Assembly: GCA_016840825.1 (NCBI GenBank)
Contig: JAEORN010000036.1
Location: 1 to 64,000 of the forward strand
Direction: 5' to 3'
Origin: Candidatus Thorarchaeota archaeon
GTDB taxonomy: Archaea > Asgardarchaeota > Thorarchaeia > Thorarchaeales > Thorarchaeaceae
DNA length: 64,000 nucleotides
Part shown: positions 1 through 64,000 of the stretch, one piece after another
How positions within the stretch are numbered: the stretch's first letter is position 1
Layout of the letters: the number at the start of each line of letters is the position of its first letter
The notes under the pieces: generated by a model
Databases searched by the model: none
What the model saw: the letters and a program-made list of their open reading frames with translations, nothing else
Told to the model about the DNA's origin: nothing
Made by a program: the position numbers and the translations under genes

Positions 1-593
1 AGGGTGGGAATATCCATCACACCAGTATCGATTAGAATATTCGATATGCCTACTGACTTTGCCTTTTCGACGAGTATGTCTGCAAGCTCAACGCGTTGGG
101 TATAGGAAATCATCGCTTTTGTAGAGAAGGTTAGTAACAATCCATTCTCAAGTTCTGCTTCACTGATGACAGTGTAAAGGTCGTCGTCTGTGGTTGGTGT
201 CAATGAATTGACGGTTACCCTGTCAAGAAATCCTGCTTCCTTAGCAGTCATTATCCCCGTTGCGTTTACTTCTGCGGAATCCGACCCATCTATAAGAAGT
301 GGGAAGTCTGTTGCATCTGCTAGGTATCGTAGGTATTCGTCCATAGCAATGCAATTCGATGCGACGACATCTAGCATCGTTGGAAGTCCTGTTTTGTCAG
401 TCATATCTTGCAGAAGACTAAGCAATTGCTCGGTTCGCCCTTTGTCAAACTCACCTTTATCTGAATTTATCACAAGCTTGTCTCTTAGATAGAAGATTGA
501 AGGGATCAGGACAGTAGGATTCTTTCCCGGGAGCCCTCCAATCTTCACGTTGCCAACTTCAAGAGTTCTCTGCTCAGCAGAATAGTTAAACAT
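1..593 (-). CDS. mtrH: MtrH-like methyltransferase, 5' part (cut by left edge)
   Basis: The reverse strand reads an open frame from an ATG at 593 to the window edge, about 197 codons without a stop. The translation opens MFNYSAEQRTLEVGNVKIGG and continues with PTVLIPSIFYLRDKL, a KGEFDK motif, MTDKTGLPTMLDVVAS and FPLLIDG. These match the N-terminal half of tetrahydromethanopterin S-methyltransferase subunit H, a TIM-barrel protein that moves methyl groups between a corrinoid protein and a pterin. In non-methanogens MtrH homologues usually work with separate corrinoid proteins or methyltransferases. No other Mtr subunit is in view, so the partner is unknown. The C-terminal half lies outside the window. 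Confidence 0.85.
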   Translation of the reverse strand, partial: MFNYSAEQRTLEVGNVKIGGLPGKNPTVLIPSIFYLRDKLVINSDKGEFDKGRTEQLLSLLQDMTDKTGLPTMLDVVASNCIAMDEYLRYLADATDFPLLIDGSDSAEVNATGIMTAKEAGFLDRVTVNSLTPTTDDDLYTVISEAELENGLLLTFSTKAMISYTQRVELADILVEKAKSVGISNILIDTGVMDIPT

Positions 594-729
594 GACAGAC
601 CTCTCCATTTCTATTGAATCCTAGAGTTCCTCATAAGAGTAGTCATTCACTGGTTTTCAATCCAGTGAGAATTCAAATGGCTTTGACTAGCGAGGATATC
701 AATCCGCAGATAGCTTGAGGGGTCATTGA

Positions 730-970
730 TTATAGGAAAGCAATAGAATAGGTAGGAATCACCGTTTGCCAAAAATTAAGAAAGCCGTCTAAGCCTAAGC
801 CTCGATAGTGTCTCAAAGTATCTCGAACAACAGCATGGTCTTGTTCACGAATCACATCTTTGAGCTGATGCTTCATCGCTCCATGTTGTCATCCGTCAAT
901 CTACCCCATGTGTTGTCTTTGACGTTTGACCATTTCGGATTGCATTTTATGGTCCTACTCAACACATAAG
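730..970 (-). pseudogene. possible decayed small gene (CsbD-like fragment)
   Basis: The 461-base gap 594-1054 has no intact gene. On the reverse strand, 970-873 reads ...CNPKWSNVKDNTWGRLTDDN then MER and a stop. The W-G-x-L-T-D-D-x motif resembles the start of CsbD-family stress proteins. An overlapping frame (876-730, 48 codons, starting MKHQLKDVIREQDHAVV) follows with a 1-base shift and could be the frameshifted remainder or chance. Both pieces are very short and the family match rests on one motif. Nothing else is recognised in the gap. Confidence 0.22.
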
Positions 971-1054
971 GCCCAGACGCCACCGTGAGCGTACTCCTTA
1001 GACGGCCGTAATATAATTAGCTAACTTTTGTAATAAAGTCTCTGCCAAACGGGA

Positions 1055-1789
1055 TTAGTCGAAGATAATCCCTTCAGCCCTCAGTATGGCATCGAGATAC
1101 TTCTCTGGAGGAATCTCTCGTAGTGTACCATCGTCTACATTAATGATGTAAATACTATCAACTTGTGCAAGCTTCAAGGACTCAAGTAGTATTGGAGGGT
1201 TTTTGTAGAATTCGTTACATCTCTGGCACAATCTTCCCAATCTCTCAAGATTCCTCTCCTCTGGGGGCATCATCATGATTCTTGGAATTTGAAGGACAGA
1301 ATAGTTGGGAGTTGCCATCCCAAATCTGTGGCTATATCTGGAATAACGACCGATTTTCGCTGCCATCCTTGTTACTAAGTATTTCACAGGATGTGATGCA
1401 GCCATTGGTGGCACGAATCCAGTTTCTACTTCCACGACAAGGGCTTCGATGTCTTCTTCTAGTCCTAGCCGTTCCGAGATCAAAACACTCTCGATATCAT
1501 ATTGAATCTCAGGTTCTTTCTTTCGAGTTGCAAACAGGTCTGCGCTTAGTTGTCCACCCAGAAGTGGATGTTCAACTTGGACAGAATATCCTTGTTCTAT
1601 GAGATACTTCGCACAGATGACCTGTAAGATGCTGTGATTGATCTTGACTAGTCGTTTCTTGTTCAACTCAACAAGTCTGTTACGTATTGGCATGAGGTGA
1701 TTCATAGTTCCAAGTTTGGTCCCTGGCTCCAATAAATCCATTAACACATCCATATCGTGTGCAAATTTATTTCTAGACACAGAAACCAC
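1055..1789 (-). CDS. PD-(D/E)xK nuclease-like protein downstream of mutS
   Basis: This 244-residue soluble protein is not a family I can name. Its middle looks like a restriction-endonuclease fold. A helix (KINHSILQVICAKYLIEQGY) is followed by a strand with Asp84 (LSADLFA), then a strand with Glu120 and Glu122 (ALVVEVETG), then a basic segment KYLVTRMAAKIGRYSRY. D...E-x-E is a plausible variant of the PD-(D/E)xK catalytic set, although the usual Lys is not in its normal place. A cysteine pair (CQRC) lies near residue 188. The gene is co-oriented with mutS and starts 54 bases beyond its stop, so a shared transcript is likely. A DNA-repair role is inference from position and fold. Confidence 0.6.
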   Translation of the reverse strand: MVSVSRNKFAHDMDVLMDLLEPGTKLGTMNHLMPIRNRLVELNKKRLVKINHSILQVICAKYLIEQGYSVQVEHPLLGGQLSADLFATRKKEPEIQYDIESVLISERLGLEEDIEALVVEVETGFVPPMAASHPVKYLVTRMAAKIGRYSRYSHRFGMATPNYSVLQIPRIMMMPPEERNLERLGRLCQRCNEFYKNPPILLESLKLAQVDSIYIINVDDGTLREIPPEKYLDAILRAEGIIFD

Positions 1790-1843
1790 CGCTAGAGAAT
1801 GTATTTATCTACGGCTCTCCATCCTTAAGAAAACATTCATTCT

Positions 1844-4444
1844 TTAGTCACTGCGGTTCCTAGCCTCATCTTGAAGCTCTTTCAATCGGACTAGTGCATC
1901 TATTGGAGTGGTTCGATCAAGATCTATATGCTTGATCTTCTCTACGATTGGATCGTCGATAGTCAGTGCTTCTAGGCTAGTCTGAATTCTCTCTCCTGAG
2001 GATTCTGAAAAATCTAGAGTGACTGAGTTCTCTTGTTCAAGCTTGACGAGCATCTCTTTAGCTCGGGCGACGACTTGTTCTGGTACTCCTGCCAATGCAG
2101 CAACATGAACTCCATAGCTCCTGTCAGTGCCACCTTCAACTACCTTATGGAGAAACACAATTGTATCCCCAGTTTCTCTTGCCAGAGTATGTACATTCTT
2201 TACGCCATGATACATCTTTGCCATATCTGTGAGATGGTGAAAGTGTGTAGCAAAGAGTGCTCGTGATTTCATCTGAACGATCCTTTCAGCCACCGCCCAT
2301 GCAAGTGCCATTCCATCGAAGGTAGATGTTCCTCGCCCTATCTCATCTAATATCACAAGACTCCTGTCTGTCGCATTATTCAGGATATTCGCAGTTTCTA
2401 TCATCTCGACCATGAATGTACTCTGTCTAGCTGTTAAATCATCGAACGCTCCGACCCTTGTGAATATTCTATCAACGATGCCAATCTCTGCGCTCTTTAC
2501 TGGAACAAAAGACCCCATCTGTGCCATTAGGACAATGAGTGCTGCTTGACGCATGTATGTACTCTTACCTGCCATATTAGGTCCTGTGACGATGATGAGG
2601 GTTGAACCCCCATCCCCGATCTCTAGGCTGTTGGGTACGAATTCATTCGGTCCCATAATCATCTCCAGCGATGGATGCCTGCCATCTACTATCTTTATCC
2701 TAGTTGACTCTGTCAGCTTGGGTCTTGTATACTTCCTAGTGACAGCAACTTCAGCTAACGAACAAAGAACATCGATAGTTGCTATCGATGATGAATTCAG
2801 ACGCAGTTGACTCAGATTTTCCTGAACCTGCCCACGGATTTGTTCATATATCTCGAATTCTAGTTTATTGATTCTATCTTCTCCTGCGAGAACCGCAGCT
2901 TCCTTTTCTTTAAGCTCTGGAGTAATGAACCGTTCGGCATTTGCGAGTGTCTGCTTTCTTTCATAATCCTTTGGCACAAGATTGAGATTGGATTTTGTCA
3001 CTTCGATATAGTAACCAAATACCTTGTTGTAGCCTACTCTCAAAGATTTGATACCTGTTCGCCGTCGCTCTCTTGCTTGAAGTGAGGCAATCCATTTCTT
3101 ATCATCACTTATTCCACCTTTGAGCGTGTCAAGCTCCTTGTGGTAGCCTTCTTTTATCATTCCCCCATCACGAACTGACACTGGAGGTTCATCCACAATG
3201 GCACTCTCCAATGTTTTGAGAAGGTGATTTACTGGGTTCAGATTTTCTTCGGCATTCCTAAGGATTGCTGATTCGCATGTGGCGAGAGTCTTCTTGACTG
3301 ATGGTATCTTCGTTAGCGCATTTCGAAGAGCAACAAGATCACGAGCATTTCCTGAGCCAAATACAATGCGACTTACGATTCTTTCAAGGTCTCCGAGATT
3401 CTTCTGTTCATCTGATAGTGTCCTTCTCAGAATCCCTGTCCTAGCTAATTCATCTACACCATCAAGACGTTTTTCAATTTCAGAGATATTCTGCAATGGC
3501 TGCAGCATCCACTGCTTTAGCTTCCTTTTTCCCATAGGAGTGACTGTTTTCGAGAGGACCTCAAAGAGAGTACCTCTTGTCGTATTATCACGTGCATTCC
3601 GAATCAACTCAAGATTCCTTTGAGTCGTTGAATCTACAATCATATGGGTCGCTGTAGAATATGTGCTTAGACTTGTTACCGTTGTAGTATTCCCTTTGTG
3701 CATCTCCTCAATGTACGCTAGAATTGAACCAGCTGCGCCAACTGCTACACGTCTATCTGAAAGACCAAAACCTTCGAGTGTCGCAACTCTAAGCTCTTTC
3801 TTGATTCTATCTTCTCCTGCTCTCGCTGAAAAATCAACATCTGGTCTGTATGTTAGATGAGCTCCTGTTCCTTCAAGATTCTTAGTAATTCCTGATTTCT
3901 TTCTGATTGAATCAGGGATGATGATCTCTGATGGTCTAAGTCGAGCAATCTCATTGAGAATATCATCATCATTAAGTTGCCCTTCAATCTCCGTTGCAAT
4001 GAATTCTCCTGTTGAAACATCCACCGTTGCAATCCCAACGACCTCATCGTGCTCAACCAAGGCCATCAAGTAGTTGTTAGATGTATCTTCAAGCATGTTT
4101 GACTCAAGAACTGTCCCTGGTGTAATGACCCTCACAACATCACGTTTTACGAGGCCTTTCGCCTGCGAAGCATCTTCCACTTGATCTGCTAACGCAACTG
4201 TATATCCTGCTTGTAGCAGCTTCCCAATATATCCCTCAACTGCATGATGGGGAACGCCACACATGGGCCATCTATCCACTCCTTCCCCCCGGGAAGTCAA
4301 TACGATATCCAATGCCTCACTAGCCTTCTTCGCATCCTCATTGAACATCTCGAAGAAGTCGCCAAGTCTGAACATCAGAATGCAATCAGGGTATTGCCTC
4401 TTCAATTCCAGATATTGACGTTGCATTGGAGTTTGCTTCTTCAT
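1844..4444 (-). CDS. mutS: DNA mismatch repair protein MutS
   Basis: This is a MutS1 family protein of 866 residues, a normal length. The mismatch-reading Phe-x-Glu lies at about residues 30-32 (GDFFEMF). The connector and lever/clamp regions follow, then the ABC-type ATPase with Walker A GPNMAGKST (about 621-629) and Walker B LVILDEIGRG (about 694-703). It binds mispaired bases and signals repair as a dimer. The frame stays open to an ATG at 4498. I prefer the ATG at 4444 because it has an upstream GAGGAAAG Shine-Dalgarno and gives the standard opening MKKQTPMQRQYLELK, whereas the 18 extra residues with a CPC motif match nothing in MutS. No mutL is in the window; a nuclease-like gene follows instead. 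Confidence 0.95.
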   Translation of the reverse strand: MKKQTPMQRQYLELKRQYPDCILMFRLGDFFEMFNEDAKKASEALDIVLTSRGEGVDRWPMCGVPHHAVEGYIGKLLQAGYTVALADQVEDASQAKGLVKRDVVRVITPGTVLESNMLEDTSNNYLMALVEHDEVVGIATVDVSTGEFIATEIEGQLNDDDILNEIARLRPSEIIIPDSIRKKSGITKNLEGTGAHLTYRPDVDFSARAGEDRIKKELRVATLEGFGLSDRRVAVGAAGSILAYIEEMHKGNTTTVTSLSTYSTATHMIVDSTTQRNLELIRNARDNTTRGTLFEVLSKTVTPMGKRKLKQWMLQPLQNISEIEKRLDGVDELARTGILRRTLSDEQKNLGDLERIVSRIVFGSGNARDLVALRNALTKIPSVKKTLATCESAILRNAEENLNPVNHLLKTLESAIVDEPPVSVRDGGMIKEGYHKELDTLKGGISDDKKWIASLQARERRRTGIKSLRVGYNKVFGYYIEVTKSNLNLVPKDYERKQTLANAERFITPELKEKEAAVLAGEDRINKLEFEIYEQIRGQVQENLSQLRLNSSSIATIDVLCSLAEVAVTRKYTRPKLTESTRIKIVDGRHPSLEMIMGPNEFVPNSLEIGDGGSTLIIVTGPNMAGKSTYMRQAALIVLMAQMGSFVPVKSAEIGIVDRIFTRVGAFDDLTARQSTFMVEMIETANILNNATDRSLVILDEIGRGTSTFDGMALAWAVAERIVQMKSRALFATHFHHLTDMAKMYHGVKNVHTLARETGDTIVFLHKVVEGGTDRSYGVHVAALAGVPEQVVARAKEMLVKLEQENSVTLDFSESSGERIQTSLEALTIDDPIVEKIKHIDLDRTTPIDALVRLKELQDEARNRSD

Positions 4445-4639
4445 TCTTTCCTCAACTGATTTCACTTGACAAGGGCACCCTAATAATCGATTCGCCATTT
4501 ATGCGTAGTGGACTAAACGTGTTAGAGTGCACTCTTTCAGTATCATTCTTGTTGATTATAATATATAGACAACTTTTCATTCACTCTCAATGAGCAAAGA
4601 TTGATATCTTTTCAAAAGGAAAAGCAGACCGTGGTTTGG

Positions 4640-5182
4640 ATGAATTGGAGAAATCTATTCGTATTGATGATATTCTTATTTGGTTCACTTCATCCATTGC
4701 AAACTACCCCTGAGACATATACTCACAATGAATGGATAAACGAGGGAGAATACTACGATTTTAGATTTCACGCCTACTCCGGTTTCAGAATATCAGGGAA
4801 TTTTAGTGTTAACAAAGGAGAGTACATTGAATTTTTCATATGTGATTCAGGAAACTTGACCAATTGGCTCAATGGCACCTCGATTTTTGTCTATGACCAT
4901 CAGGACGTTGAAGAATTTTACTCATTTGCTTTCATCCTGCCCTACGCTGAAACTTGGCATCTAGTATTCTCGAATGTGAACTTAACATCTACCGGACAAC
5001 GACATATTACACTGAATATCATCCTAGGAGACTCATCTCCTTCACTACCAAGTACAGTTAGTGACATGATTAATCAGATGTATTTGATGTATCTTCTAGA
5101 GATTTCTTTAATCGCCTCTATGGTTGCCATCGTTATCGTGGTTTTTGTTAGAAGAAGTAGAATCACTGCAGCTGAGTTCTAA
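4640..5182 (+). CDS. secreted/membrane-anchored beta-sandwich protein (GOLD-like), unknown role
   Basis: About 180 residues. The N-terminus is hydrophobic (LFVLMIFLFGSLHPL), consistent with a signal peptide. A beta-rich extracellular domain follows (about 35-140) with alternating patterns such as YYDFRFHAYSGFRISGNFSV, and a C-terminal transmembrane helix (LLEISLIASMVAIVIVVFV) ends in a basic stop-transfer RRSR. The domain resembles the GOLD/emp24-like sandwiches common on archaeal surface proteins, but the similarity is general. The start is uncertain: ATG 4640, GTG 4631 (an AAAGGA lies about 10 bases upstream) or TTG 4601. It is divergent from mutS across a short AT-rich promoter region (4499-4600). 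Confidence 0.7.
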   Translation: MNWRNLFVLMIFLFGSLHPLQTTPETYTHNEWINEGEYYDFRFHAYSGFRISGNFSVNKGEYIEFFICDSGNLTNWLNGTSIFVYDHQDVEEFYSFAFILPYAETWHLVFSNVNLTSTGQRHITLNIILGDSSPSLPSTVSDMINQMYLMYLLEISLIASMVAIVIVVFVRRSRITAAEF

Positions 5183-5247
5183 AAAGAAAGGTATATTCCT
5201 AACATCTCTTAGGATGAATCAATAGATTAGTTGGTGTTGTTCACACA

Positions 5248-6441
5248 TTGCAATCAAAATATGATGTCATTGTTGTAGGTGCAGGACCTGCAGGAAGCGT
5301 TGCCGCTGAAGTGGTTGCATCAAGTGGATATAAGACACTCGTACTTGAGCGACGTCAAGAAATTGGTATTCCCGTGCAGTGTGGAGAATATCTGCCAACA
5401 AGAAAAGAAATGCATGAAATGTTTCCTCGATGCGATCGTCTTCAGAAGCTCGGAAAGATTCCTTCAGAATTGATTACAAATAGAACTCAACGAATGCTTC
5501 TCTATTCTCCAAGATTCAGAGAGTATGATTTTCCTTTAGAGTCAAATGTAATCGATCGAGCCTTGTTCGACAAGTATCTTGCTGAGAGAGCTTCAAGTGT
5601 TGGTGCTGAGATTCAATTGCGGGCGAGGGTTCTAGCAAAGGCGACTAGGAATATGCTCAAGATTAGAACGAAGAAAGGGATAGAATACGCATCAGGAACT
5701 GTGGTCATTGGTGCAGACGGACCGAGGTCAGTTATTGCGAAATATCTTGGTTATTCCTATCATGATTCGTCAAAGGATGTAAGTCAATCATTACAGTATG
5801 TCATTCGGGATATTCCAAAGAGAATTGAACAACCAATGATGTTCTTTGGGCATAGCGTTGCTCCCGGAGGATATGCTTGGATTATTCCCAAGACGAATCA
5901 TATTGCGAATGTAGGTTTTGGACTAAGAAAATCATTCATGAAATCAGGACAAAATCTTGCCTATTATCTGAATAACATCATCAAGGATAAACGAATACTA
6001 TCTGGTACCTTGAGGAATGGGAAAATAATAGCTAGAGTTGGAGCTAGCATTCCAGTAGGCGGTCCGCTGAGAAAGAGCTATAGTGAAAATGCACTTCTAG
6101 TTGGTGATGCTGCAGGCCACGTTATGGCATCGAATGGAGGAGGTATACCAACTGCTCTTGCTGGTGGCTCAATTGCAGGAGAGGTTGCAGTAGAGCATTT
6201 GCAGAATGGTTCATCTTTAGCAACATATGAAGCTGATTGGAAGTACGAAATTGGAACTGAATTGTTCTCAGCATTGGCAACTTTGAGAATTGCTGATATG
6301 ATGATGCGGGATGATAGCTTGACTGAGGTAGCTATGCGTCTGGCAGGAGTGAAATATCTAGAAGATGTCATCAAATGCAGAGTACCTACTCCTCTCTCCT
6401 TCGGAACACCTCTATTGAAACAACTCATGATGCTTCTATGA
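5248..6441 (+). CDS. geranylgeranyl reductase family FAD oxidoreductase
   Basis: A 397-residue flavoprotein. The Rossmann FAD motif VVGAGPAGSVAAE starts at about residue 9, followed by LVLERRQEIGIPVQCGE, the pattern of the geranylgeranyl reductase family. VIGADGPRSVIAKYLG and LLVGDAAGHVMASNGGGIP (about residues 285-305) are the second FAD-contact motifs of this group. Such enzymes saturate double bonds of geranylgeranyl chains in archaeal membrane lipids or of quinone side chains. The start is a TTG, chosen because the GxGxxG motif must lie near the N-terminus and no ATG is closer. A GGPP synthase and a UbiA prenyltransferase lie nearby, which supports a prenyl-lipid substrate. Confidence 0.9.
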   Translation: MQSKYDVIVVGAGPAGSVAAEVVASSGYKTLVLERRQEIGIPVQCGEYLPTRKEMHEMFPRCDRLQKLGKIPSELITNRTQRMLLYSPRFREYDFPLESNVIDRALFDKYLAERASSVGAEIQLRARVLAKATRNMLKIRTKKGIEYASGTVVIGADGPRSVIAKYLGYSYHDSSKDVSQSLQYVIRDIPKRIEQPMMFFGHSVAPGGYAWIIPKTNHIANVGFGLRKSFMKSGQNLAYYLNNIIKDKRILSGTLRNGKIIARVGASIPVGGPLRKSYSENALLVGDAAGHVMASNGGGIPTALAGGSIAGEVAVEHLQNGSSLATYEADWKYEIGTELFSALATLRIADMMMRDDSLTEVAMRLAGVKYLEDVIKCRVPTPLSFGTPLLKQLMMLL

Positions 6442-6527
6442 ATTCATGCAAGCTAGTCCTATATAGGGATTGAAAACATATTCTCAGTGGACCGATGCAT
6501 CAACCCTTGAATGCGAGATGACTAGCA

Positions 6528-7640
6528 ATGAGTTATTCCTCCAAATTCCTTGAAACTGGTGATGCTGCAAGAGAGCTTCTGCTTGAAGCAGGATACGCGA
6601 GTGCTGCTGCTATTGAAGCAGTAAAGAAACTAGGTGAGCTATGTATCTATGTTGGATTGGTCAGAAAAATCGCATCTGAGCATATTAAGGGCGAATCATT
6701 GCCTGCACATTTTGAATCAGTTGTTGATATAAAACCCATTAAACTTAGAGGTTCTGATTCAGTAAATCTATTGGATGATCTTGAATCAAGGAATGTGCTT
6801 GTACCAAGAAGCGGTGCATACCGAGTTATGTTAAGTAATATGATGAATCGTGTCTTTTCATTAACTGCAACAGCTGGACCTGAATCTGTAAGGTCCGATA
6901 TTTCAAATCTCCATGATGTTACTAAATTCTCAAATGCTCTCGAAACAATAGAATGGGAGCTTGTAAGTGCAATTCATGATAATATAGATGTGAAATATCT
7001 GGACATTCCATCTCTGGAAAAGAATAAGATACCTACCGAGCTCCTTCAAACAATGGAAATGATTTCTAATTTAGCCAAGAAGATAAATGAACAGGCAATC
7101 GATCTCAATGAATCTTCTGAGTATCTAATAAAGCAGTTAACAAAAGGAAATCAAGGCACAGAGAACATGAGACTCTTGGAATCCTATTTCAACTCCATTG
7201 AGAATCTTTCTGAACAGATTGATATGGAGAGTAAAGAACGATGGAAAGTTATTCAAGGCGCCACAAGATATCCTCAGTCAATACTCAATAGAAATGGACC
7301 TCCTCTCATTAAGAGCTCGTGGCATCTAAAACCAGATTTTCGAAATCACCCCTTGATTGACAAATTCAAGAATTTAATGAATACGAATCTCGAATTTATT
7401 GTTGGAATAATCACGATGTATAATGGTTTCATCACTGATGTTGTCGAAAGAGTTATGCAATTACCTCGTGGAACGAAACTTGTGGAATCTCTTAGGGATA
7501 CGAATCCCTCCCTACCAGCACCCGATAGTATCAATGAATGGTGGAGTTGTATTGAGAAACAAGCCCCAGGATTGACGGCACAGCTCAAGCTCTTGAACAA
7601 CTTGATTCTCAATGTTGACTCGCTGTTTCAAAATGCATGA
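6528..7640 (+). CDS. conserved-looking helical protein of unknown function
   Basis: 370 residues, soluble, largely alpha-helical, with no transmembrane segment or cysteine motif. Long heptad-like stretches (about 170-240: LLQTMEMISNLAKKINEQAI and a following run) suggest coiled-coil packing. I do not recognise the family. It lies downstream of the reductase-family gene on the same strand with an 86-base gap, and its stop abuts the stop of the convergent prenyl synthase gene, so it probably ends a short transcript. Codon use and composition look like the neighbours, with no sign of recent transfer. Confidence 0.7.
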   Translation: MSYSSKFLETGDAARELLLEAGYASAAAIEAVKKLGELCIYVGLVRKIASEHIKGESLPAHFESVVDIKPIKLRGSDSVNLLDDLESRNVLVPRSGAYRVMLSNMMNRVFSLTATAGPESVRSDISNLHDVTKFSNALETIEWELVSAIHDNIDVKYLDIPSLEKNKIPTELLQTMEMISNLAKKINEQAIDLNESSEYLIKQLTKGNQGTENMRLLESYFNSIENLSEQIDMESKERWKVIQGATRYPQSILNRNGPPLIKSSWHLKPDFRNHPLIDKFKNLMNTNLEFIVGIITMYNGFITDVVERVMQLPRGTKLVESLRDTNPSLPAPDSINEWWSCIEKQAPGLTAQLKLLNNLILNVDSLFQNA

Positions 7641-8708
7641 TCAATGTAATCTCTGGAGTACAAAATCCGCAATTTGCTCCAGAAGTGACTTTGTTGAAAA
7701 ATCATGACCAACTAGAGCGTGCTTAGCTTTGCGAACATAATCCTTAGTCAGTTCGATTGCAATGGGGATAGCTTCTGTCTTTTCAATTAGAACAAGTGCT
7801 TCTGTCACATCGCCCTTGGATAATGCCTGTAAGCAAATTAGTCGTTCTTCTTCCGATGATGCCTCAAGCGCATGAACTAATGGATATGTGCACCTCTTGG
7901 ATAACAGGTCACTATGAACTGCCTTACCTGCGATATCCTCAGATGAGATAATGTTCAATATATCATCTCTAATCTGAAATGCATATCCAAGGTTCTCGCC
8001 AAATATGCCTAATGCCGTCACTTGCTCCTTTGTTCCTTCCCCTACTGTTGCTCCCATTGACGCTGCAGCTTTAATGAATGAAACTGTTTTCTTGTTTACC
8101 ATGTCAAGGTAATTATCCTTGGTCATTATTTTTGGATTGTCAGCCTGCATGAGCATGTCTGCCGCTTCGCCCTCACACATGCGAATGCCACCTTCAGCAA
8201 TCTCAACCATTAGTTCCCCTGTGGCATATTTTCCGATCATTTTTACTGCTTGAGCAACCAAGAGGTCCCCCGCTAATATCGCCATCTTGTGACCGAACTT
8301 CTTGTGAGTTGATTCAACTCCTCTTCTGAGAGCATCCTCATCAATCACATCGTCGTGAATAAGGCTTGCAGTTTGAGCGAATTCAGTTGCAACTGCATAT
8401 GGGAGCGCTTTTTCGATATCACCACCAACTGCTTCACAACAAAGTACGACGAGTAAGGATCTTAGTCTCTTCCCTCCTGCTTTCAAAAGGTGCTTTGCTG
8501 TATCATACAGGATTTTTGGCTCTCCATCACTCCCTAGATAAGTGTCAATCTCATTGTTTATCCTATCCAATCGAGCTCTTACTTTTTCATTATGGAGCAA
8601 ATCATTGAGAAAAACAATCTCGCCATTCTGAAACTCGCTCTGAAGAAAAACTTCCTCCGCATTTGTTTCTGCAATGACCTCTTTCTCATTCACGGCTTTT
8701 GCCTTCAC
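7641..8708 (-). CDS. polyprenyl diphosphate synthase (GGPP synthase type)
   Basis: A trans-isoprenyl diphosphate synthase of 355 residues, likely making C20 or longer prenyl diphosphates for archaeal lipids or a quinone tail. Both metal-binding aspartate motifs are present: DDVID at 119-123, followed by RRG, and DDILN at 248-252. KAGGKRLR (77-84) is the substrate-binding basic motif. Residues just before the first motif are small (Ala114, Ser115), which in this family allows a long chain. About 45 residues precede the usual domain start. The gene begins with GTG. It is divergent from the UbiA gene across 131 bases. Confidence 0.92.
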   Translation of the reverse strand: MKAKAVNEKEVIAETNAEEVFLQSEFQNGEIVFLNDLLHNEKVRARLDRINNEIDTYLGSDGEPKILYDTAKHLLKAGGKRLRSLLVVLCCEAVGGDIEKALPYAVATEFAQTASLIHDDVIDEDALRRGVESTHKKFGHKMAILAGDLLVAQAVKMIGKYATGELMVEIAEGGIRMCEGEAADMLMQADNPKIMTKDNYLDMVNKKTVSFIKAAASMGATVGEGTKEQVTALGIFGENLGYAFQIRDDILNIISSEDIAGKAVHSDLLSKRCTYPLVHALEASSEEERLICLQALSKGDVTEALVLIEKTEAIPIAIELTKDYVRKAKHALVGHDFSTKSLLEQIADFVLQRLH

Positions 8709-8839
8709 ATTGTATTGGTGTTCGTGAGATAGACTATCTCCTATTAAGGAATTCTGAAACCTGAAATATCACTTTTGGTTTCAGGAAGAGTTTTCTGCGA
8801 ACCATGCTTCGATTGTTCTAGGAATTAGGAGTTTATAAT

Positions 8840-9883
8840 ATGAACGCAACTTCTCCTGAGCGTAATCAAATCAGCAAAGCTAAAGCTTTCTTTTTAGAAT
8901 TGCGTGCACCTTTTCTTACAGCTTCAATAACACCTGTTTTTCTTGGGTCAGCAATTGCGTGGGCCCTTACTGGAGATTTCCTATTTGATGTGTTCATGTT
9001 GACGCTGATTGCAGGTGTTTGTTTACATATAGGTGCAAATGTTTCGAATGACTATTTTGATCATACATCTGAACGAACAGGATCTGATGATATCAATACT
9101 GAGTTCATTCGACCATTCACAGGTGGAAGTAGGATGATACAGCTTGGGTATCTATCTCCAAAAGAGGTTCTAGTAGAAGCCCTTGTCTTTTTTGGCATTG
9201 CAGGAATCATCGGTGTCTATCTTGCTATTACAAGGGGTTTCCTGATACTGGTGCTTGGAGTCATCGGTGCTGGTTCAGGTTTCTTCTATACTGCACCACC
9301 ATTTCAATTCGTTAAGAGAGGAATAGGTGAGATATTCATTGGCTTAAATTTCGGGGTTCTAATGACTTTGGGCTCGTACTATGTTCAAGCACTTGATATC
9401 ATTTGGGAACCTATTATCGCCTCAGTACCGACTGCATTACTCATTGCTGCTGTTCTATATATCAATGAATTTCCGGATTTCAATGCAGATAGAGACTCTG
9501 GGAAGCGAACCATAGTTGTACGCCTAGGAAGGGCAAGAGCTGCGAAGGGGTATGCATTAATCATTAGTATGACCTTTGCTTGGATTATCTTCTTTGCCTT
9601 CATACAACAAATAACTCCTGAATCTCTTCTTGCTTTGACGTTGCTACCGATTGGGTATGTAGGTGTAAAAACTGCACTTCGGGAATATGAAACTCCTCAA
9701 CGACTAGTACCAGCAAACGCAGCAACTGTCCTTCTTCATATGCTGATCACACTCTACCTGACAGTTGGGTATATCCTGAAAGGATTTGGATTTGATATCC
9801 TGATTGTAGCTCTTGTAGGTATTATCATGCTTCTGATTTGCTTTACTCAGTATAGGAGCCTCACTAGACCTCCTCCAATGTGA
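8840..9883 (+). CDS. menA: UbiA-family prenyltransferase, MenA-like
   Basis: A 347-residue polytopic membrane protein of the UbiA superfamily with about nine hydrophobic segments. The first prenyl-diphosphate motif is NDYFD (70-74), followed by RPFTGGSRMIQ, which is typical of the MenA branch (1,4-dihydroxy-2-naphthoate prenyltransferase). The second motif lies at about 211-222 (DFNADRDSGKRT). It attaches a polyprenyl chain to an aromatic ring in the membrane, which would provide the quinone pool for the complex I genes downstream. Archaeal UbiA relatives also make lipid and heme intermediates, so the exact substrate is inferred. TAGGAG upstream of the ATG is a good ribosome site. Confidence 0.85.
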   Translation: MNATSPERNQISKAKAFFLELRAPFLTASITPVFLGSAIAWALTGDFLFDVFMLTLIAGVCLHIGANVSNDYFDHTSERTGSDDINTEFIRPFTGGSRMIQLGYLSPKEVLVEALVFFGIAGIIGVYLAITRGFLILVLGVIGAGSGFFYTAPPFQFVKRGIGEIFIGLNFGVLMTLGSYYVQALDIIWEPIIASVPTALLIAAVLYINEFPDFNADRDSGKRTIVVRLGRARAAKGYALIISMTFAWIIFFAFIQQITPESLLALTLLPIGYVGVKTALREYETPQRLVPANAATVLLHMLITLYLTVGYILKGFGFDILIVALVGIIMLLICFTQYRSLTRPPPM

Positions 9884-9887
9884 CGGA

Positions 9888-10349
9888 CTACCTTTCTTTA
9901 CTAGACCACTTATAGAATTTGATTCCCTTCCAATAATGGATGATGTGGGGAGTCACCTCCAAAGCGACTCTAGAGCCCATTGGAAAACCGTATCCCAAGA
10001 AGTCAAGATATTTACTCATGTACTTGTTTAGAATAATATCTCCCATTTCAGGGATGCCTATCACTTTAGCGACACCTCTTACAAGTACACCTTTATTTCC
10101 CGCTGGTGAATGGGGATCTCTCTCATCAACCGTAACTGCAACATTTGGATTGTGGAGGATATTCTTCAATTTCTTCGTCTTCTCATTTGTGATGAGATAG
10201 AGTTTCCCTGTTTCCTCATCCCAATAATAGAACATTGTTGTGATATGTGGAAGACACCCTGGTTCAGCTGTTGAAAGATATGCGAAGAAACCATTATTGA
10301 GTATCTCGTGAACATATCGCGGTATTTCGATCTGAGGCGTTTGATTCAT
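9888..10349 (-). CDS. pyridoxamine 5'-phosphate oxidase-like split-barrel protein
   Basis: 153 residues with the split beta-barrel pattern of the PNPOx-like family: AYLSTAEPGCLPHITTMFYYWD, then LYLITNEKTKKLKNILHNPNVAVTVDER and a VLVRGVAKV strand. Such proteins bind FMN, F420 or heme and act as small reductases. It is the second gene of a pair: the upstream gene ends 6 bases away and carries the same fold at its C-terminus. It converges with the UbiA gene, with 4 bases between stops. The cofactor cannot be told from sequence alone. Confidence 0.8.
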   Translation of the reverse strand: MNQTPQIEIPRYVHEILNNGFFAYLSTAEPGCLPHITTMFYYWDEETGKLYLITNEKTKKLKNILHNPNVAVTVDERDPHSPAGNKGVLVRGVAKVIGIPEMGDIILNKYMSKYLDFLGYGFPMGSRVALEVTPHIIHYWKGIKFYKWSSKER

Positions 10350-10355
10350 CTATGA

Positions 10356-11612
10356 TCACACCCTCAATGAAGTAGGTCGTGCTTCTCTCCAATATGTCAC
10401 GCTTTCAGGTTCTAATCTAACAAGGACTCGTGACAGGAACGGTTTACTCTGCCAAGCGAGAGGTAGGTTTTGAGACTCATCTTTATAGTATCTTGTGTAT
10501 TTTGGATACTTCTTTGCAAACATCAATCGCACTCGTATCATTGATAATCCATAGATGAACATCTTTAGAATTCCAAATGGTGAGATTTCCCCGAGGATTG
10601 TCCCAGTTCCTTGCATTAACAATGTCCTATTGTTCATCACATTCTTTCTATCTCGCATATCAACGAGCACTGCGATTTTGTTGTTATTCTTAAGATAGCG
10701 GTACTTGGCAGATTTCACGCTAATGGCAAAGTATAGGTTTCTGCCATCATAACCAAAGATTACTGGTGTGGTGTGTGGATCTCTCTTAGTGCAAACTGAC
10801 ACATAGGCGAACTTTTCATTATACAATATGCTCTCCACGTCAGGAGGGAACCAAGGTATTGTTTCCATTGCAAGGAAACTGATGAATGTTAGCAGAAAAA
10901 CCCCCACAAGAAATCCTATGATTCCAAGTGTCAGTAATGTTGAAGACGTTGCAATGGGAAGCAAGAGACCTGCTGATGCAACCCAAAGTAGATTGACCCA
11001 ATCTATTGATTTCAACGTATGCAACTCGGAATATGCTGTATATTCTAGACCTCGTCTTCCTCTTGCCGCTCTGGCAAGATCAATTGATCGCTTTGCCGCA
11101 AAGAGTGTTGTGAGCAATGAAAGCCATAGACGATATGCGATATCCCAAGTTAGAATCAGAATTAGGAGAGTCAAAATAGGATTTCCATACCCTGTTCCTA
11201 GGAAATCTGATAGGATTGATGGCTCAAGAATAAAGACGTAGAAAGATACTCCTATGAATGCTGCAGCGCTACCTGCAAGTTCGTATTTCCTATCACCTAG
11301 AAGATGATACTTGTATGAAGCCAACACTTCTAGTTCTTGCACATTTGTTGGATTCTTCAACCTACGTAACCATGGAATGAGGAATAAGCAGCCTGACGAC
11401 CATACAACTGTGTACATGATTGCCAGAGTACCAAACACAACAGACTGCCATGGCATTTGAAAATACAGAAATGCCATGATTCCAACTGTTTCTACCAGTA
11501 GCAATTGAGCCAAGACCCGTAGGTCTGGTCGTAGCCACTTGAAAGGTGGAACGCGCTCTACAATTTCCTCATAGAGCCATTTCTTTTCTTCAAGATCCAC
11601 ATTTTGAAACAT
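10356..11612 (-). CDS. membrane protein with C-terminal split-barrel flavin-type domain
   Basis: 418 residues in two parts. Residues 1 to about 265 carry roughly six hydrophobic segments (for example LLLVETVGIMAFLYFQMPW and GIIGFLVGVFLLTFISFLA). Residues about 280-415 read as a PNPOx-like split barrel: FAYVSVCTKRDPHTTPVIFGYDG, LYFAISVKSAKYRYLKNNNKIAVLVDMRD, then LLMQGTGTILGE. The barrel would lie on the cytoplasmic face if it binds FMN or F420. The next gene encodes a free barrel of the same fold, so the two may form a membrane-tethered oxidoreductase. I know of no named family with this fusion. Confidence 0.7.
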   Translation of the reverse strand: MFQNVDLEEKKWLYEEIVERVPPFKWLRPDLRVLAQLLLVETVGIMAFLYFQMPWQSVVFGTLAIMYTVVWSSGCLFLIPWLRRLKNPTNVQELEVLASYKYHLLGDRKYELAGSAAAFIGVSFYVFILEPSILSDFLGTGYGNPILTLLILILTWDIAYRLWLSLLTTLFAAKRSIDLARAARGRRGLEYTAYSELHTLKSIDWVNLLWVASAGLLLPIATSSTLLTLGIIGFLVGVFLLTFISFLAMETIPWFPPDVESILYNEKFAYVSVCTKRDPHTTPVIFGYDGRNLYFAISVKSAKYRYLKNNNKIAVLVDMRDRKNVMNNRTLLMQGTGTILGEISPFGILKMFIYGLSMIRVRLMFAKKYPKYTRYYKDESQNLPLAWQSKPFLSRVLVRLEPESVTYWREARPTSLRV

Positions 11613-11661
11613 TAGCGGACATATTCAGGATATGCCTTATGTTACTTGCGAAATGGAGGTC

Positions 11662-12885
11662 CTATTCATAGATCTCTTCTAGACCGTCCCATTCGAATCC
11701 CATGGCTTGAGCTACAAGAACCACTAGATCCTTGGATAATTTGTTCGATCCTGCTCCTGGAAGTTGGTTATGCATGAAGTCAACGCAAGATGGACAGTGA
11801 GATGCGACTACATCTGCGTTGGTGGCTTCTATGTCCTTTACCTTAAGGTCATTAATCTTCACAGCAAAGTCGTTGTCAATGGCTCGAAGGACTCCCCCAG
11901 AACCACAGCAGTAACAGTTTGCCTTGTTGTGAGGTAACTCTTCAAAGGTAACTCCAGGAAGATGCTCAAGCACCTTGCGAGGTTCCTCGTAGAATCCTGC
12001 ATTTCTGCCTGCATCACAACCATCATGGAATGTGACTGTAAGGTCGAGTGGTGTGGTGAATTCGAGTTTATTAGCATCGAGAAGTTCCAATAGAAACTCT
12101 GCTCCATATACAATCTCGAATCCATGATCTATCCCAAGGAACTCGTGGTATTCATGTGCCCACATCTTGTAGCATCCTGGGCAATTAGTGACGATTCTCT
12201 CAACACCCAGCTCTTTGTATTTCTCGATGTTGTGCATTGCGAACTTCTTAGCGGTATCAAAATCTCCCGTCATAATCATTGGTGCACCACAGCAATACTC
12301 CTCCTCACCAAGTAGTGTAAAGTCAACACCAGCCTTGTCGTATATGAGGGTAGATGCAATAGTACCCTGAATTGAAACACCTTTGAATGAAGACGCACAA
12401 CCCATGAATAGTGCTGTCTTTGCTGCTTTCCCCTGCAAATCAAGAACCATATCCTCGTCAGGATGCCAGTATGACCAACCTTCGATTCGATCCATCTGGG
12501 ACTGACCTTGAATGTTGTTAGTCTTGAGAAGTGTATCCCTAGCAGCCTGTAGCTGTTCTGGCCACATTCCTCTCTTCAAGAAGTCATGACGAAGTAGTTG
12601 GTAGATCTTCACGAACGGGATATCGACCTGACAAATTTCCTCACAGCCCCCACATAGCGTACAGCCAAAAATGGCGTCTCTGAGTCCTTCCAGACCTTGC
12701 GAAGCCCTTAGGCGTCCCTGAATAAGATTCCTTGCAATTACCATCTTCCCTTTGCCTGAGTAGCTATCACGTCGCTTGACTTTGTATGTTGGACAAGCTC
12801 CATTGCCTACTTGGCAGAAACTACATTGAGCGCATGTAAAAGGGATTTCATGGAGTTCGTGTGCTTCAAGTGTTGGGAATCGCAT
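11662..12885 (-). CDS. GlcF/HdrD-like Fe-S oxidoreductase (CCG domains), set 1
   Basis: A 407-residue soluble Fe-S protein. N-terminal ferredoxin part: Cys18, 21, 24 and 31 (CAQCSFCQVGNGACP, with six residues before the last Cys instead of the usual three), then CTLCGGCEEICQ. Two CCG domains follow: CCGAPMIMTGD with CPGCYKMW, and CYCCGSGGVLRA with CPSCVDF. This is the architecture of GlcF, LldE and HdrD, which take electrons from a flavoprotein partner. It is divergent from the GlcD-NuoB fusion gene across 227 bases that hold two inverted repeats, which suggests co-regulation. It is probably the electron-transfer partner of that fusion; the other three GlcF genes here are each adjacent to a GlcD. 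Confidence 0.88.
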   Translation of the reverse strand: MRFPTLEAHELHEIPFTCAQCSFCQVGNGACPTYKVKRRDSYSGKGKMVIARNLIQGRLRASQGLEGLRDAIFGCTLCGGCEEICQVDIPFVKIYQLLRHDFLKRGMWPEQLQAARDTLLKTNNIQGQSQMDRIEGWSYWHPDEDMVLDLQGKAAKTALFMGCASSFKGVSIQGTIASTLIYDKAGVDFTLLGEEEYCCGAPMIMTGDFDTAKKFAMHNIEKYKELGVERIVTNCPGCYKMWAHEYHEFLGIDHGFEIVYGAEFLLELLDANKLEFTTPLDLTVTFHDGCDAGRNAGFYEEPRKVLEHLPGVTFEELPHNKANCYCCGSGGVLRAIDNDFAVKINDLKVKDIEATNADVVASHCPSCVDFMHNQLPGAGSNKLSKDLVVLVAQAMGFEWDGLEEIYE

Positions 12886-12989
12886 GTTCGTAACCTCGTC
12901 ATTCCTGTTGAAATGTCTATCGAAAGCAGATTACTGCGTTACACTTCGGAATACAATACCCCACAAATACCTTTCCACAACCATGGTTA

Positions 12990-13061
12990 TTTACACGATG
13001 TAAACAAAAAATGAGCTGGGAGCAAAAATTCTCTCTCTCGCTAGGTTTTTATGTTAGCGAG
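12990..13061. promoter_or_regulatory. divergent control region with two inverted repeats
   Basis: Between the divergent Fe-S gene and the GlcD-NuoB gene lie two perfect inverted repeats: TTTACA-cga-TGTAAA (12990-13004), and CTCGCTA (13037-13043) with TAGCGAG (13055-13061) across 11 bases. The second pair frames a T-rich GGTTTTTATG stretch that could be the TATA box of the fusion gene, so a bound repressor would block TBP. The sites are seen directly; their function is inferred. The fusion gene has GGAG about 9 bases before its ATG. Confidence 0.5.
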
Positions 13062-13112
13062 GTTTCATTCGCGGAGTAAGGGTATCCGGACCAATATACG
13101 GAGACGCCTCCC

Positions 13113-15053
13113 ATGGGACTCAAGAAAAGACAAATCGAGAAGCTTGCAGAAATCTTCGGAGACCGACTTATCACTGAGAAGCACGAGCTAGTCATGTTCA
13201 ACACTGACGTTGGTGCATTACCAAAACAAGTCGGTTACATGATGAACAACAAGCCTGATGGTGCTGTACAGCCAACCACTCCGGAGGAGATTCAAGCTCT
13301 CTACAAAGTAGCAAACGATGAGAAGATTCCTCTGGTTCCGCGAGGTGCTGGAACTAGTGGGTATGGAGGAGCCATTCCACGAAAGGGTGGAATCATAGTT
13401 GATATTCGAAGGATGAACAATGTCCTAGAGGTAGACGATGAGAATCTAACAGTTCTTGTTGAACCAGGAATCTCTTGGTCAAATCTTCAATTTGAGCTTA
13501 ACAAGAAGGGACTCGATCTGAGGTGCTATCCTTCATCTGGATTGGCTGCAACTATTGGAGGATGGGTTGCACAAGGTGGCGACGGTATTGGGTCTCTAAA
13601 GTATGGAAATATCAATTCGAATGTTCTTGAGTTTGAGGTCGTGCTGCCTGATGGAAAGATCATCAAAACGATGGATACTGACTTATTCTGTGATACCGAA
13701 GGAATTCTTGGAATCATCACAAAGGTCCGGATAAAGGTCAAGAAGCTACTCCCAATCAAACCGATCGTCGTTAGTTTCCCGGAGAACTACCAAATGGTTC
13801 TCGCTATGGAGAAAATGCTTGAAGAAGGTCCTTTGCCCTTTACGATTAAATTCGAAGAATCGAAGTATACTGATCTCAAGAAGAAGGTCTGGGATGCAGA
13901 AGAGCCTTTTCCCTTCCCTGTATATCATGGAACGGTTATGGTTGCATACGAGGGTACAGAAGAAGAGATAGAAGAGGGTTTTGAGGTTGTTCGACATGTC
14001 ACAGAGGAATACAACGGAGCTGTATATGATGAGCATGTTGCAGCTCATGAGTGGCATGACCGTTTCTATCCTATGCGTGTGAAGAAAGCTGGCCCTACTC
14101 TTGTTGTTGGACAGGCTTTCGCTCCACTTGAGAATCTTGAGGCTATTCTTTCTGATTTCCAATTTGAACAGGCTTCTGCAGAAGCTGGTATTGATGGTTA
14201 TGTTACTTCAAAGAATGGCGTTACGATCATGGGATATTTCCTAGAAGATGAACGACGCCACTTCTTTATGCTTTCATGGTCTCAGAGTTTTGTGATTTTC
14301 AAAATAGCACAACGTCATGGTGGGCATCCACATGGAATCGGTATCTGGTTCGCTAACTATGCACCGCAATACTTCGGACAGCGACGACTTGCGAGGATAC
14401 GAGCTGCCAAGCTAAAGTACGATAAGAAAGAAATCTCCAATCCCGGAAAGATATTTGCATATTGGCTACCTTTCATACTTCGTATTGGTAAGTACTTTAT
14501 GTGGATTGGCTATGACCTGTTCAGGAATGGTTTTGGACGCATTGCCCCTATCCTTTTGAAATGGCTTCAGAACGTCCCACCCCTCAAATGGATGCTTCGA
14601 TGGGGTAGAGCACACAGTCCTTGGCCCGTTCAATTTGGGATTGGTTGTTGTATGTTAGACGGTGCTGCGGCTGTTGCTTCCAGATGGGATATTGAACGAT
14701 TTGGAATGCTTCCGTTATTTGGGCCCCGTCAAGCTGATGTTCTATGGATATCAGGCTCACTCACAAAGAAGATGACTCCTAGACTACGAAGAATCTATGA
14801 ACAAATGCCAGAACCCAAGTATGTGATTAGCTTTGGTCAATGTGCTGCGAGTGGAGGTATGTTTTGGGATGGATATTCGTTGATGACACCTCCTGATAAG
14901 GTGGTACCAGTCGATGTGTATCTGCCAGGATGTCCACCAAAACCTGCTGACTTTGTAAGAGCACATATCATACTCCAGAATAAGATACGCGCAGGTACGA
15001 CCTACTGGCAAAAGAAATACGAAAACCAAGACGCAATGGGGATGATGCAATGA
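13113..15053 (+). CDS. GlcD-type FAD dehydrogenase fused to NuoB (complex I N2 subunit)
   Basis: 646 residues in one frame. Residues 1 to about 450 are a GlcD/D-lactate-dehydrogenase-type flavoprotein: FAD-binding PRGAGTSGYGG (about 75-85), SSGLAATIGGWVAQGGDGIGS (about 140-160), the EWHDRFYPMRVKKAGP motif and NPGKIF near the domain end. A hydrophobic or amphipathic linker (about 455-500) follows. Residues about 500-646 are NuoB with all four ligands of cluster N2: Cys512-Cys513 (GIGCCMLDG), Cys577 (GQCAASGGMF) and Cys607 (LPGCPPKP). N2 passes electrons to quinone in complex I. The fusion would place a flavin dehydrogenase directly on the complex I body. No separate nuoB and no nuoE, F or G is seen in the window. 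Its stop overlaps the next gene in ATGA. Confidence 0.93.
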   Translation: MGLKKRQIEKLAEIFGDRLITEKHELVMFNTDVGALPKQVGYMMNNKPDGAVQPTTPEEIQALYKVANDEKIPLVPRGAGTSGYGGAIPRKGGIIVDIRRMNNVLEVDDENLTVLVEPGISWSNLQFELNKKGLDLRCYPSSGLAATIGGWVAQGGDGIGSLKYGNINSNVLEFEVVLPDGKIIKTMDTDLFCDTEGILGIITKVRIKVKKLLPIKPIVVSFPENYQMVLAMEKMLEEGPLPFTIKFEESKYTDLKKKVWDAEEPFPFPVYHGTVMVAYEGTEEEIEEGFEVVRHVTEEYNGAVYDEHVAAHEWHDRFYPMRVKKAGPTLVVGQAFAPLENLEAILSDFQFEQASAEAGIDGYVTSKNGVTIMGYFLEDERRHFFMLSWSQSFVIFKIAQRHGGHPHGIGIWFANYAPQYFGQRRLARIRAAKLKYDKKEISNPGKIFAYWLPFILRIGKYFMWIGYDLFRNGFGRIAPILLKWLQNVPPLKWMLRWGRAHSPWPVQFGIGCCMLDGAAAVASRWDIERFGMLPLFGPRQADVLWISGSLTKKMTPRLRRIYEQMPEPKYVISFGQCAASGGMFWDGYSLMTPPDKVVPVDVYLPGCPPKPADFVRAHIILQNKIRAGTTYWQKKYENQDAMGMMQ

Positions 15054-15595
15054 ATCGCAGGTTGAATGAGGATGCAGATCGATATTGTATGTTTTGGCTA
15101 GGCATAGTTATGATGACTGCCTACTACTTTGAGTTCATATTCAAGACATCGGTTGGATGGTTAATCATCGATCCAGTGAATCTGTCGAGTCTATTTGCCT
15201 TTCCGCCAGTTATCTCTGTATTCTTTGCAGGATACTTCATTCCCGAACGGAGCAAGATGAAGAATGTTCTACTAGCTCTTGCTGTTTTCTTTTCGCTGAT
15301 GTATTTCCTTGCATCTTTTGTTGTCTACACTTGGGCATTGGATGATGCAGTGTGGTATAGCTTTTGGGGTATAGGATCTGCAATCGTTGTTGCAGGTGGT
15401 GCAGCGATGCTCAAAGTAACCACAGAGGATGAAGCTTATACTCCGGGTATTATGGATATTAGCAAGCTCCACTATGGTCCTCCAGCTGTGGAACCTGAGG
15501 TTGAGGTAGAAGCAGAAACTGTAGAATCCTCAGAGAGTGAAGAAAAATCAAAAGAAGAGGAAGAATCAGTAGCCACAGTTGAGGCTACTGATTGA
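15050..15595 (+). CDS. membrane protein with acidic tail, candidate complex I accessory subunit
   Basis: 181 residues, no family recognised. Four hydrophobic segments occupy residues about 10-125 (for example YCMFWLGIVMMTAYYFEFIF and VLLALAVFFSLMYFLASFVV). The last 35-40 residues are very acidic (VEPEVEVEAETVESSESEEK and more). The ATG overlaps the stop of the GlcD-NuoB gene by 4 bases (ATGA), so the two are translationally coupled. That coupling is the main argument that it anchors or assembles the fused dehydrogenase. It ends 7 bases from a convergent gene. Confidence 0.75.
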   Translation: MNRRLNEDADRYCMFWLGIVMMTAYYFEFIFKTSVGWLIIDPVNLSSLFAFPPVISVFFAGYFIPERSKMKNVLLALAVFFSLMYFLASFVVYTWALDDAVWYSFWGIGSAIVVAGGAAMLKVTTEDEAYTPGIMDISKLHYGPPAVEPEVEVEAETVESSESEEKSKEEEESVATVEATD

Positions 15596-15602
15596 TCACC
15601 TC

Positions 15603-15950
15603 TTATTCTAGCAACCAATTGAAAGCAGCAAATGCTAGCAGTAGACCAAAAGCAAGCCAGGCGAATAATATGATTCCCGCGAATGCTCCATAAAGAGTGA
15701 TATCCAAGAAGAAATGAATTCCTCCAAATATCCCCGAAATCACTGTCATCACCACTCGTGATGTCCTTGTTTTTGTATAGGCAAAGAGGAACGATGATGC
15801 AAGTAATATCACTCCACTCATGAATAGAATGAAGTTAAAGATTTCATATGCTCCAGGTGTGGTAAGCGTATACCACATATACGCTCCAACAAGTCCCATA
15901 CCTATCAGGAGCGCAAGGTAATAGAAGAAACCTCCTTCTTCTCGACTCAA
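15603..15950 (-). CDS. small 4-TM membrane protein, unknown
   Basis: 115 residues, almost entirely hydrophobic, with about four transmembrane helices (YYLALLIGMGLVGAYMWYTL, FILFMSGVILLASSFLFAY, VVMTVISGIFGGIHFFLDI and a final one). No motif or charged catalytic residue stands out beyond short linkers. It is transcribed against the complex I direction and sits between the fusion operon and nuoA. Its promoter must lie in 15951-16033, where ATATTTAA-like sequence occurs. I do not recognise the family and assign no function. Confidence 0.6.
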   Translation of the reverse strand: MSREEGGFFYYLALLIGMGLVGAYMWYTLTTPGAYEIFNFILFMSGVILLASSFLFAYTKTRTSRVVMTVISGIFGGIHFFLDITLYGAFAGIILFAWLAFGLLLAFAAFNWLLE

Positions 15951-16033
15951 TTTTATCGATTCTCCTTAGTTATACAACCGAGGTTTTACGTGTGAACTAC
16001 AATATTTAACTTCTCCGAGATTCTTGCGAAGCG

Positions 16034-16042
16034 TTTTTAATA
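16034..16042 (+). promoter_or_regulatory. likely TATA box of the nuoA operon
   Basis: The 352-base gap 15951-16302 contains TTTTTAATA at 16034-16042, a good match to an archaeal TATA box, preceded by purine-rich GAAGCG that could serve as BRE. Transcription would begin about 25 bases later, leaving a leader of roughly 235 bases before nuoA. That leader contains a 36-codon frame at 16196. No tRNA or clear riboswitch fold was recognised in the rest of the gap. Confidence 0.5.
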
Positions 16043-16195
16043 CGGCAATACATTCCGCCGTTCTCAAGTTACAGGTTTACGATACACCAAGATGCTGAAG
16101 TCACACTGCGTAAACAAGCGTGATGTTTATCACTTGGTTGTATTGTCCTGTTGCTAAGCATTGACGTCAAATGAACACCACGAGAATGATTGAAG

Positions 16196-16306
16196 ATGGT
16201 TCAGGAACAACACTTTTACCTCACCATTTGTCCGGATTGTGAGAGTCAATTCGGGAGCGAAGAATCACTCGGGTGTTATGACAAAAAGGACGGTATCAGA
16301 GCATGA
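16196..16306 (+). CDS. tiny cysteine-containing protein preceding nuoA
   Basis: A 36-codon frame starts with ATG and opens MVQEQHFYLTICPDCESQFG. It holds a CPDC pair and a third Cys eleven residues later (LGCYDKK), reminiscent of half a zinc ribbon. Its TGA overlaps the ATG of nuoA (ATGA), the coupling used by other genes of this operon. It could be a small protein or a leader peptide that sets nuoA translation. The length and lack of a recognised family keep the call tentative. Confidence 0.4.
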   Translation: MVQEQHFYLTICPDCESQFGSEESLGCYDKKDGIRA

Positions 16307-16734
16307 GGTTATTCGTTGACTTCGTACCGGTATTAGTTTGGGCGCTATTAGCTATAGTGCTTGTGATTGTGATGCTACTGGCTTCATGGGTCCTTCGACC
16401 TCATGTTCTTCAGAACTCGGAGAAGAGATCATCCTATGAATGCGGTGAGGAACCAATTGGCACTGCCAGGATGTCCTATCCATACAATTACCTAGTTTAT
16501 ACAATTTTGTTCGTCGTCATTGATGTGATGGGTGCTTTCCTCTGGTTGTTAGCGGCATCAACCCTTCGGTTAGAGGCTATGATCGTTTGGCAGACCCTGA
16601 TCTTTGTCTTGATAATAATGGGTGGAATTGGGTTTGCAATGAAGTTACTCCCCGAAGCTTCCTTGGATGGAAAGGAAACACTTGAGCTATATAGAGAAAC
16701 CAAGAAGGCGAAGGAGGCCGCTCAAACTCATTAA
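16303..16734 (+). CDS. nuoA: complex I subunit NuoA
   Basis: 143 residues, three transmembrane helices. The conserved loop reads KRSSYECGEEPIGTARMSYPYNYLVYTILFVV, matching the family pattern YECG-P-G-AR. NuoA lies beside NuoH at the quinone chamber, and the Cys-bearing loop moves between states in well-studied complexes. It is the first standard subunit gene of the operon. NuoJ follows after 14 bases with GAGGTGA as its ribosome site. Confidence 0.93.
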   Translation: MRLFVDFVPVLVWALLAIVLVIVMLLASWVLRPHVLQNSEKRSSYECGEEPIGTARMSYPYNYLVYTILFVVIDVMGAFLWLLAASTLRLEAMIVWQTLIFVLIIMGGIGFAMKLLPEASLDGKETLELYRETKKAKEAAQTH

Positions 16735-16748
16735 AGAGGTGAATAATC

Positions 16749-17384
16749 ATGCAAGAACTAGATCCATTCCTTCAACTCTTTGAGCAGGTAGAATTCCTAT
16801 TGCTAGCAGCTATCGTCCTTGTCCTTGGATATCTAGCCTTGGAACATAGGGATATTGTCTATGCTGCATTCTTCTTTGGATTTATGGCAAGTTTCGTTGC
16901 AGGATTCTTCCTTCTGCTTGATGCTCCTTACATTGCTGGTATGCAGATTGCTGTGTATACGGGTGGCATTAGTGCTTTGATAATATTCGGTGTACTATTA
17001 CTTCCTCGGGCACAAGATAGGACTCTGGAATCATTTGCTACGCCAAGAGCTCGCATGGTTGGTTTAGTCCTAGCGGCAGTCGTCATGGCAATCTCTGGAG
17101 GTCTTGCATTGGCATTTCCGTGGCCTTCAGATATTCCAGTCGGTATTCCTGAATTTTCACAGAGCCTTCAAGGATTGGCTGAATGGCTTTGGCAGGATCA
17201 TGGTCTCTATGTGCAGATTATCGGATTGATTATCCTTACCACGCTGGTTGGTACACTCGCTCTATTGAAGATGGATAAGGGTGAAGCATTGAAGAGTGTC
17301 ACCGCTGAATTCGGTATTGAAGCTGAGCCTGAGCCAGAGATAGAAGAACACTCTCCTGAAGACCTAGAGGAGGCGTCTAACTAA
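16749..17384 (+). CDS. nuoJ: complex I subunit NuoJ
   Basis: 211 residues with five predicted transmembrane helices. The third helix region carries the NuoJ signature APYIAGMQIAVYTGGISALIIFGVLLL, which forms the pi-bulge segment coupling the quinone site to the membrane arm. The last 40 residues form a cytoplasmic acidic tail (EAEPEPEIEEHSPEDLEEAS). Its TAA overlaps the ATG of nuoK by one base. NuoJ and NuoK follow directly after NuoA here, before C and D, an order unlike the common A-B-C-D start. Confidence 0.92.
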   Translation: MQELDPFLQLFEQVEFLLLAAIVLVLGYLALEHRDIVYAAFFFGFMASFVAGFFLLLDAPYIAGMQIAVYTGGISALIIFGVLLLPRAQDRTLESFATPRARMVGLVLAAVVMAISGGLALAFPWPSDIPVGIPEFSQSLQGLAEWLWQDHGLYVQIIGLIILTTLVGTLALLKMDKGEALKSVTAEFGIEAEPEPEIEEHSPEDLEEASN

Positions 17385-17695
17385 TGGTTCCGTTAACTTG
17401 GTATCTAGTTGTTGCTTTCATGCTAATTGGCCTAGGAGCCTATGGGATGATGGTAAAACGGAATCTCATCCGTATTCTGATTGGAGCTGAGATTATGGGT
17501 AACGGAGTAAATCTTGCTTTAGTCGCCTTGGCAGTATATGGTGGATTCTTCTCATACACACCTCAAGGTCTCATTATGCTGATTATCTCAGTCGCGGCTG
17601 CCCACACTGCACTGGCATTGGTTCTGATGTTATTGTACAATCGAAGGTATGGTACAGTTGACCTTAGTATTCCTGTACAAGAGGAGGTAGCATAG
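17384..17695 (+). CDS. nuoK: complex I subunit NuoK
   Basis: 103 residues, three transmembrane helices, the family's normal size. The second helix has LIGAEIMGNGVNLALVALAV with the membrane glutamate of the proton path, and the third has a second acidic-free histidine-bearing stretch (VAAAHTALALVLMLLYNR). It is a small membrane-arm subunit homologous to MrpC. GAGGAGG precedes its ATG. One base separates it from nuoC, whose ribosome site lies inside its 3' end. Confidence 0.93.
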   Translation: MVPLTWYLVVAFMLIGLGAYGMMVKRNLIRILIGAEIMGNGVNLALVALAVYGGFFSYTPQGLIMLIISVAAAHTALALVLMLLYNRRYGTVDLSIPVQEEVA

Positions 17696-17696
17696 T

Positions 17697-18200
17697 ATGG
17701 GCGCAGAAGATATAGTACGCAAGTTCAACTCGAAGTTCCCAGAGGTTCAGGCTAATGTCAAGAATGCTACTCATGTCGATGTCGTTGTACCAAAAGAGAA
17801 GATACGTGATCTAGTGAATCTGGTTGACGAACTATTCCCATTGGTGCTTCCTGAAACTGTCTTTGGTGTTGACCTTGGTGAAGATAAATATCAAGTGAAT
17901 TACATGTTCTGGTCCCGAGAGAGCAAACTGATTACTCAGTTACGCGTGAACTTGGAGAGCCCAGATCTTTCAGTGAACTCAGTAGCTGATATCTTTCCTG
18001 CCTTGGAATGGCATGAGAGAGAAACGTACGAAATGTTTGGTATTATGTTCGAGGGGCACCCCGACCTGCGACCCCTGCTCTTGCCTGATGAGCTGGTTGG
18101 ACAGTTTCCGCTCCGAAAGAGCTTCCAAACGGATAGGGAGCGAGAAACTCAAACGACTACAGTAGCGCGATCGCCACAAGCTGGAGGTGGCAACGAATGA
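17697..18200 (+). CDS. nuoC: complex I subunit NuoC (30 kDa type)
   Basis: 167 residues. The core motif WHERETYEMFGIMFEGHPDLRPLLLPDE (about residues 102-130) is the signature of the 30 kDa subunit, which shapes the peripheral arm next to NuoB, D and I. It is a free protein, not fused to NuoD as in some bacteria. It overlaps nuoD by 4 bases (ATGA), indicating coupled translation. Confidence 0.93.
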   Translation: MGAEDIVRKFNSKFPEVQANVKNATHVDVVVPKEKIRDLVNLVDELFPLVLPETVFGVDLGEDKYQVNYMFWSRESKLITQLRVNLESPDLSVNSVADIFPALEWHERETYEMFGIMFEGHPDLRPLLLPDELVGQFPLRKSFQTDRERETQTTTVARSPQAGGGNE

Positions 18201-19333
18201 GCCCCGATATTGTTGATGAATCAGTAGATATTTGGTTCGGTCCACAGCATGTTTCTGCTCATGGATGGGCTGCCAAACTCAAGCTCGTGGGAGATTTCAT
18301 CGTTGAATGTGATCCTCACGCAGGTTACTTCCATAGATCTGCTGAGAAATGTCTAGAATTCCGCAATTTCCGACAAGGCTCGCTTATCCTTGAACGGCTT
18401 TGTATGCTTGAAGCGTTCCTTTCTGAGTATCCCTATATTACTGCTGTTGAACAGATTGCTGGCCTGGTGGTTCCCGAGCGTGCGAAGGTCATGCGAACGA
18501 TAATGATGGAAGCCAGTAGGATTCACTCCCTCCAATTTTGGTGGGGCCAGTTCTCAGCTGAGATGGGATTCTTTGCGATGACTTTATGGCCATGGGTTGA
18601 TAGAGAATATTTCTTGGATGCCTTCGAAGAACTGACTGGTTCTCGACACTCTACAAGTTTTGGGACACCTGGAGGTACAAGATTCGATTTCACTGAGAAG
18701 TCTGTACAGAAGCTTGAGAAAGCAGTTGAAGTGTTGGAAAATAACCTACCAAAATTTGAGGATATGCTCCTTGGAAGTCCAATATTCAGAATGCGTACAG
18801 AAGGCGTTGCTCAATACGATGCAAAGCAAGCACTTCGATGGGGATTCTCGGGACCAAATATCAAAGCCTGTGGCATTCCTATGGACCTTCGAAAGGATCT
18901 ACCTGATCCCAATTTAGCATATGATATGGCTGATTGGGAGGTGCCAGTTACTGAGAATCCGGAGCATCCTGGAGAGAGTGATGCATATGACCGAATGGTG
19001 CAGAGGTTCAAGGAAGTAAAGACCTCGGTGAGTATCATTAAGCAATTACTGCCTCAATTGCCTGAAGGTGAATTTGTGGATCCGAAGGCACGAGCAAAGG
19101 CAAACCGTCTACCTGAAGGGGAGGCATATGGACGGGTTGAGGGAACTCGTGGCGTAATCTCTTTGTGGTTGAAAACTCTTGACAAGGCACAGACGCCTTA
19201 CAGGGCTAAGATTCGCGGTCCTTGTTTGCAATCATATTATTCGTTGAAACATCTAGTACCAAGTGCAAGGTTTGCTGATTTCATTGTGATATTTGGAAGT
19301 CTTGATCCATATCCAGGATGGTGGGACAGATAA
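18197..19333 (+). CDS. nuoD: complex I subunit NuoD (49 kDa type) with atypical quinone motif
   Basis: 378 residues, homologous to NuoD and to [NiFe] hydrogenase large subunits. The histidine loop GPQHVSAHG (His18, His22) is present. The stretch usually reading R-x-D-Y-L, whose Tyr (Tyr87 in Thermus Nqo4) binds the quinone head, reads RLCML (67-71) here, so Met70 replaces that Tyr and Cys69 the Asp. The flanks align without gaps (AVEQIAGLVVPERA). The C-terminus is SLDPYPGWWDR without cysteines, so no NiFe site is possible. This may alter the electron acceptor. The motif comparison is from memory of family sequences. Confidence 0.93.
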   Translation: MSPDIVDESVDIWFGPQHVSAHGWAAKLKLVGDFIVECDPHAGYFHRSAEKCLEFRNFRQGSLILERLCMLEAFLSEYPYITAVEQIAGLVVPERAKVMRTIMMEASRIHSLQFWWGQFSAEMGFFAMTLWPWVDREYFLDAFEELTGSRHSTSFGTPGGTRFDFTEKSVQKLEKAVEVLENNLPKFEDMLLGSPIFRMRTEGVAQYDAKQALRWGFSGPNIKACGIPMDLRKDLPDPNLAYDMADWEVPVTENPEHPGESDAYDRMVQRFKEVKTSVSIIKQLLPQLPEGEFVDPKARAKANRLPEGEAYGRVEGTRGVISLWLKTLDKAQTPYRAKIRGPCLQSYYSLKHLVPSARFADFIVIFGSLDPYPGWWDR

Positions 19334-20475
19334 TGGGAGGTGCGATGACATTGCAATTCGAATGGTTCTTTGATTGGCTATCCGGAATTCCCACATGGCT
19401 CTTTGATGTGATCTATTGGATCATAGGGATCATAATGGGAATTATCTTCTGGATTGAAGATCTGGTTAGATTTCTTTGGATATTAATCGTTGACAACTTC
19501 TTCTTCCTATTCAAGGTTGTTCTATTTCCAGGACTCATCTTCGTGGTCATGGGTTTGATATACTTCGTTTGGTTCACTCGAAAACTCTGGGGTCGCATCC
19601 AAATGCGAAGAGGTCCAATGCACTTGGGTAAGTATGGTGGTGTACAGATCTTCGCAGATGCAATAAAGCTCATTTCAAAGGAAACCATCATTCCTGATAA
19701 CTCTCGAAGATGGATGTATAGATTCCTACCTTCACTCTTACTTATACTCGTCCTGATTCCCTTCGCATTCGTTCCATGGGATACGACATGGTTCATAGCA
19801 GATCTCTCTGTTAGTCTTGTACTTGTGTTCGCATTCCTTGCAGGAGTTCCAGTTGTTGCACTCCTAGCAGGTTGGATTAGCGGCTCGAAGTATTCACTTA
19901 TCGGAGGATTCAGGGCTGCTAACAACCAATTTGCAGCGGAGATCCCGATGATCATTTCCTCGATAGGTCCAGCGATGCTTGCTGGTTCCCTAAGTATAAT
20001 GGGCATCGCAGTTGCTCAGGAATCAATTTGGTTCATCTTCTTGCTACCGATTGGCTTTGCGACCTTCCTGACAGCTTCAATTGTTTCAGTGGGAGTCTTT
20101 CCGTTTGATGCGCCAGTTGCTGATTCAGAGATCATATTTGGATGGAGGACCGAGTTCTCAGGGATATACTTCACACTCACCTATTTCGCTGAGTTTGCAG
20201 AGCAAATGCTCTATTCAGCATTGATGGTGACTTTCTTCTTTGGAGGATTTTACGGAATCCCCTGGTTCCCAGGGGCTGTGAATTTCATTATCAAGTGGCT
20301 GATTATGCTATTTGTCTTCGTGACAGTAAGCTCTTCCTTCCACAGACTTAGACAAGACCAAATTGTCCGATATTGCTGGAAATATCTGATGCCGCTAGCA
20401 ATCTTGAATGTAGTATTAGCGATGCTTGCCATCGTCTATGTGCCAGGACTGGCACCACTTCTTGTAGGAGGTTAG
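19333..20475 (+). CDS. nuoH: complex I subunit NuoH
   Basis: About 380 residues with eight or more transmembrane helices; it forms most of the quinone chamber. Conserved cytoplasmic loops are seen: RRGPMHLGKYGGVQIFADAIK, and FPFDAPVADSEIIFGWRTEF followed by SG, with the acidic residues of the E-channel. An extra hydrophobic N-terminal stretch (about 1-45) precedes the usual first helix. The start is uncertain: ATG 19333 overlaps the nuoD stop (TAATG), and 19318 and 19345 are also possible. It anchors the peripheral arm, here carrying the GlcD-NuoB fusion, to the membrane. Confidence 0.92.
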   Translation: MGGAMTLQFEWFFDWLSGIPTWLFDVIYWIIGIIMGIIFWIEDLVRFLWILIVDNFFFLFKVVLFPGLIFVVMGLIYFVWFTRKLWGRIQMRRGPMHLGKYGGVQIFADAIKLISKETIIPDNSRRWMYRFLPSLLLILVLIPFAFVPWDTTWFIADLSVSLVLVFAFLAGVPVVALLAGWISGSKYSLIGGFRAANNQFAAEIPMIISSIGPAMLAGSLSIMGIAVAQESIWFIFLLPIGFATFLTASIVSVGVFPFDAPVADSEIIFGWRTEFSGIYFTLTYFAEFAEQMLYSALMVTFFFGGFYGIPWFPGAVNFIIKWLIMLFVFVTVSSSFHRLRQDQIVRYCWKYLMPLAILNVVLAMLAIVYVPGLAPLLVGG

Positions 20476-20479
20476 AAGG

Positions 20480-20911
20480 ATGGGATTTCTTAGTAATTTG
20501 GGTGAGATAATCACAATTCTGAAACATATCTTTAGACAAATCTTCAAGAGACCCTTTACTAGCCTGTATCCATTTGAGGATAGAATATATCCTGAGAGGA
20601 CACGTGGACGTCACATTCATGTTCGACAGAATTGTACTGCATGCTCTCAATGTGTCAAAGCTTGTCCAGTCGTTGCCATTACAATTGACAAGGAAGATAA
20701 GATGTATGAGAAAGATGCAGCACTCTCCTTTGACTATACCCGATGCATCTTCTGTGGTCTATGTGTTGATGCCTGCAGATTTGATGCTCTGTATCATACT
20801 CCCATAGTTGATCTATCAGAGGAAGATCGAGCAGACTTGGAGTATGGTCCTGAGAAGATGACTACTCTCGACCGGGAACCACTAAAGTGGAGAGGAAGGA
20901 GGTTCAGGTAG
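20480..20911 (+). CDS. nuoI: complex I subunit NuoI (two [4Fe-4S] ferredoxin type)
   Basis: 143 residues. Two complete ferredoxin motifs: CTACSQCVKACP (from about residue 52) and CIFCGLCVDACR (about 92-103). These hold clusters N6a and N6b, which pass electrons to N2 in NuoB. The N-terminus (IFRQIFKRPFTSLYP) is the amphipathic membrane-surface helix of the family. With NuoE, F and G missing, these clusters are the likely entry point for electrons from the GlcD/GlcF module. Its stop abuts the next gene's ATG. Confidence 0.94.
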   Translation: MGFLSNLGEIITILKHIFRQIFKRPFTSLYPFEDRIYPERTRGRHIHVRQNCTACSQCVKACPVVAITIDKEDKMYEKDAALSFDYTRCIFCGLCVDACRFDALYHTPIVDLSEEDRADLEYGPEKMTTLDREPLKWRGRRFR

Positions 20912-22471
20912 ATGCAGGCAGTCTTCGAATTCCCATTTATGGGTGTATCACTAGCTGTACTCTTCATTGGTGGTCTTTTCATCTATCTCATGAAGAATAG
21001 ATTAGAGAAGAGTTCTGGGAGGATTGCTGTTGTAATCTCTGGAATCGCTGTAGCATTGATGATTCCTCCGTTCTATCGTGTTATGCTCGAGGATCATGCA
21101 TACAACATCGCAGAAGAGACCCTCCATTGGTCAAACATCCTAGGATCATTTGGACTTCGCTTGGATGGAATCGCATTCCCCATTACATTTGCTGTAGTCG
21201 TGCTAGGATTCCTATCTGTGGTCTATGCCGTTGGATACACTTCCCATGAACATAGCAAGCCAACATTCTTCGCGAATCAACTATTCTTCTTGATGGGCAT
21301 GCAATGGGTTACGCTGGCAACCAACCTCATCGAATTCTTTATCGCATGGGAACTGATGCTAGTACCATCCTATTTCCTCATCCTCTTCTGGGGACTCCCT
21401 GAAACCAGAAAGAGAACCGCACTCAAGTTCTGGCTCTACACTCAGAGCGGTGCTGTCTGTATCTTAATTGGATTCGGATTGCTTTACTTCATTAGTGGCG
21501 CAACTTCTTTCGAACTCGCCGTGATTCAAAGTATGATCGCCTCCTATCTTGGAGCATCAGATTTGCTTAAGCTCATATTCATTCTACTTGCTGCTGGATT
21601 CCTAGTAAAGATGGCCGTGTTTCCGATCCATTGGTGGCTTCCACCAGTACATGCCGAGGCTCCAACTCCGATCTCTGTGCTCCTATCTGGTGCTATGATT
21701 GAGACTGGTGCATACGCCTTGGTTAGATTTGGAACGATTACATTAGGACCAGCCGCAGCTGATCTTTCAGTATACATCGCTGCAATTGGTGTCATAACCA
21801 TGTTCTACGGTGGATTCATGGCATTAGTTCAGAAAGACATCAAGAGACTTCTTGCGTACTCATCAGTCAGCCAAATGGGATATGTCCTCTTTGCATTGGG
21901 AGTATTCTCTGTCTATGGTGTGTCGGGAGGTCTCTTCCATCTGATTAACCATGCGTTCTCAAAGGGACTTCTGTTTATGGCCGCAGGGACTGTTATGCAT
22001 CAGACTGGCATACGGAATATCGACAAGCTGGGAGGTCTCTCTAACAAGATGCCCATTACAGCATTCATGGCTGCTATTGGGGCGATGAGCATTGCTGGTA
22101 GTCCACCGCTTTCTGGATTTGCTTCAGAATGGATGATGTTCCTCGGTGGATTCCAAGCGGCATCTCCCCCAGGCACAGGAGTCATCGTGCAACCAATGCT
22201 GCTTATCCTGTCAATACTTGCTGTATCAAGTACAATAATGAGTGCTGGCTATATGCTACGATTCCTCTGGAAAGTCTTCCTAGGACCCAATCCAGACGAG
22301 CTCGAAGAGGTAAAAGAAGGGCCAAGGTCGATGACTATACCAATGATTATCCTTGGGTTCCTCATCGTGTTCTTTGGAATCTTCCCAGGAATTGCTCTAG
22401 ATATCATAGTACCCGCAGTGGACGCAATACCGAACATCATACCCTTCGAAGCTCCCATTCCCGTTCCATGA
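20912..22471 (+). CDS. nuoM: extra antiporter-like subunit (NuoM/MrpD type), first copy
   Basis: 519 residues, about 14 transmembrane helices, proton-pumping antiporter-like family. Helix 5 carries the key glutamate in FFIAWELMLVPSYF. Helix 7 has KMAVFPIHWWLPPVHAEAPTP, followed by VLLSGAMIETGAYALVR and KDIKRLLAYSSVSQMGYVLF. This is the first of two M-like genes that flank nuoL. Three antiporter-like subunits (L, M, N) are normal in complex I; this gene makes four. It ends 11 bases before nuoL. It could instead be regarded as an MrpD-like subunit. Confidence 0.9.
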   Translation: MQAVFEFPFMGVSLAVLFIGGLFIYLMKNRLEKSSGRIAVVISGIAVALMIPPFYRVMLEDHAYNIAEETLHWSNILGSFGLRLDGIAFPITFAVVVLGFLSVVYAVGYTSHEHSKPTFFANQLFFLMGMQWVTLATNLIEFFIAWELMLVPSYFLILFWGLPETRKRTALKFWLYTQSGAVCILIGFGLLYFISGATSFELAVIQSMIASYLGASDLLKLIFILLAAGFLVKMAVFPIHWWLPPVHAEAPTPISVLLSGAMIETGAYALVRFGTITLGPAAADLSVYIAAIGVITMFYGGFMALVQKDIKRLLAYSSVSQMGYVLFALGVFSVYGVSGGLFHLINHAFSKGLLFMAAGTVMHQTGIRNIDKLGGLSNKMPITAFMAAIGAMSIAGSPPLSGFASEWMMFLGGFQAASPPGTGVIVQPMLLILSILAVSSTIMSAGYMLRFLWKVFLGPNPDELEEVKEGPRSMTIPMIILGFLIVFFGIFPGIALDIIVPAVDAIPNIIPFEAPIPVP

Positions 22472-22482
22472 GGTGATCAAAG

Positions 22483-24789
22483 ATGCTATTCGGCTTACCC
22501 TACTATCTTATCCTTGTAATCCCCTTAGCAGGTTCATTGCTTGTTCCAGTAGTCGGGAGATTCAGTGAGAAGCTTCGAGATTGGACACCAGCTATCTTCA
22601 TGGGAATAGCGATGATACTCAGCTGGTCACTTCTCTTGGAGGTCGATCACCCAACTACAACGACATCATGGGTGTGGATTGACTATCTTGGACTGAACTT
22701 CGAGGTTCTATTAGATCCTTTATCGGTGATCATGGCAGTCCTGGCTAGCACATTGTGTTTCCTTATCTATGTCTACTCTACTGAGTACATGGCGCATGAG
22801 GGTGATCGTGACAGATTCTTCTTCCTCATGCTGGCGTTCGGTGGTGGGATGCTTACTCTGGTGTTGAGCAACAACCTACTGATCGCGTTCATTGGCTGGG
22901 AGATCATGGGCTTTTGTTCCTATGGTCTTATTGGCTTCTGGAATGACAAACGTAATCCGCCAGAGGTCGAGCCTGACCCAATCGTGTACAAGAACCCACT
23001 CCTCCAATTCGAGACCGAGGGGCAGTACAACACGCACTCCGGTACCAAGGCGTTCATCGTTACTCGTATCGGTGACGCATTCATGTTGGGTGGAATACTC
23101 CTCCTCTTTGCATTCACTGGTACCTTCTCATTCTCTGAGATGGCTGCTGATGCACAGGGCTGGTGGGCTACTATGGCAGGAATTGGAATGCTCGTTCCGA
23201 CCTTCTTGCTTATCTTCATGGGCGCTATCGGAAAGTCTGGACAGGCGCCTTTACAGGTGTGGTTGCCCGAAGCCATGGCTGGACCTACGAGTGTATCAGC
23301 TCTTATTCATGCAGCTACAATGGTCAAAGCCGGTATCTACATTACTGCAAGATTCCTATTGACAATGGTTGGAGCAGCTGAAGCATCTGGCGGTGAAACA
23401 CCTGAACATATTTTCATAGCTCTTCAGCTGCCAGGTGTTGAAGCAATTACATTCTTCTTCATCATTGTCGCAGTGATTGGTGCAATTACAGCATTGATGA
23501 CAGCTACCATGGGTCTCGTATCAAACGAGCTCAAGCAGATTCTTGCTTTCTCAACTTTGAGCCAACTTGGATACATGATGCTTGGACTAGGAACAGCCGG
23601 TTTGATCTACTTCTATGGTCACGACTTCGAAGAAGCTTTCATGTCTAGCGTTCTTCATGTAATCTCGCATGGTGCATTCAAAGCACTTCTATTCCTTGCC
23701 TCAGGAGGGGTCATCCATGCTGTTCATACGAAATACGTCACGAAGATGGGTGGACTTGGCAAGTACATGAAGAAGACATTGATAGTCATGTGGATCGGAG
23801 TTCTTGCACTTGCTGGTATTCCTCCACTTTCTGGTTTCTGGTCGAAGGATGGTATCATCGAATGGGCATTCGACCTAATGCTTGTTGAAACTCAGATGAT
23901 TGAACATGGGGCTGCAATAATCCCCGTTGGTTGGATAGTTTTCCTCTTTGCGATTCTTGCTGCTGCATGTACCATATTCTATAGTATCAGAATGATGGGC
24001 TTGACCTTCTATGGTCCAAGCGCTTACGATCACGAAGAGCATGGTTCTTCTCATTCTGAGCATTCAGAGCACTCGGACGACTCAGAGGAGCTTGATACAC
24101 TTCGCGAGGAGTATGAATCGGAGGAACACCATGCTGATGAGCATCATACTACTCCACATGATCCGGGCCCAGCCATGATGATACCACTCTATATCTTAGC
24201 AGCCTTCACAATAGTAGCGATGTTCGTCTATCCCTTCGTTGAGAATATTGTGTTGGGCAGGGAACATCCACTTACATACTTCGTAGTTGAGGTCTTCGTC
24301 AATAAGCTCACTGTTGGAATTGTCCCGTTTGCCATAACAATTGGAGCATTATTACTTGGTGGTATTCCAGGATATCTATGGTATATCAAAGGTGCTGACA
24401 AACCAAACACATTCGTACCAGAGACAGGCATTCGAAGAAAGATCTACAACTTCTTCCGTCACCGCTGGTACATTAACGAGTTCTACTACTGGGTTTTGAA
24501 CAAGTTCCTGAATTTCGCAGAGTGGTATAGAGTTAGGATCGACAACAACATCATCGACGGTATTGACTTCAAGTCAGCAGATGCTGCAAAGGGAATATCA
24601 CGACGCGTACGATGGTTTGATGACCATATCATTGATGGATTCGCTGAGGGCGTTTCAACATATAGCGTTGGAGCATCAGAATCTGGGCAGGATGTGCAGA
24701 CCGGACGTATCAATGACTATGTATCAGTTATCATCTTTGGATTCGGATTGATGATACTTGTTCTACTCATATCAATGGGGGTAATCTAG
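22483..24789 (+). CDS. nuoL: complex I subunit NuoL with His/acidic-rich insert
   Basis: 768 residues against about 610-650 in typical NuoL. The antiporter core is intact: FIGWEIMGFCSYGLIGFW (helix 5 Glu), SGQAPLQVWLPEAMAGPTSVSALIHAATMVKAG, and a FSTLSQLGYMMLGLG segment. Between late helices (about residues 512-562) sits an insert with ten histidines and many Asp/Glu (HEEHGSSHSEHSEHSDD and on). The C-terminus has the long lateral helix region and a last transmembrane helix (about 745-765). NuoL is the distal pump of the membrane arm. The insert may bind metal or mediate contacts; its role is unknown. Confidence 0.93.
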   Translation: MLFGLPYYLILVIPLAGSLLVPVVGRFSEKLRDWTPAIFMGIAMILSWSLLLEVDHPTTTTSWVWIDYLGLNFEVLLDPLSVIMAVLASTLCFLIYVYSTEYMAHEGDRDRFFFLMLAFGGGMLTLVLSNNLLIAFIGWEIMGFCSYGLIGFWNDKRNPPEVEPDPIVYKNPLLQFETEGQYNTHSGTKAFIVTRIGDAFMLGGILLLFAFTGTFSFSEMAADAQGWWATMAGIGMLVPTFLLIFMGAIGKSGQAPLQVWLPEAMAGPTSVSALIHAATMVKAGIYITARFLLTMVGAAEASGGETPEHIFIALQLPGVEAITFFFIIVAVIGAITALMTATMGLVSNELKQILAFSTLSQLGYMMLGLGTAGLIYFYGHDFEEAFMSSVLHVISHGAFKALLFLASGGVIHAVHTKYVTKMGGLGKYMKKTLIVMWIGVLALAGIPPLSGFWSKDGIIEWAFDLMLVETQMIEHGAAIIPVGWIVFLFAILAAACTIFYSIRMMGLTFYGPSAYDHEEHGSSHSEHSEHSDDSEELDTLREEYESEEHHADEHHTTPHDPGPAMMIPLYILAAFTIVAMFVYPFVENIVLGREHPLTYFVVEVFVNKLTVGIVPFAITIGALLLGGIPGYLWYIKGADKPNTFVPETGIRRKIYNFFRHRWYINEFYYWVLNKFLNFAEWYRVRIDNNIIDGIDFKSADAAKGISRRVRWFDDHIIDGFAEGVSTYSVGASESGQDVQTGRINDYVSVIIFGFGLMILVLLISMGVI

Positions 24790-24790
24790 A

Positions 24791-26344
24791 ATGCAGATAG
24801 ACATAGCTCAATCAATAGCGGCTGCCCTACCTCTAGGCATTCTGCCTTTCATGTTGTTCCTACCATTGTTAGCCGCTGTTTTGGTGCTTATCCTAGGTTC
24901 AAAGCCTGCACGATTAATTGCAATGCTTATCGCACTTGTAGAGATGGCATTGTCCTTTGTGCTAGGTTTAGCGATTGATCCAGCTGTTCAGTTAGACGAT
25001 CCTACCGGAGGTACATTTGGATGGCAATTTACTATTGCTCCACTGACTACAGCTGAGGATGCCCCACTTCTTCAGATACTATTAGGCGTTGATGGTCTCT
25101 CCGTTGTTATGATTATCCTTTCGAATCTTGTAGTGCTTATTGCGGCTATAAGTTCGAACCATATTCACGAATCGAAGTCTATGTACTACTCCTTCTTCCT
25201 GATGCTTCAGTCAGGACTCATTGGAGTATTCATGTCCATCGACTTATTCAGCTTCTTTGTATTCTGGGAGCTGGTTCTCATCCCAATGTTCTTTATCATT
25301 GGTAAATGGGGAGAGGAAGGTGCTCAGCATGCTGCTGTCAAGTTTGTAATCTATACACATCTTGGATCAGCAGTGATGGCAATATCCTTCTTTGTGCTAT
25401 TCTTCTTGGCACCAACTCCTACATTCAACATGGTAGAGCTACGTGGTATGGGACTTTCACCTGATGTCCAGATTGGTTTCGCCTTAGCTGTCTTCATGGG
25501 TGCTGGTGTAAAGCTACCTGTATTCCCATTGCACAACTGGCTTCCTTGGGCTCATGTGAAGGCTCCAACACCTGGATCAGTTATCTTGGCTGGAATCCTT
25601 CTGAAGATGGGCGGATACGCCTTCATTCGGTTGGGTCTCTGGATGGTACCTGAGGGCTTTGCACGTTTGAGCATTCCCTTGGCACTGCTAGCTGTATTCA
25701 CATGTATCTACGCAGCCTTTACTGCAATGGCACAGACAGACATGAAGTCCATGGTAGCGTACACATCAATCAACCACATGGCATGGGTACTACTTGGAGT
25801 GTCGGTTGGAGCCATGGGTATTACTAGTGCTGATCCTGTTCTTCAAGGAGCTGCGAATGTTGCTATTCAAGGTGCAATCTTCATGATGTTCTCCCATGGA
25901 ACAATCATCTCTGTTATGTTTATCATGGCTGGGCAGCTGAAGTATGCAGCTGGCACTCGCGAAATTCCAAAGGTTCAAGGACTTCTTGAGAAGGCACCAA
26001 AGATGTCTTCAGTATTCATACTAGCATCTTTAGCTGCGTTCGGACTCCCAGGTTTCAGTGGTTTCATTGCCGAAGCTCTGACATTATTCGGTTCAGTTAC
26101 AATCTACATCTGGGCTGGGTTGATTGGATTCGGTATCTTCATCACAGTCGGTTATCTGCTCTGGACTTTAAACAGGATGGTCTTCAGCGATCCTGATCCT
26201 GAGAAGGAGATCCATGAAGCACCGTGGAGTGATTTGATTGCACCGATTCTGATGATGATACCAGTTGTTCTACTTGGTATCTGGCCAGATCTTATTCTCG
26301 ATTTCACAAGGAGTGTTGTTCTCTTCATGCTAGGAGGTACATAA
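24791..26344 (+). CDS. nuoM: complex I subunit NuoM (canonical)
   Basis: 517 residues, about 14 transmembrane helices. The NuoM signatures are FFVFWELVLIPMFFIIGKWG (helix 5 Glu) and KLPVFPLHNWLPWAHVKAPTP with GSVILAGILLKMGGY, then MAQTDMKSMVAYTSINHMAWV. It matches classic NuoM better than the copy at 20912. It is a proton-translocating membrane-arm subunit. Its TAA shares a base with the ATG of nuoN (TAATG). Confidence 0.93.
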   Translation: MQIDIAQSIAAALPLGILPFMLFLPLLAAVLVLILGSKPARLIAMLIALVEMALSFVLGLAIDPAVQLDDPTGGTFGWQFTIAPLTTAEDAPLLQILLGVDGLSVVMIILSNLVVLIAAISSNHIHESKSMYYSFFLMLQSGLIGVFMSIDLFSFFVFWELVLIPMFFIIGKWGEEGAQHAAVKFVIYTHLGSAVMAISFFVLFFLAPTPTFNMVELRGMGLSPDVQIGFALAVFMGAGVKLPVFPLHNWLPWAHVKAPTPGSVILAGILLKMGGYAFIRLGLWMVPEGFARLSIPLALLAVFTCIYAAFTAMAQTDMKSMVAYTSINHMAWVLLGVSVGAMGITSADPVLQGAANVAIQGAIFMMFSHGTIISVMFIMAGQLKYAAGTREIPKVQGLLEKAPKMSSVFILASLAAFGLPGFSGFIAEALTLFGSVTIYIWAGLIGFGIFITVGYLLWTLNRMVFSDPDPEKEIHEAPWSDLIAPILMMIPVVLLGIWPDLILDFTRSVVLFMLGGT

Positions 26345-27846
26345 TGATGCTACAAACAAACGCTATTCTTGATTTCATTGAAGCTCTATTGACTCCATTG
26401 AGAGATATATTGATCCAGCTCCCAGCAGAATGGTATGGTTCAATCCCGGTCCTCACCTTGATTGCCTTTTCTATAATTGTGTTGATATTAGGCTTGAGAT
26501 TCAATCCATGGATAATCAGTATCATAGGAGTAATTCTTGCTACTCTAGAAGTGGCTGCTTTAGACCCTGCTTTGTATGGATCATCATTCGGAGGCTTGTT
26601 TGTACGAGATGCTTTTGCAGACTTCTTCATCTATCTGATACTGATTGTGGCTATTATCGTGATGCTCTCTACAACTCAGTATGGTGGGGATAAGGGTCCG
26701 TACAATTTCATGTTCCTAATCTCATTTGCAGGAGCTATCTGGGTCGTTATGGCAACGGATCTTATAGCACTCTTCCTTGCATGGGAACTGATGAGCACTC
26801 CGACATACATTCTTGTAGCACTTGGTCCAGACAGAATGGCACTAGATGGAGCGACGAAATATTTCGTTATGGGTCTCGTATCTACCATGTTCATGTTGTT
26901 TGGGATTGCTCTTGTCTTTGGTGTACTAGGAACAACTGTTCTCACTGAGGTAGGAGCTGGATTAGCAGCGATTTGGCTTGAGCCAGCGACCTTGGCAACC
27001 CAGGCCTATACACTTCTCCTAGCAATGGCACTCTTTGTTATCGCATTCGGATTCAAAGTGGGAATCTTTCCAGGGTGGATGTGGGTTCCTGATACCTATG
27101 CGACTGCAGATGGAAGCGTCACAGCATATCTTGCTGGAGCGACCAAGAAGACAGGTGTAAGCGCACTTGCTAGAATCCTGATGGTCGGATTCATCGCAGC
27201 ACGTTTAGAATGGTATTGGCTCATTGTTGTGGTTGCTATGCTTACTATGATGATCGGTAACTTCCTAGCTCTTGCACAGAAGGATATCATGAGAATGTTG
27301 GCATTCTCTAGTATTGCGATGATGGGCTATGTCTTTGTAGGCTTTGCTGTGAATACTGAAATTGGTATATCTTCAGCATTCTTCTTGGCATTCGTGCATG
27401 CTATAATGAAAGCTGGAGCATTTATTCTGATCTTCGCAATGTCCATTCGCCTACAGAAGCGGATCACCTATGAGGAGCTAAATGGATTGAGTCAGAGATA
27501 TCCGATTGCGGCTGCCTTCTTTGCAATCATCATCATATCCCTGATGGGCATACCATTCACGGCTGGCTTTACTCCTAAGTTCCTGCTATTCCTGAGTACA
27601 GCGGAGGTTGGTCTTTGGTGGTTGGGTCTTTTCGCATTCTTGAATGTGACCTTCTCACTCGGTTACTACTTCAGAGTGATTCGATCGATGTACTTCAGAC
27701 CTGCCAGTGATACAAGCACCTTCACTTTGCCTAAGATACCAATGTTGATAGTTGGAGTCTGTGCACTCTCCATGCTTGTTCTGTTCTGGGTACCTGGGCC
27801 GATAATTGAGCTTGCAAATGCCGCAGCTGCATTGCTTGTGCCTTAA
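26344..27846 (+). CDS. nuoN: complex I subunit NuoN
   Basis: 500 residues, about 14 transmembrane helices. Helix 5 glutamate: FLAWELMSTPTYILVALG. Helix 7/8: KVGIFPGWMWVPDTYATADGS, then AGATKKTGVSALARI, followed by ALAQKDIMRMLAFSSIAMMGY. NuoN is the antiporter-like subunit nearest the quinone module. It is the last gene of the complex I operon. A hairpin with a T-run (27854-27886) follows. Confidence 0.92.
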   Translation: MMLQTNAILDFIEALLTPLRDILIQLPAEWYGSIPVLTLIAFSIIVLILGLRFNPWIISIIGVILATLEVAALDPALYGSSFGGLFVRDAFADFFIYLILIVAIIVMLSTTQYGGDKGPYNFMFLISFAGAIWVVMATDLIALFLAWELMSTPTYILVALGPDRMALDGATKYFVMGLVSTMFMLFGIALVFGVLGTTVLTEVGAGLAAIWLEPATLATQAYTLLLAMALFVIAFGFKVGIFPGWMWVPDTYATADGSVTAYLAGATKKTGVSALARILMVGFIAARLEWYWLIVVVAMLTMMIGNFLALAQKDIMRMLAFSSIAMMGYVFVGFAVNTEIGISSAFFLAFVHAIMKAGAFILIFAMSIRLQKRITYEELNGLSQRYPIAAAFFAIIIISLMGIPFTAGFTPKFLLFLSTAEVGLWWLGLFAFLNVTFSLGYYFRVIRSMYFRPASDTSTFTLPKIPMLIVGVCALSMLVLFWVPGPIIELANAAAALLVP

Positions 27847-27853
27847 TGCTTGA

Positions 27854-27886
27854 TGGGGCGTAAATGCCCCGTTCATCTATTTTTTG
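27854..27886 (+). terminator. terminator after nuoN
   Basis: GGGGC (27855-27859) pairs with GCCCC (27866-27870) across a six-base loop; ATTTTTT follows at 27879-27885. It closes the complex I operon. Confidence 0.6.
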
Positions 27887-27959
27887 CATATTCAAGAAAT
27901 CATCTAGTATTTAATCCCGTTTACCATACTTCTCGTAATCAACTCATGGGGAGTATGAG

Positions 27960-29402
27960 ATGGTATATTACACTGAGAATGAAAGAATAAGAAGAGGATG
28001 GATTGGTGCGTATTACCTATTCCTCCTCTTGATTGGATTCTCGATACTTGTCGGTCCTACTGGATTCGGTCTGCCTGTTCTCTCTATTGATGGGAATAGA
28101 TTGAAGCATCATGAATTGGCAACACCTTATTGGGGTGCAGATCCTGAGGATTGCATATCATGTCACCCGGACGAATATAATAATTGGTCTACTACGGCTC
28201 ATGCCACACATGTCGTTGAAGCGAATGCAACGCATGTTAGGATAGGGGCCTTTCTTGAAATCAGCTATACAATATTCAATGCATCATGTTCACAATGTCA
28301 TACAACAGGATGGGACGATACTGGAGGCATCCCTACCTATGATGCTCTAGGAGTGAACTGCTTCGCTTGCCACAATACTACCTCTCCCTATCTTGATTAT
28401 AGCGGTAATGCCTGTGCGACCTGTCATACTGGAAGTAGTCCAGCACATCCCTACCAGTATGCACCATGGGAGAACTCAGCTCACGCGAACTCACTGACAG
28501 ACCTTAGAACAAGCGGTTACGCTAGCTCTGACTGCATGCATTGCATGTCAACAGAAGGTTTCGTAGATCAGGAAGGATACTTTGATCCCGAAGGTGATTA
28601 CAATCCTGTGTCCTGTCCCGCCTGTCACTCAATGCATGGCAATTGGTCCTTATCAGGGCCATACATGATCCGTGCTATGAATGCGACGCAGCTTTGTGGA
28701 AAATGTCATACAACAACTTACACAACATGGTTTGGCGGAACTCATCATCTGATGGGGTTGACATGTATTGATTGCCATGGCTATGATTTGACAGACACTC
28801 TTGATGTGGATACATACTTCCTAAACCATACCTTCGTTGTAAAGCCGGATTTGGCGTGCGGTCAGCCTAATTCCGGATGTCATGAAGATAATTTGGATTG
28901 GGTTCTTGCCCAATTGGAAGTGATTCAAGATACTTTCCAATCTCTTGCAGATGAGATTGAAATTGAAGCAACTTCTCTTAGAACTTTGATACTAGTCTAC
29001 AATATCTCCGAAGAAGCCAATCACGATTTAGTAATTGAAGTGATCAATGTTATAGATGATGTTAACACAACCATTTCCACTATGAGGAACGATGGTTCGT
29101 TCGGTTTTCATGATCGTATGGGTATTTTGACAGCACTTAATGAAGCATATATTGACCTCTTGAATGCAAAGGCTTACTTCTACGAGCAATCAGGCACTGA
29201 GATATTGATAGTAACAGTAACTGAAACGAACACGATAACTGAAACAGTGACGGTTACTGAAACAGTGACGGAGTTCTTAACCACTACTGTCACTCAGATT
29301 GTTACCATGATTGTTGAGAATATGGTCCTTCTGAGCTTTAGCGCTGTTGGCGGAATTGTTATTGGAATTTTCTTTGGAATCATAGTAGCGCGCAGTCGCT
29401 AG
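27960..29402 (+). CDS. membrane-anchored multiheme cytochrome c, copy 1
   Basis: 480 residues. An N-terminal transmembrane helix (YYLFLLLIGFSILVGPTGFG) and a C-terminal one (about 450-475, followed by ARSR) anchor it. Seven CxxCH heme sites occur: CISCH, CSQCH, CFACH, CATCH, CPACH, CGKCH and CIDCH. A CMHCM site lacks the final His, and CGQPNSGCH would be a CX6CH site. The spacing resembles cytochrome c554/HAO-type multihemes. A Thr-rich stalk (TVTETNTITETVTVTETVTE) precedes the last helix. It likely moves electrons on the outer face, using the Ccm system encoded downstream. It follows the complex I operon but has its own promoter and GGGGAG ribosome site. Confidence 0.9.
   Translation: MVYYTENERIRRGWIGAYYLFLLLIGFSILVGPTGFGLPVLSIDGNRLKHHELATPYWGADPEDCISCHPDEYNNWSTTAHATHVVEANATHVRIGAFLEISYTIFNASCSQCHTTGWDDTGGIPTYDALGVNCFACHNTTSPYLDYSGNACATCHTGSSPAHPYQYAPWENSAHANSLTDLRTSGYASSDCMHCMSTEGFVDQEGYFDPEGDYNPVSCPACHSMHGNWSLSGPYMIRAMNATQLCGKCHTTTYTTWFGGTHHLMGLTCIDCHGYDLTDTLDVDTYFLNHTFVVKPDLACGQPNSGCHEDNLDWVLAQLEVIQDTFQSLADEIEIEATSLRTLILVYNISEEANHDLVIEVINVIDDVNTTISTMRNDGSFGFHDRMGILTALNEAYIDLLNAKAYFYEQSGTEILIVTVTETNTITETVTVTETVTEFLTTTVTQIVTMIVENMVLLSFSAVGGIVIGIFFGIIVARSR
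28446..28501 (+). repeat. 56-base tract identical to 30196-30251 in the paralogue
   Basis: The bases here and at 30196-30251 are identical by eye through 56 positions, covering HPYQYAPWENSAHANSLT of both cytochromes. Identity stops at 28445 and 28502, where synonymous differences resume. The rest of the two genes differs at many third positions, so recent gene conversion is a likely cause. Confidence 0.75.
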
Positions 29403-29417
29403 CTTGAAAAAATGTTC

Positions 29418-29450
29418 GAGGAGGGAAGTCTTTTCCCTTCTCATTATCCT
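29418..29450 (+). terminator. hairpin after cytochrome copy 1
   Basis: GAGGAGGGAA (29418-29427) pairs with TTCCCTTCTC (29433-29442) with one G-T pair, followed by T-rich ATTATCCTTTTC. The remainder of the 319-base gap to 29721 is AT-rich with no gene; it holds the TATA-like box listed next. Confidence 0.55.
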
Positions 29451-29655
29451 TTTCAAACATCTTCGTTGGTTAAAAAATGAAAGTGTACGCCATGTAAGTA
29501 ATTTATGAATTTGGTTACTATTCGTAATTCATCAACTATATATCTATACATAGGCACAAATATGTATATCACCAAGTTACATGATGAAATCATATTTTTG
29601 AGCTAAATTACGAAATTCGCAAATTTTGAGCACCTTCACAATATTTAACAAACAT

Positions 29656-29664
29656 CTTTAAATG
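29656..29664 (+). promoter_or_regulatory. TATA-like box of cytochrome copy 2
   Basis: CTTTAAATG lies 58 bases before the preferred ATG at 29722, which would place the transcript start about 30-35 bases before the start codon. This argues against an upstream in-frame ATG at 29662, which falls inside the box. Confidence 0.4.
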
Positions 29665-29721
29665 TATCATTGTTGCGAAGTTACAATTGTAAATCCGGGA
29701 AGAACATGGAGAATCAAAAAC

Positions 29722-31068
29722 ATGGTATACTATACTGATTCACCAAGAATGAACAAGCGGATGGTTGCAGGTTATTACCTGTTCCTCTGTTTGGTCGGTT
29801 TCGCCGTTCTTCTAGGACCAACCGGTGCCCTCATTCCGATAAATATTATCGGGACTGACGGACGCTATCAGCACGAGATCGCGACACCAACAGGCACTGA
29901 TCCCAGCGCTTGTTCGGGCTGCCACGCAGATCAATTTGGTAACTGGAGCCTAACAGCTCATGCTACTCATATGTCTGTGGTTAACAGTACTCACTACTCC
30001 ATTGGAAGTAGATTAGTAACTCAAACTCTCTTCAACAGCAGCTGTGGTGCATGTCATAGCTCAGGATACGATCCTGACACTGACTCATTTGATAACCTTG
30101 GTATCAACTGTTTCGCATGTCACAACACAACTGCTCCATACGTGGACTATAGTGGTGAAGCTTGTGCTCCCTGTCACACAGGAAGCAGTCCAGCGCATCC
30201 CTACCAGTATGCACCATGGGAGAACTCAGCTCACGCGAACTCACTGACAGATCTTAGAACAAGTGATCATGCAGGTGCTTCCTGTATGCACTGTATGTCA
30301 ACTGAAGGCTTCATTGACATGGAGGCAGAACTTGATCCCGAAGGCGACTTCAATGCTGTTTCCTGTCCAGCCTGTCATGCAGTACACGGTGAATGGTCTG
30401 ATGAAGGTCCATACATGATTCGAGCAGAAAATGCAAGTGAACTATGTGCAAATTGTCACACTGGTTCAAGGCATGGTGCTTATGATACCTGGATTGGTGG
30501 TTCACACCATCTTGCAGGTCTCACATGTATTGACTGTCACGGCTACGATCTCACCAACACTTCAAACACAGACACATATTTCCTGAACCACACCTTTGTC
30601 GTCAAGCCAGATCTTGCATGTGGTCAACCCGACAATGGATGTCATGAAGACAATGAAGCATGGGCACTTGCCCAGCTAGAAACAATTCAGGAAGCATATG
30701 ATGCTCTCGTCGAGGAGATACAGACAGAAGCTGATGATCTAGAAACTATTGTTCTAGCATACAATGAGACTGCTGGTGCTGATACTGAATTAGTAAGTAC
30801 TGTTATGGAAGCAATTGACGGCGCAAATGCTGCAATTATGTCCACTAACGGAGATGGTTCATCAGGATTCCATGACCGTGTCGGTATTTTGGATACCCTG
30901 AATGGAGCATATGTTGACTTACTAAACGCAAAGGCATACTACTATGAGAACCTACCCGGTGAGACAACAGCTCCACCAGGTATGGACCTTCTTATTATAG
31001 CAGGTGGTGCCATTGGCGGTATCGTCATCGGTTTGATCCTAGGATTGCTCGTCGGTAGACGACGCTAA
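29722..31068 (+). CDS. membrane-anchored multiheme cytochrome c, copy 2
   Basis: 448 residues from ATG 29722, which gives the same opening MVYYT as copy 1; the frame is open 20 codons further up. The heme sites match copy 1 one for one: CSGCH, CGACH, CFACH, CAPCH, CPACH, CANCH and CIDCH, plus CMHCM and CGQPDNGCH. The N-terminal (YYLFLCLVGFAVLLGPTGAL) and C-terminal (LLIIAGGAIGGIVIGLILGL) helices remain, but the Thr-rich stalk of copy 1 is absent. The tandem pair arose by duplication. The role is an extracytoplasmic electron carrier; its donor and acceptor are unknown. Confidence 0.9.
   Translation: MVYYTDSPRMNKRMVAGYYLFLCLVGFAVLLGPTGALIPINIIGTDGRYQHEIATPTGTDPSACSGCHADQFGNWSLTAHATHMSVVNSTHYSIGSRLVTQTLFNSSCGACHSSGYDPDTDSFDNLGINCFACHNTTAPYVDYSGEACAPCHTGSSPAHPYQYAPWENSAHANSLTDLRTSDHAGASCMHCMSTEGFIDMEAELDPEGDFNAVSCPACHAVHGEWSDEGPYMIRAENASELCANCHTGSRHGAYDTWIGGSHHLAGLTCIDCHGYDLTNTSNTDTYFLNHTFVVKPDLACGQPDNGCHEDNEAWALAQLETIQEAYDALVEEIQTEADDLETIVLAYNETAGADTELVSTVMEAIDGANAAIMSTNGDGSSGFHDRVGILDTLNGAYVDLLNAKAYYYENLPGETTAPPGMDLLIIAGGAIGGIVIGLILGLLVGRRR
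30196..30251 (+). repeat. 56-base tract identical to 28446-28501
   Basis: Second copy of the tract shared by the two tandem cytochrome genes; see 28446-28501. A transition at the neighbouring base on each side marks its limits. Confidence 0.75.
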
Positions 31069-31102
31069 AAGGCGAAAAGACTGGAGAAACTAACGAAAGG
31101 GT

Positions 31103-31134
31103 GGGATGTTTATCATCCCCCTCTAGCTTTTTTT
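31103..31134 (+). terminator. terminator after cytochrome copy 2
   Basis: GGGATG (31103-31108) pairs with CATCCC (31114-31119) across TTTAT, and a seven-T run follows at 31128-31134. Confidence 0.65.
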
Positions 31135-31246
31135 CTCCCAAAAGAGTTCTCCAGTGTATATTGGGTTCAGTCCTACGATATTTGACTAGTTTCCGGAATT
31201 TTTTACCGATTTTACATGAACCCTAAAGAAAGGTGACCTTTCAACG

Positions 31247-33442
31247 ATGAAAAGACAACAAACAAAGATTACATTGATTATAATTGCATTGGTCTTAGGC
31301 TCACTCATTCCTCTACAGGATATCCATATCTCAAGAACGACCATTATTTCCCCAAGAACTGAATTCGATACGGCTCAAGAATACAATATCAGTACATATC
31401 TTGACTTCTCAGAGGCAACACTTGATCTGATTCTGAATATTCTGGTACGAGAATATGATGGTGGTGTCTTTCGCTCCGGTGATTACAAATGGGAGTTGAT
31501 TGACTACGCTCCAAGTCTTTCGGATTTCTATTGGGTCATATCTGGTCTCTCAAAGATGTACTGGGTTTCAGTTGAAGAAGGAGCGGCGAATACAACACTC
31601 TCTGTTCTCATAAGTAGAGTGGCACTAAAGATGATTGAACTTCTCATGGATCCAGATTATCCTGGCTTCGGAGTCAACACATATTCTGTGCTTATGGCCC
31701 GAACATCCAAACGAGCAGGTGTTCAAGCATATGCCTATGAGGCACTTAGAATTGCAGAATCTGTAAATGGCAGTCTGGATTTCACAGATGCGAAGCAAAG
31801 TGCGATTACTTGCCTTACTGATATGTTATATGATTATGAGAATGGAGGATTCTACTTTTACACATTGCAGAATGGGTCTATTGATGTACCTGAAGATTTC
31901 GATGAGATTTATCCCAATGATGGGAAGAGACTGGACCATCTTGCACTAGGAGCAACTGCGTTATTTGATGCTTATGAAGAAACATCAAACACAACTCTAT
32001 TGACCTTAGCTGAAGAATCCATAGCCTTCATGATGAGGTACATGGAGCAGAGACTCCAAGGAGTGTATTTCGGTTTGAAGTTAGCTGTCACCGCTAATGG
32101 AAGTGATGTGACAGTTTCTGAAGGTCGACGACCCGCAGAGGTTGTAATATCTGATATTAATGCCATCGCATTACGTGCTCTGCTAAAAGCGTACACGACG
32201 ACTAGCAATACATCCTATTTGGAGTATGCGCAAGAAACCTTCGATGCCATTCTCCAACATAACTGGGATACGCAAGATGGTGGTTGGTTTGCTGAAACAC
32301 TTAATGGCGAGCCTTTTGACCCTCTTGACGATGAGGATGTCAAATACTACAAATACACCGAGATTCAATTTCAGATGTCTGATGCCCTAATGCAGATGTA
32401 TGAGTTGACAGGTACTACATTCTATGTCAGGATCGTCATTGATACGATTGAACTAGTCCTGAGTCATCTATGGGATAAGGCTTATGGCGGATTTGTGCAA
32501 AACGGGAATCAGGAATGGGCTTCATTCAGTGATGATTGGAAAATTCACTTTACTGCTGTACAATGTATGGCAATCTTGGGATTATACAGAATGTGGTCAT
32601 ACGGTCTTCCGATCATATCTTATGTTCGTATAAATCCTGGATCCCCTCGCCCATCTGATGAGATATTCATATCGTCACTTGTTCAAGATACAGATGGCAT
32701 CGACTGTGTTTTCATTAATTATACAATTGTACTTGGTGAAGAAACTACCTCAGGCACGCTTGATCTGGAACCTAATTCCGAAGCTGCAGGTGTATACAAT
32801 AACACCTTGGGATTCCTGAATGATTCTGCACAGGTAAGTTTCTACGTCTATGCAAATGATACCACAGGAGTTTCATTTGTTGCAGGATTATACTATTTCG
32901 TTGTTCGCGCCGATATCTGGGAACCTGCTATCCTACTAAGACAAATATATCCAGAAGAGGTGCGTGCAGGCGATGAAGTGATCCTAGAGTTTGAAACATA
33001 TGAATTTCCATTGCATAGTGCATTAGTCTCATGTGTTCTCAACTGGAAGGTCAATGATGCAGCATTCACTGAAGTCAATTTGACCCTCTATGGATTTGAA
33101 GAGGATTATCTAATTTGGCGAGTAAATCTGGGCTCTTTCCAGCCTGGAGATGTTGTTTCATACTATGTTGTTGCTGTTGACGAATCTGGAAATACTGGCA
33201 TCAGTGCATACTATAGATTGACAATCAAAGACCCTTCTACAAATATGACACCTATTCAAACGTGGCAGATTGTTGCGATAGTAGGATCCATCTCTCTACC
33301 AGGATTTGGATATGCATACATTCGGTCACGCAGGAAATACGCAAATGAGCAACAGAGAATCTTGAAGAAGGAAGCTAGGAAACGTGGTAGGCGAGCAAGA
33401 GGGAAAGGCCGATCTCGATCGAGGTCACAAGGAGGCGAGTAA
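31247..33442 (+). CDS. secreted alpha/alpha-barrel protein with Ig-like domains and membrane anchor
   Basis: 731 residues. Residues about 8-26 form a signal or anchor helix. Residues about 55-465 consist of repeated helical hairpins with Trp/Tyr/Gly-rich loops (YDGGVFRSGDYKWELIDY, NGGFYFYTLQNGS, DGGWFAETLNG and GGFVQNGNQEW), a pattern of six-hairpin glycosidase or epimerase-like barrels. Two beta domains follow (about 475-575 and 585-680). A transmembrane helix comes next (IVAIVGSISLPGFGYAYI), then an Arg/Lys-rich cytoplasmic tail (GRRARGKGRSRSRSQ). Its stop abuts the ccmF start, so the two are co-transcribed. No catalytic residues could be assigned; a surface glycan role is only a guess. Confidence 0.75.
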   Translation: MKRQQTKITLIIIALVLGSLIPLQDIHISRTTIISPRTEFDTAQEYNISTYLDFSEATLDLILNILVREYDGGVFRSGDYKWELIDYAPSLSDFYWVISGLSKMYWVSVEEGAANTTLSVLISRVALKMIELLMDPDYPGFGVNTYSVLMARTSKRAGVQAYAYEALRIAESVNGSLDFTDAKQSAITCLTDMLYDYENGGFYFYTLQNGSIDVPEDFDEIYPNDGKRLDHLALGATALFDAYEETSNTTLLTLAEESIAFMMRYMEQRLQGVYFGLKLAVTANGSDVTVSEGRRPAEVVISDINAIALRALLKAYTTTSNTSYLEYAQETFDAILQHNWDTQDGGWFAETLNGEPFDPLDDEDVKYYKYTEIQFQMSDALMQMYELTGTTFYVRIVIDTIELVLSHLWDKAYGGFVQNGNQEWASFSDDWKIHFTAVQCMAILGLYRMWSYGLPIISYVRINPGSPRPSDEIFISSLVQDTDGIDCVFINYTIVLGEETTSGTLDLEPNSEAAGVYNNTLGFLNDSAQVSFYVYANDTTGVSFVAGLYYFVVRADIWEPAILLRQIYPEEVRAGDEVILEFETYEFPLHSALVSCVLNWKVNDAAFTEVNLTLYGFEEDYLIWRVNLGSFQPGDVVSYYVVAVDESGNTGISAYYRLTIKDPSTNMTPIQTWQIVAIVGSISLPGFGYAYIRSRRKYANEQQRILKKEARKRGRRARGKGRSRSRSQGGE

Positions 33443-35524
33443 ATGGATATAGGAACGATTCTTCTAATCGTCACTGTCCTGATTGGAGTAGTTGACGTTG
33501 TAGTGTTACTTGTGGGCCCTCGATTGAGGGATTATGAAACAATCTCATATCGACTGAGTATCGTGGGTTGGCTAACTTCCGTTGGAGCTGTACTATGGAT
33601 GTTGGTACTTCTATACACCAATCAGTACCAATACGAGTATGTGTGGCAGGTCACTTCAAATGATTCTGATTTCTTCCTCAAGCTATCTGGTCTTTGGGCA
33701 GGACAATCAGGTTCTTTGTTATTCTGGACTTTTCTCTCTTTCACACTATACTTCTTCTACCGATTTGTAACAAATGGGTACGAGGATGATGTGGTTGTGT
33801 ACCGAGCCTCCATTATCATGGTTGTTCAGGCTGTATTGATAGCAATCAATGCAATCCTGTCTGATCCCTTCAGATTGGTCCCCGGAACTCCAACTGAGGA
33901 TGGTCTTGGACTGAATCCCCTTCTCCGTACCTTTTGGAATGTAATTCATCCTCCCATAGTATTCATTGCATATGCCCTAATACTTGTGCCATTCTCGATT
34001 AAGCTAGCAGGATATACTATTCGTTCAGAAGATAGAAATACAGATCAAATACCAGTGCTCCAATCACTCTCTAGCTATATTACTTTGCTTTCTTGGATCT
34101 TCCTGTCGATTGGTATAGTTATAGGAGGGTACTGGGCGTATATAGTTCTGGGCTGGGGTGGCTATTGGGCATGGGATCCTGTAGAAACAACTTCTCTGAT
34201 ACCTTGGCTCCTATTGACTGGATATTATCATGCAAAGCCAATATTTCGAAAGAATGATGTGCTTAGAGACTCGTTCCTTGTCTTTGCATACATCACGGTG
34301 TTATTTGCTACCTGGGTTACGAGAAGCGGAGTTCTCAGCTCAGTGCATGGTTTTGAAACGACTATTGTGAGTTGGACAATGATGGCAACTGTTTTGGTGA
34401 ACTTCATTGTTGCTACCTTACTAACAATTTGGGCTGGATATCGTGATATTGAAGACGAAGAGGAAACTGAACAGGAGCACGAAGGATTCTCCTTATCGAA
34501 TTATGTAGATTTCTCCAACTTGCGGAACCTGTCTATTAAAATCGCTCTACTCGGACTTCTTGTTATCACCGCAGTATCAGTGATAGGAGTTCTCCTACCT
34601 GCTATCCTCAATCTTCAGATTGTGTTGACTGGAGGTGTGTTGGATGATATGGTTTCAATAGGAGCTGATTTCTTCTGGCTAGGATTCTATGGTGGATCTT
34701 TCTTCCTCTTGACATCTGCCTTCTATTGTATGGAAACTTCGGCCATCACGACGAAGATTCGAAACATCCTTCTGATCCTTTTAATTGCAGTCGGAGGCAT
34801 ACTTGGACTTGCATCCCTCCAAATGGGATTAGCCCTCCCTACAAGCTTCTGGGTACCCAATCTACTTGTTCCACTAGCAGTTGGAGCATTAGCCTATATT
34901 ATTGTAGTCTTTGTTCGAACGATGGCTGGAAAAGAGAAGGGGGTCTTCACCATGAGGAAGATGGGACGTGTAATGCTTCATCTTGGGATGGTTATGCTTG
35001 TACTAGGAGTTCTCATGAGTGAGAATGTCGTGTATGAATCTAATCTGGGATTCATGGAAAATGATATCGCAGAAGTTGCTGATGGAATCTGGGTTCAAGT
35101 CACTCAGATTAATCTCGTGTATTGGCATGGAAACACCGACTTTGAGATTCGAGTAACAGTCGCTGTGATAGAAGGCAATAATATCGTTGGTATTGGGATT
35201 TCTTCTATCAAAGGGTATCCGCAGTGGGGTTCAGTTGCACACAATGTGTATCTGCAATCCGGTATACTAAGAGATGTCTTCATAGCAGTGACAGGGTTCA
35301 CACAAACATTACCAAATGTGTATACAGTATCATTACACATCAAGGTGCTCCCTGTAGTATCCTTTGTTTGGGGTGGATCTTTCTTCATGGTAGCTGCCAT
35401 GCTTCCTATGGTTGGCATAGAGTTCTCAGGTCTTAGAAAGGCCATGAAAGGTAAAGAACAAGACCTCTATGGCGACGAAGAAGTCGCATACATCTCGGAA
35501 GAATCTCAAGAACCAACTCAATAA
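33443..35524 (+). CDS. ccmF: cytochrome c maturation protein CcmF
   Basis: 693 residues, about 15 transmembrane helices, heme-handling superfamily. The tryptophan-rich WWD motif is clear at about residues 230-250: WGGYWAWDPVETTSLIPWLL. SGLWAGQSGSLLFW and NPLLRTFWNVIHPPIVFIAY supply conserved heme-ligand histidine regions. Late helices are followed by an extracytoplasmic domain (about 525-625). CcmF joins heme to apocytochrome CxxCH sites. It is on the opposite strand to the ccmABCDE cluster but only about 850 bases away. GGAGG precedes its ATG. No ccmH is nearby, as in archaeal systems generally. Confidence 0.93.
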   Translation: MDIGTILLIVTVLIGVVDVVVLLVGPRLRDYETISYRLSIVGWLTSVGAVLWMLVLLYTNQYQYEYVWQVTSNDSDFFLKLSGLWAGQSGSLLFWTFLSFTLYFFYRFVTNGYEDDVVVYRASIIMVVQAVLIAINAILSDPFRLVPGTPTEDGLGLNPLLRTFWNVIHPPIVFIAYALILVPFSIKLAGYTIRSEDRNTDQIPVLQSLSSYITLLSWIFLSIGIVIGGYWAYIVLGWGGYWAWDPVETTSLIPWLLLTGYYHAKPIFRKNDVLRDSFLVFAYITVLFATWVTRSGVLSSVHGFETTIVSWTMMATVLVNFIVATLLTIWAGYRDIEDEEETEQEHEGFSLSNYVDFSNLRNLSIKIALLGLLVITAVSVIGVLLPAILNLQIVLTGGVLDDMVSIGADFFWLGFYGGSFFLLTSAFYCMETSAITTKIRNILLILLIAVGGILGLASLQMGLALPTSFWVPNLLVPLAVGALAYIIVVFVRTMAGKEKGVFTMRKMGRVMLHLGMVMLVLGVLMSENVVYESNLGFMENDIAEVADGIWVQVTQINLVYWHGNTDFEIRVTVAVIEGNNIVGIGISSIKGYPQWGSVAHNVYLQSGILRDVFIAVTGFTQTLPNVYTVSLHIKVLPVVSFVWGGSFFMVAAMLPMVGIEFSGLRKAMKGKEQDLYGDEEVAYISEESQEPTQ

Positions 35525-35532
35525 CTGTCTTA

Positions 35533-35562
35533 GGGATGATGTTCCTTTTCGGACATCATCCC
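35533..35562 (+). terminator. terminator after ccmF
   Basis: A perfect 10-base stem, GGGATGATGT (35533-35542) with ACATCATCCC (35553-35562), is followed by T-rich GATATTTCTTGTTTATTTT. Confidence 0.7.
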
Positions 35563-35701
35563 GATATTTCTTGTTTATTTTGGAAAGTTGATTACGAATA
35601 GCAATTTTCTATCCCAATATTGGTTACATGGTGTACAAAAACCTAACATTCAAGTGCAGGTTTGTTTAGCTTTCATGCGTTCATTAAGAAGGTTGAGCTG
35701 A

Positions 35702-36325
35702 ATGGTAGATATCCTAGGCATCTCTGGTAGTCCTCGTTCAGGTGGCAATACAACGATTCTCGTGCAAAGAGCTCTTGATACTGCACAAGATGCAGGTGCG
35801 AAGGTTAAGCTCATAGAGCTTGGAGATCGAAGGATTGAGGTTTGTGATCATCTCGGAAAATGCTATGAGCTTGGAGAGTGCATAATCGAGGACGACCTCA
35901 ATAATATTGCATTAGCGATGAGGAATTCAGACGGTATTATTCTAGGAAGCCCTGCGTACACTGCTTCCGTGCCAGGATTAATGAAGAATCTCTTAGATCG
36001 AACAGGGAGGTTTGTGAATCTTAGAGGAAAGGTAGGTGCTCCATTAGTGGTAGGGCGTCGGTCAGGAATGACCTTAGTAGTCTTAGAATTAATGTTCTTT
36101 ATGTATGTAAAAGAGATGATTTTAGTAGGAAGTCCCAACTGGCCGGTTGGCTTTTCTCTACATCCTGGTGATGTGCTGGGTGATACCGAGGCGATGAAGG
36201 CAGCTGAACTCGCAGGTGCACGAGTGGTTGAAATGGCTTTCAAACTCAAAGAAAATCCAGTTTCGTGGAAGGAAGAACTCCCACACGGTGAATATAGACC
36301 TGGATTTGGCGATGATTGGAGATAG
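35702..36325 (+). CDS. NAD(P)H-dependent FMN reductase / iron-sulfur flavoprotein family
   Basis: 207 residues, flavodoxin-like fold. The FMN phosphate loop is SGSPRSGGNTT at about residues 7-17. The ring-contact segment GIILGSPAYTASVPGLMKNLLDR is typical of this family. Members often bind a [4Fe-4S] cluster with a compact Cys motif before a DD pair; here CDHLGKCYELGECIIEDD has only three Cys with wide spacing, so a standard cluster is unlikely. Its position inside the Ccm region suggests a redox role in cytochrome maturation, for example keeping thiols or heme iron reduced, but that is inference. Confidence 0.85.
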   Translation: MVDILGISGSPRSGGNTTILVQRALDTAQDAGAKVKLIELGDRRIEVCDHLGKCYELGECIIEDDLNNIALAMRNSDGIILGSPAYTASVPGLMKNLLDRTGRFVNLRGKVGAPLVVGRRSGMTLVVLELMFFMYVKEMILVGSPNWPVGFSLHPGDVLGDTEAMKAAELAGARVVEMAFKLKENPVSWKEELPHGEYRPGFGDDWR

Positions 36326-36342
36326 ATAGAAAATCCAAGATT

Positions 36343-36366
36343 GAGTCAAGGTCATGACCTTGACTC
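36343..36366. terminator. 24-base perfect palindrome between convergent genes
   Basis: GAGTCAAGGTCA followed by TGACCTTGACTC is a perfect palindrome with T-rich GTCTTTTTCT on the right and A-rich AGAAAATCC on the left, so it could end both the flavoprotein (+) and ccmE (-) transcripts. Confidence 0.65.
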
Positions 36367-36374
36367 GTCTTTTT

Positions 36375-36776
36375 CTAAGTTGTTGTAGTTGAATTAGCTT
36401 CATATTTGCTAGGACACTGTGCAAGTAATTCCTCTGCGATAATGAGGCTTGATGATTGAAGCTCACCAATCGCTACAAGGTCCTGATCTTCTTGAAGATT
36501 TGGGACTTCACCTGTGACCAGAACGGTAATTGTGTATTCATCTCCGTACATCTGGAGGGTAACATTTGTTGAGGTGATTGTCAAAGATCCTGTTACATAT
36601 TTTCCTTTGACCTGAATCCTTTGATGCATGTAGGCATCAGGATTCTGTACAACGGCATCTACACTCAGGTATGGATCTACAAAAAGATTCATCATACTAT
36701 AAGCAAGGAATCCCACAGATACAACAACAATTACAGCAATTACTAATGCCTTTGTCTTCTGTTTCATGGAATTCAC
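36375..36776 (-). CDS. ccmE: cytochrome c maturation heme chaperone CcmE, CxxxY type
   Basis: 133 residues. An N-terminal transmembrane helix (ALVIAVIVVVSVGFLAYSMM) is followed by the OB-like beta barrel. In place of the bacterial HxxxY heme-binding motif it has Cys121-P-S-K-Tyr125, the CxxxY variant known from archaea and some sulfate reducers. CcmE carries heme from CcmC to CcmF. A GTG start at 36776 overlaps the ccmD stop as GTGA; an ATG at 36767 is the alternative. It is the last gene of the ccmABCDE run. Confidence 0.93.
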   Translation of the reverse strand: MNSMKQKTKALVIAVIVVVSVGFLAYSMMNLFVDPYLSVDAVVQNPDAYMHQRIQVKGKYVTGSLTITSTNVTLQMYGDEYTITVLVTGEVPNLQEDQDLVAIGELQSSSLIIAEELLAQCPSKYEANSTTTT

Positions 36777-36910
36777 TCCTGGTCTTGTGTTTGGATGAGT
36801 CGCTTCACCGTATTTTCTACCTTCATCATTTTCATAAGAAGATAGAACAGGAAGAGAATAATCCCTCCCCAGAGTATTATTGCGACTGTAAATAATTCTG
36901 GTTGTTGCAT
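36773..36910 (-). CDS. ccmD: small single-helix protein CcmD
   Basis: A 45-residue frame opening MQQPELFTVAIILWGGIILF, with one transmembrane helix and a basic/acidic cytoplasmic tail (KMMKVENTVKRLIQTQDQE). Its ATG lies one base after the ccmC stop and its TGA overlaps the GTG of ccmE. Size, topology and place between ccmC and ccmE all fit CcmD, which helps release holo-CcmE from the CcmABC complex. CcmD has almost no sequence signature, so position is the main evidence. Confidence 0.8.
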   Translation of the reverse strand: MQQPELFTVAIILWGGIILFLFYLLMKMMKVENTVKRLIQTQDQE

Positions 36911-36911
36911 G

Positions 36912-37583
36912 TTACCAACTCCTAGTCATTCGATATTCCATAAGCTTCTCTGCAGCTGTGTCAACTCTATAGGTCAAATCAAGTAGTACGAAGTATACAA
37001 GTATGATTGCTATCATAGCGACCATCAATGTCATCCCGTGTTCAAATCCCATTTGCAAACCTCCCGGTGTAATAACAATTGGATGTAGAGTATTCCAAAT
37101 GTGGATTGACAGATAGCTAAGAACTACTGCTGGGAAAGCTACAATGCTAAAGATAGAACCATATTGAGCTCTGACTTCTCTATCATTAACAGACGCACGA
37201 TACACAAGTAGACATGCATAGGCGATCCATAGAATCAATGTAGTTGTTTCTCGAGGATCCCAATTCCAAGGCACTCCCCAAGTAACATCTGCCCATTGCA
37301 TTCCACTAAGCAATGTTATCGTGGTGAATAACAAGCCCAACTTTATGGATGAGCCGCCCAACACATCGTATTTGATATCTTGTTTCCACAGGTACATGAC
37401 TCCACAGAATAGAGTAATCCCGAAGGCCATGTAGGCAGTCAACGCAGGTGCTACATGCTGGAAGAAAATCCTGATAGATTCACCTAGTGTTGCTTCTGGA
37501 GGTGCATATATCCACGTCATGTAGATGTAGAGTGCACCAATTATCGCGGTGACTAGGTACAGGATGATTCGTGGCAGTTTCAC
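36912..37583 (-). CDS. ccmC: heme-handling protein CcmC
   Basis: 223 residues, six transmembrane helices. The WWD-type motif is WADVTWGVPWNWDPRETTTL (about residues 102-121), with histidines in HVAPALTAYMAFG and SIHIWNTLHPIV as likely heme ligands. CcmC loads heme onto CcmE. It lies 69 bases after ccmB on the same strand, and ccmD follows with one base between. Confidence 0.92.
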   Translation of the reverse strand: MKLPRIILYLVTAIIGALYIYMTWIYAPPEATLGESIRIFFQHVAPALTAYMAFGITLFCGVMYLWKQDIKYDVLGGSSIKLGLLFTTITLLSGMQWADVTWGVPWNWDPRETTTLILWIAYACLLVYRASVNDREVRAQYGSIFSIVAFPAVVLSYLSIHIWNTLHPIVITPGGLQMGFEHGMTLMVAMIAIILVYFVLLDLTYRVDTAAEKLMEYRMTRSW

Positions 37584-37652
37584 AGAGTCACTTCCGTTTG
37601 AATGTCCAGTTTGTCAAGGCTACAAATATGAAGCTTTCGCTCAAATATAATT

Positions 37653-38327
37653 TCATGATGTTAACGCATATTGAAAGATAGCTGCTGAAATGGTTACCAT
37701 TGCTATAAGATGCACAGCTAATAGTTGCAATAAGTAACTCAGTGCGATAATTCCAGGTCCTATTACGAGACCTCTCGTCAATTCTACAAGTAATATTAGT
37801 GCAGAAGTTGCAGTTGGAAAGTATACAAGAGGGAAAATGGTCGCTTTAGATTCTGAAGGCATTGTAAGAGCCGAGGCCATTGAACCTACAGCAGCTAGGT
37901 CAAGGGTTCCTATGATGAATGTGGCGAAGAAAAGAGGATTCGCTATATCGAACGAGAATCCAAACAATACCATCATCATAGGGATGAGAAATACTTCTAC
38001 AGCTCCCATGATGAAGAAACCATAGATGACTTTTCCCAAGTACACGGCCCATGCAGGAATAGGAGCTATAGAAATTCCCCTTAAGGTTCCTGTTTCTACT
38101 TCTGATAAGAAGACGGGCGCGAATCCAAACATGCCTGTTAGAAAGATGATGACCCACACCATAGCGCTGCCAATCTCAGGATCAACATCTCCTCCCATAC
38201 CAAAGGCAAGTGCTAGTACAGCTATTAATGCGAACAGGAACATTGCGAATACCTCAAAGGGTTTCCTGAACTGTGTGAGAATGTCTTTCTTTGCTATGGT
38301 CAGTGCTGCTCCAATTGCTGATGTCAT
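37653..38327 (-). CDS. ccmB: ABC-type permease CcmB
   Basis: 224 residues, six transmembrane helices. The N-terminal AKKDILTQFRKPFEVFAMFLF and the segment SEVETGTLRGISIAPIPAWAVYLGK are the family signature, the latter being the coupling region next to the ATPase. With CcmA it forms the transporter that frees holo-CcmE. It starts 9 bases after ccmA. Confidence 0.92.
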   Translation of the reverse strand: MTSAIGAALTIAKKDILTQFRKPFEVFAMFLFALIAVLALAFGMGGDVDPEIGSAMVWVIIFLTGMFGFAPVFLSEVETGTLRGISIAPIPAWAVYLGKVIYGFFIMGAVEVFLIPMMMVLFGFSFDIANPLFFATFIIGTLDLAAVGSMASALTMPSESKATIFPLVYFPTATSALILLVELTRGLVIGPGIIALSYLLQLLAVHLIAMVTISAAIFQYALTS

Positions 38328-38336
38328 TTTCTCACC

Positions 38337-39017
38337 TCATAGTTTTCCATCGAATTCAGAGATATCCCCTTGTCCTGCAATCTCTCCTTTCCTTAGAGTG
38401 ATGAAAGAATCACTGATTTGCCGACCAAGGTTTATGTTATGCGTTGTTAGAATTGCTGTTTTCTGTTCGCGTGCCTGCATGAGATACTCTGTGAAGATTT
38501 CTGTCGATTCAATATCAAGACCTGCATAAGGCTCATCAAGAAGCAACAGGTCCGGATTATGCAAGACAGTTCTGATTATATCAAATCTTTTCCGAAGTCC
38601 TGTAGAGAGATTCTTTGTGGGCTCATCAAGCCAAGAACGAACTCCGAATTGTGAAGAGAGGTCCTCAGCCCTTCCTTCTATCTCGTCAGAATGCATTCCA
38701 TAAAGCTTGCCAAAGAAGTGTAGATTCTCTCTACCCGATAGCTCCGGATAGAGAAGAGGTTTGTCACCGATTAGACCAAGTCCCTTTCGAATCTCTAAAG
38801 GTGATTCTTCTGGGTCGTATCCAAATACTGTGATTGAACCTCCATGAGGTCGGAGAAGAGTCGCGATGATTCGCATGAGAGTTGTTTTTCCAGCACCATT
38901 AGCCCCGAAGAGTGCGTGTATGCCTCCAGCATTTATCTCAAAAGAGATTTTCTTGAGCGCTACACGATACCCGTATCGTCGAGTGAGATATTTGGCTTCA
39001 ACAACTGTTCCGCTCAT
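38337..39017 (-). CDS. ccmA: ABC ATPase CcmA
   Basis: 226 residues. Walker A FGANGAGKTTLMRI, signature NLSTGLRKRFDI and Walker B LLLLDEPYAGLD are complete. ATP use by CcmAB drives release of holo-CcmE in the cytochrome c maturation pathway. The frame is open to a TTG at 39053, but the ATG at 39017 has AGGTGAT upstream and gives the standard opening, so it is preferred. First gene of the ccmABCDE run. Confidence 0.92.
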   Translation of the reverse strand: MSGTVVEAKYLTRRYGYRVALKKISFEINAGGIHALFGANGAGKTTLMRIIATLLRPHGGSITVFGYDPEESPLEIRKGLGLIGDKPLLYPELSGRENLHFFGKLYGMHSDEIEGRAEDLSSQFGVRSWLDEPTKNLSTGLRKRFDIIRTVLHNPDLLLLDEPYAGLDIESTEIFTEYLMQAREQKTAILTTHNINLGRQISDSFITLRKGEIAGQGDISEFDGKL

Positions 39018-39064
39018 ACTATCACCTAGTGGTCGAAGTGAATTGTCTATCAAGTCTTCTTTTT

Positions 39065-39100
39065 AGTGTGACGGGTGGCCTCAGAGAGGCCACTTACACT
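39065..39100. terminator. hairpin between GlcD set 2 and ccmA
   Basis: GTGGCCTC (39075-39082) pairs perfectly with GAGGCCAC (39086-39093); outer AGTGT and ACACT (39065-39069, 39096-39100) extend it. It directly follows the GlcD stop on the minus strand. The bases beyond are A-rich, not T-rich, in transcript sense, so it may be a processing or pause structure. Confidence 0.4.
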
Positions 39101-40829
39101 AATGGAATATCTTTCTACCGAGTCGCAAGAAAGGTCTTCCCATTGTAAGCATGAATGTAATGGGAATGTAGTTAATGACCTCTAAAGCTGCAACTCCGAC
39201 GACAAGACCCAATCCAAATGCGAAAATCGCTCCAGCTAGATCAGTTACTGCAAGCCAACCCAAACCATATGCTGCTAGGATATCACTGAACCAAAGCCCA
39301 GCAATCCACAGAACGATAGGAACTGCAATACTAGCTACGAACATTACAAGGTAATTGAATCTCATAGAAAGTTGTAGTGGTCCTGGAAACACCTTATTTG
39401 GATTCATGACTCCCTTCGGATCTGTCTTCTTCTTTAGGCGAGCCATTCCAGCATATTCGGGTTTTCCATAGAAGTTTCTAGAATGTGCAACATTCCACAT
39501 TCCGATAGAATATGCTCTCCCTTTATCTTTCAGTCCCAATTCGATGAAATCGAGAGATCTATACCAGCCCATTAGGAATGATATTTTCTTCCTCTCATCA
39601 TCAAGGAACCATGCAAGTACAGCAACTTCTCCTTGGTCAGTGACTGCACCTTCTAGTGCATATTGCTCACCCTTGAAGTGCTTATCGACTCTCTCAATAA
39701 AGGACTGCATATTCTTCAAAGGTACATATACTTCTGAAGGAGCTAAACTTGGACCTAATCGCTTGATTCTCATCGGATAGAATCTTTCTGCCCATTCATG
39801 ATGCGCAGCTTCCTCAGGCTCAATTTGACCAAAGTTATCTTTGATGATTTTTCTAAAGAGATGCTCTTCCGAAGCGAGCTCTTGTGGCGGTCCTTCGAAA
39901 GCGCAAAGGAACACCCACGGATATGTTGAGTGCGTCGCCATATCAACATCGGAAAGCATCTTGTTGAATCCCTCAGTAATGAAATGAAGATAGAATGGAT
40001 GTGTTTCATTCATCAGATCTTGCATTGCCCAAATCATCTGCTCCTTTGTGCGAAATGAAGCAGCAAATGGTTTGATCTCATGAAGAGGCATTACCTTGAG
40101 AACGACCTTTGTGATAACACCTAATGTACCGTTGCTATCAATTAAGAATGAGGTAAGGTCCAAATTCTTCTCTCCAATCTCACCAAGGGCCCAAACATAT
40201 TCATCTGCCTCAGGGAAATACCTGTAATCCTGCTTAACGTAGTCATCAATGAAGTCATCAGGTGGATTACTTGTCCGAATAATCCTTCCATCAGGCAGAA
40301 CTACTTCTAGGTCAACGACCTGTTCTTTAACTCCGCCATATTTGGTGCTCCCGATGCCAGTACCTCCTGCTGCTACCCATCCGCCAACTGTACTTGAAGG
40401 AGCACTTGACGGATATGCTCTAACAGAAAGTCCTTCATCTTCTAGGTCTTCTAGGAGCTTACCCCAGATGATGCCAGCACCAACCTCGATTGTCATGTTG
40501 TCCTTGTCAATATTGTATATCTCGTTCATTCTGGTCATTTCTATAGCTACACCAGCTTTGGTTGGTAATGCACCACCGTACCCACTGGTTCCATGTCCAC
40601 GCGGGATTACAGGTATCTTGTTTTTGAGACAGTATTTCAGTAGATTCGATACAATTTCTGAAGTCATTGGTTGTGCAACAGCATCAACCTTTGTCTTCAA
40701 AATGTCATTCACTAGACCGGGCAAGGCACCAACATCGTGAGAATATAGCTTTCTCATATATTCTTCAGAGGAGAAGAAATCTTCACCTACGATGTCTGCA
40801 AGCTCTTGTAGTTGTTTCGCTCGTAACAT
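39099..40829 (-). CDS. GlcD-like FAD dehydrogenase with C-terminal membrane helices, set 2
   Basis: 576 residues. The FAD-binding core has PRGHGTSGYGG and SSAPSSTVGGWVAAGGTGIGS; the substrate/cap domain has HEWAERFYPMRIKRLGP; DPKGVMNPNKVF ends the core near residue 465. After that come two or three transmembrane helices (YLVMFVASIAVPIVLWIAGLW and IFAFGLGLVVGVAALEVINY). The core resembles glycolate/D-lactate dehydrogenase subunits, which oxidise 2-hydroxyacids. Start ATG 40829 (AGGTGAT upstream) is preferred over GTG 40838. It is the last gene of a four-gene unit with a heme protein, a 4-TM protein and GlcF. The tail would fix it in the membrane. Confidence 0.88.
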   Translation of the reverse strand: MLRAKQLQELADIVGEDFFSSEEYMRKLYSHDVGALPGLVNDILKTKVDAVAQPMTSEIVSNLLKYCLKNKIPVIPRGHGTSGYGGALPTKAGVAIEMTRMNEIYNIDKDNMTIEVGAGIIWGKLLEDLEDEGLSVRAYPSSAPSSTVGGWVAAGGTGIGSTKYGGVKEQVVDLEVVLPDGRIIRTSNPPDDFIDDYVKQDYRYFPEADEYVWALGEIGEKNLDLTSFLIDSNGTLGVITKVVLKVMPLHEIKPFAASFRTKEQMIWAMQDLMNETHPFYLHFITEGFNKMLSDVDMATHSTYPWVFLCAFEGPPQELASEEHLFRKIIKDNFGQIEPEEAAHHEWAERFYPMRIKRLGPSLAPSEVYVPLKNMQSFIERVDKHFKGEQYALEGAVTDQGEVAVLAWFLDDERKKISFLMGWYRSLDFIELGLKDKGRAYSIGMWNVAHSRNFYGKPEYAGMARLKKKTDPKGVMNPNKVFPGPLQLSMRFNYLVMFVASIAVPIVLWIAGLWFSDILAAYGLGWLAVTDLAGAIFAFGLGLVVGVAALEVINYIPITFMLTMGRPFLRLGRKIFH

Positions 40830-40838
40830 ATAGATCAC

Positions 40839-42023
40839 CTAACCCAACCTAAGTGCCTCAGCTACAATCTGAGTGAGGTCTTTGAATTCAAGCTCTGATT
40901 TTCTTTGTTCAATGCCATCCATGAATGACATCATGCATGATGGACATTCACTAACGAGAGTCGTCGCTCCAGTTTTTTCAGCAGCCTCAACTCGTCGTGC
41001 TGAAACGCGGACTGACATCAAAGGATTAGTTCCTTTCAGTAGTCCACCTCCACCACAACAATCTGCTTTGTTACGAGTATGCTTCATCTCTCGCAATTCA
41101 AGTCCAGGTATCGCATTAAGTACTTCACGTGACTCATCATAGATGCCTTGATGACGTCCAAGTTCACAAGGGTCATGCCAAGTAATAACATGATTATATT
41201 CTTGTGCGAATTTCAGCTTGCCCTCCCGGAGCATCTTAGCTAGGAATTGAGAGAAAGGCAGGAACTCAATACCCTTTGTAGAGTCTTCTCCCAAAAGATG
41301 AGGATATTCCTCATTGAAAGCTCGATGACATCCTGGACAGTTGAAGACTACCGTCTTAACGCCCAATTCCTTTAATTTATCAAGATGGTGTTGAGCGAGA
41401 GTCTTTGCCTTCTCCCATTCTCCACCAACGAAGTATGGATTTCCACAGCAATACTCCTCTTCTCCAAGAACAGTATAGTCAATTCCGAGATGGTCAAGTA
41501 TCTTTGCTGTATTCTCTCCAATAGGTGCAAGAGTTCCCTTGAATGAGATATTACAACCAGCAAAGTATGCAACTTCTGCCTTCTGGCCAATCTTGTCCTC
41601 TACAAGATCATCAACCATGTCCGCCCAAAGAGTCCTATCCTCTTGGTCAAGGTCCATTATGTTCTTGCTTCCTTGAATAGAGTTGTCAAGGAATTTCACG
41701 ATTTCTGGCCAGTGACCAACTTCGTTTATTTCCTGACGTATCTTTTGCCAGAATGAGAGGAGTGGGATATTTGTCTGGCAGATCTCTTGACAAGCTCCGC
41801 AAAGTGTGCATTTGAAGATTCGATCTGCAAAGTCCTCCGGGATCGGCTCATTATTCAAGATCAGCTCCCGTAGTTGGTATAATTTTCCTCGCGGAGATTG
41901 TGAATCCCATAGGGTATCGTTGTATGCTGGACATACAAAGGTGCAGAATCCACATCTTGCACAAACCAGCGGCTCAACATCAAGAGCCGCTTTCCTTAAT
42001 TTTTCAAATGATTTGGTTCCCAT
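40839..42023 (-). CDS. GlcF/HdrD-like Fe-S oxidoreductase, set 2
   Basis: 394 residues. Two ferredoxin sites, CARCGFCTFVCP and CTLCGACQEICQ, then two CCG domains: CCGNPYFVGG with CPGCHRAF, and CCGGGGLLKG with CPSCMMSF. It is a soluble electron-transfer partner of the adjacent GlcD protein (stop and start are practically joined). GGAGG sits six bases before its ATG. It lies between a 4-TM membrane protein and GlcD, suggesting electrons run from flavin through this protein to the membrane part. Confidence 0.9.
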   Translation of the reverse strand: MGTKSFEKLRKAALDVEPLVCARCGFCTFVCPAYNDTLWDSQSPRGKLYQLRELILNNEPIPEDFADRIFKCTLCGACQEICQTNIPLLSFWQKIRQEINEVGHWPEIVKFLDNSIQGSKNIMDLDQEDRTLWADMVDDLVEDKIGQKAEVAYFAGCNISFKGTLAPIGENTAKILDHLGIDYTVLGEEEYCCGNPYFVGGEWEKAKTLAQHHLDKLKELGVKTVVFNCPGCHRAFNEEYPHLLGEDSTKGIEFLPFSQFLAKMLREGKLKFAQEYNHVITWHDPCELGRHQGIYDESREVLNAIPGLELREMKHTRNKADCCGGGGLLKGTNPLMSVRVSARRVEAAEKTGATTLVSECPSCMMSFMDGIEQRKSELEFKDLTQIVAEALRLG

Positions 42024-42036
42024 GGTGATCCTCCTC

Positions 42037-42534
42037 TTATGGCCATGGTAGTCCTAACCAATCAAGTAATGGCTCCATGATTGATGTATTGTATACTGCG
42101 ATGCCGCCCATAGCTCCCATCAATATCATGAGAGCACCACCAACTACTACAAGAATACCATAGATGAGGAATCCTGAAGTGGTATCCCAGACTTTATCGC
42201 CTAATTTCGCTCTCACAATAACCAGGAAGACATAGATTTGTGTGGTTATAGCTGAGAAGAGTATCTTGAATCTCATATAGGGGTCAAGGACCAATGCTTC
42301 CATCGGCCAGTCGAGAAAGCCTGTCGCCATTGCCGCAACTAGACCTAACAGACCGATGATGTTGCCCCAGAAGATGAAGATGTCAAACTCATGGAATATC
42401 CTTGACATTCTTGTTCCAGGTGTCCTGATAGCATCTCTAAATACTAAGCGAAGAATCAAGCTTACAAGTCCAAGTGCTGCGCCTGCTGCAAGTATGCCTG
42501 TGTGGAAGTGTACAAAAACTGGATGTAATGCCAT
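42037..42534 (-). CDS. DUF2231-like 4-TM membrane protein, possible heme-b subunit
   Basis: 165 residues, four transmembrane helices. Histidines cluster at the start (MALHPVFVHFHTG: His4, His9, His11), with another at about 48 (IFHEFDIFIF) at a helix edge. HP-x-x-VHFP/T openings are typical of DUF2231-type membrane proteins. The His arrangement could ligate heme b, which would suit a role as quinone or cytochrome link for the GlcF/GlcD pair it precedes; this is inference. AGGTGG precedes its ATG and gaps in this unit are 0-13 bases. Confidence 0.7.
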   Translation of the reverse strand: MALHPVFVHFHTGILAAGAALGLVSLILRLVFRDAIRTPGTRMSRIFHEFDIFIFWGNIIGLLGLVAAMATGFLDWPMEALVLDPYMRFKILFSAITTQIYVFLVIVRAKLGDKVWDTTSGFLIYGILVVVGGALMILMGAMGGIAVYNTSIMEPLLDWLGLPWP

Positions 42535-42544
42535 TTCTAACCAC

Positions 42545-43150
42545 CTACCTCTCTGTCCTCTTGCACATCACAACGCCAAAGATTAGCAATAATATCGCTA
42601 CAATTGGATTGAGTGTGTACATTAAGAAGGTCCAAAGTTCAACTCTCGCCTGTTCGGGATCGACTGTGGGTGTTGTCGTTGTTGGAGGAGTGAAGGTCGT
42701 GTTCTCTGCAACATCGACTGTCACTTCTGTGTTTGCTGACAACTCACCGCCAGCTGCGACCCACACTTTGATTGTGAAGGTACCATCTGCGATGGGTGTT
42801 ACTGTTATCTCTGTAGTGATCTCTCCTTCATTCGAATTTGAATCACCTGTCCCATCATCTTCTACTTCCGTGATGGAGAATATGAACTGATCATTATTTT
42901 CCCAGGCACTAACAATTTTCAAATGCTCTGCTCCGTTTTCAGCGTCAAATACAAGTGTAAATGGAACGCCTACTGTAGCATCAACTGTGCCTGTTGCATT
43001 TGATGAAAGGGTTAACACGCTTTGATTTGTATGGCAGTCACCGCACTCTGTATTGCTAGTTGGAAATCCGAGTGCCTGTGTTCCGCCTGCAACAATTATT
43101 GCCATAAAGCAAGTTACAAGTAATAACTTCTTGACAAGCTTTGGTTTCAA
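42545..43150 (-). CDS. membrane-anchored monoheme c-type protein, set 2
   Basis: 201 residues: signal helix (LLLVTCFMAIIVAGGTQAL), one CxxCH heme site (ECGDCHTN, about residues 36-41), a beta-sandwich domain (about 45-150), a Thr/Pro linker (FTPPTTTTPTVDPE) and a C-terminal helix (about 173-193). A TTG start with AGGAG eight bases upstream. First gene of the four-gene unit that continues with the 4-TM protein, GlcF and GlcD. The heme part of the set 4 protein at 50256 has the same layout (ALGFP then the heme site). It probably accepts electrons on the outer face. Confidence 0.82.
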   Translation of the reverse strand: MKPKLVKKLLLVTCFMAIIVAGGTQALGFPTSNTECGDCHTNQSVLTLSSNATGTVDATVGVPFTLVFDAENGAEHLKIVSAWENNDQFIFSITEVEDDGTGDSNSNEGEITTEITVTPIADGTFTIKVWVAAGGELSANTEVTVDVAENTTFTPPTTTTPTVDPEQARVELWTFLMYTLNPIVAILLLIFGVVMCKRTER

Positions 43151-43275
43151 CTTGGGAACTCCTATGCATTATTCATTTAGTTATCTTCACAAAATAGTGA
43201 GCGATAACACGTTTTTGCTTTCAGCTTGGAATTATGTTTGGGTATTTTAGTGTGTTGGTACAGAAATATTGTAAT

Positions 43276-44985
43276 CTACCAGCGAAGGAGTCGTCGAATT
43301 GTACGTATCATAGGGATACCAAGCTGTAAGGCCATTTGTATTGTAAGGAACCTAATGATGAGCAAGCCGATAAACCCTCCGATGAATGAGAACAAGACAG
43401 CTGGGGGTAGTGCTAAATTGGAATTCCATAGAATCTCGTATAGGAATCCCAATCCCGGTAGAAGGGGTGCGACGAATTGAGCAGCAAGCGATCCTGCATA
43501 GCCCAGTCCAAATCCAAAGGCAAGGGATTCCTTCTTTGCAACAACCCTTCCACCAAAGACTTTCACTGGATTCATCAAGTTCTTTGGATCAATCCTTTTC
43601 TTGACCTTTCTCAGAATTGCCTTCCTCTTCTTGCCATAGAACTCGTTGCCAAAAGGGACATTCCAAAGAGCTACTGCATATGGTTTACCTTCATACTTGG
43701 CCGCTGCTGTAGCGACATCAAACGATCTATGCCAGCCCAATGCATAGGCGAATTTCTTCCTTTCGTCATCCAGAATCCATACCAAGAATGAAGTCACATC
43801 ACCATTTCCAACTGTACCTTCAATTGCTATTGAATCCATTCCAATAGATTCTGTTATCTTCCTGTACAAACTCGACAGATGTTTGATGGGAATTAGAACT
43901 TCCGCAGGAACCAGACTTGGTCCTAGAGTCTTAATTCTCAGAGGATACAATCTTTCATCCCAATGATACTCTGCTCGTTTATCGCCTGTCATCCATCCGT
44001 TATGAGATTCAACAATCGTCTTCATTTTCTCAAGATCTTCATCAAGCTGGTAGAATGTATCTAGGAACGCACCAGTTAGAATGAATTTTCCATACTCATC
44101 AATTGAACTCCTTGGTGAGAATCTCTTCGTTGTATAAGAGTCTGTTATGAATCGTAAATAATAGGGATTGCATTCCTTTTGAATCTCCAAAATCGCTGAT
44201 GAAAGACTCTCGGGATCATCGAAAATTGCAGCAACCGGTCTGAGAACTAATTTAGGAATGACCCGGAGCGTGATTCTTGAGATGATTCCAAAAGTTCCAA
44301 ATAGACCAAGGAACAAATCAAGAGGACTTGGTCTGTCTGTTTCAGGGATTTCATCTAGAATCTTCTGCAAGTATGAATTTCCGTCATCAGCTTCTCCCTC
44401 ATTGCCATCTTTTCCTCGCAAAGTGAATTCTCCGATTCTGACCAACATCCCGTTGGGAAGAACTGCCTCTAATCCAGCAACTTGTGTCCGAATATCACCA
44501 TACCTTGCTGAACCGATACCTAGACCACCACTTGCAGCAAAACCCCCAATTGTAGCAGCTGAAGCACTTGAGGGATAGACAGGAAGCGTCATACCTATCT
44601 GATCCAGAAATACTAGTAGTTCTTTCCAAGTCATACCAGCTTCTACAGTAACAAGTAGATTATACTCGTCCAAATGAACGAAATTTGACATATGCAATGT
44701 GCTAACACAAATGCCTCCACGAGCTGGTAATGCTCCACCCCATCCTGAAGTTCCACTACCTCTTGGAACGATGGGAAGACCATGCTTGCAAGCATATTTC
44801 ACTAGCTGCATTAAAGACTTGATAGTTTGAGGTTGCACAACCATTTTGAATTCGTTGTTGATTATTTGAAAAGCTAAGTTTGGAAGAGCTGCAATATCAC
44901 GAGAATAGAGCCTTCGCGTTTCATCATGGATCGAGACGTTATCTGCACCAATGATATCTTCGATATCCTGAATGCGATGTTTCAT
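43276..44985 (-). CDS. GlcD-like FAD dehydrogenase with C-terminal membrane helices, set 3
   Basis: 569 residues from an ATG at 44985, which overlaps the upstream GlcF stop as ATGA; the frame is open to 45222 but that stretch lies wholly inside the GlcF gene. FAD motifs: PRGSGTSGWGGALP and SSASAATIGGFAASGGLGIGS. Cap motif: YHWDERLYPLRIKTLGP. DPKNLMNPVKVFGG ends the core. Two to three C-terminal transmembrane helices follow (about 475-560), ending in RTIRRLLRW. The dehydrogenase core is of the glycolate/lactate class; the substrate is unknown. Confidence 0.88.
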   Translation of the reverse strand: MKHRIQDIEDIIGADNVSIHDETRRLYSRDIAALPNLAFQIINNEFKMVVQPQTIKSLMQLVKYACKHGLPIVPRGSGTSGWGGALPARGGICVSTLHMSNFVHLDEYNLLVTVEAGMTWKELLVFLDQIGMTLPVYPSSASAATIGGFAASGGLGIGSARYGDIRTQVAGLEAVLPNGMLVRIGEFTLRGKDGNEGEADDGNSYLQKILDEIPETDRPSPLDLFLGLFGTFGIISRITLRVIPKLVLRPVAAIFDDPESLSSAILEIQKECNPYYLRFITDSYTTKRFSPRSSIDEYGKFILTGAFLDTFYQLDEDLEKMKTIVESHNGWMTGDKRAEYHWDERLYPLRIKTLGPSLVPAEVLIPIKHLSSLYRKITESIGMDSIAIEGTVGNGDVTSFLVWILDDERKKFAYALGWHRSFDVATAAAKYEGKPYAVALWNVPFGNEFYGKKRKAILRKVKKRIDPKNLMNPVKVFGGRVVAKKESLAFGFGLGYAGSLAAQFVAPLLPGLGFLYEILWNSNLALPPAVLFSFIGGFIGLLIIRFLTIQMALQLGIPMIRTIRRLLRW

Positions 44986-46178
44986 CCATCTTCCTCCTTG
45001 GGATTTTTGTCTAGTGATTCTGCAATTAGTTGAGTTATATCCTGGACTCTCAAGGAGTACTGCATAGTCTGTGTGGCTGTTTCCAATGCTTGAACACATC
45101 TGGGGCATTCCGTTATCAAACGGGAAGCTGGTGTCACTGATGCATCTCGTAATCGCATCTCTGCAATCTGAGATGAGAGAAGCGGATCTGCGATATTTAG
45201 CATTCCATGCCATCCGCAACATCTGGTTTCCTTTCCAGAATGAGCCATCTCGACTTTGTAAACACCTGGAATCCTGTCAATCAATTCTCTAGGTTGATTG
45301 TAGATATTTAATCTACGAGCTGAAATACATGGGTCATGATATGTAACTGTGACTAATTGCTGTTCTTTAAACTGCAGCAAATTCTTCTCATCTAGAGAAC
45401 GAATGTATTGTGATGAAGTCATTAGCTTGAATTTCCGAGTGATAGGCTCCCCTAATATACCAGAATAGGTCGTGTACCAAGTACTAATGCATGAAGGACA
45501 GCTGAAGACGACTTCCTCTACATTGAGTTCTTCCAACAATGAGATGTTCTTTTCTGCGATGAGTGGAGCATTACCTTTGTCTCCTCCCCACAATAATGGT
45601 GCTCCACAACACACCTCTTTTTTGCCAAGAAGTGTATAGTCAACATTCGCATGCTCGAGTATTTCTATCATGGATCGAGCTATACCTCCCAGTTGTGGTT
45701 TTAGAGAAACATCACAACCAAGAATATACGCTGTTTTAGCTGATGCCTCAATCCTATCAGAGATGTCGATGTCTAAATCTTCCTTCCATTCCATCCTTGC
45801 GGATGATCCCATAGAAAATGGATCTCCGTATCTCAAGACAGACTTGCATGCAAATGCAACTGATGCAGGTATAATTCCTTTTTCCCATGCCTCTGCTCTA
45901 GCCTGTTCCCAGAATCTATCCAGCGCAAGACTAGTGGTGCAAACCTGTGCACAATATTCACACAACGAACACATGAAGAGCTTTCGAACGTATTCTTCAT
46001 CTAACTCGGCTTTACCTTCCATAATATCTTTAGTAATCTGAAGTCTTCCTCTAGGTCCGTATGATTCCCACTTTAGCTGCCTGAAAGTTGGACATACCAT
46101 TGTGCAGTTCCCACAAGATGCACAGATGTATGGATCTTCCCCATGACCCATTTCATCGATAATTCTAAGACGTGACAT
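44982..46178 (-). CDS. GlcF/HdrD-like Fe-S oxidoreductase, set 3
   Basis: 398 residues. Ferredoxin sites CASCGNCTMVCP and CSLCEYCAQVCT. CCG domains: CCGAPLLWGG with CPSCISTW, and CCGWHGML with CPRCVQAL. The second CCG motif reads CCGWHG instead of the CCGGGG seen in set 2. It is translationally coupled to the downstream GlcD by ATGA. No membrane heme gene accompanies this pair, so the GlcD tail is its only visible membrane link. Confidence 0.9.
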   Translation of the reverse strand: MSRLRIIDEMGHGEDPYICASCGNCTMVCPTFRQLKWESYGPRGRLQITKDIMEGKAELDEEYVRKLFMCSLCEYCAQVCTTSLALDRFWEQARAEAWEKGIIPASVAFACKSVLRYGDPFSMGSSARMEWKEDLDIDISDRIEASAKTAYILGCDVSLKPQLGGIARSMIEILEHANVDYTLLGKKEVCCGAPLLWGGDKGNAPLIAEKNISLLEELNVEEVVFSCPSCISTWYTTYSGILGEPITRKFKLMTSSQYIRSLDEKNLLQFKEQQLVTVTYHDPCISARRLNIYNQPRELIDRIPGVYKVEMAHSGKETRCCGWHGMLNIADPLLSSQIAEMRLRDASVTPASRLITECPRCVQALETATQTMQYSLRVQDITQLIAESLDKNPKEEDG

Positions 46179-46270
46179 TTCACAACCTCTGAGAAACTGA
46201 CATTATACAAAATAAAGGAAAGATGTCAGCATCTCTATCTGAGTAGCTGACATTCTTAGTGTTTTGGTCT

Positions 46271-47596
46271 TCAGGCAAAATCCTGAGTCATCTCTTTAGC
46301 ACACGCAATTCCAGATTTAGATGCTGCTTCCATTGATGCATAATATTTGCCACAATTAGCAAATGAACCAGCAACATAGAGTCCTTCAATGCCTGTCCTG
46401 TTTGTGTTTAGTCTCTGCTCCATTATCCCCGGAGGTTGTGACAGAACAGATCGCCATATCTTCCAGCTCTTCTTCCAAGTGACTTTCTCTTCAATGCCTG
46501 GAACAAGTTCTTTCAATTCATCCAAAATGACTGCAGTAGCTTCATCATTCTCCATCTTAAGCAACTCCTTATCGATGGATGTCACAGTCAGAAGTGATTC
46601 GCCAATTGGTGCAAGCACACCTGAAACTCGCTTTGCCTCAGCGATGATGTGAATCTTCTTACCAGGAATGAATCCACCTACATTGAAATCTAGTACTCTT
46701 GAGGATAGACCAAAGTAAGCAACTACTGAAGGTCTGTAGCTGAATTTCCTTACGGCAGTAGTGAAATCATTTGGTAGTTGGTTCATATCCACAAAGTTTG
46801 GTAAGAGGTCTATTGGTGTGGTGACAACTGCAGCATCAGTTTCTACGTAATGCTCTTTGCCATCTTGAGTGTATTCAATGCCCTTGACCTTCTGATCTTC
46901 AATGACTATCTTCTTGACGTCACAATTGACTTTTGGTTCGATTGCAAAGTTCCTCGCTTGTAGCATGAGAGTATATGGTACACTTCCTAGTCCGCCTCGT
47001 TCTGGATACATAGCCTTGAATCCATCTTCGTAGGCAAATCTCATCTGTTCTGAATAGAGGTATTGACCTGCAGAAACTTCTGTTGGGTCCATGAAAGTTA
47101 CTGTGCGAATGAGCGGATCATAGAAATTGGCGAGAATGTCATGAGGTACCTTTTCCTCTGCATATTCAGCAAAAGTCATTTTATCAAGTTCGAGAAAATC
47201 ATCTTCTGTTCTTTTTAGATTGTCCTTAACAAGACCTCCTAACTTTTGCCTGTCTCCTATACTCAAGAGATTGAACCGTGCTTGGTCAATGATTGATTGA
47301 GTGAGTAAATATCTCTCTCCACCTTTAAGCCAAACTGCACCCTCTCCAACTGTGGTCATCCTGATTCCGCTTCTTTCAAGGATTGGAATTAGGGATTTGA
47401 ATCCGCCTACAAAGAAGTGCAAGCCTTGATCGAAGACATATCCAGATTCCGTAAACGATCTAGCTCTGCCCCCTACAGTAGGTTCCTTTTCAAGGATCTG
47501 GCATCGGGCTTTCAATCCCTTTAACTCAAGGGCACATGAGAAGCCAGCAATACCTGCTCCAACAATTACAACGCGTGTTCCTTTCTTCTCGCTCAT
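46271..47596 (-). CDS. phytoene desaturase / protoporphyrinogen oxidase-like FAD protein
   Basis: 441 residues. The dinucleotide motif is VVIVGAGIAGFSCALELKG at about residues 9-27, followed by EKEPTVGGRARSFTESGYVFDQGLHFF, the amine-oxidase/phytoene-desaturase pattern. A closing FAD motif GLYVAGSFANCGKYYASMEAA lies at about 408-428. Family members desaturate carotenoids or other prenyl chains, or oxidise porphyrinogens. It follows GlcF of set 4 on the same strand (37-base gap, GAGGT ribosome site), so a redox link with that unit is possible. Its substrate cannot be named from the sequence. Confidence 0.85.
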   Translation of the reverse strand: MSEKKGTRVVIVGAGIAGFSCALELKGLKARCQILEKEPTVGGRARSFTESGYVFDQGLHFFVGGFKSLIPILERSGIRMTTVGEGAVWLKGGERYLLTQSIIDQARFNLLSIGDRQKLGGLVKDNLKRTEDDFLELDKMTFAEYAEEKVPHDILANFYDPLIRTVTFMDPTEVSAGQYLYSEQMRFAYEDGFKAMYPERGGLGSVPYTLMLQARNFAIEPKVNCDVKKIVIEDQKVKGIEYTQDGKEHYVETDAAVVTTPIDLLPNFVDMNQLPNDFTTAVRKFSYRPSVVAYFGLSSRVLDFNVGGFIPGKKIHIIAEAKRVSGVLAPIGESLLTVTSIDKELLKMENDEATAVILDELKELVPGIEEKVTWKKSWKIWRSVLSQPPGIMEQRLNTNRTGIEGLYVAGSFANCGKYYASMEAASKSGIACAKEMTQDFA

Positions 47597-47633
47597 TCGT
47601 AATACCTCGTTTTCAATTGTTCCATTAATCTAT

Positions 47634-48770
47634 TCACTCCTTAACCAATGAAGATTGTGCTAGATCAAGGATCAGCTCATCAAGCTGAATGACCTCAAGG
47701 TCTGTTTCTCGAGCACAATAGCTCAAGTTCTTGAAGCATGAAACACAGGTTGTTATTAAACCATCAACACCAAGTTCCACTGCTTCTGCTACTCTTTTCC
47801 TTCCTATAGATTCAGAAAGATCTGGATCTATAACACTTACAAAACCACCACAACAATTCGAATTCTCGCGATTATTTGCCATCTCAACAAACTCAAGTCC
47901 TGGAATTGCTGTGATGATATCGCGGGGTGCCTGATATATTCCCAATGCTCTACCCAGATGGCATGAATCATGAAATGTATATCTTCCTTCTAGGGCCTTG
48001 AATGTGAGGACACCATTCCTTGCCATATCTGCAAGGACTTCAACAGTGTGATGGATTTTGATATCGAAGTTTTCTATATGATGAGCATAATGCTCTGCAA
48101 GCGTCCCAAAGCATCCACCACATCCAGTGATGATATGGTCTACGCCTGCTTTCTTGAACATCTCATAGTTCTTCTTGATAATCGCATCGAATCCCTTATC
48201 GTCTCCTGCCCAATAATTCATGAGCCCACAGCAGACTTCACTGGGAATATATCCAACATTGATTTTTAGCTTCTGCATCATATCCGCAACCATTTCAGGT
48301 TGGTCGGGATACCAATAGGAGCCCATACATCCAGAGAAGATAGCAGTGTTCGACTCTTCAGGTAATTCTAGGTCTTCTGCCCAGACTGTCCTTTCTTCGG
48401 CTTCATAGCCAACAAAGGGTGTACCTTCCTTGGCAAGCCAATCTAGGACCTTTGTCAATCCTTCTGATCGAACGCCGCCTGTGTTTATCATGGCTGCTTT
48501 GGCATCATGCCAATATGTCGTGACCGGCACACCTGCAGGACATACTGCTTCACATCTTCTGCAATCTGCACAATAAAGCCTATCAAGAAGCTCTTGTGGT
48601 GGTCTAGTGAGCATCTTTTCGCCGTATGCTCTGAGAGCTCTCAACTTACCACCTGGGCTGTCAAGCTCTGATCCGAGTTCTCGGTACATCGGACAGAAGT
48701 CTCGGCAGTAGTTGCATGAACCACAAGCTCGAAGGCTATCCATATTTAGATCTACTTTCACTTCTTTCAC
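47634..48770 (-). CDS. GlcF/HdrD-like Fe-S oxidoreductase, set 4
   Basis: 378 residues. Ferredoxin sites CGSCNYCRDFCP and CADCRRCEAVCP. CCG domains: CCGLMNYWAG with CGGCFGTL, and CCGGFVSV with CVSCFKNL. It is a GTG start overlapping the GlcD stop as GTGA, so gene order is GlcD then GlcF, the reverse of sets 2 and 3. It would carry electrons between the set 4 flavoprotein and its heme protein. Confidence 0.9.
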   Translation of the reverse strand: MKEVKVDLNMDSLRACGSCNYCRDFCPMYRELGSELDSPGGKLRALRAYGEKMLTRPPQELLDRLYCADCRRCEAVCPAGVPVTTYWHDAKAAMINTGGVRSEGLTKVLDWLAKEGTPFVGYEAEERTVWAEDLELPEESNTAIFSGCMGSYWYPDQPEMVADMMQKLKINVGYIPSEVCCGLMNYWAGDDKGFDAIIKKNYEMFKKAGVDHIITGCGGCFGTLAEHYAHHIENFDIKIHHTVEVLADMARNGVLTFKALEGRYTFHDSCHLGRALGIYQAPRDIITAIPGLEFVEMANNRENSNCCGGFVSVIDPDLSESIGRKRVAEAVELGVDGLITTCVSCFKNLSYCARETDLEVIQLDELILDLAQSSLVKE

Positions 48771-50251
48771 CTCGCAACAAACTTGGCAAGTCTTCTAAAA
48801 GCGGCTGCCAACCCGAACAGAACATTGATTCTTCCGTATGAGGTCATACATGAAGTGACTCTGTCAGGATTCATGATATTACTTGGGTCCAATCTTGCCT
48901 TGGCTTCTTTCATTTGATCAAGTCGCTGGCGATAGGCTTTCTTCATGTAGATTGAATTCTGTAAGCCAATGGTATATGGACCACCTCCATGTCTTATTGC
49001 TCTCTTCATCATTTTATGGAGGATTCCCTTGCTCGATATGAATTCGAGATATCTATCTGGATTTAGCATAGCTAGTAGTTCCAATCGCATCATGGAATTA
49101 CCACCCAGCATACCATACCAAAGTGAGGGATTCTTGTGAGTCTTCTTTGTCTTCTCAAAAGCAGTTAGAATATCGTAGACTCTATCCACCTCGACCCATA
49201 GCTCCTGAAACATGAGCGTGTGGGTATGCTCCTTTGGATTGAATTCACAATCGTATCGTAATTCCCATTCTTTAGAAGCATATGTGTCACCGGCTGATGC
49301 TCCACCGCTTTCTGAAACAATCTCAGATATCTCTGTCATTGGAGCTGCAACAGTATCTTCGATGTATGTGACGGTCAGAACATACCGTCCTTTCTCAAGT
49401 GGATTGCTATAGCTTTGGAATTTCTCATCTGCAATCTTAAGATAAAGTGGTTTGGTTTCAAGTTTTGAGATTTGGACCATCGCATTGCATACTTGCTCCA
49501 GGTACGCAAATCCAAAGGACATAGTTCTTACAGTTACTGGACTCGGTCTGATTCTCAACTTTGCTTCGACAATGACTCCAAGTATGCCATAAGACCCATT
49601 ATATAATTCGATATCTTTACCTTGATCAATCTCTAATCTACCGTCTGGAAGAATGACCTTGATCTCTTCTAGATTATCAAGTAGTGTCCCATAGTAAGGT
49701 GTACCGACTCCTGCTTTCCCTCCACAGCCAATCCAACCTCCAATGACTGCAGATTTTGCACTGGTTGGATAGATACCTAGTTCCAAGCCTTTCTTTAGGA
49801 GTTCAGTTTCAAGCTGCATGAAGGTGACTCCTGGCTCAACGCGAACAAACATCTCATTTTCAGATTTGTCAGAAATCTCCAAAATCCTATTCATCCGCTT
49901 GATATCTAGTGATATCCCTCCCCTTGAAGGGCTTGATGAACCCAAGCAACTTGAGGCTCCACCTCTTGGAATTACTGGCATTTTGTGAGAGCTTGCTATA
50001 GCTATAACATCCTTCACTTGTTGAACATTATCAACACGAACGACATAGTCCGCAAGATATCGGCGCTTCCATCTATAATGAAATTGAGGGAGTGCAGATG
50101 GATCACCACTATATACGATTCTTTCAAGCTCAGTATTTGAGACGTTTTTCTCTCCAACTACTTCTATTAGCTTTCTCAGGATCTCATCGCCCAATTTTTC
50201 GGGTTCTTCCACAGTAACTGGTTCTTCTGTCTTAGTTTCTGTTTCTGTCAT
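48767..50251 (-). CDS. GlcD-like FAD dehydrogenase without membrane tail, set 4
   Basis: 494 residues. An acidic N-terminal tail (TEEPVTVEEPEKLGDE) precedes the FAD domain: PRGGASSCLGSSSPSRGG replaces the GTSGYGG loop of the other sets, and SAKSAVIGGWIGCGG follows. The cap motif EWELRYDC is diverged from the EWxxRxYPxRxK pattern shared by sets 1-3, and DPSNIMNPDRV ends the core. A short hydrophobic, basic end (LFGLAAAFRRLAKFVAR) could touch the membrane but is not a clear helix bundle. It sits 4 bases after the heme/membrane gene. The changes suggest another substrate than sets 1-3. Confidence 0.87.
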   Translation of the reverse strand: MTETETKTEEPVTVEEPEKLGDEILRKLIEVVGEKNVSNTELERIVYSGDPSALPQFHYRWKRRYLADYVVRVDNVQQVKDVIAIASSHKMPVIPRGGASSCLGSSSPSRGGISLDIKRMNRILEISDKSENEMFVRVEPGVTFMQLETELLKKGLELGIYPTSAKSAVIGGWIGCGGKAGVGTPYYGTLLDNLEEIKVILPDGRLEIDQGKDIELYNGSYGILGVIVEAKLRIRPSPVTVRTMSFGFAYLEQVCNAMVQISKLETKPLYLKIADEKFQSYSNPLEKGRYVLTVTYIEDTVAAPMTEISEIVSESGGASAGDTYASKEWELRYDCEFNPKEHTHTLMFQELWVEVDRVYDILTAFEKTKKTHKNPSLWYGMLGGNSMMRLELLAMLNPDRYLEFISSKGILHKMMKRAIRHGGGPYTIGLQNSIYMKKAYRQRLDQMKEAKARLDPSNIMNPDRVTSCMTSYGRINVLFGLAAAFRRLAKFVAR

Positions 50252-50255
50252 TTGA

Positions 50256-51479
50256 TCACATCCTGAAGTATAATCCTAGGTACATTCCCGAGAATCCAAG
50301 AATAGTCCAGATCACCACCGCTGGTAAACCAAAGTTGCATGTTTTCCATCCTCCCAAATGAGTGATCATCGCTAGAGTACCAAGGACCATGCTAATGATT
50401 CCCAACCATATGTGCCAGGAATGAACAAACAACGTGATATTGCTAGGATTCAGGAGATACTGGAAATCCATAGCTGTGAATATAGATGGATCTTCAAAGA
50501 ATAGCCAGCATACATTGATTGATGTTAGAATGTAAGCTAAACCCAACATTATACCATGGATTTTAGTGAATCTCTCTTCATCATAGTATTCCAAGGCCGT
50601 TCCAATATATGCTAGTACAAGTGCTGGTGCTCCTAATAACCATCCGTAATGTAATTGAGGCATGGGCACTGGTGGAGGAAGTGGAATATCTCCAACAGTA
50701 TAATCTAGTTCCCATGATACCGTTTCATCACCATTATCATTGCCTGCCACAACACGATAGATCACGTATGTATCATCCGGCTGTCCAGGTATTTCTCCGT
50801 GATACAATCCACTATCCAGTGTCATTGTAACATTGTTCCAAGACGATCCACTGTCCAGTGAATACTGTAGCCGGACATAAAGAATCTCATAGTCTTCTGA
50901 GGTAACATCTGCTACTACTTGAACAGCTTCATTATTCAGTGGAACCGGTGGAGTTGCATTTATCATATTTATTGATGGGCCTGGTCCTGTTGGTGCAGAT
51001 ACTGTTACAGCTATGTCCGTGTGTATGGACAGAGGTGTATGTTGTGCACCATATACTCTTAGTGTATAGGTCCCAGGCGATGTTGGGGCAACGATTGTAT
51101 AGTTTACTTCCACCTGATCAGTAGCAGTATTCAAATCTGCGGGGTCGCCATCCTGAACCAATCCCTCAGCATCTAGCGATACATAGTCAAATTGACTATT
51201 CTGAACTACCGATGATGGGAATTTTACAGCAAGGGCGTCTTCTCCGCTTTCTCCAGTAACACTGATTACAACATTAAATTCCGCTCCAACTTCCACGGTA
51301 ACTGAGTCTGGTGTGGCTGAGATGCTCAAGGACCCTACACTGTCATGGCATCCAGAGGCATCACAAGCCCCATTTTGCCCTGGAAATCCCAAGGCGGTTG
51401 TTGACGCTAGGAAGAGGACCGCTGTTGCAATCGCGACGATTATAGCAATCCTAAATTGTTTCTTCAAATCGGTCACCAA
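50256..51479 (-). CDS. fused c-heme domain and 4-TM membrane protein, set 4
   Basis: 407 residues. Signal helix (IAIIVAIATAVLFLASTTAL), then GFPGQNGACDASGCHDS, a CX4CH heme site of the type known in tetraheme cytochromes c3. Two beta domains follow (about 50-155 and 165-260). Four transmembrane helices come last (about 275-405), with membrane-edge histidines in KIHGIMLGLAYI, FVHSWHIWLGI and MITHLGG that could bind heme b. It combines in one chain what set 2 encodes as two genes. TTG at 51479 or GTG at 51476 starts it. It heads the GlcD/GlcF/desaturase-like unit. The 217-base region upstream is AT-rich and must hold the promoter. Confidence 0.8.
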   Translation of the reverse strand: MVTDLKKQFRIAIIVAIATAVLFLASTTALGFPGQNGACDASGCHDSVGSLSISATPDSVTVEVGAEFNVVISVTGESGEDALAVKFPSSVVQNSQFDYVSLDAEGLVQDGDPADLNTATDQVEVNYTIVAPTSPGTYTLRVYGAQHTPLSIHTDIAVTVSAPTGPGPSINMINATPPVPLNNEAVQVVADVTSEDYEILYVRLQYSLDSGSSWNNVTMTLDSGLYHGEIPGQPDDTYVIYRVVAGNDNGDETVSWELDYTVGDIPLPPPVPMPQLHYGWLLGAPALVLAYIGTALEYYDEERFTKIHGIMLGLAYILTSINVCWLFFEDPSIFTAMDFQYLLNPSNITLFVHSWHIWLGIISMVLGTLAMITHLGGWKTCNFGLPAVVIWTILGFSGMYLGLYFRM

Positions 51480-51696
51480 AGGCGAAGCTTATGCACATTA
51501 GTTACAAGTCGTGAGAATATCGACCTTAAAATATTACCGATAATAAGCTCAGAAATAAATTTGCAATAGCTAACTTACAATGGGTAATATTAGGGTAAAA
51601 TTGAAGATATTTTTGTAACTATTCACACTAATCTCATGCTAGTCAGGAAATATGACAATTGTATTTCACATGCTGGAATTCTCTAAGTAATTATTT

Positions 51697-53079
51697 CTAC
51701 CATTTTAGAGCATGTGCCAAAGCCTTTCCAGCACGTTGAGGTTCAGTGAAGACAGGAATTCCACCACGCTCGAGTTCATCAGCACCAGGAGGCTTCCTTG
51801 TAATTGGAGAACTCAAAATACTAATGACTGGCTTTCTTTCACGTTTTGCTGTTTCTACAATGGCTTGCACTGGTAAACCCCCACCAATACCTTCTAGATA
51901 ATTCGGAGCGAAGACTGTCATTATGACATCGTACATATCTTCCTTTGCGACAAGTTCCAAGGCTTTAGCAAAAATCGTAGGATCCGCCCAACCCTGAGCT
52001 AGCAAATCAATTGGGTTTCTGATGGTAACATCTACTGGCATGTCAAGGAGCTTCTTTATCGCATTCTGCACATTGCTGTTTGGTAAGGGGAGATTGATTC
52101 CTGCTTCCTCAAGAGTCTGAGCTGCAATTAGTGCAACACCAAGGGTGTGAGTCACGATAGCGACATTTTTCTCCCGAGGTTTGGTTTGCAGGATTGAGAG
52201 AACTTTCGCTGTGTCCATCATCTCTTGTACGCTATTGACCTCAATTGCTCCAGCTTGCTTGATAGCAGCTGAATAGATCTCTGGATTGCCAGCGAGACTT
52301 CCGGTATGACTGAACGCAGCCGCTCTAGATACAGGTGTCTTTCCTACTTTGAATGCAACTATTGGTTTCTTTGAGCTAATTGCTTTCATAGATTCATAGA
52401 GTTCCCTACCACTCTCTGTTCCTTCAATGAAGAGGCAAATAACACGAGTTTCAGTATCGTCATTGAGATAATGAAGAATGTCATGAAACTCTATGTTCAC
52501 ACGATTGCCCACGCTGACAAACTTGGAAATGCCAATATCCGAATCTGTAGCTGAGTACAGCATCAAACCACAGACTCCTCCGCTTTGACTTACTATCGCA
52601 ATTGACCCAATTCTCTGAGGAACGGGTTGAGGAAAGAACGTGGCGTTTAGATGTTTGTGGATGTTTCCCGCTCCTAAACAATTAGGCCCGATGACTGCAA
52701 TATGAGCCTCATCTGCAATATGTTTGATCTCCTCTTGAGCAGCTTCTCCTTCTGACCCCAGCTCTTTATATCCCGCAGCAAATATGATCGCGGCTCTAAC
52801 ATTTGATTGAGCACAATCTCTAAGCGCTTCTGGAACTGAAGGTCCTCCCACACATATCATAGCAAGGTCTATTGGTTTCTTGATGGACGAAATAGTTGGG
52901 TGGCAAGTTATATCCCTGATTATCTCTAATCTGGGATTGACAGGATAGATTTCTCCCTCAAATTGCTCAAGAGCCAGCATCGCAAGAGCACCTAGTCTAT
53001 CAGGTTTATCAGATGCTCCAATCACTGCGATCCTATCTGGGTTAAAGAGATAATGCAGTGATTCGCTTTTCCAACTCAA
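51697..53079 (-). CDS. acdA: acyl-CoA synthetase (ADP-forming), alpha-type subunit
   Basis: 460 residues, the size of the separate alpha chain. A CoA-binding Rossmann domain (VIGASDKPDRLGALA) comes first, then VIGPNCLGAGN, VSQSGGVCGLM and the phospho-histidine loop FSHTGSLAG at about residues 255-263. The enzyme makes ATP from acyl-CoA, ADP and phosphate in archaea. The beta chain is not in the window. It starts with TTG. The divergence of flanking genes suggests it is transcribed alone. Acetate or another acid as the product is typical but unproven. Confidence 0.9.
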   Translation of the reverse strand: MSWKSESLHYLFNPDRIAVIGASDKPDRLGALAMLALEQFEGEIYPVNPRLEIIRDITCHPTISSIKKPIDLAMICVGGPSVPEALRDCAQSNVRAAIIFAAGYKELGSEGEAAQEEIKHIADEAHIAVIGPNCLGAGNIHKHLNATFFPQPVPQRIGSIAIVSQSGGVCGLMLYSATDSDIGISKFVSVGNRVNIEFHDILHYLNDDTETRVICLFIEGTESGRELYESMKAISSKKPIVAFKVGKTPVSRAAAFSHTGSLAGNPEIYSAAIKQAGAIEVNSVQEMMDTAKVLSILQTKPREKNVAIVTHTLGVALIAAQTLEEAGINLPLPNSNVQNAIKKLLDMPVDVTIRNPIDLLAQGWADPTIFAKALELVAKEDMYDVIMTVFAPNYLEGIGGGLPVQAIVETAKRERKPVISILSSPITRKPPGADELERGGIPVFTEPQRAGKALAHALKW

Positions 53080-53168
53080 TGAAGAAACCTCTCTCGGACT
53101 AGAGAGAGTTCTCAGTTATCTTTCTATCGAAGTGAATCACTGCATACCATCAACTGAACCATCATCGT

Positions 53169-53666
53169 CTATTCACGATATCCGAAGATGGCTCTAGTCA
53201 ATTTGAGTGCAGGATTTACAATCGTCTTTCGCAGAACTTTTCTCATCAGTTTTGAATATCTAGCTCTTCGTGCAATTGGAGGCGACAACTCATAATACGT
53301 GTAGACAAATGCCCTTCCAAGCGGATTTGTCATAAGCCAATCATCTCTGAACTCTCTAAGAATGTCTATTTGCGGATCTAATGCAGTACCAAATACAGCA
53401 GTAGCGATGAAGCAATCGGATTCATGTTCCTTACAGAAGATCTCTTCACCTACAATTTTTGCCCTATGATTCTGACACATATACACCGGATTCTGACATT
53501 TCAAGCATGTTCCAAGAGGTTGAGTACCATCCGGTAGTGCGATTCCACAACGGTCGCATGAAGTCAAGACATAGGCATCCTTTAGATCACTCTCACACTT
53601 TTCGCAATATGTCGAACCATATCTATTCGAATGCCCACAATTGTTACACTCATAACTAACTGGCAC
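53169..53666 (-). CDS. zinc-ribbon protein with CFI-box C-terminal domain
   Basis: 165 residues. Zinc-binding pairs are CNNCGHSNRYGSTYCEKC (7-24), CDRCG with CLKCQ, and CQNH with CKEH. The C-terminal part starts CFIATAVFGTALDPQIDILREFRD, the CFI-box motif with a following basic helix region (PIARRARYSKLMRKVLRKT). GTG start with GGGAG upstream. Function unknown. It is divergent from the giant membrane protein across a region with three TTTGCGCA repeats. Confidence 0.75.
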   Translation of the reverse strand: MPVSYECNNCGHSNRYGSTYCEKCESDLKDAYVLTSCDRCGIALPDGTQPLGTCLKCQNPVYMCQNHRAKIVGEEIFCKEHESDCFIATAVFGTALDPQIDILREFRDDWLMTNPLGRAFVYTYYELSPPIARRARYSKLMRKVLRKTIVNPALKLTRAIFGYRE

Positions 53667-53708
53667 GGCTCTCCCTCAACAGTTTGGTGGCTACATATAG
53701 TTTGAACT

Positions 53709-53761
53709 TTTGCGCATAAAAACGTACTTTGCGCATATTTTGCGCAATTTAACTTTATATG
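53709..53761. promoter_or_regulatory. three TTTGCGCA repeats beside a TATA-like box
   Basis: TTTGCGCA occurs at 53709-53716, 53728-53735 and 53739-53746, each around the palindromic core TGCGCA. CTTTATATG (53753-53761) on the plus strand would be the TATA box of the giant membrane protein gene, leaving a leader of about 70 bases. The repeats lie between the divergent promoters and look like operator sites; the binding protein is unknown. Confidence 0.5.
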
Positions 53762-53858
53762 TCGAAAAATAGAAATGTTATTGTGGTGTCTCATACCTTG
53801 GCTCCGTAAATGGATGCACGCCACTAGTCCTGGAGTCCGAGGGGGTTGATACTATATC

Positions 53859-56800
53859 ATGAGTGAGATGGGGACGGAGAAAGCCGCACGAGTCGCTGAT
53901 ATGATGCAGACGGTCGCACGTCTGCTGGTCTTAGTGATTATCATTCCTTGTGCCATTTGGTTAGCAGTATTCTCGCTTCTTGCAGGCATTATACCTGATC
54001 AAGTGGTCAGAGGATTATTCTCTCTAACCTTCGGACTTGGATTAGCGGGTATTATTGTAGCAAGAATGAGGTATCCTGTTCGAGGTAGCATACTAACAAC
54101 AATGGCCGCAGCTGCAGGTGCTGTATCACTTGCTATCTTTTGGAATCATATATTCACAAACCTACTGATTCTGCATATCTTTCTTATCACTCTATTAGGA
54201 ATCATACGATATCTGAGGGTCAAGTTAGAGATTTCATATTTCAAATGGATATACATTAGAACTATCCTTGCGTTGATGATTATTATATCAGCACCTTTAC
54301 CAATGATTTACCTCTTGTATCCAATGGGTTATTCCATACTCCTTCTCGCTACACTGACTTGCTTTGATATCTGGTTTTATTCTCTAGGTACTCAATATCT
54401 TTTAAGAGAAGCTCGATTTGGAATCATCAATTCATTTCTACCTGCAATAGGAGTGTCCTTACTGCTATTGGAATCTCATATTGCATCTTCACCTGAAATC
54501 TATCCGTTTGTTACAACCTCAGTTTTCCTACTTGGTTTTGGAGCAAGCTATCTCTTTTCCACCCAAGTTTTCCGATTTATCCAGCGTGCCATTACTTTAC
54601 GACCTACAAAGAAATTTGCTGTGGATCTCAAGAGAGAGGATCTCCTTAGATCAGTGGGCATTGAGATTGAATCTGAAAAGCAACTTGTTCAACAGAAACA
54701 AGTGGAAGATGCAGTGTGGCTTATTGATCGTAATCACGCTCAGATTCTTTCAGGTATTTCACTACTTATCCTTGCAAGTGGGATTCCCGCTTATTTCATG
54801 TGGTTAGTGACAGGGACTTCGTGGATTAATGAAAGTCTTTTCCTGTTTCTATTTGCACCATTGGCTATCCTCCTAACACTACTAGTTGTAGTACCCGCGC
54901 CTGTTATGTTCAGACTAGCAGGTGTTCTAAAACGATCACAAGAATCTCGAATTGTAAAGGCATTGGGTTTGCTCATTGTTAGTGTTGCATCTTTTGGTCT
55001 CTTCATATGGATGCAGTTCTATCTGATTTCCTTAGCTATCCCTATGAGTATAATCCTCTTCATCAGTGGGATAACTGGAATATTCAAAGAGATTCGTCTA
55101 CTATGGAGAGCCGCTTGGCTGAGAATATCAAGTACATTAAGGAGAATCTGGACATGGGTGCGACAACATTACATCATCGCTGGCATAGTATCTGATGGAA
55201 TCATTACAGGTTTGATCCTGGTCGTCTTCCTCTATCCATATTCATTTGCATCGAACATGCATCAACCGCTCCTCTTCTTGATCGCTAGCAGTTCATTGAT
55301 TTTTACACTGCTTGGTCTTGTTGGAATCTCAGGTATCAGGACTCATCCAATGAAGCAGGTTTATACTGCAGGCGGTTTTAGTGCTCTTCTCCTTTCTCTA
55401 TTTGCTATTTCATACTGGTATCTATCTGGTACGTATGATTTCTATACCGCGTACTCAGTGGCTTCTATTTGGTTCATATGCTTTGGATTTCTTCAAGCAG
55501 TCAAAGTATCTAGAAAGGCCATATCCATACCATTTGCTATAGGGGTCATTGGCTTTGCTCTTAACATGTATGCCCTAGAGGTACAGGTTTCTTCGTATCC
55601 ATTTCCCCTGCTATCTATTGGTTCCATCCTTGTTGTATCTGGAATCCTTTTACATAGAGAGTACATGTTAGCTTTCACCGCATTTACACATGCATTAAGT
55701 ATCATCGGTCAAAAGATGATGAGTGCGTTGAGGAAAATTGGTAATGCTATAAAAGGAGCTCTGCTTCGGATTGGATCAACCATCAAGTATGCGCTTATTC
55801 GAATTGGGGGCTATATTTATCGCGGAGCTGTATGGCTTGGAGTTCAAATAGTCCGCTTTGTGTTAGTACTCTATGCGTTAGTTCTCCTTTATTTCATTGG
55901 GCAGTTCGGATATGGCTTTATTATTTCTACACCTGAGGTTGACTTCCTTTTCTTGCTGTCTGGTTTGACACTCGCCTTCTTCATTCTGTATACTCCATCT
56001 CTTCTTTTCAAAGGAATCAAGGAAGGTCGAATACTACTTGCATGTATTCTGACAATCGCTTTCGCATTTGGCATTCTGGTCTTTAGTCTTACAAGTGCTG
56101 TTGATATGTTCATTCGAGTTCCATTCGCAGTTTTTCTTACTCTCTTGATCCTTACCTCAGTCAGGTCACGAATGCATGAGAAGTTGCAGGCTAGCTTACC
56201 TGTTATGACTTGGATGCTCTTTGTTTCATGGTTTTCTGCATATGTCTATCAAAGCTTCTTGCCTGATTTTCTATTGGCTATATCGGTATCGTTGTTCATG
56301 GCAGGTGCAGGTTGCTTGCCTCTTCGCTTGAATAAGAAATTAGTATTAGTATCATCAATTCTCTACATACTTCTAGCTATTCCAGCTGGCACATTTGTAA
56401 TCTTCATGTTAAGTGACTCCAATATCTTCCTAACTTGCTTTGCACTAGGGTTGTTTCCTGCAGTTATTTTCTATAAGCAATACATTGCTGGATTGCGTTC
56501 TCTTGGTCATGCATTGGTGATCGCAGGAAATAAGATGCTAGATGGATTGAGATACCTTGGTGGAAGGATTGCTGCAGGTTTTCACATTATTGGTCACTAC
56601 ATCCTCGTAGGTCTACGAAGGATTGGCTCTGCTCTAGCAATGGCAGCTAGATACCTCCTCCTTGTACTAGCCACGCACTTTATCATCGCTGTGGGACTAG
56701 TCAGTCTTTGTTTGACGTCTTTCGTTCTATACTATTTCTTACCTATACTACAGATTCTGCAATTTTGGGAGATTCAATTCATTCTCTACTTCCTGCTTCT

Positions 56801-59800
56801 ATCAAGCATCATCTGGCTTCCCGCTGTTTTTCTTAGGAGAAAGGACTACGAGCGTGTTCTGATCCTATCATTGGCTTTATTCGCATTTGCGATTGGAGGA
56901 ATATCTTTCCTTGCTTTTCTAATTGACTTTGGTCTCATCAATTCAGCACTCCTCTCATTTTCATTTTCAGCTATGATATTTGGTATTGGTGTTCCATCTT
57001 TAAGGAGAAGAAATCTACCTATTGTGCTTTCGTTGGCGTCCTTGCTTTTCTTCGCCATCAGCATTTTATCTTTTGATTTGCTGTTTAGCTTCGGAGTGTC
57101 TGTGGTTGGACTAGCTTTCCTGTCAGTTCCATTCCTAAGCACTAAACACCGTTGGAGAATCATCTATCCGATCATTTCAGTGACGATTCTAGGATCTTTC
57201 TTCTATTCTATAGTATTACCTATTACTGGACCATTATTAGCGATTACGAGTTTTGCCCTAATGGAAACACTATTCCTGATGCTTCCAACTCAAACCAGAT
57301 CTTGGCAGATTTGGTGGGTCTTTTGCTTCTCATCTGGATACGTGCTCTACTCACTCATTGCACTTATGGTCAACTCTGGATTGATTTCATACCTCCAATT
57401 CATCATCCCAGTATTTGCTGCAATTGAGCTACTTAGAGTTACACCTGATATAGAGTATAGATTTTCTGAATATAGTGAAATTCTAAGTATAGGTAGGGCT
57501 GGATTACTTTCACTTGCTCTCTTTGTGATTCTACCAACTGACTTCATTTTGATATCAGCTCAACTCACGGCTTTCATATTCGTATCGATCATTTGTGCCT
57601 CTCTCTGGTCCCAAGTTTCACTAAGAACTAGATTCATCAGTCTTAACATAACTGCATGCTCCCTATCTCTGCTATCAGGAACATATTTCATATTGATGCG
57701 CGGATTTGATGTGCTTATATCCTACTATTTTGCTGTTATTCCGATTCTCATCTCTTTGGTTTATAGTGCATATTTATCAGAGCAGAAACAGAACTACTGG
57801 CTTATTCTCAGAGCTTTGATAACCGTTAGCGCATCTCTTGTTTGGTATACGGGATATCGGACGATAGAATCACTTGCACTAGGTATCCCAACTGCCCTTT
57901 TCACTGGTTCTCTAGTTTCTGCTCGAACTCCTTGGAGTGGAATACCTCAACAAGGAATATCGAAATTCCTTTGCTATTCCACAGTCGTCTTTATAGAATC
58001 TGTATGGATTTGGCATGCCCTTCTCATACTCCTTGTACCATCTCCCCTCTTTCTCGTTATATCCAGTATTTTGCTAATTTCCTCTATCATATTTCCTTTC
58101 ACTAAGAATCTATCATGGATTGATTTTGAGCTGGTATGGGATGGAATTTCTATCCTAACTGGTATCACCTTGGGAGGACTTCTATCTGATTGGAATCTCG
58201 CTCTTCTAGCTCTTCCATCCAACCCGCTCCTAACACTTGGTTGGGGATTATCCATCTTCTCACTCATGTCAGGATCAATGATCCGTTATAATGAAGCAGC
58301 ACAAGGTGAACCTGCCAGCGAATGGATCTCTCATAAGGCGTGGGCATTATCGATCCCCGGTTGGACTCTCATTGGTTTCTCATACAGTCTTGTTCTAGGA
58401 AACACTGCCTACATCCTTGGTATAACTGCATTGAGCTTTTCAGCTGCATCCATTGTCTATGCTGCCATTCATCCACAGCCATCAAGGACTCTTCATCTTG
58501 TTGTGAATATTACAGTCGCTGTTTCGCTTTCATACTTTGCTTGGATTTGGCTGGAACTAATTCCTTTAATTGAAAGATTCTCAATGACTCTACTATTTTG
58601 GTTGATTCTAGAGATTCCGACCCTTGGAAGAAATATGTACAGTGGTCTTCACAGGATGTATTCATTCGTGAAGTTGAATAGCGTTAACTTTGCTTTAGTG
58701 CTACCTATAATTGTTGGTGTGTGGTTTGGTACGACATTCCTGTTTCAAGCCTCATGTCCTCTGCTTCTTGGACTTGATGTACGACCATGCTTCCAAGCTA
58801 TTTCCGTTGCAGCAGTATCAATTGGAATCATGTATTTCATCGAGGGCATCTTCCTCAACGGTTCCATCTCAAATAGAGTTCGCACTCCTTCAGTAGCCCT
58901 CCTTGGAAGAGGTATCTTAATCCTACTACTAAGTTATACACTACCTGAAGCATTTCCTGATTTTGAACTAGTCTTGTATTTGGTTGCAGGATCTATTACA
59001 TTCTCATTAATTACCATGACAGCTATCAATCTCATCTATGGTTTCAAGAAGGCAGCGAACCGCAGTTGGATGTTTGCAGGTTTCACAATGCTCCCTGCGA
59101 CTTATCTTGGACTTACCCGCTTCACAGAATTTGCACCTATTCTAGTCATCTCTACTGCAGTAGTATTAACATTCATCATGGAAACTCCATTCCTAAGATC
59201 CCAAATTGCTGCAGCTATTGCAATGATTTCTAGATTTGCAAGATCCGTGTCATTAGCTCTAAGAAATCTTGGTGCGACTATCAGTCGAGTAATCCGCAGG
59301 TTTGCCTATGCTGTAAAGGTATTCTTTGAGAGATTTGGTTATATAAACTGGGTTGCATTTTCATTGATTTTCACTACTGGACTCTCATACTTCTCTGGTA
59401 CATTCTTCTGTGATATCCTTGGGATGAATCAGCTTAGTATTCTCTATTGGATGCCTCGGTTTAGTATGCCTATTCTCATACTTGGACTTCTTCTGCTTAC
59501 TGTTGCTATTATTCGTAGGACTGTAAGAACCACGTTTGGCGTTTCATGTGTTCTTATTGCATTAGCTGGAGGATCAATGACCGCCACAACTTGGCTATTC
59601 GAACATGGTTTCGTTCTTCTAGCAATCGCTACAGGTATGATTCTGATATGCTTTGGAGGATTATCAGTTCTATTTGAAAGAAAGGCTGATGGAAAGCTTG
59701 TTTCTCTTCTATGGATTCCAATTCCTGCATCAGTTGGATTAGTCATCATCAACTTCTTAGGAACATCTACTTTGGCTCTAACACTGTCGTTCATGTTCAC

Positions 59801-60248
59801 ATCCCTAATTCTACTCCTATCCACTTACACGAGATTGCTAGCAGAGTCACTCAGAGATCGTCTATGGGTTGTAACAGCAGCTACATCTGGATTAGCAACA
59901 TACACAATCTCTCTAATTGGCTTTCAACCGTTGGCTAGTCTGTATCTTGCGGTGTTCGTAACCTCTTGGATTCTCTTTCCAGTGACATTCAAGATCTCGA
60001 AGTACCTCTTTGTTGCTCCTTTGTTCTTTGCATTGACAGGCTTTGCTTTCACTTCTCTTATGGGTGAGTTCTTCCAAGGTCTTGCACTTGCTTTATCGCC
60101 ATTCCTACTATTCATAGCTCTCTTTATCAAGGAACATGAAAGTGAGAGACCTCGACTTGCATACGTCCGTCTAGCCTTGTTGCTAATTCTCTTGGGATCC
60201 ATTGCTATATTTGGAATATCAATGGTTCCATTTCTTATCCAGACTTGA
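53859..60248 (+). CDS. giant polytopic membrane protein, unknown function
   Basis: 2129 residues without recognised enzymatic domains and with very many (of the order of 50-60) hydrophobic segments. Several amphipathic stretches of about 40-55 residues recur, each followed by a new set of membrane helices: about 405-450 (WLRISSTLRRIWTWVRQHY), 605-680 (ALRKIGNAIKGALLRIGSTI), 873-945 (AGNKMLDGLRYLGGRIAAGF), about 1590-1615 and 1780-1830 (LALRNLGATISRVIRRFAYA). They share an I-G-x-x-I-x-x-A/G spacing. A soluble loop lies at about 235-300. The layout suggests growth by internal duplication. It is probably transcribed alone from the promoter with TTTGCGCA repeats. Confidence 0.85.
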   Translation: MSEMGTEKAARVADMMQTVARLLVLVIIIPCAIWLAVFSLLAGIIPDQVVRGLFSLTFGLGLAGIIVARMRYPVRGSILTTMAAAAGAVSLAIFWNHIFTNLLILHIFLITLLGIIRYLRVKLEISYFKWIYIRTILALMIIISAPLPMIYLLYPMGYSILLLATLTCFDIWFYSLGTQYLLREARFGIINSFLPAIGVSLLLLESHIASSPEIYPFVTTSVFLLGFGASYLFSTQVFRFIQRAITLRPTKKFAVDLKREDLLRSVGIEIESEKQLVQQKQVEDAVWLIDRNHAQILSGISLLILASGIPAYFMWLVTGTSWINESLFLFLFAPLAILLTLLVVVPAPVMFRLAGVLKRSQESRIVKALGLLIVSVASFGLFIWMQFYLISLAIPMSIILFISGITGIFKEIRLLWRAAWLRISSTLRRIWTWVRQHYIIAGIVSDGIITGLILVVFLYPYSFASNMHQPLLFLIASSSLIFTLLGLVGISGIRTHPMKQVYTAGGFSALLLSLFAISYWYLSGTYDFYTAYSVASIWFICFGFLQAVKVSRKAISIPFAIGVIGFALNMYALEVQVSSYPFPLLSIGSILVVSGILLHREYMLAFTAFTHALSIIGQKMMSALRKIGNAIKGALLRIGSTIKYALIRIGGYIYRGAVWLGVQIVRFVLVLYALVLLYFIGQFGYGFIISTPEVDFLFLLSGLTLAFFILYTPSLLFKGIKEGRILLACILTIAFAFGILVFSLTSAVDMFIRVPFAVFLTLLILTSVRSRMHEKLQASLPVMTWMLFVSWFSAYVYQSFLPDFLLAISVSLFMAGAGCLPLRLNKKLVLVSSILYILLAIPAGTFVIFMLSDSNIFLTCFALGLFPAVIFYKQYIAGLRSLGHALVIAGNKMLDGLRYLGGRIAAGFHIIGHYILVGLRRIGSALAMAARYLLLVLATHFIIAVGLVSLCLTSFVLYYFLPILQILQFWEIQFILYFLLLSSIIWLPAVFLRRKDYERVLILSLALFAFAIGGISFLAFLIDFGLINSALLSFSFSAMIFGIGVPSLRRRNLPIVLSLASLLFFAISILSFDLLFSFGVSVVGLAFLSVPFLSTKHRWRIIYPIISVTILGSFFYSIVLPITGPLLAITSFALMETLFLMLPTQTRSWQIWWVFCFSSGYVLYSLIALMVNSGLISYLQFIIPVFAAIELLRVTPDIEYRFSEYSEILSIGRAGLLSLALFVILPTDFILISAQLTAFIFVSIICASLWSQVSLRTRFISLNITACSLSLLSGTYFILMRGFDVLISYYFAVIPILISLVYSAYLSEQKQNYWLILRALITVSASLVWYTGYRTIESLALGIPTALFTGSLVSARTPWSGIPQQGISKFLCYSTVVFIESVWIWHALLILLVPSPLFLVISSILLISSIIFPFTKNLSWIDFELVWDGISILTGITLGGLLSDWNLALLALPSNPLLTLGWGLSIFSLMSGSMIRYNEAAQGEPASEWISHKAWALSIPGWTLIGFSYSLVLGNTAYILGITALSFSAASIVYAAIHPQPSRTLHLVVNITVAVSLSYFAWIWLELIPLIERFSMTLLFWLILEIPTLGRNMYSGLHRMYSFVKLNSVNFALVLPIIVGVWFGTTFLFQASCPLLLGLDVRPCFQAISVAAVSIGIMYFIEGIFLNGSISNRVRTPSVALLGRGILILLLSYTLPEAFPDFELVLYLVAGSITFSLITMTAINLIYGFKKAANRSWMFAGFTMLPATYLGLTRFTEFAPILVISTAVVLTFIMETPFLRSQIAAAIAMISRFARSVSLALRNLGATISRVIRRFAYAVKVFFERFGYINWVAFSLIFTTGLSYFSGTFFCDILGMNQLSILYWMPRFSMPILILGLLLLTVAIIRRTVRTTFGVSCVLIALAGGSMTATTWLFEHGFVLLAIATGMILICFGGLSVLFERKADGKLVSLLWIPIPASVGLVIINFLGTSTLALTLSFMFTSLILLLSTYTRLLAESLRDRLWVVTAATSGLATYTISLIGFQPLASLYLAVFVTSWILFPVTFKISKYLFVAPLFFALTGFAFTSLMGEFFQGLALALSPFLLFIALFIKEHESERPRLAYVRLALLLILLGSIAIFGISMVPFLIQT

Positions 60249-60257
60249 CGGAATACC

Positions 60258-60734
60258 TCAGTAATCCTTCTCTGAGCAATAACCTCTTAGATTCCTACCT
60301 GGCGTGCCATGGAACGTTCTTCCTTCCCCGCTCAAAGGCCTTCTTTTTCGATCTCTTCGACCCATGAAAGGTTTACTCATATCTAGATGCATACCTAGAC
60401 TCTCAATGGGATGATCAACAGGTATGAACTCTCCACTCATACCCCTTGCTAAGCGCATTGAATAGTCATAGATTTGAACCCTCCCATTCCTGAGAAGATA
60501 GCTCTTTCCTACGTCCACAAAATCAACTTCATCATTCCACAGAGTGAGAATGATTCTTGCTGTATCGTCTGCTACGATGATATCTGATATCTGATGTTTT
60601 CGGCCTGTTTTTTTGGAAGTTACGATTCTGGGTTCTTCCATACCTATGACTTGAAAGAGAACATTAACCTTACCTGTATCTTCTGTGAAATCTGCGATTT
60701 TTGAGAGATTGCCAATTGTTTCATCTAATGACAT
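60258..60734 (-). CDS. RPA/SSB-like OB-fold protein
   Basis: 158 residues. One OB fold (about 15-110) has the archaeal RPA-type pattern: VNVLFQVIGMEEPRIVTSKK, ISDIIVADDTARIILTLWNDE, VDVGKSYLLRNGRVQIYD. It would bind single-stranded nucleic acid in replication or repair. The last 45 residues are basic and Gly/Arg-rich (MGRRDRKRRPLSGEGRTFHG). It converges with the giant membrane gene, 9 bases between stops, and is divergent from the hydrogenase operon. Confidence 0.85.
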   Translation of the reverse strand: MSLDETIGNLSKIADFTEDTGKVNVLFQVIGMEEPRIVTSKKTGRKHQISDIIVADDTARIILTLWNDEVDFVDVGKSYLLRNGRVQIYDYSMRLARGMSGEFIPVDHPIESLGMHLDMSKPFMGRRDRKRRPLSGEGRTFHGTPGRNLRGYCSEKDY

Positions 60735-60886
60735 CTGAATTTCACGTCAGAATCTTGTTCCATTTTTTCCTTTATGAACACCTACAAGCTGTAACTGAGA
60801 ATATTCACATAAATTTCGAAAAGGACGTTAAACAATAGACATCGATTTTAGAAAAGTGCATTTTTCACTATATCTTCTGAAAATGA

Positions 60887-61018
60887 ATGTATACGATAGA
60901 ATTCGAACACCCAGAGTTCGAATCCGAACATGAAATCGCCAATTATGTGCAATGGCGATTCCTCAAGAGTTATGTCCAAAAAAAACTCAGCGAATGCGAA
61001 CCTTTGGCAAAGGAATGA
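60887..61018 (+). CDS. possible small protein before the hydrogenase genes
   Basis: A 43-codon frame opening MYTIEFEHPEFESEHEIANY ends 6 bases before the hydB start and is in the same reading phase. It is acidic first, then basic and helical (FLKSYVQKKLSECEPLAKE), with sensible codon use. It could be a small cotranscribed protein or a regulatory leader; no homologue is recognised. The rest of the 290-base gap 60735-61024 has AT-rich promoter-like sequence only. Confidence 0.35.
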   Translation: MYTIEFEHPEFESEHEIANYVQWRFLKSYVQKKLSECEPLAKE

Positions 61019-61024
61019 TGGTGA

Positions 61025-62086
61025 ATGTTGACATATACCCTTCGAAAAGATGAGATGACAAAACTCGTCGAGACTCTCAAGGAAGAGTATGATGTGTATG
61101 GTCCTGTCCCGAAGCGAACATCTCATGTGTTTGCTCGATTGGATGACCCAACCAAACTTGACCTTGATTATGATTCTACGATAATGTCACCAAAGAAGTA
61201 TTTCACTCCGAGCAATCAAATTCTCATGCGTGTCAGCATGAAGAATATGACAATTGAAGATACCGTGAATGAGATACAGACAGAAAAGCCGCGAGTTATT
61301 CTAGGGCTGCATCCATGTGATATTCATGGAATATCATTTCTCAATCGAGTCTTTATTAGGGGTTACAAGGATCCTTACTATGAAGCATACAGAGAGAATA
61401 CAGTCATTATTGGATTGAACTGCTTAGAGCCATGTAAATACGGATTTTGTCGTTCTGTTCACAAGAACTATGTTCATGAAGGATATGATCTGTTCCTTAC
61501 TGAAATCTCTAGTACTCACTACTATGTTCATATTGGCACACCAAAAGGAGACCGACTACGTGTATCTGCTCCTGAGTTTTTCAAACTTGCTACTGATGAG
61601 GATAATCATTCATTCAGAATTGCTATGAGTAAAAAGCATGAGAATCTCCCTCTTGCATTGCATATTGAGAATATACATGAAAGCTTAGACATGGCATGGG
61701 ATGATGAGATTTGGAATGAACTTGGTGAGATATGTATGAATTGCGGCTCTTGTGCTATGGTTTGCCCGACTTGCTATTGTTTCGATGTTCAAGATAAGAT
61801 GGATCTTACACTATCAGAAACAGAGAGGACTCGAAAGTGGGATACCTGTCTTTTCTATGATTTTGCTCTTGCTGCTGGAGGTCATAACTTCAGAAAAGAT
61901 CCTGCTGCTAGATTGAAGTACAGATTCTACCATAAGTTTCGAGGAGCGATAGAGGAGCAAGGGGAAATCGGATGTACCGGGTGTGGTCGTTGCATTGAAA
62001 CATGTCCTGCAGGAATAAGCATCAAGGATGTTCTTCAAAGGATCCAAGAAAGTTGGGCTGTTCTACCAGCACAAGGAGGTCTTTGA
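61025..62086 (+). CDS. hydB: [NiFe] hydrogenase Fe-S subunit, HydB type
   Basis: 353 residues, beta-subunit type of cytosolic group 3 hydrogenases. Two C-terminal-half ferredoxin motifs: CMNCGSCAMVCPTCYCFD (about 238-255) and CTGCGRCIETCP (about 318-329). The N-terminal domain includes LGLHPCDIHGISFLNRVF and CLEPCKYGFCRSVHK. It links the flavin subunit to the small subunit. GGAGGT for the next gene lies in its 3' end. Gene order B-G-D-A equals that of the Pyrococcus soluble (sulf)hydrogenases, group 3b. Confidence 0.92.
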   Translation: MLTYTLRKDEMTKLVETLKEEYDVYGPVPKRTSHVFARLDDPTKLDLDYDSTIMSPKKYFTPSNQILMRVSMKNMTIEDTVNEIQTEKPRVILGLHPCDIHGISFLNRVFIRGYKDPYYEAYRENTVIIGLNCLEPCKYGFCRSVHKNYVHEGYDLFLTEISSTHYYVHIGTPKGDRLRVSAPEFFKLATDEDNHSFRIAMSKKHENLPLALHIENIHESLDMAWDDEIWNELGEICMNCGSCAMVCPTCYCFDVQDKMDLTLSETERTRKWDTCLFYDFALAAGGHNFRKDPAARLKYRFYHKFRGAIEEQGEIGCTGCGRCIETCPAGISIKDVLQRIQESWAVLPAQGGL

Positions 62087-62087
62087 A

Positions 62088-62936
62088 ATGCAAGTAGAAA
62101 TGATAAGAGACAATGAATACGTGCCCGAAGTCGCAACACTTGTGAAAAAAATCAAGATGACCAAGCGTGAATCCCTATTCGAGTTCAAATTCGACGATCC
62201 TATAGTTCAAAGTCTATTCACCTACATCCCTGGTCAATTCGTACAATTGAGTATCTTTGGAGTTGGCGAAGCTCCCTTCGCTCTTTCCTCCACTCCTACT
62301 AGAAGAGACGTGATTCAACTGGGAGTGAGGAAAATTGGTGATGTTACCGATGCTCTTCACAAACTTGAAGAAGGAGCCCAAGTTGGCATCCGTGGACCAT
62401 ATGGAAATGGCTTCCCTATGAACAGCATGAAAGGTCATAACATCCTTTTTGTTGCTGGAGGAATGGGTCTCGTACCTCTGCGCTCAGTTGTAAACTTTGT
62501 AGCAGATAACCGAGGTGACTATGGTAAAGTAACCATCTTCTCAGGAGCGTGTCTTCCTGAAGAACGTGTTTTTGTTGAGGAGATAGAAGGCATATGGCCC
62601 AAGGTCCCGAATTTTGAGGTCCATCAAACCGTTGACGCATGTCATGAGGACTGGACTGGAAACGTCGGTGTTGTTACTACACTATTCAGCAAGTGTTTGG
62701 TTGATTCTACTAACACAGTAGCAGTGGTCTGTGGTCCTCCCATAATGTACAAGTTTGTTGTTCAAGATTTGCTTAAACTAGGATTCGCGAAAGATGACAT
62801 CTTTCTCTCCCTAGAACGTCGAATGAAATGTGGTATTGGTAAATGCGCACATTGTCAAGTTGGTCATAAGCTAACTTGTGTTGATGGGCCAGTGTTCACT
62901 TACTTTGAGGCTGAACGCCTCATTGAGAGTATCTAG
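62088..62936 (+). CDS. hydG: [NiFe] hydrogenase FAD/NAD(P)-binding subunit, HydG type
   Basis: 282 residues from ATG 62088, which has AGGAGGT eight bases upstream; the frame is open 20 codons further but those overlap hydB. The ferredoxin-reductase fold has an FAD part (YIPGQFVQLSIFGVGEAPFA), a nucleotide loop ILFVAGGMGLVPLRS and a C-terminal [2Fe-2S] motif CGIGKCAHCQVGHKLTC. It transfers electrons between NAD(P)H and the Fe-S subunits of the hydrogenase. Confidence 0.92.
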   Translation: MQVEMIRDNEYVPEVATLVKKIKMTKRESLFEFKFDDPIVQSLFTYIPGQFVQLSIFGVGEAPFALSSTPTRRDVIQLGVRKIGDVTDALHKLEEGAQVGIRGPYGNGFPMNSMKGHNILFVAGGMGLVPLRSVVNFVADNRGDYGKVTIFSGACLPEERVFVEEIEGIWPKVPNFEVHQTVDACHEDWTGNVGVVTTLFSKCLVDSTNTVAVVCGPPIMYKFVVQDLLKLGFAKDDIFLSLERRMKCGIGKCAHCQVGHKLTCVDGPVFTYFEAERLIESI

Positions 62937-62949
62937 GAGGCAAATGAAG

Positions 62950-63720
62950 ATGGCAAATAAACCCAAGGTAGGTATCTTTGGCTTTACTGGGTGTGCAGGT
63001 TGTCAGCTGAATATCCTGAATCTTGAAGATCATATTGTCGACCTTTTGGGACTTGTGGACATCACAACATGGGTGATGGCTAAAGGTGAGAATTCCCCGG
63101 GACCATGGGATGTAGCAATTATTGAGGGTTCTATTGCAAAAAGCAGTGAGATTGAAAGAATCAAGAAGATACGTGAGAATTGTACCATCCTCGTTGCAGT
63201 GGGATCTTGTGCTACTCATGGCGGTCTTCCTGCAATGAGGAATGTGCGGGACACTGACATGATGGTCCATACAGTATATGGAGAAAACATAGACCAATTA
63301 GATGTTCTGAGCAAAATCATGCCAGTATCACATTATGTGAAGGTTGATGCAGCACTACCTGGATGTCCGATGGACAAATTTGAGTTTGTCGAAGCAGTGA
63401 AGGCAATAGCGATTGGGAAGACCCCATTCGTTCCTAATTATGCGGTCTGCTACGAATGTAAAATCCGCGAGAATGCTTGTTTACTAAAGGAAGGTAAATT
63501 CTGCATGGGTCCTGTTACACAAGCTGGATGCAAAGCATTATGCCCAAGCAATGGGACAACTTGCGAAGGCTGTCGAGGACCTGTAGCTCAGGTTAACTTT
63601 ACTGCAGAATACACGATACTCAAGGAACTAGGTGCGACACCTGAGGAGATTAAACGACGCTTCTTGAAATATTGCTCATCGATTGCTGATATGCCAGAAT
63701 ACCAGGAGTTGAGCTTCTAA
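62950..63720 (+). CDS. hydD: [NiFe] hydrogenase small subunit, HydD type
   Basis: 256 residues. FTGCAGCQLN (Cys15, Cys18), VGSCATHGGLPA and LPGCPMDKFEF are the proximal [4Fe-4S] ligands. The C-terminal CYECKIRENAC, CMGPVTQAGCKALC and CEGCRG hold the further clusters of the group 3 small subunit. ATG 62950 is preferred (GGAGG nine bases upstream); ATG 62944 is six bases earlier. It pairs with the large subunit that overlaps it by one base. Confidence 0.92.
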   Translation: MANKPKVGIFGFTGCAGCQLNILNLEDHIVDLLGLVDITTWVMAKGENSPGPWDVAIIEGSIAKSSEIERIKKIRENCTILVAVGSCATHGGLPAMRNVRDTDMMVHTVYGENIDQLDVLSKIMPVSHYVKVDAALPGCPMDKFEFVEAVKAIAIGKTPFVPNYAVCYECKIRENACLLKEGKFCMGPVTQAGCKALCPSNGTTCEGCRGPVAQVNFTAEYTILKELGATPEEIKRRFLKYCSSIADMPEYQELSF

Positions 63721-64000
63721 TGACAGAGAGTAATATCGAATTAAAACACATTGCGCGTGTTGAGGGACATGGTTCACTCTACGTAACTACAAAAGACAAC
63801 AGACTAGTGGATGTTCAGATGGCTGTAGACGAAGGTGCCCGTCTGTTTGAAGCTTTCTTGGTAGGTCGAGAATTCAAAGAGGTTCCGGAAATCGCTTGTC
63901 GTATCTGTGCTATCTGTTCAGCTTCACACAGAGTTGTATCAACAAAAGCCGTTGAGAAGGCGATGGGGATTCAGGTTTCTGAACAGGATACCGATCTTAG
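63720..64000 (+). CDS. hydA: [NiFe] hydrogenase large subunit, N-terminal part (cut by right edge)
   Basis: The last 281 bases encode MTESNIELKHIARVEGHGSL and on, with IARVEGHG and the first nickel-binding pair in RICAICSASH (Cys63 and Cys66). This is the large subunit of the hydrogenase, which binds the NiFe(CN)2CO site. Its start shares a base with the hydD stop (TAATG). The C-terminal DPCxxC ligands lie outside the window. Confidence 0.93.
   Translation, partial: MTESNIELKHIARVEGHGSLYVTTKDNRLVDVQMAVDEGARLFEAFLVGREFKEVPEIACRICAICSASHRVVSTKAVEKAMGIQVSEQDTDL

Follow-up and report, generated by a model that had tools for sequence, protein, structure and literature searches.

A GlcD-like FAD domain fused to the NuoB subunit of complex I in Thorarchaeota

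Thorarchaeota, archaea related to the ancestor of eukaryotic (our own) cells, possess a new form of complex I, in which a GlcD-like FAD domain and NuoB are joined in one chain. NuoB carries the last cluster of the electron transfer chain, and in the 64,000-nucleotide stretch of DNA analysed here (the window) the fused gene opens a complex I locus and lies next to a gene for an HdrD/GlcF/EtfD-like Fe-S protein. Our preferred reading, to which we give a probability of about 0.4, is that the fusion and this Fe-S protein could act as the electron outlet of a complex I pump; the reverse direction is nearly as likely. In the usual picture of complex I, the quinone-reducing core is fixed and only the input modules can be exchanged. 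If the outlet reading is true, a flavin module on the last-cluster subunit of an Asgard lineage would mean that the exit side can be rebuilt as well, and would help account for energy conservation in Thorarchaeota without NuoEFG or a recognised menaquinone pathway. A search of titles and abstract openings in the open-licence PMC literature found no report of a GlcD-NuoB fusion.

The fused protein and its split form

An earlier note on this DNA had described a single frame joining a GlcD-like FAD domain to NuoB, and the open frame of 646 codons plus stop bears this out. Its Pfam domains, FAD_binding_4 (residues 48–186), FAD-oxidase_C (218–447) and Oxidored_q6 (518–617), all score above their cut-offs, NuoB models begin to align at residues 490–497, and the Thermus thermophilus NuoB chain aligns with residues 491–631. 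The four N2 cysteines assigned in the earlier note (512, 513, 577 and 607) are conserved, the first three in 28/28 relatives and the fourth in 27/28, where one sequence is cut. A VAO-type FAD fold is indicated by Pfam and by fold matches of the predicted structure, which was poor when modelled from the 43 fusions only (pLDDT 64) and reached pLDDT 79 with a mixed alignment of 58 rows. The fold matches listed for the model leave the NuoB part uncovered, and that part is identified by sequence matches.

Between the window and genome G021, the FAD part is 77% identical, equal to NuoD, while free GlcD paralogs are at 48–62%. The linker between the FAD and NuoB parts is amphipathic and more conserved still (88%), which would suit a FAD domain that serves only as a structural or assembly anchor of NuoB, with no redox role. 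This explanation is very improbable given that the FAD-loop residues checked are invariant in 43/43 aligned fusions, that the domain is as conserved as NuoD, and that it persists without complex I in the split form described below.

The homolog search returned at least 46 further clusters, 74–93% identical, whose single chain contains both the FAD domain and NuoB; the organisms named among them are labelled Thorarchaeota and, in one case, Hodarchaeota. Searching with the NuoB part alone among proteins of similar length gave 83 matches, namely the same 46, P0048 (a truncated relative) and a further 36 long NuoB proteins, for which the precomputed annotation shows no FAD domain. A genome scan located 28 fusion loci, one of them on record CP070761 (3,157,342 bases). 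The frameshift or assembly join that the earlier note named as its possible undoing is therefore ruled out, because the fused clusters are numerous at these identities and one copy lies on the 3.16-Mb CP070761 chromosome. No plasmid record covered 80% of the protein. In total, the fusion is present in 31 of 227 Asgard genomes, with two copies cut by contig ends, and no homolog or genome search found it outside Thorarchaeota-like genomes. Two of the 28 loci records (L012, L014) bear a Lokiarchaeota label, and we take such odd labels as naming or binning rather than spread, because identity is 78–80%. The closest unfused NuoB among the matches listed is 63% identical and belongs to a genome without the fusion (G029), where it adjoins NuoA and where GlcD- and GlcF-like genes occur at a distance of about 5 kb (L052).

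A split form occurs in genome G217, where a 498-aa FAD protein, 57% identical to fusion residues 1–494, stops within a few residues of the NuoB start. It adjoins an HdrD-like protein (65% identical) at a locus without complex I, and the two genes share a strand, whereas those of the window are divergent. The left flank resembles that of the window in its geranylgeranyl-reductase-like gene, prenyl synthase and UbiA, though without the PPOX-type genes; the right flank holds an acyl-CoA-synthetase-like gene (window 51697), three other genes and then hydrogenase genes (window 61025 on). The genes that separate these flanks in the window, complex I included, are missing there, and neither a Thor-type NuoB nor a Thor-type NuoD was found in the G217 genome, which is possibly incomplete. 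The split form appears to be a maintained one, because it recurs in P0052, another split protein, at 83% identity. The presence of the FAD and HdrD-like proteins as neighbours between flanks shared with the window, in a locus lacking complex I, indicates that the two form a module of their own. In a tree, the 22 fusions included fall into a single group (97/96) that excludes the split form, and fusions and split pair together group at 100/100. Both directions are possible, in that the fusion may be derived or complex I may have been lost by G217. A locus that exists in both fused and split form offers a natural experiment on how respiratory complexes gain redox partners.

The complex I locus and its HdrD-like partner

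The stop of the fusion overlaps the start of a gene for a predicted 181-aa membrane protein. NuoA, J, K, C, D, H and I follow on the same strand, then an additional antiporter-like subunit and NuoL, M and N (Table 1). Together with the fused B, the core set A, B, C, D, H, I, J, K, L, M, N is complete. This agrees with the subunit list of the earlier note, which had A, C, D, H, I, J, K, L, M and N and lacked E, F and G, and to which we add a fourth antiporter-like subunit. We count four antiporter-like proteins (starting at 20912, 22483, 24791 and 26344), because the first of these passes the NuoM model while resembling MrpA, Mbs and Mbh most closely among solved chains; the same set is present in G021. 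In the long NuoL (768 aa), no lateral-helix insertion could be located securely. The cysteines for two 4Fe-4S clusters in NuoI are kept in all 18 loci that hold NuoI. The 181-aa protein matches nothing in Pfam or NCBIfam at E 0.001, and a homolog with 29–58% identity lies directly after the fusion in 26/26 loci reaching past it. It is a candidate for a membrane partner of the HdrD-like protein, in the place that the haem b subunit HdrE, or the membrane region of EtfD, takes in related systems.

Table 1. Coordinates of the fusion, the complex I genes and neighbouring genes in the window
Feature	Position	Strand	Basis or remark
Polyprenyl diphosphate synthase	7641..8708	-	syntenic neighbour
UbiA prenyltransferase, MenA-like	8840..9883	+	TIGR00751 117 bits, cut-off 102; also neighbour in split locus
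HdrD/GlcF/EtfD-like Fe-S protein	11662..12885	-	two 4Fe-4S motifs and two CCG motifs
FAD (GlcD-like)-linker-NuoB fusion	13113..15053	+	646 aa; FAD ~1-447, linker ~448-488, NuoB ~489-629
Small predicted membrane protein, 181 aa	15050..15595	+	at least 2 hydrophobic stretches
NuoA	16303..16734	+	Pfam
NuoJ	16749..17384	+	Pfam
NuoK	17384..17695	+	Pfam
NuoC	17697..18200	+	Pfam
NuoD	18197..19333	+	His38-equivalent kept, Tyr87-equivalent to Met, no NiFe CxxC pair
NuoH	19318..20475	+	Pfam
NuoI, eight cluster cysteines	20480..20911	+	Pfam and alignment
Extra antiporter-like subunit	20912..22471	+	above NuoM model cut-off; nearest PDB chains MrpA, Mbs, Mbh
NuoL, 768 aa	22483..24789	+	exceeds 613-656 aa of matched chains
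NuoM	24791..26344	+	family model
NuoN	26344..27846	+	family model

After this operon come two multihaem cytochromes c and genes of CcmF, CcmC, CcmB and ABC-ATPase type (27960–31068 and 33443–39053). Upstream, beside complex I, lie a gene that joins a DUF7530 membrane domain to one of PPOX type and a second PPOX gene (9888–11612). A DUF7530-PPOX fusion likewise adjoins complex I in G205, from another Asgard lineage (L058:9482–10714), and the protein is possibly a flavin or F420 enzyme tied to complex I. Farther downstream, three further GlcD-like/GlcF-like gene pairs, their GlcD-like proteins lacking the hydroxyacid motifs, surround an amine-oxidase-like gene (39099–50251), a 2129-aa protein has no Pfam family at E 1 (53859–60248), and sulfhydrogenase-beta-like, DHODB-type and small (NuoB-family, 280 aa) subunits stand at the window end (61025–63720).

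The earlier note had linked the fusion to the GlcF-like gene at 11662, and the distribution of that gene supports the link. An HdrD-like ortholog occurs in 32/227 Asgard genomes, 29 with the fusion, two (G210, G213) with a matching NuoD only and no fusion found, and one with the split form, counts in which the genomes are related rather than independent. The fusion genomes absent from this list are G018, whose gene is cut by the contig end (L018), and G028, whose locus starts inside the fusion (L028). Sequence upstream of the fusion is available for 27/28 loci. In 20 of these the HdrD-like gene is the immediate, divergent neighbour, with a gap of 166–362 bases; in five (L007, L010, L012, L015, L016) it lies 2.3–9.6 kb off on the same side and strand; and in two (L002, L011) it falls outside the stretch. 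The last two genomes have the ortholog on a different contig, and upstream of their fusion stands a gene whose product has a haem-binding CxxCH motif.

The two CCG motifs of the 11662 protein, CX34CCX35CX2C and CX35CCX36CX2C, both have the full CC form that Hdr has, and its motif cysteines are kept in every covering locus; Cys324, outside the motifs, is Ser in 2/21. Its best PDB match is EtfD, and a simple window average detects no strongly hydrophobic stretch in it. Taken most simply, the fused FAD and the HdrD-like protein would constitute one module seated on the N2-bearing subunit.

Electron donors, the quinone site and the direction of flow

The locus has no apparent NADH input. None of 48 Pfam-scanned ORFs of the window, a set without short and overlapping ORFs, is NuoE, F or G, and NuoF is missing in 24/28 fusion genomes. 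The other four hold it on contigs other than that of the fusion, where weak matches to the NuoG Fe-S domain are also found, above cut-off in one genome; neither NuoF nor the NuoG Fe-S domain was found on the chromosome of G021. The one NuoF cluster examined (L036) is a set of NuoE-, NuoF- and molybdopterin-type genes with further redox genes. NADH input therefore seems unlikely in most of these genomes.

A separate NuoB serving the complex, another possible refutation of the earlier note, was also sought, and none of complex I type was seen among the matches listed. In these, no other NuoB-like protein of a fusion genome exceeds 47% identity to the fused one. Frames of 163–204 aa occur in 8/28 genomes and look like group 4 hydrogenase subunits, with the gene order seen in one of the eight and both nickel motifs read in three others, whose loci encode group 4 hydrogenases. 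Longer second NuoB-like frames span about 240–330 aa across genomes, and G021 has two other open frames, of 260 and 311 aa.

The earlier note had inferred that neither NADH nor F420 is a direct donor. The NADH part stands for most of these genomes, whereas F420 input is possible, because a FrhB_FdhB_C-family protein is present in 25/28 genomes. This protein also fits a branched scheme, in which ferredoxin or F420H2 would feed NuoI, a lipid carrier would be reduced at NuoD, and the FAD and HdrD-like proteins would form a second, confurcating or bifurcating branch. FAD-based bifurcation is known for LctD-EtfAB (structure 7qh2), and in the two genomes examined EtfA carries an N-terminal 4Fe-4S region, as LctC does. 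We nevertheless regard the branched scheme as unlikely: the G021 FrhB-like protein, the one examined, has a 4Fe-4S dicluster region like FpoF but scores 130 bits against an FpoF model cut-off of 475, and its gene lies about 35 kb from the fusion among unrelated genes, between a HerA-type helicase and a metallohydrolase-like gene. In G021, EtfA with its N-terminal 4Fe-4S region adjoins an aldehyde ferredoxin oxidoreductase fused to EtfB (L063:9491–12370); EtfB in G013 is a separate 262-aa protein (L064).

The earlier note had also proposed that the fused FAD domain oxidises 2-hydroxyacids such as lactate or glycolate and feeds the electrons to the pump. This part of the claim is not supported. 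The motifs HxGDGNxH and EHG are active-site motifs of GlcD and D-lactate dehydrogenase, and in the columns of the mLDHD motifs HVGDGNFH and EHG the His and Glu are replaced in 43/43 aligned fusions. Regular-expression patterns drawn from the mLDHD alignment, used without a positive-control sequence of their own, matched none of 47 fusions and none of 74 other GlcD-like proteins among the best 120 of 377. Because the catalytic histidines and glutamate are missing from 43/43 copies, a lactate- or glycolate-fed pump seems unlikely, and oxidation of any 2-hydroxyacid at the fused FAD is hardly credible. With the hydroxyacid motif absent, the fused FAD probably exchanges electrons with proteins instead.

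At the opposite end of the chain, the NuoD quinone site is altered. Using T. thermophilus numbering and presumed quinone-site roles, the Tyr87-equivalent is Met in 24/24 NuoD sequences, the His38-equivalent is kept in 24/24, and the Asp139-equivalent is Glu in 23/24, one being cut. The nearest solved relative is the NuoD homologue of Mbs (6u8y, 203 bits), with Val at the Tyr position. The nickel motifs (N- and C-terminal CxxC pairs) are absent, the corresponding sequence reading RLCMLE and SLDPYPGWW, and because the nickel cysteine pairs are missing the NuoD homologue is judged not to be a hydrogenase. Some carrier may still bind in NuoD, given the retained His and the Glu in place of Asp139. 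The MqnA family of the futalosine menaquinone route was found in 0/28 genomes, and MenD exceeded its cut-off in 0/12 (11 with the fusion and G029), with weak matches in four of the twelve. The MenA-like UbiA and prenyl synthase neighbours, together with the multihaem cytochromes and cytochrome c maturation genes of the window, favour the presence of a respiratory chain that uses a lipid carrier.

From these observations we infer a donor, a direction of flow, a final acceptor and a coupling. A low-potential donor, either ferredoxin or F420H2 via an FrhB/FpoF-like protein, would reduce NuoI, from which electrons would pass through N6b and N6a to N2 in NuoB. From N2 they would move to the fused FAD and on to the HdrD-like protein, which would reduce a disulfide or other acceptor, with pumping by the four antiporter-like subunits. 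We favour this outlet reading because the catalytic motif is missing, the quinone Tyr is lost, the CCG motifs are intact and four pump subunits are present, and because the arrangement resembles that of an hdrD-glcD complex beside Fpo, which the consulted passages of PMC6783470 propose for other archaea. In its strongest form, complex I would no longer end at quinone and would work as a proton-pumping ferredoxin:disulfide (or similar) oxidoreductase through the FAD and its HdrD-like partner, a version that we put forward only tentatively.

Several observations count against the outlet. The HdrD-like gene is not directly adjacent in 7/27 loci, and in G217 it shares a strand with the FAD gene instead of being divergent. 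UbiA and the prenyl synthase are neighbours, also in the split locus, cytochromes c follow the operon, the quinone-site His is kept, and there are the weak MenD matches in 4/12 genomes. In addition, we know of no worked-out mechanism for pumping without quinone chemistry in the NuoD cavity.

Electron flow in the opposite direction is possible and ranks second in our estimate. The fused FAD and HdrD/GlcF-like pair would then replace NuoEFG, fed by a protein donor such as ETF or by a substrate, and complex I would reduce a prenylated carrier produced by the neighbouring UbiA. The kinship of the two proteins to EtfD and LctD and the UbiA neighbour fit this input. However, NuoB is the end of the normal chain rather than its start, the quinone Tyr is lost, and the menaquinone pathway was not recognised in the two steps tested (MqnA, MenD). 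ETF reduced by acyl-CoA oxidation would also probably be too oxidising for a four-antiporter pump, leaving little driving force. The dehydrogenase-fed complex I of the earlier note survives in part: the fusion, the GlcF-like link and the lack of an NADH module in most genomes hold, hydroxyacid oxidation is not supported, and on the outlet reading the pair may take electrons out rather than bring them in.

Comparison with known systems

Parts of this arrangement have precedents. The consulted passages of PMC9723677 describe complex I without NuoEFG, together with Dld-type genes beside HdrD genes, in Sifarchaeia and Jordarchaeia, and propose that ferredoxin feeds complex I where NuoEFG is lacking in two Asgard classes other than that of the Thorarchaeota. 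For complex I, the consulted part of a survey of archaeal fusions (PMC11237513) mentions NuoBC fusions, some of them including D. A different fusion, of I-B-D type, was seen in six loci of other Asgard genomes (L053:8576–10582, L054, L055, L056, L061 and L062), where proteins of 666–671 aa combine two N-terminal Fer4 motifs with NuoB-like and NuoD-like domains, the domains being assigned by a Pfam scan of L053 only. All six read carry an Mbs-like RxCVLDG motif and lack the nickel motifs, and they probably belong to a non-hydrogenase, Mbs-like complex.

The closest overall likeness is to Fpo/Fqo and Fpo-like archaeal complex I, which share with the Thorarchaeota complex the 11 core subunits, the lack of NuoEFG and a NuoI open to a soluble donor. 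In contrast to Fpo/Fqo, the Thorarchaeota complex has an N-terminal FAD domain on NuoB and a fourth antiporter-like subunit, it has lost the quinone Tyr, and its locus contains no FpoF. The archaeal HdrD-GlcD pairs, proposed as partners of Fpo-like complexes, bring the same two families together as neighbours, and the hydroxyacid motif is likewise absent from the related sequences examined, but in Thorarchaeota the GlcD part is covalently within NuoB. The 11662 protein is homologous to the 4Fe-4S and CCG domains of EtfD (ETF:menaquinone oxidoreductase, 9ojn); it differs in having no strongly hydrophobic stretch and a full CC in both CCG motifs, whereas EtfD has Thr in one. The fold of the FAD domain is common to LctD of LctD-EtfAB and to mitochondrial D-LDH over residues 1–451, although the motif His and Glu of D-LDH are replaced in the fusion. 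Finally, Mbs, the membrane-bound sulfane sulfur reductase whose NuoD relative is the nearest one solved, is also without the quinone Tyr, and the Thorarchaeota locus differs from it in possessing the A, J, K, L, M, N arm of complex I together with the FAD fusion.
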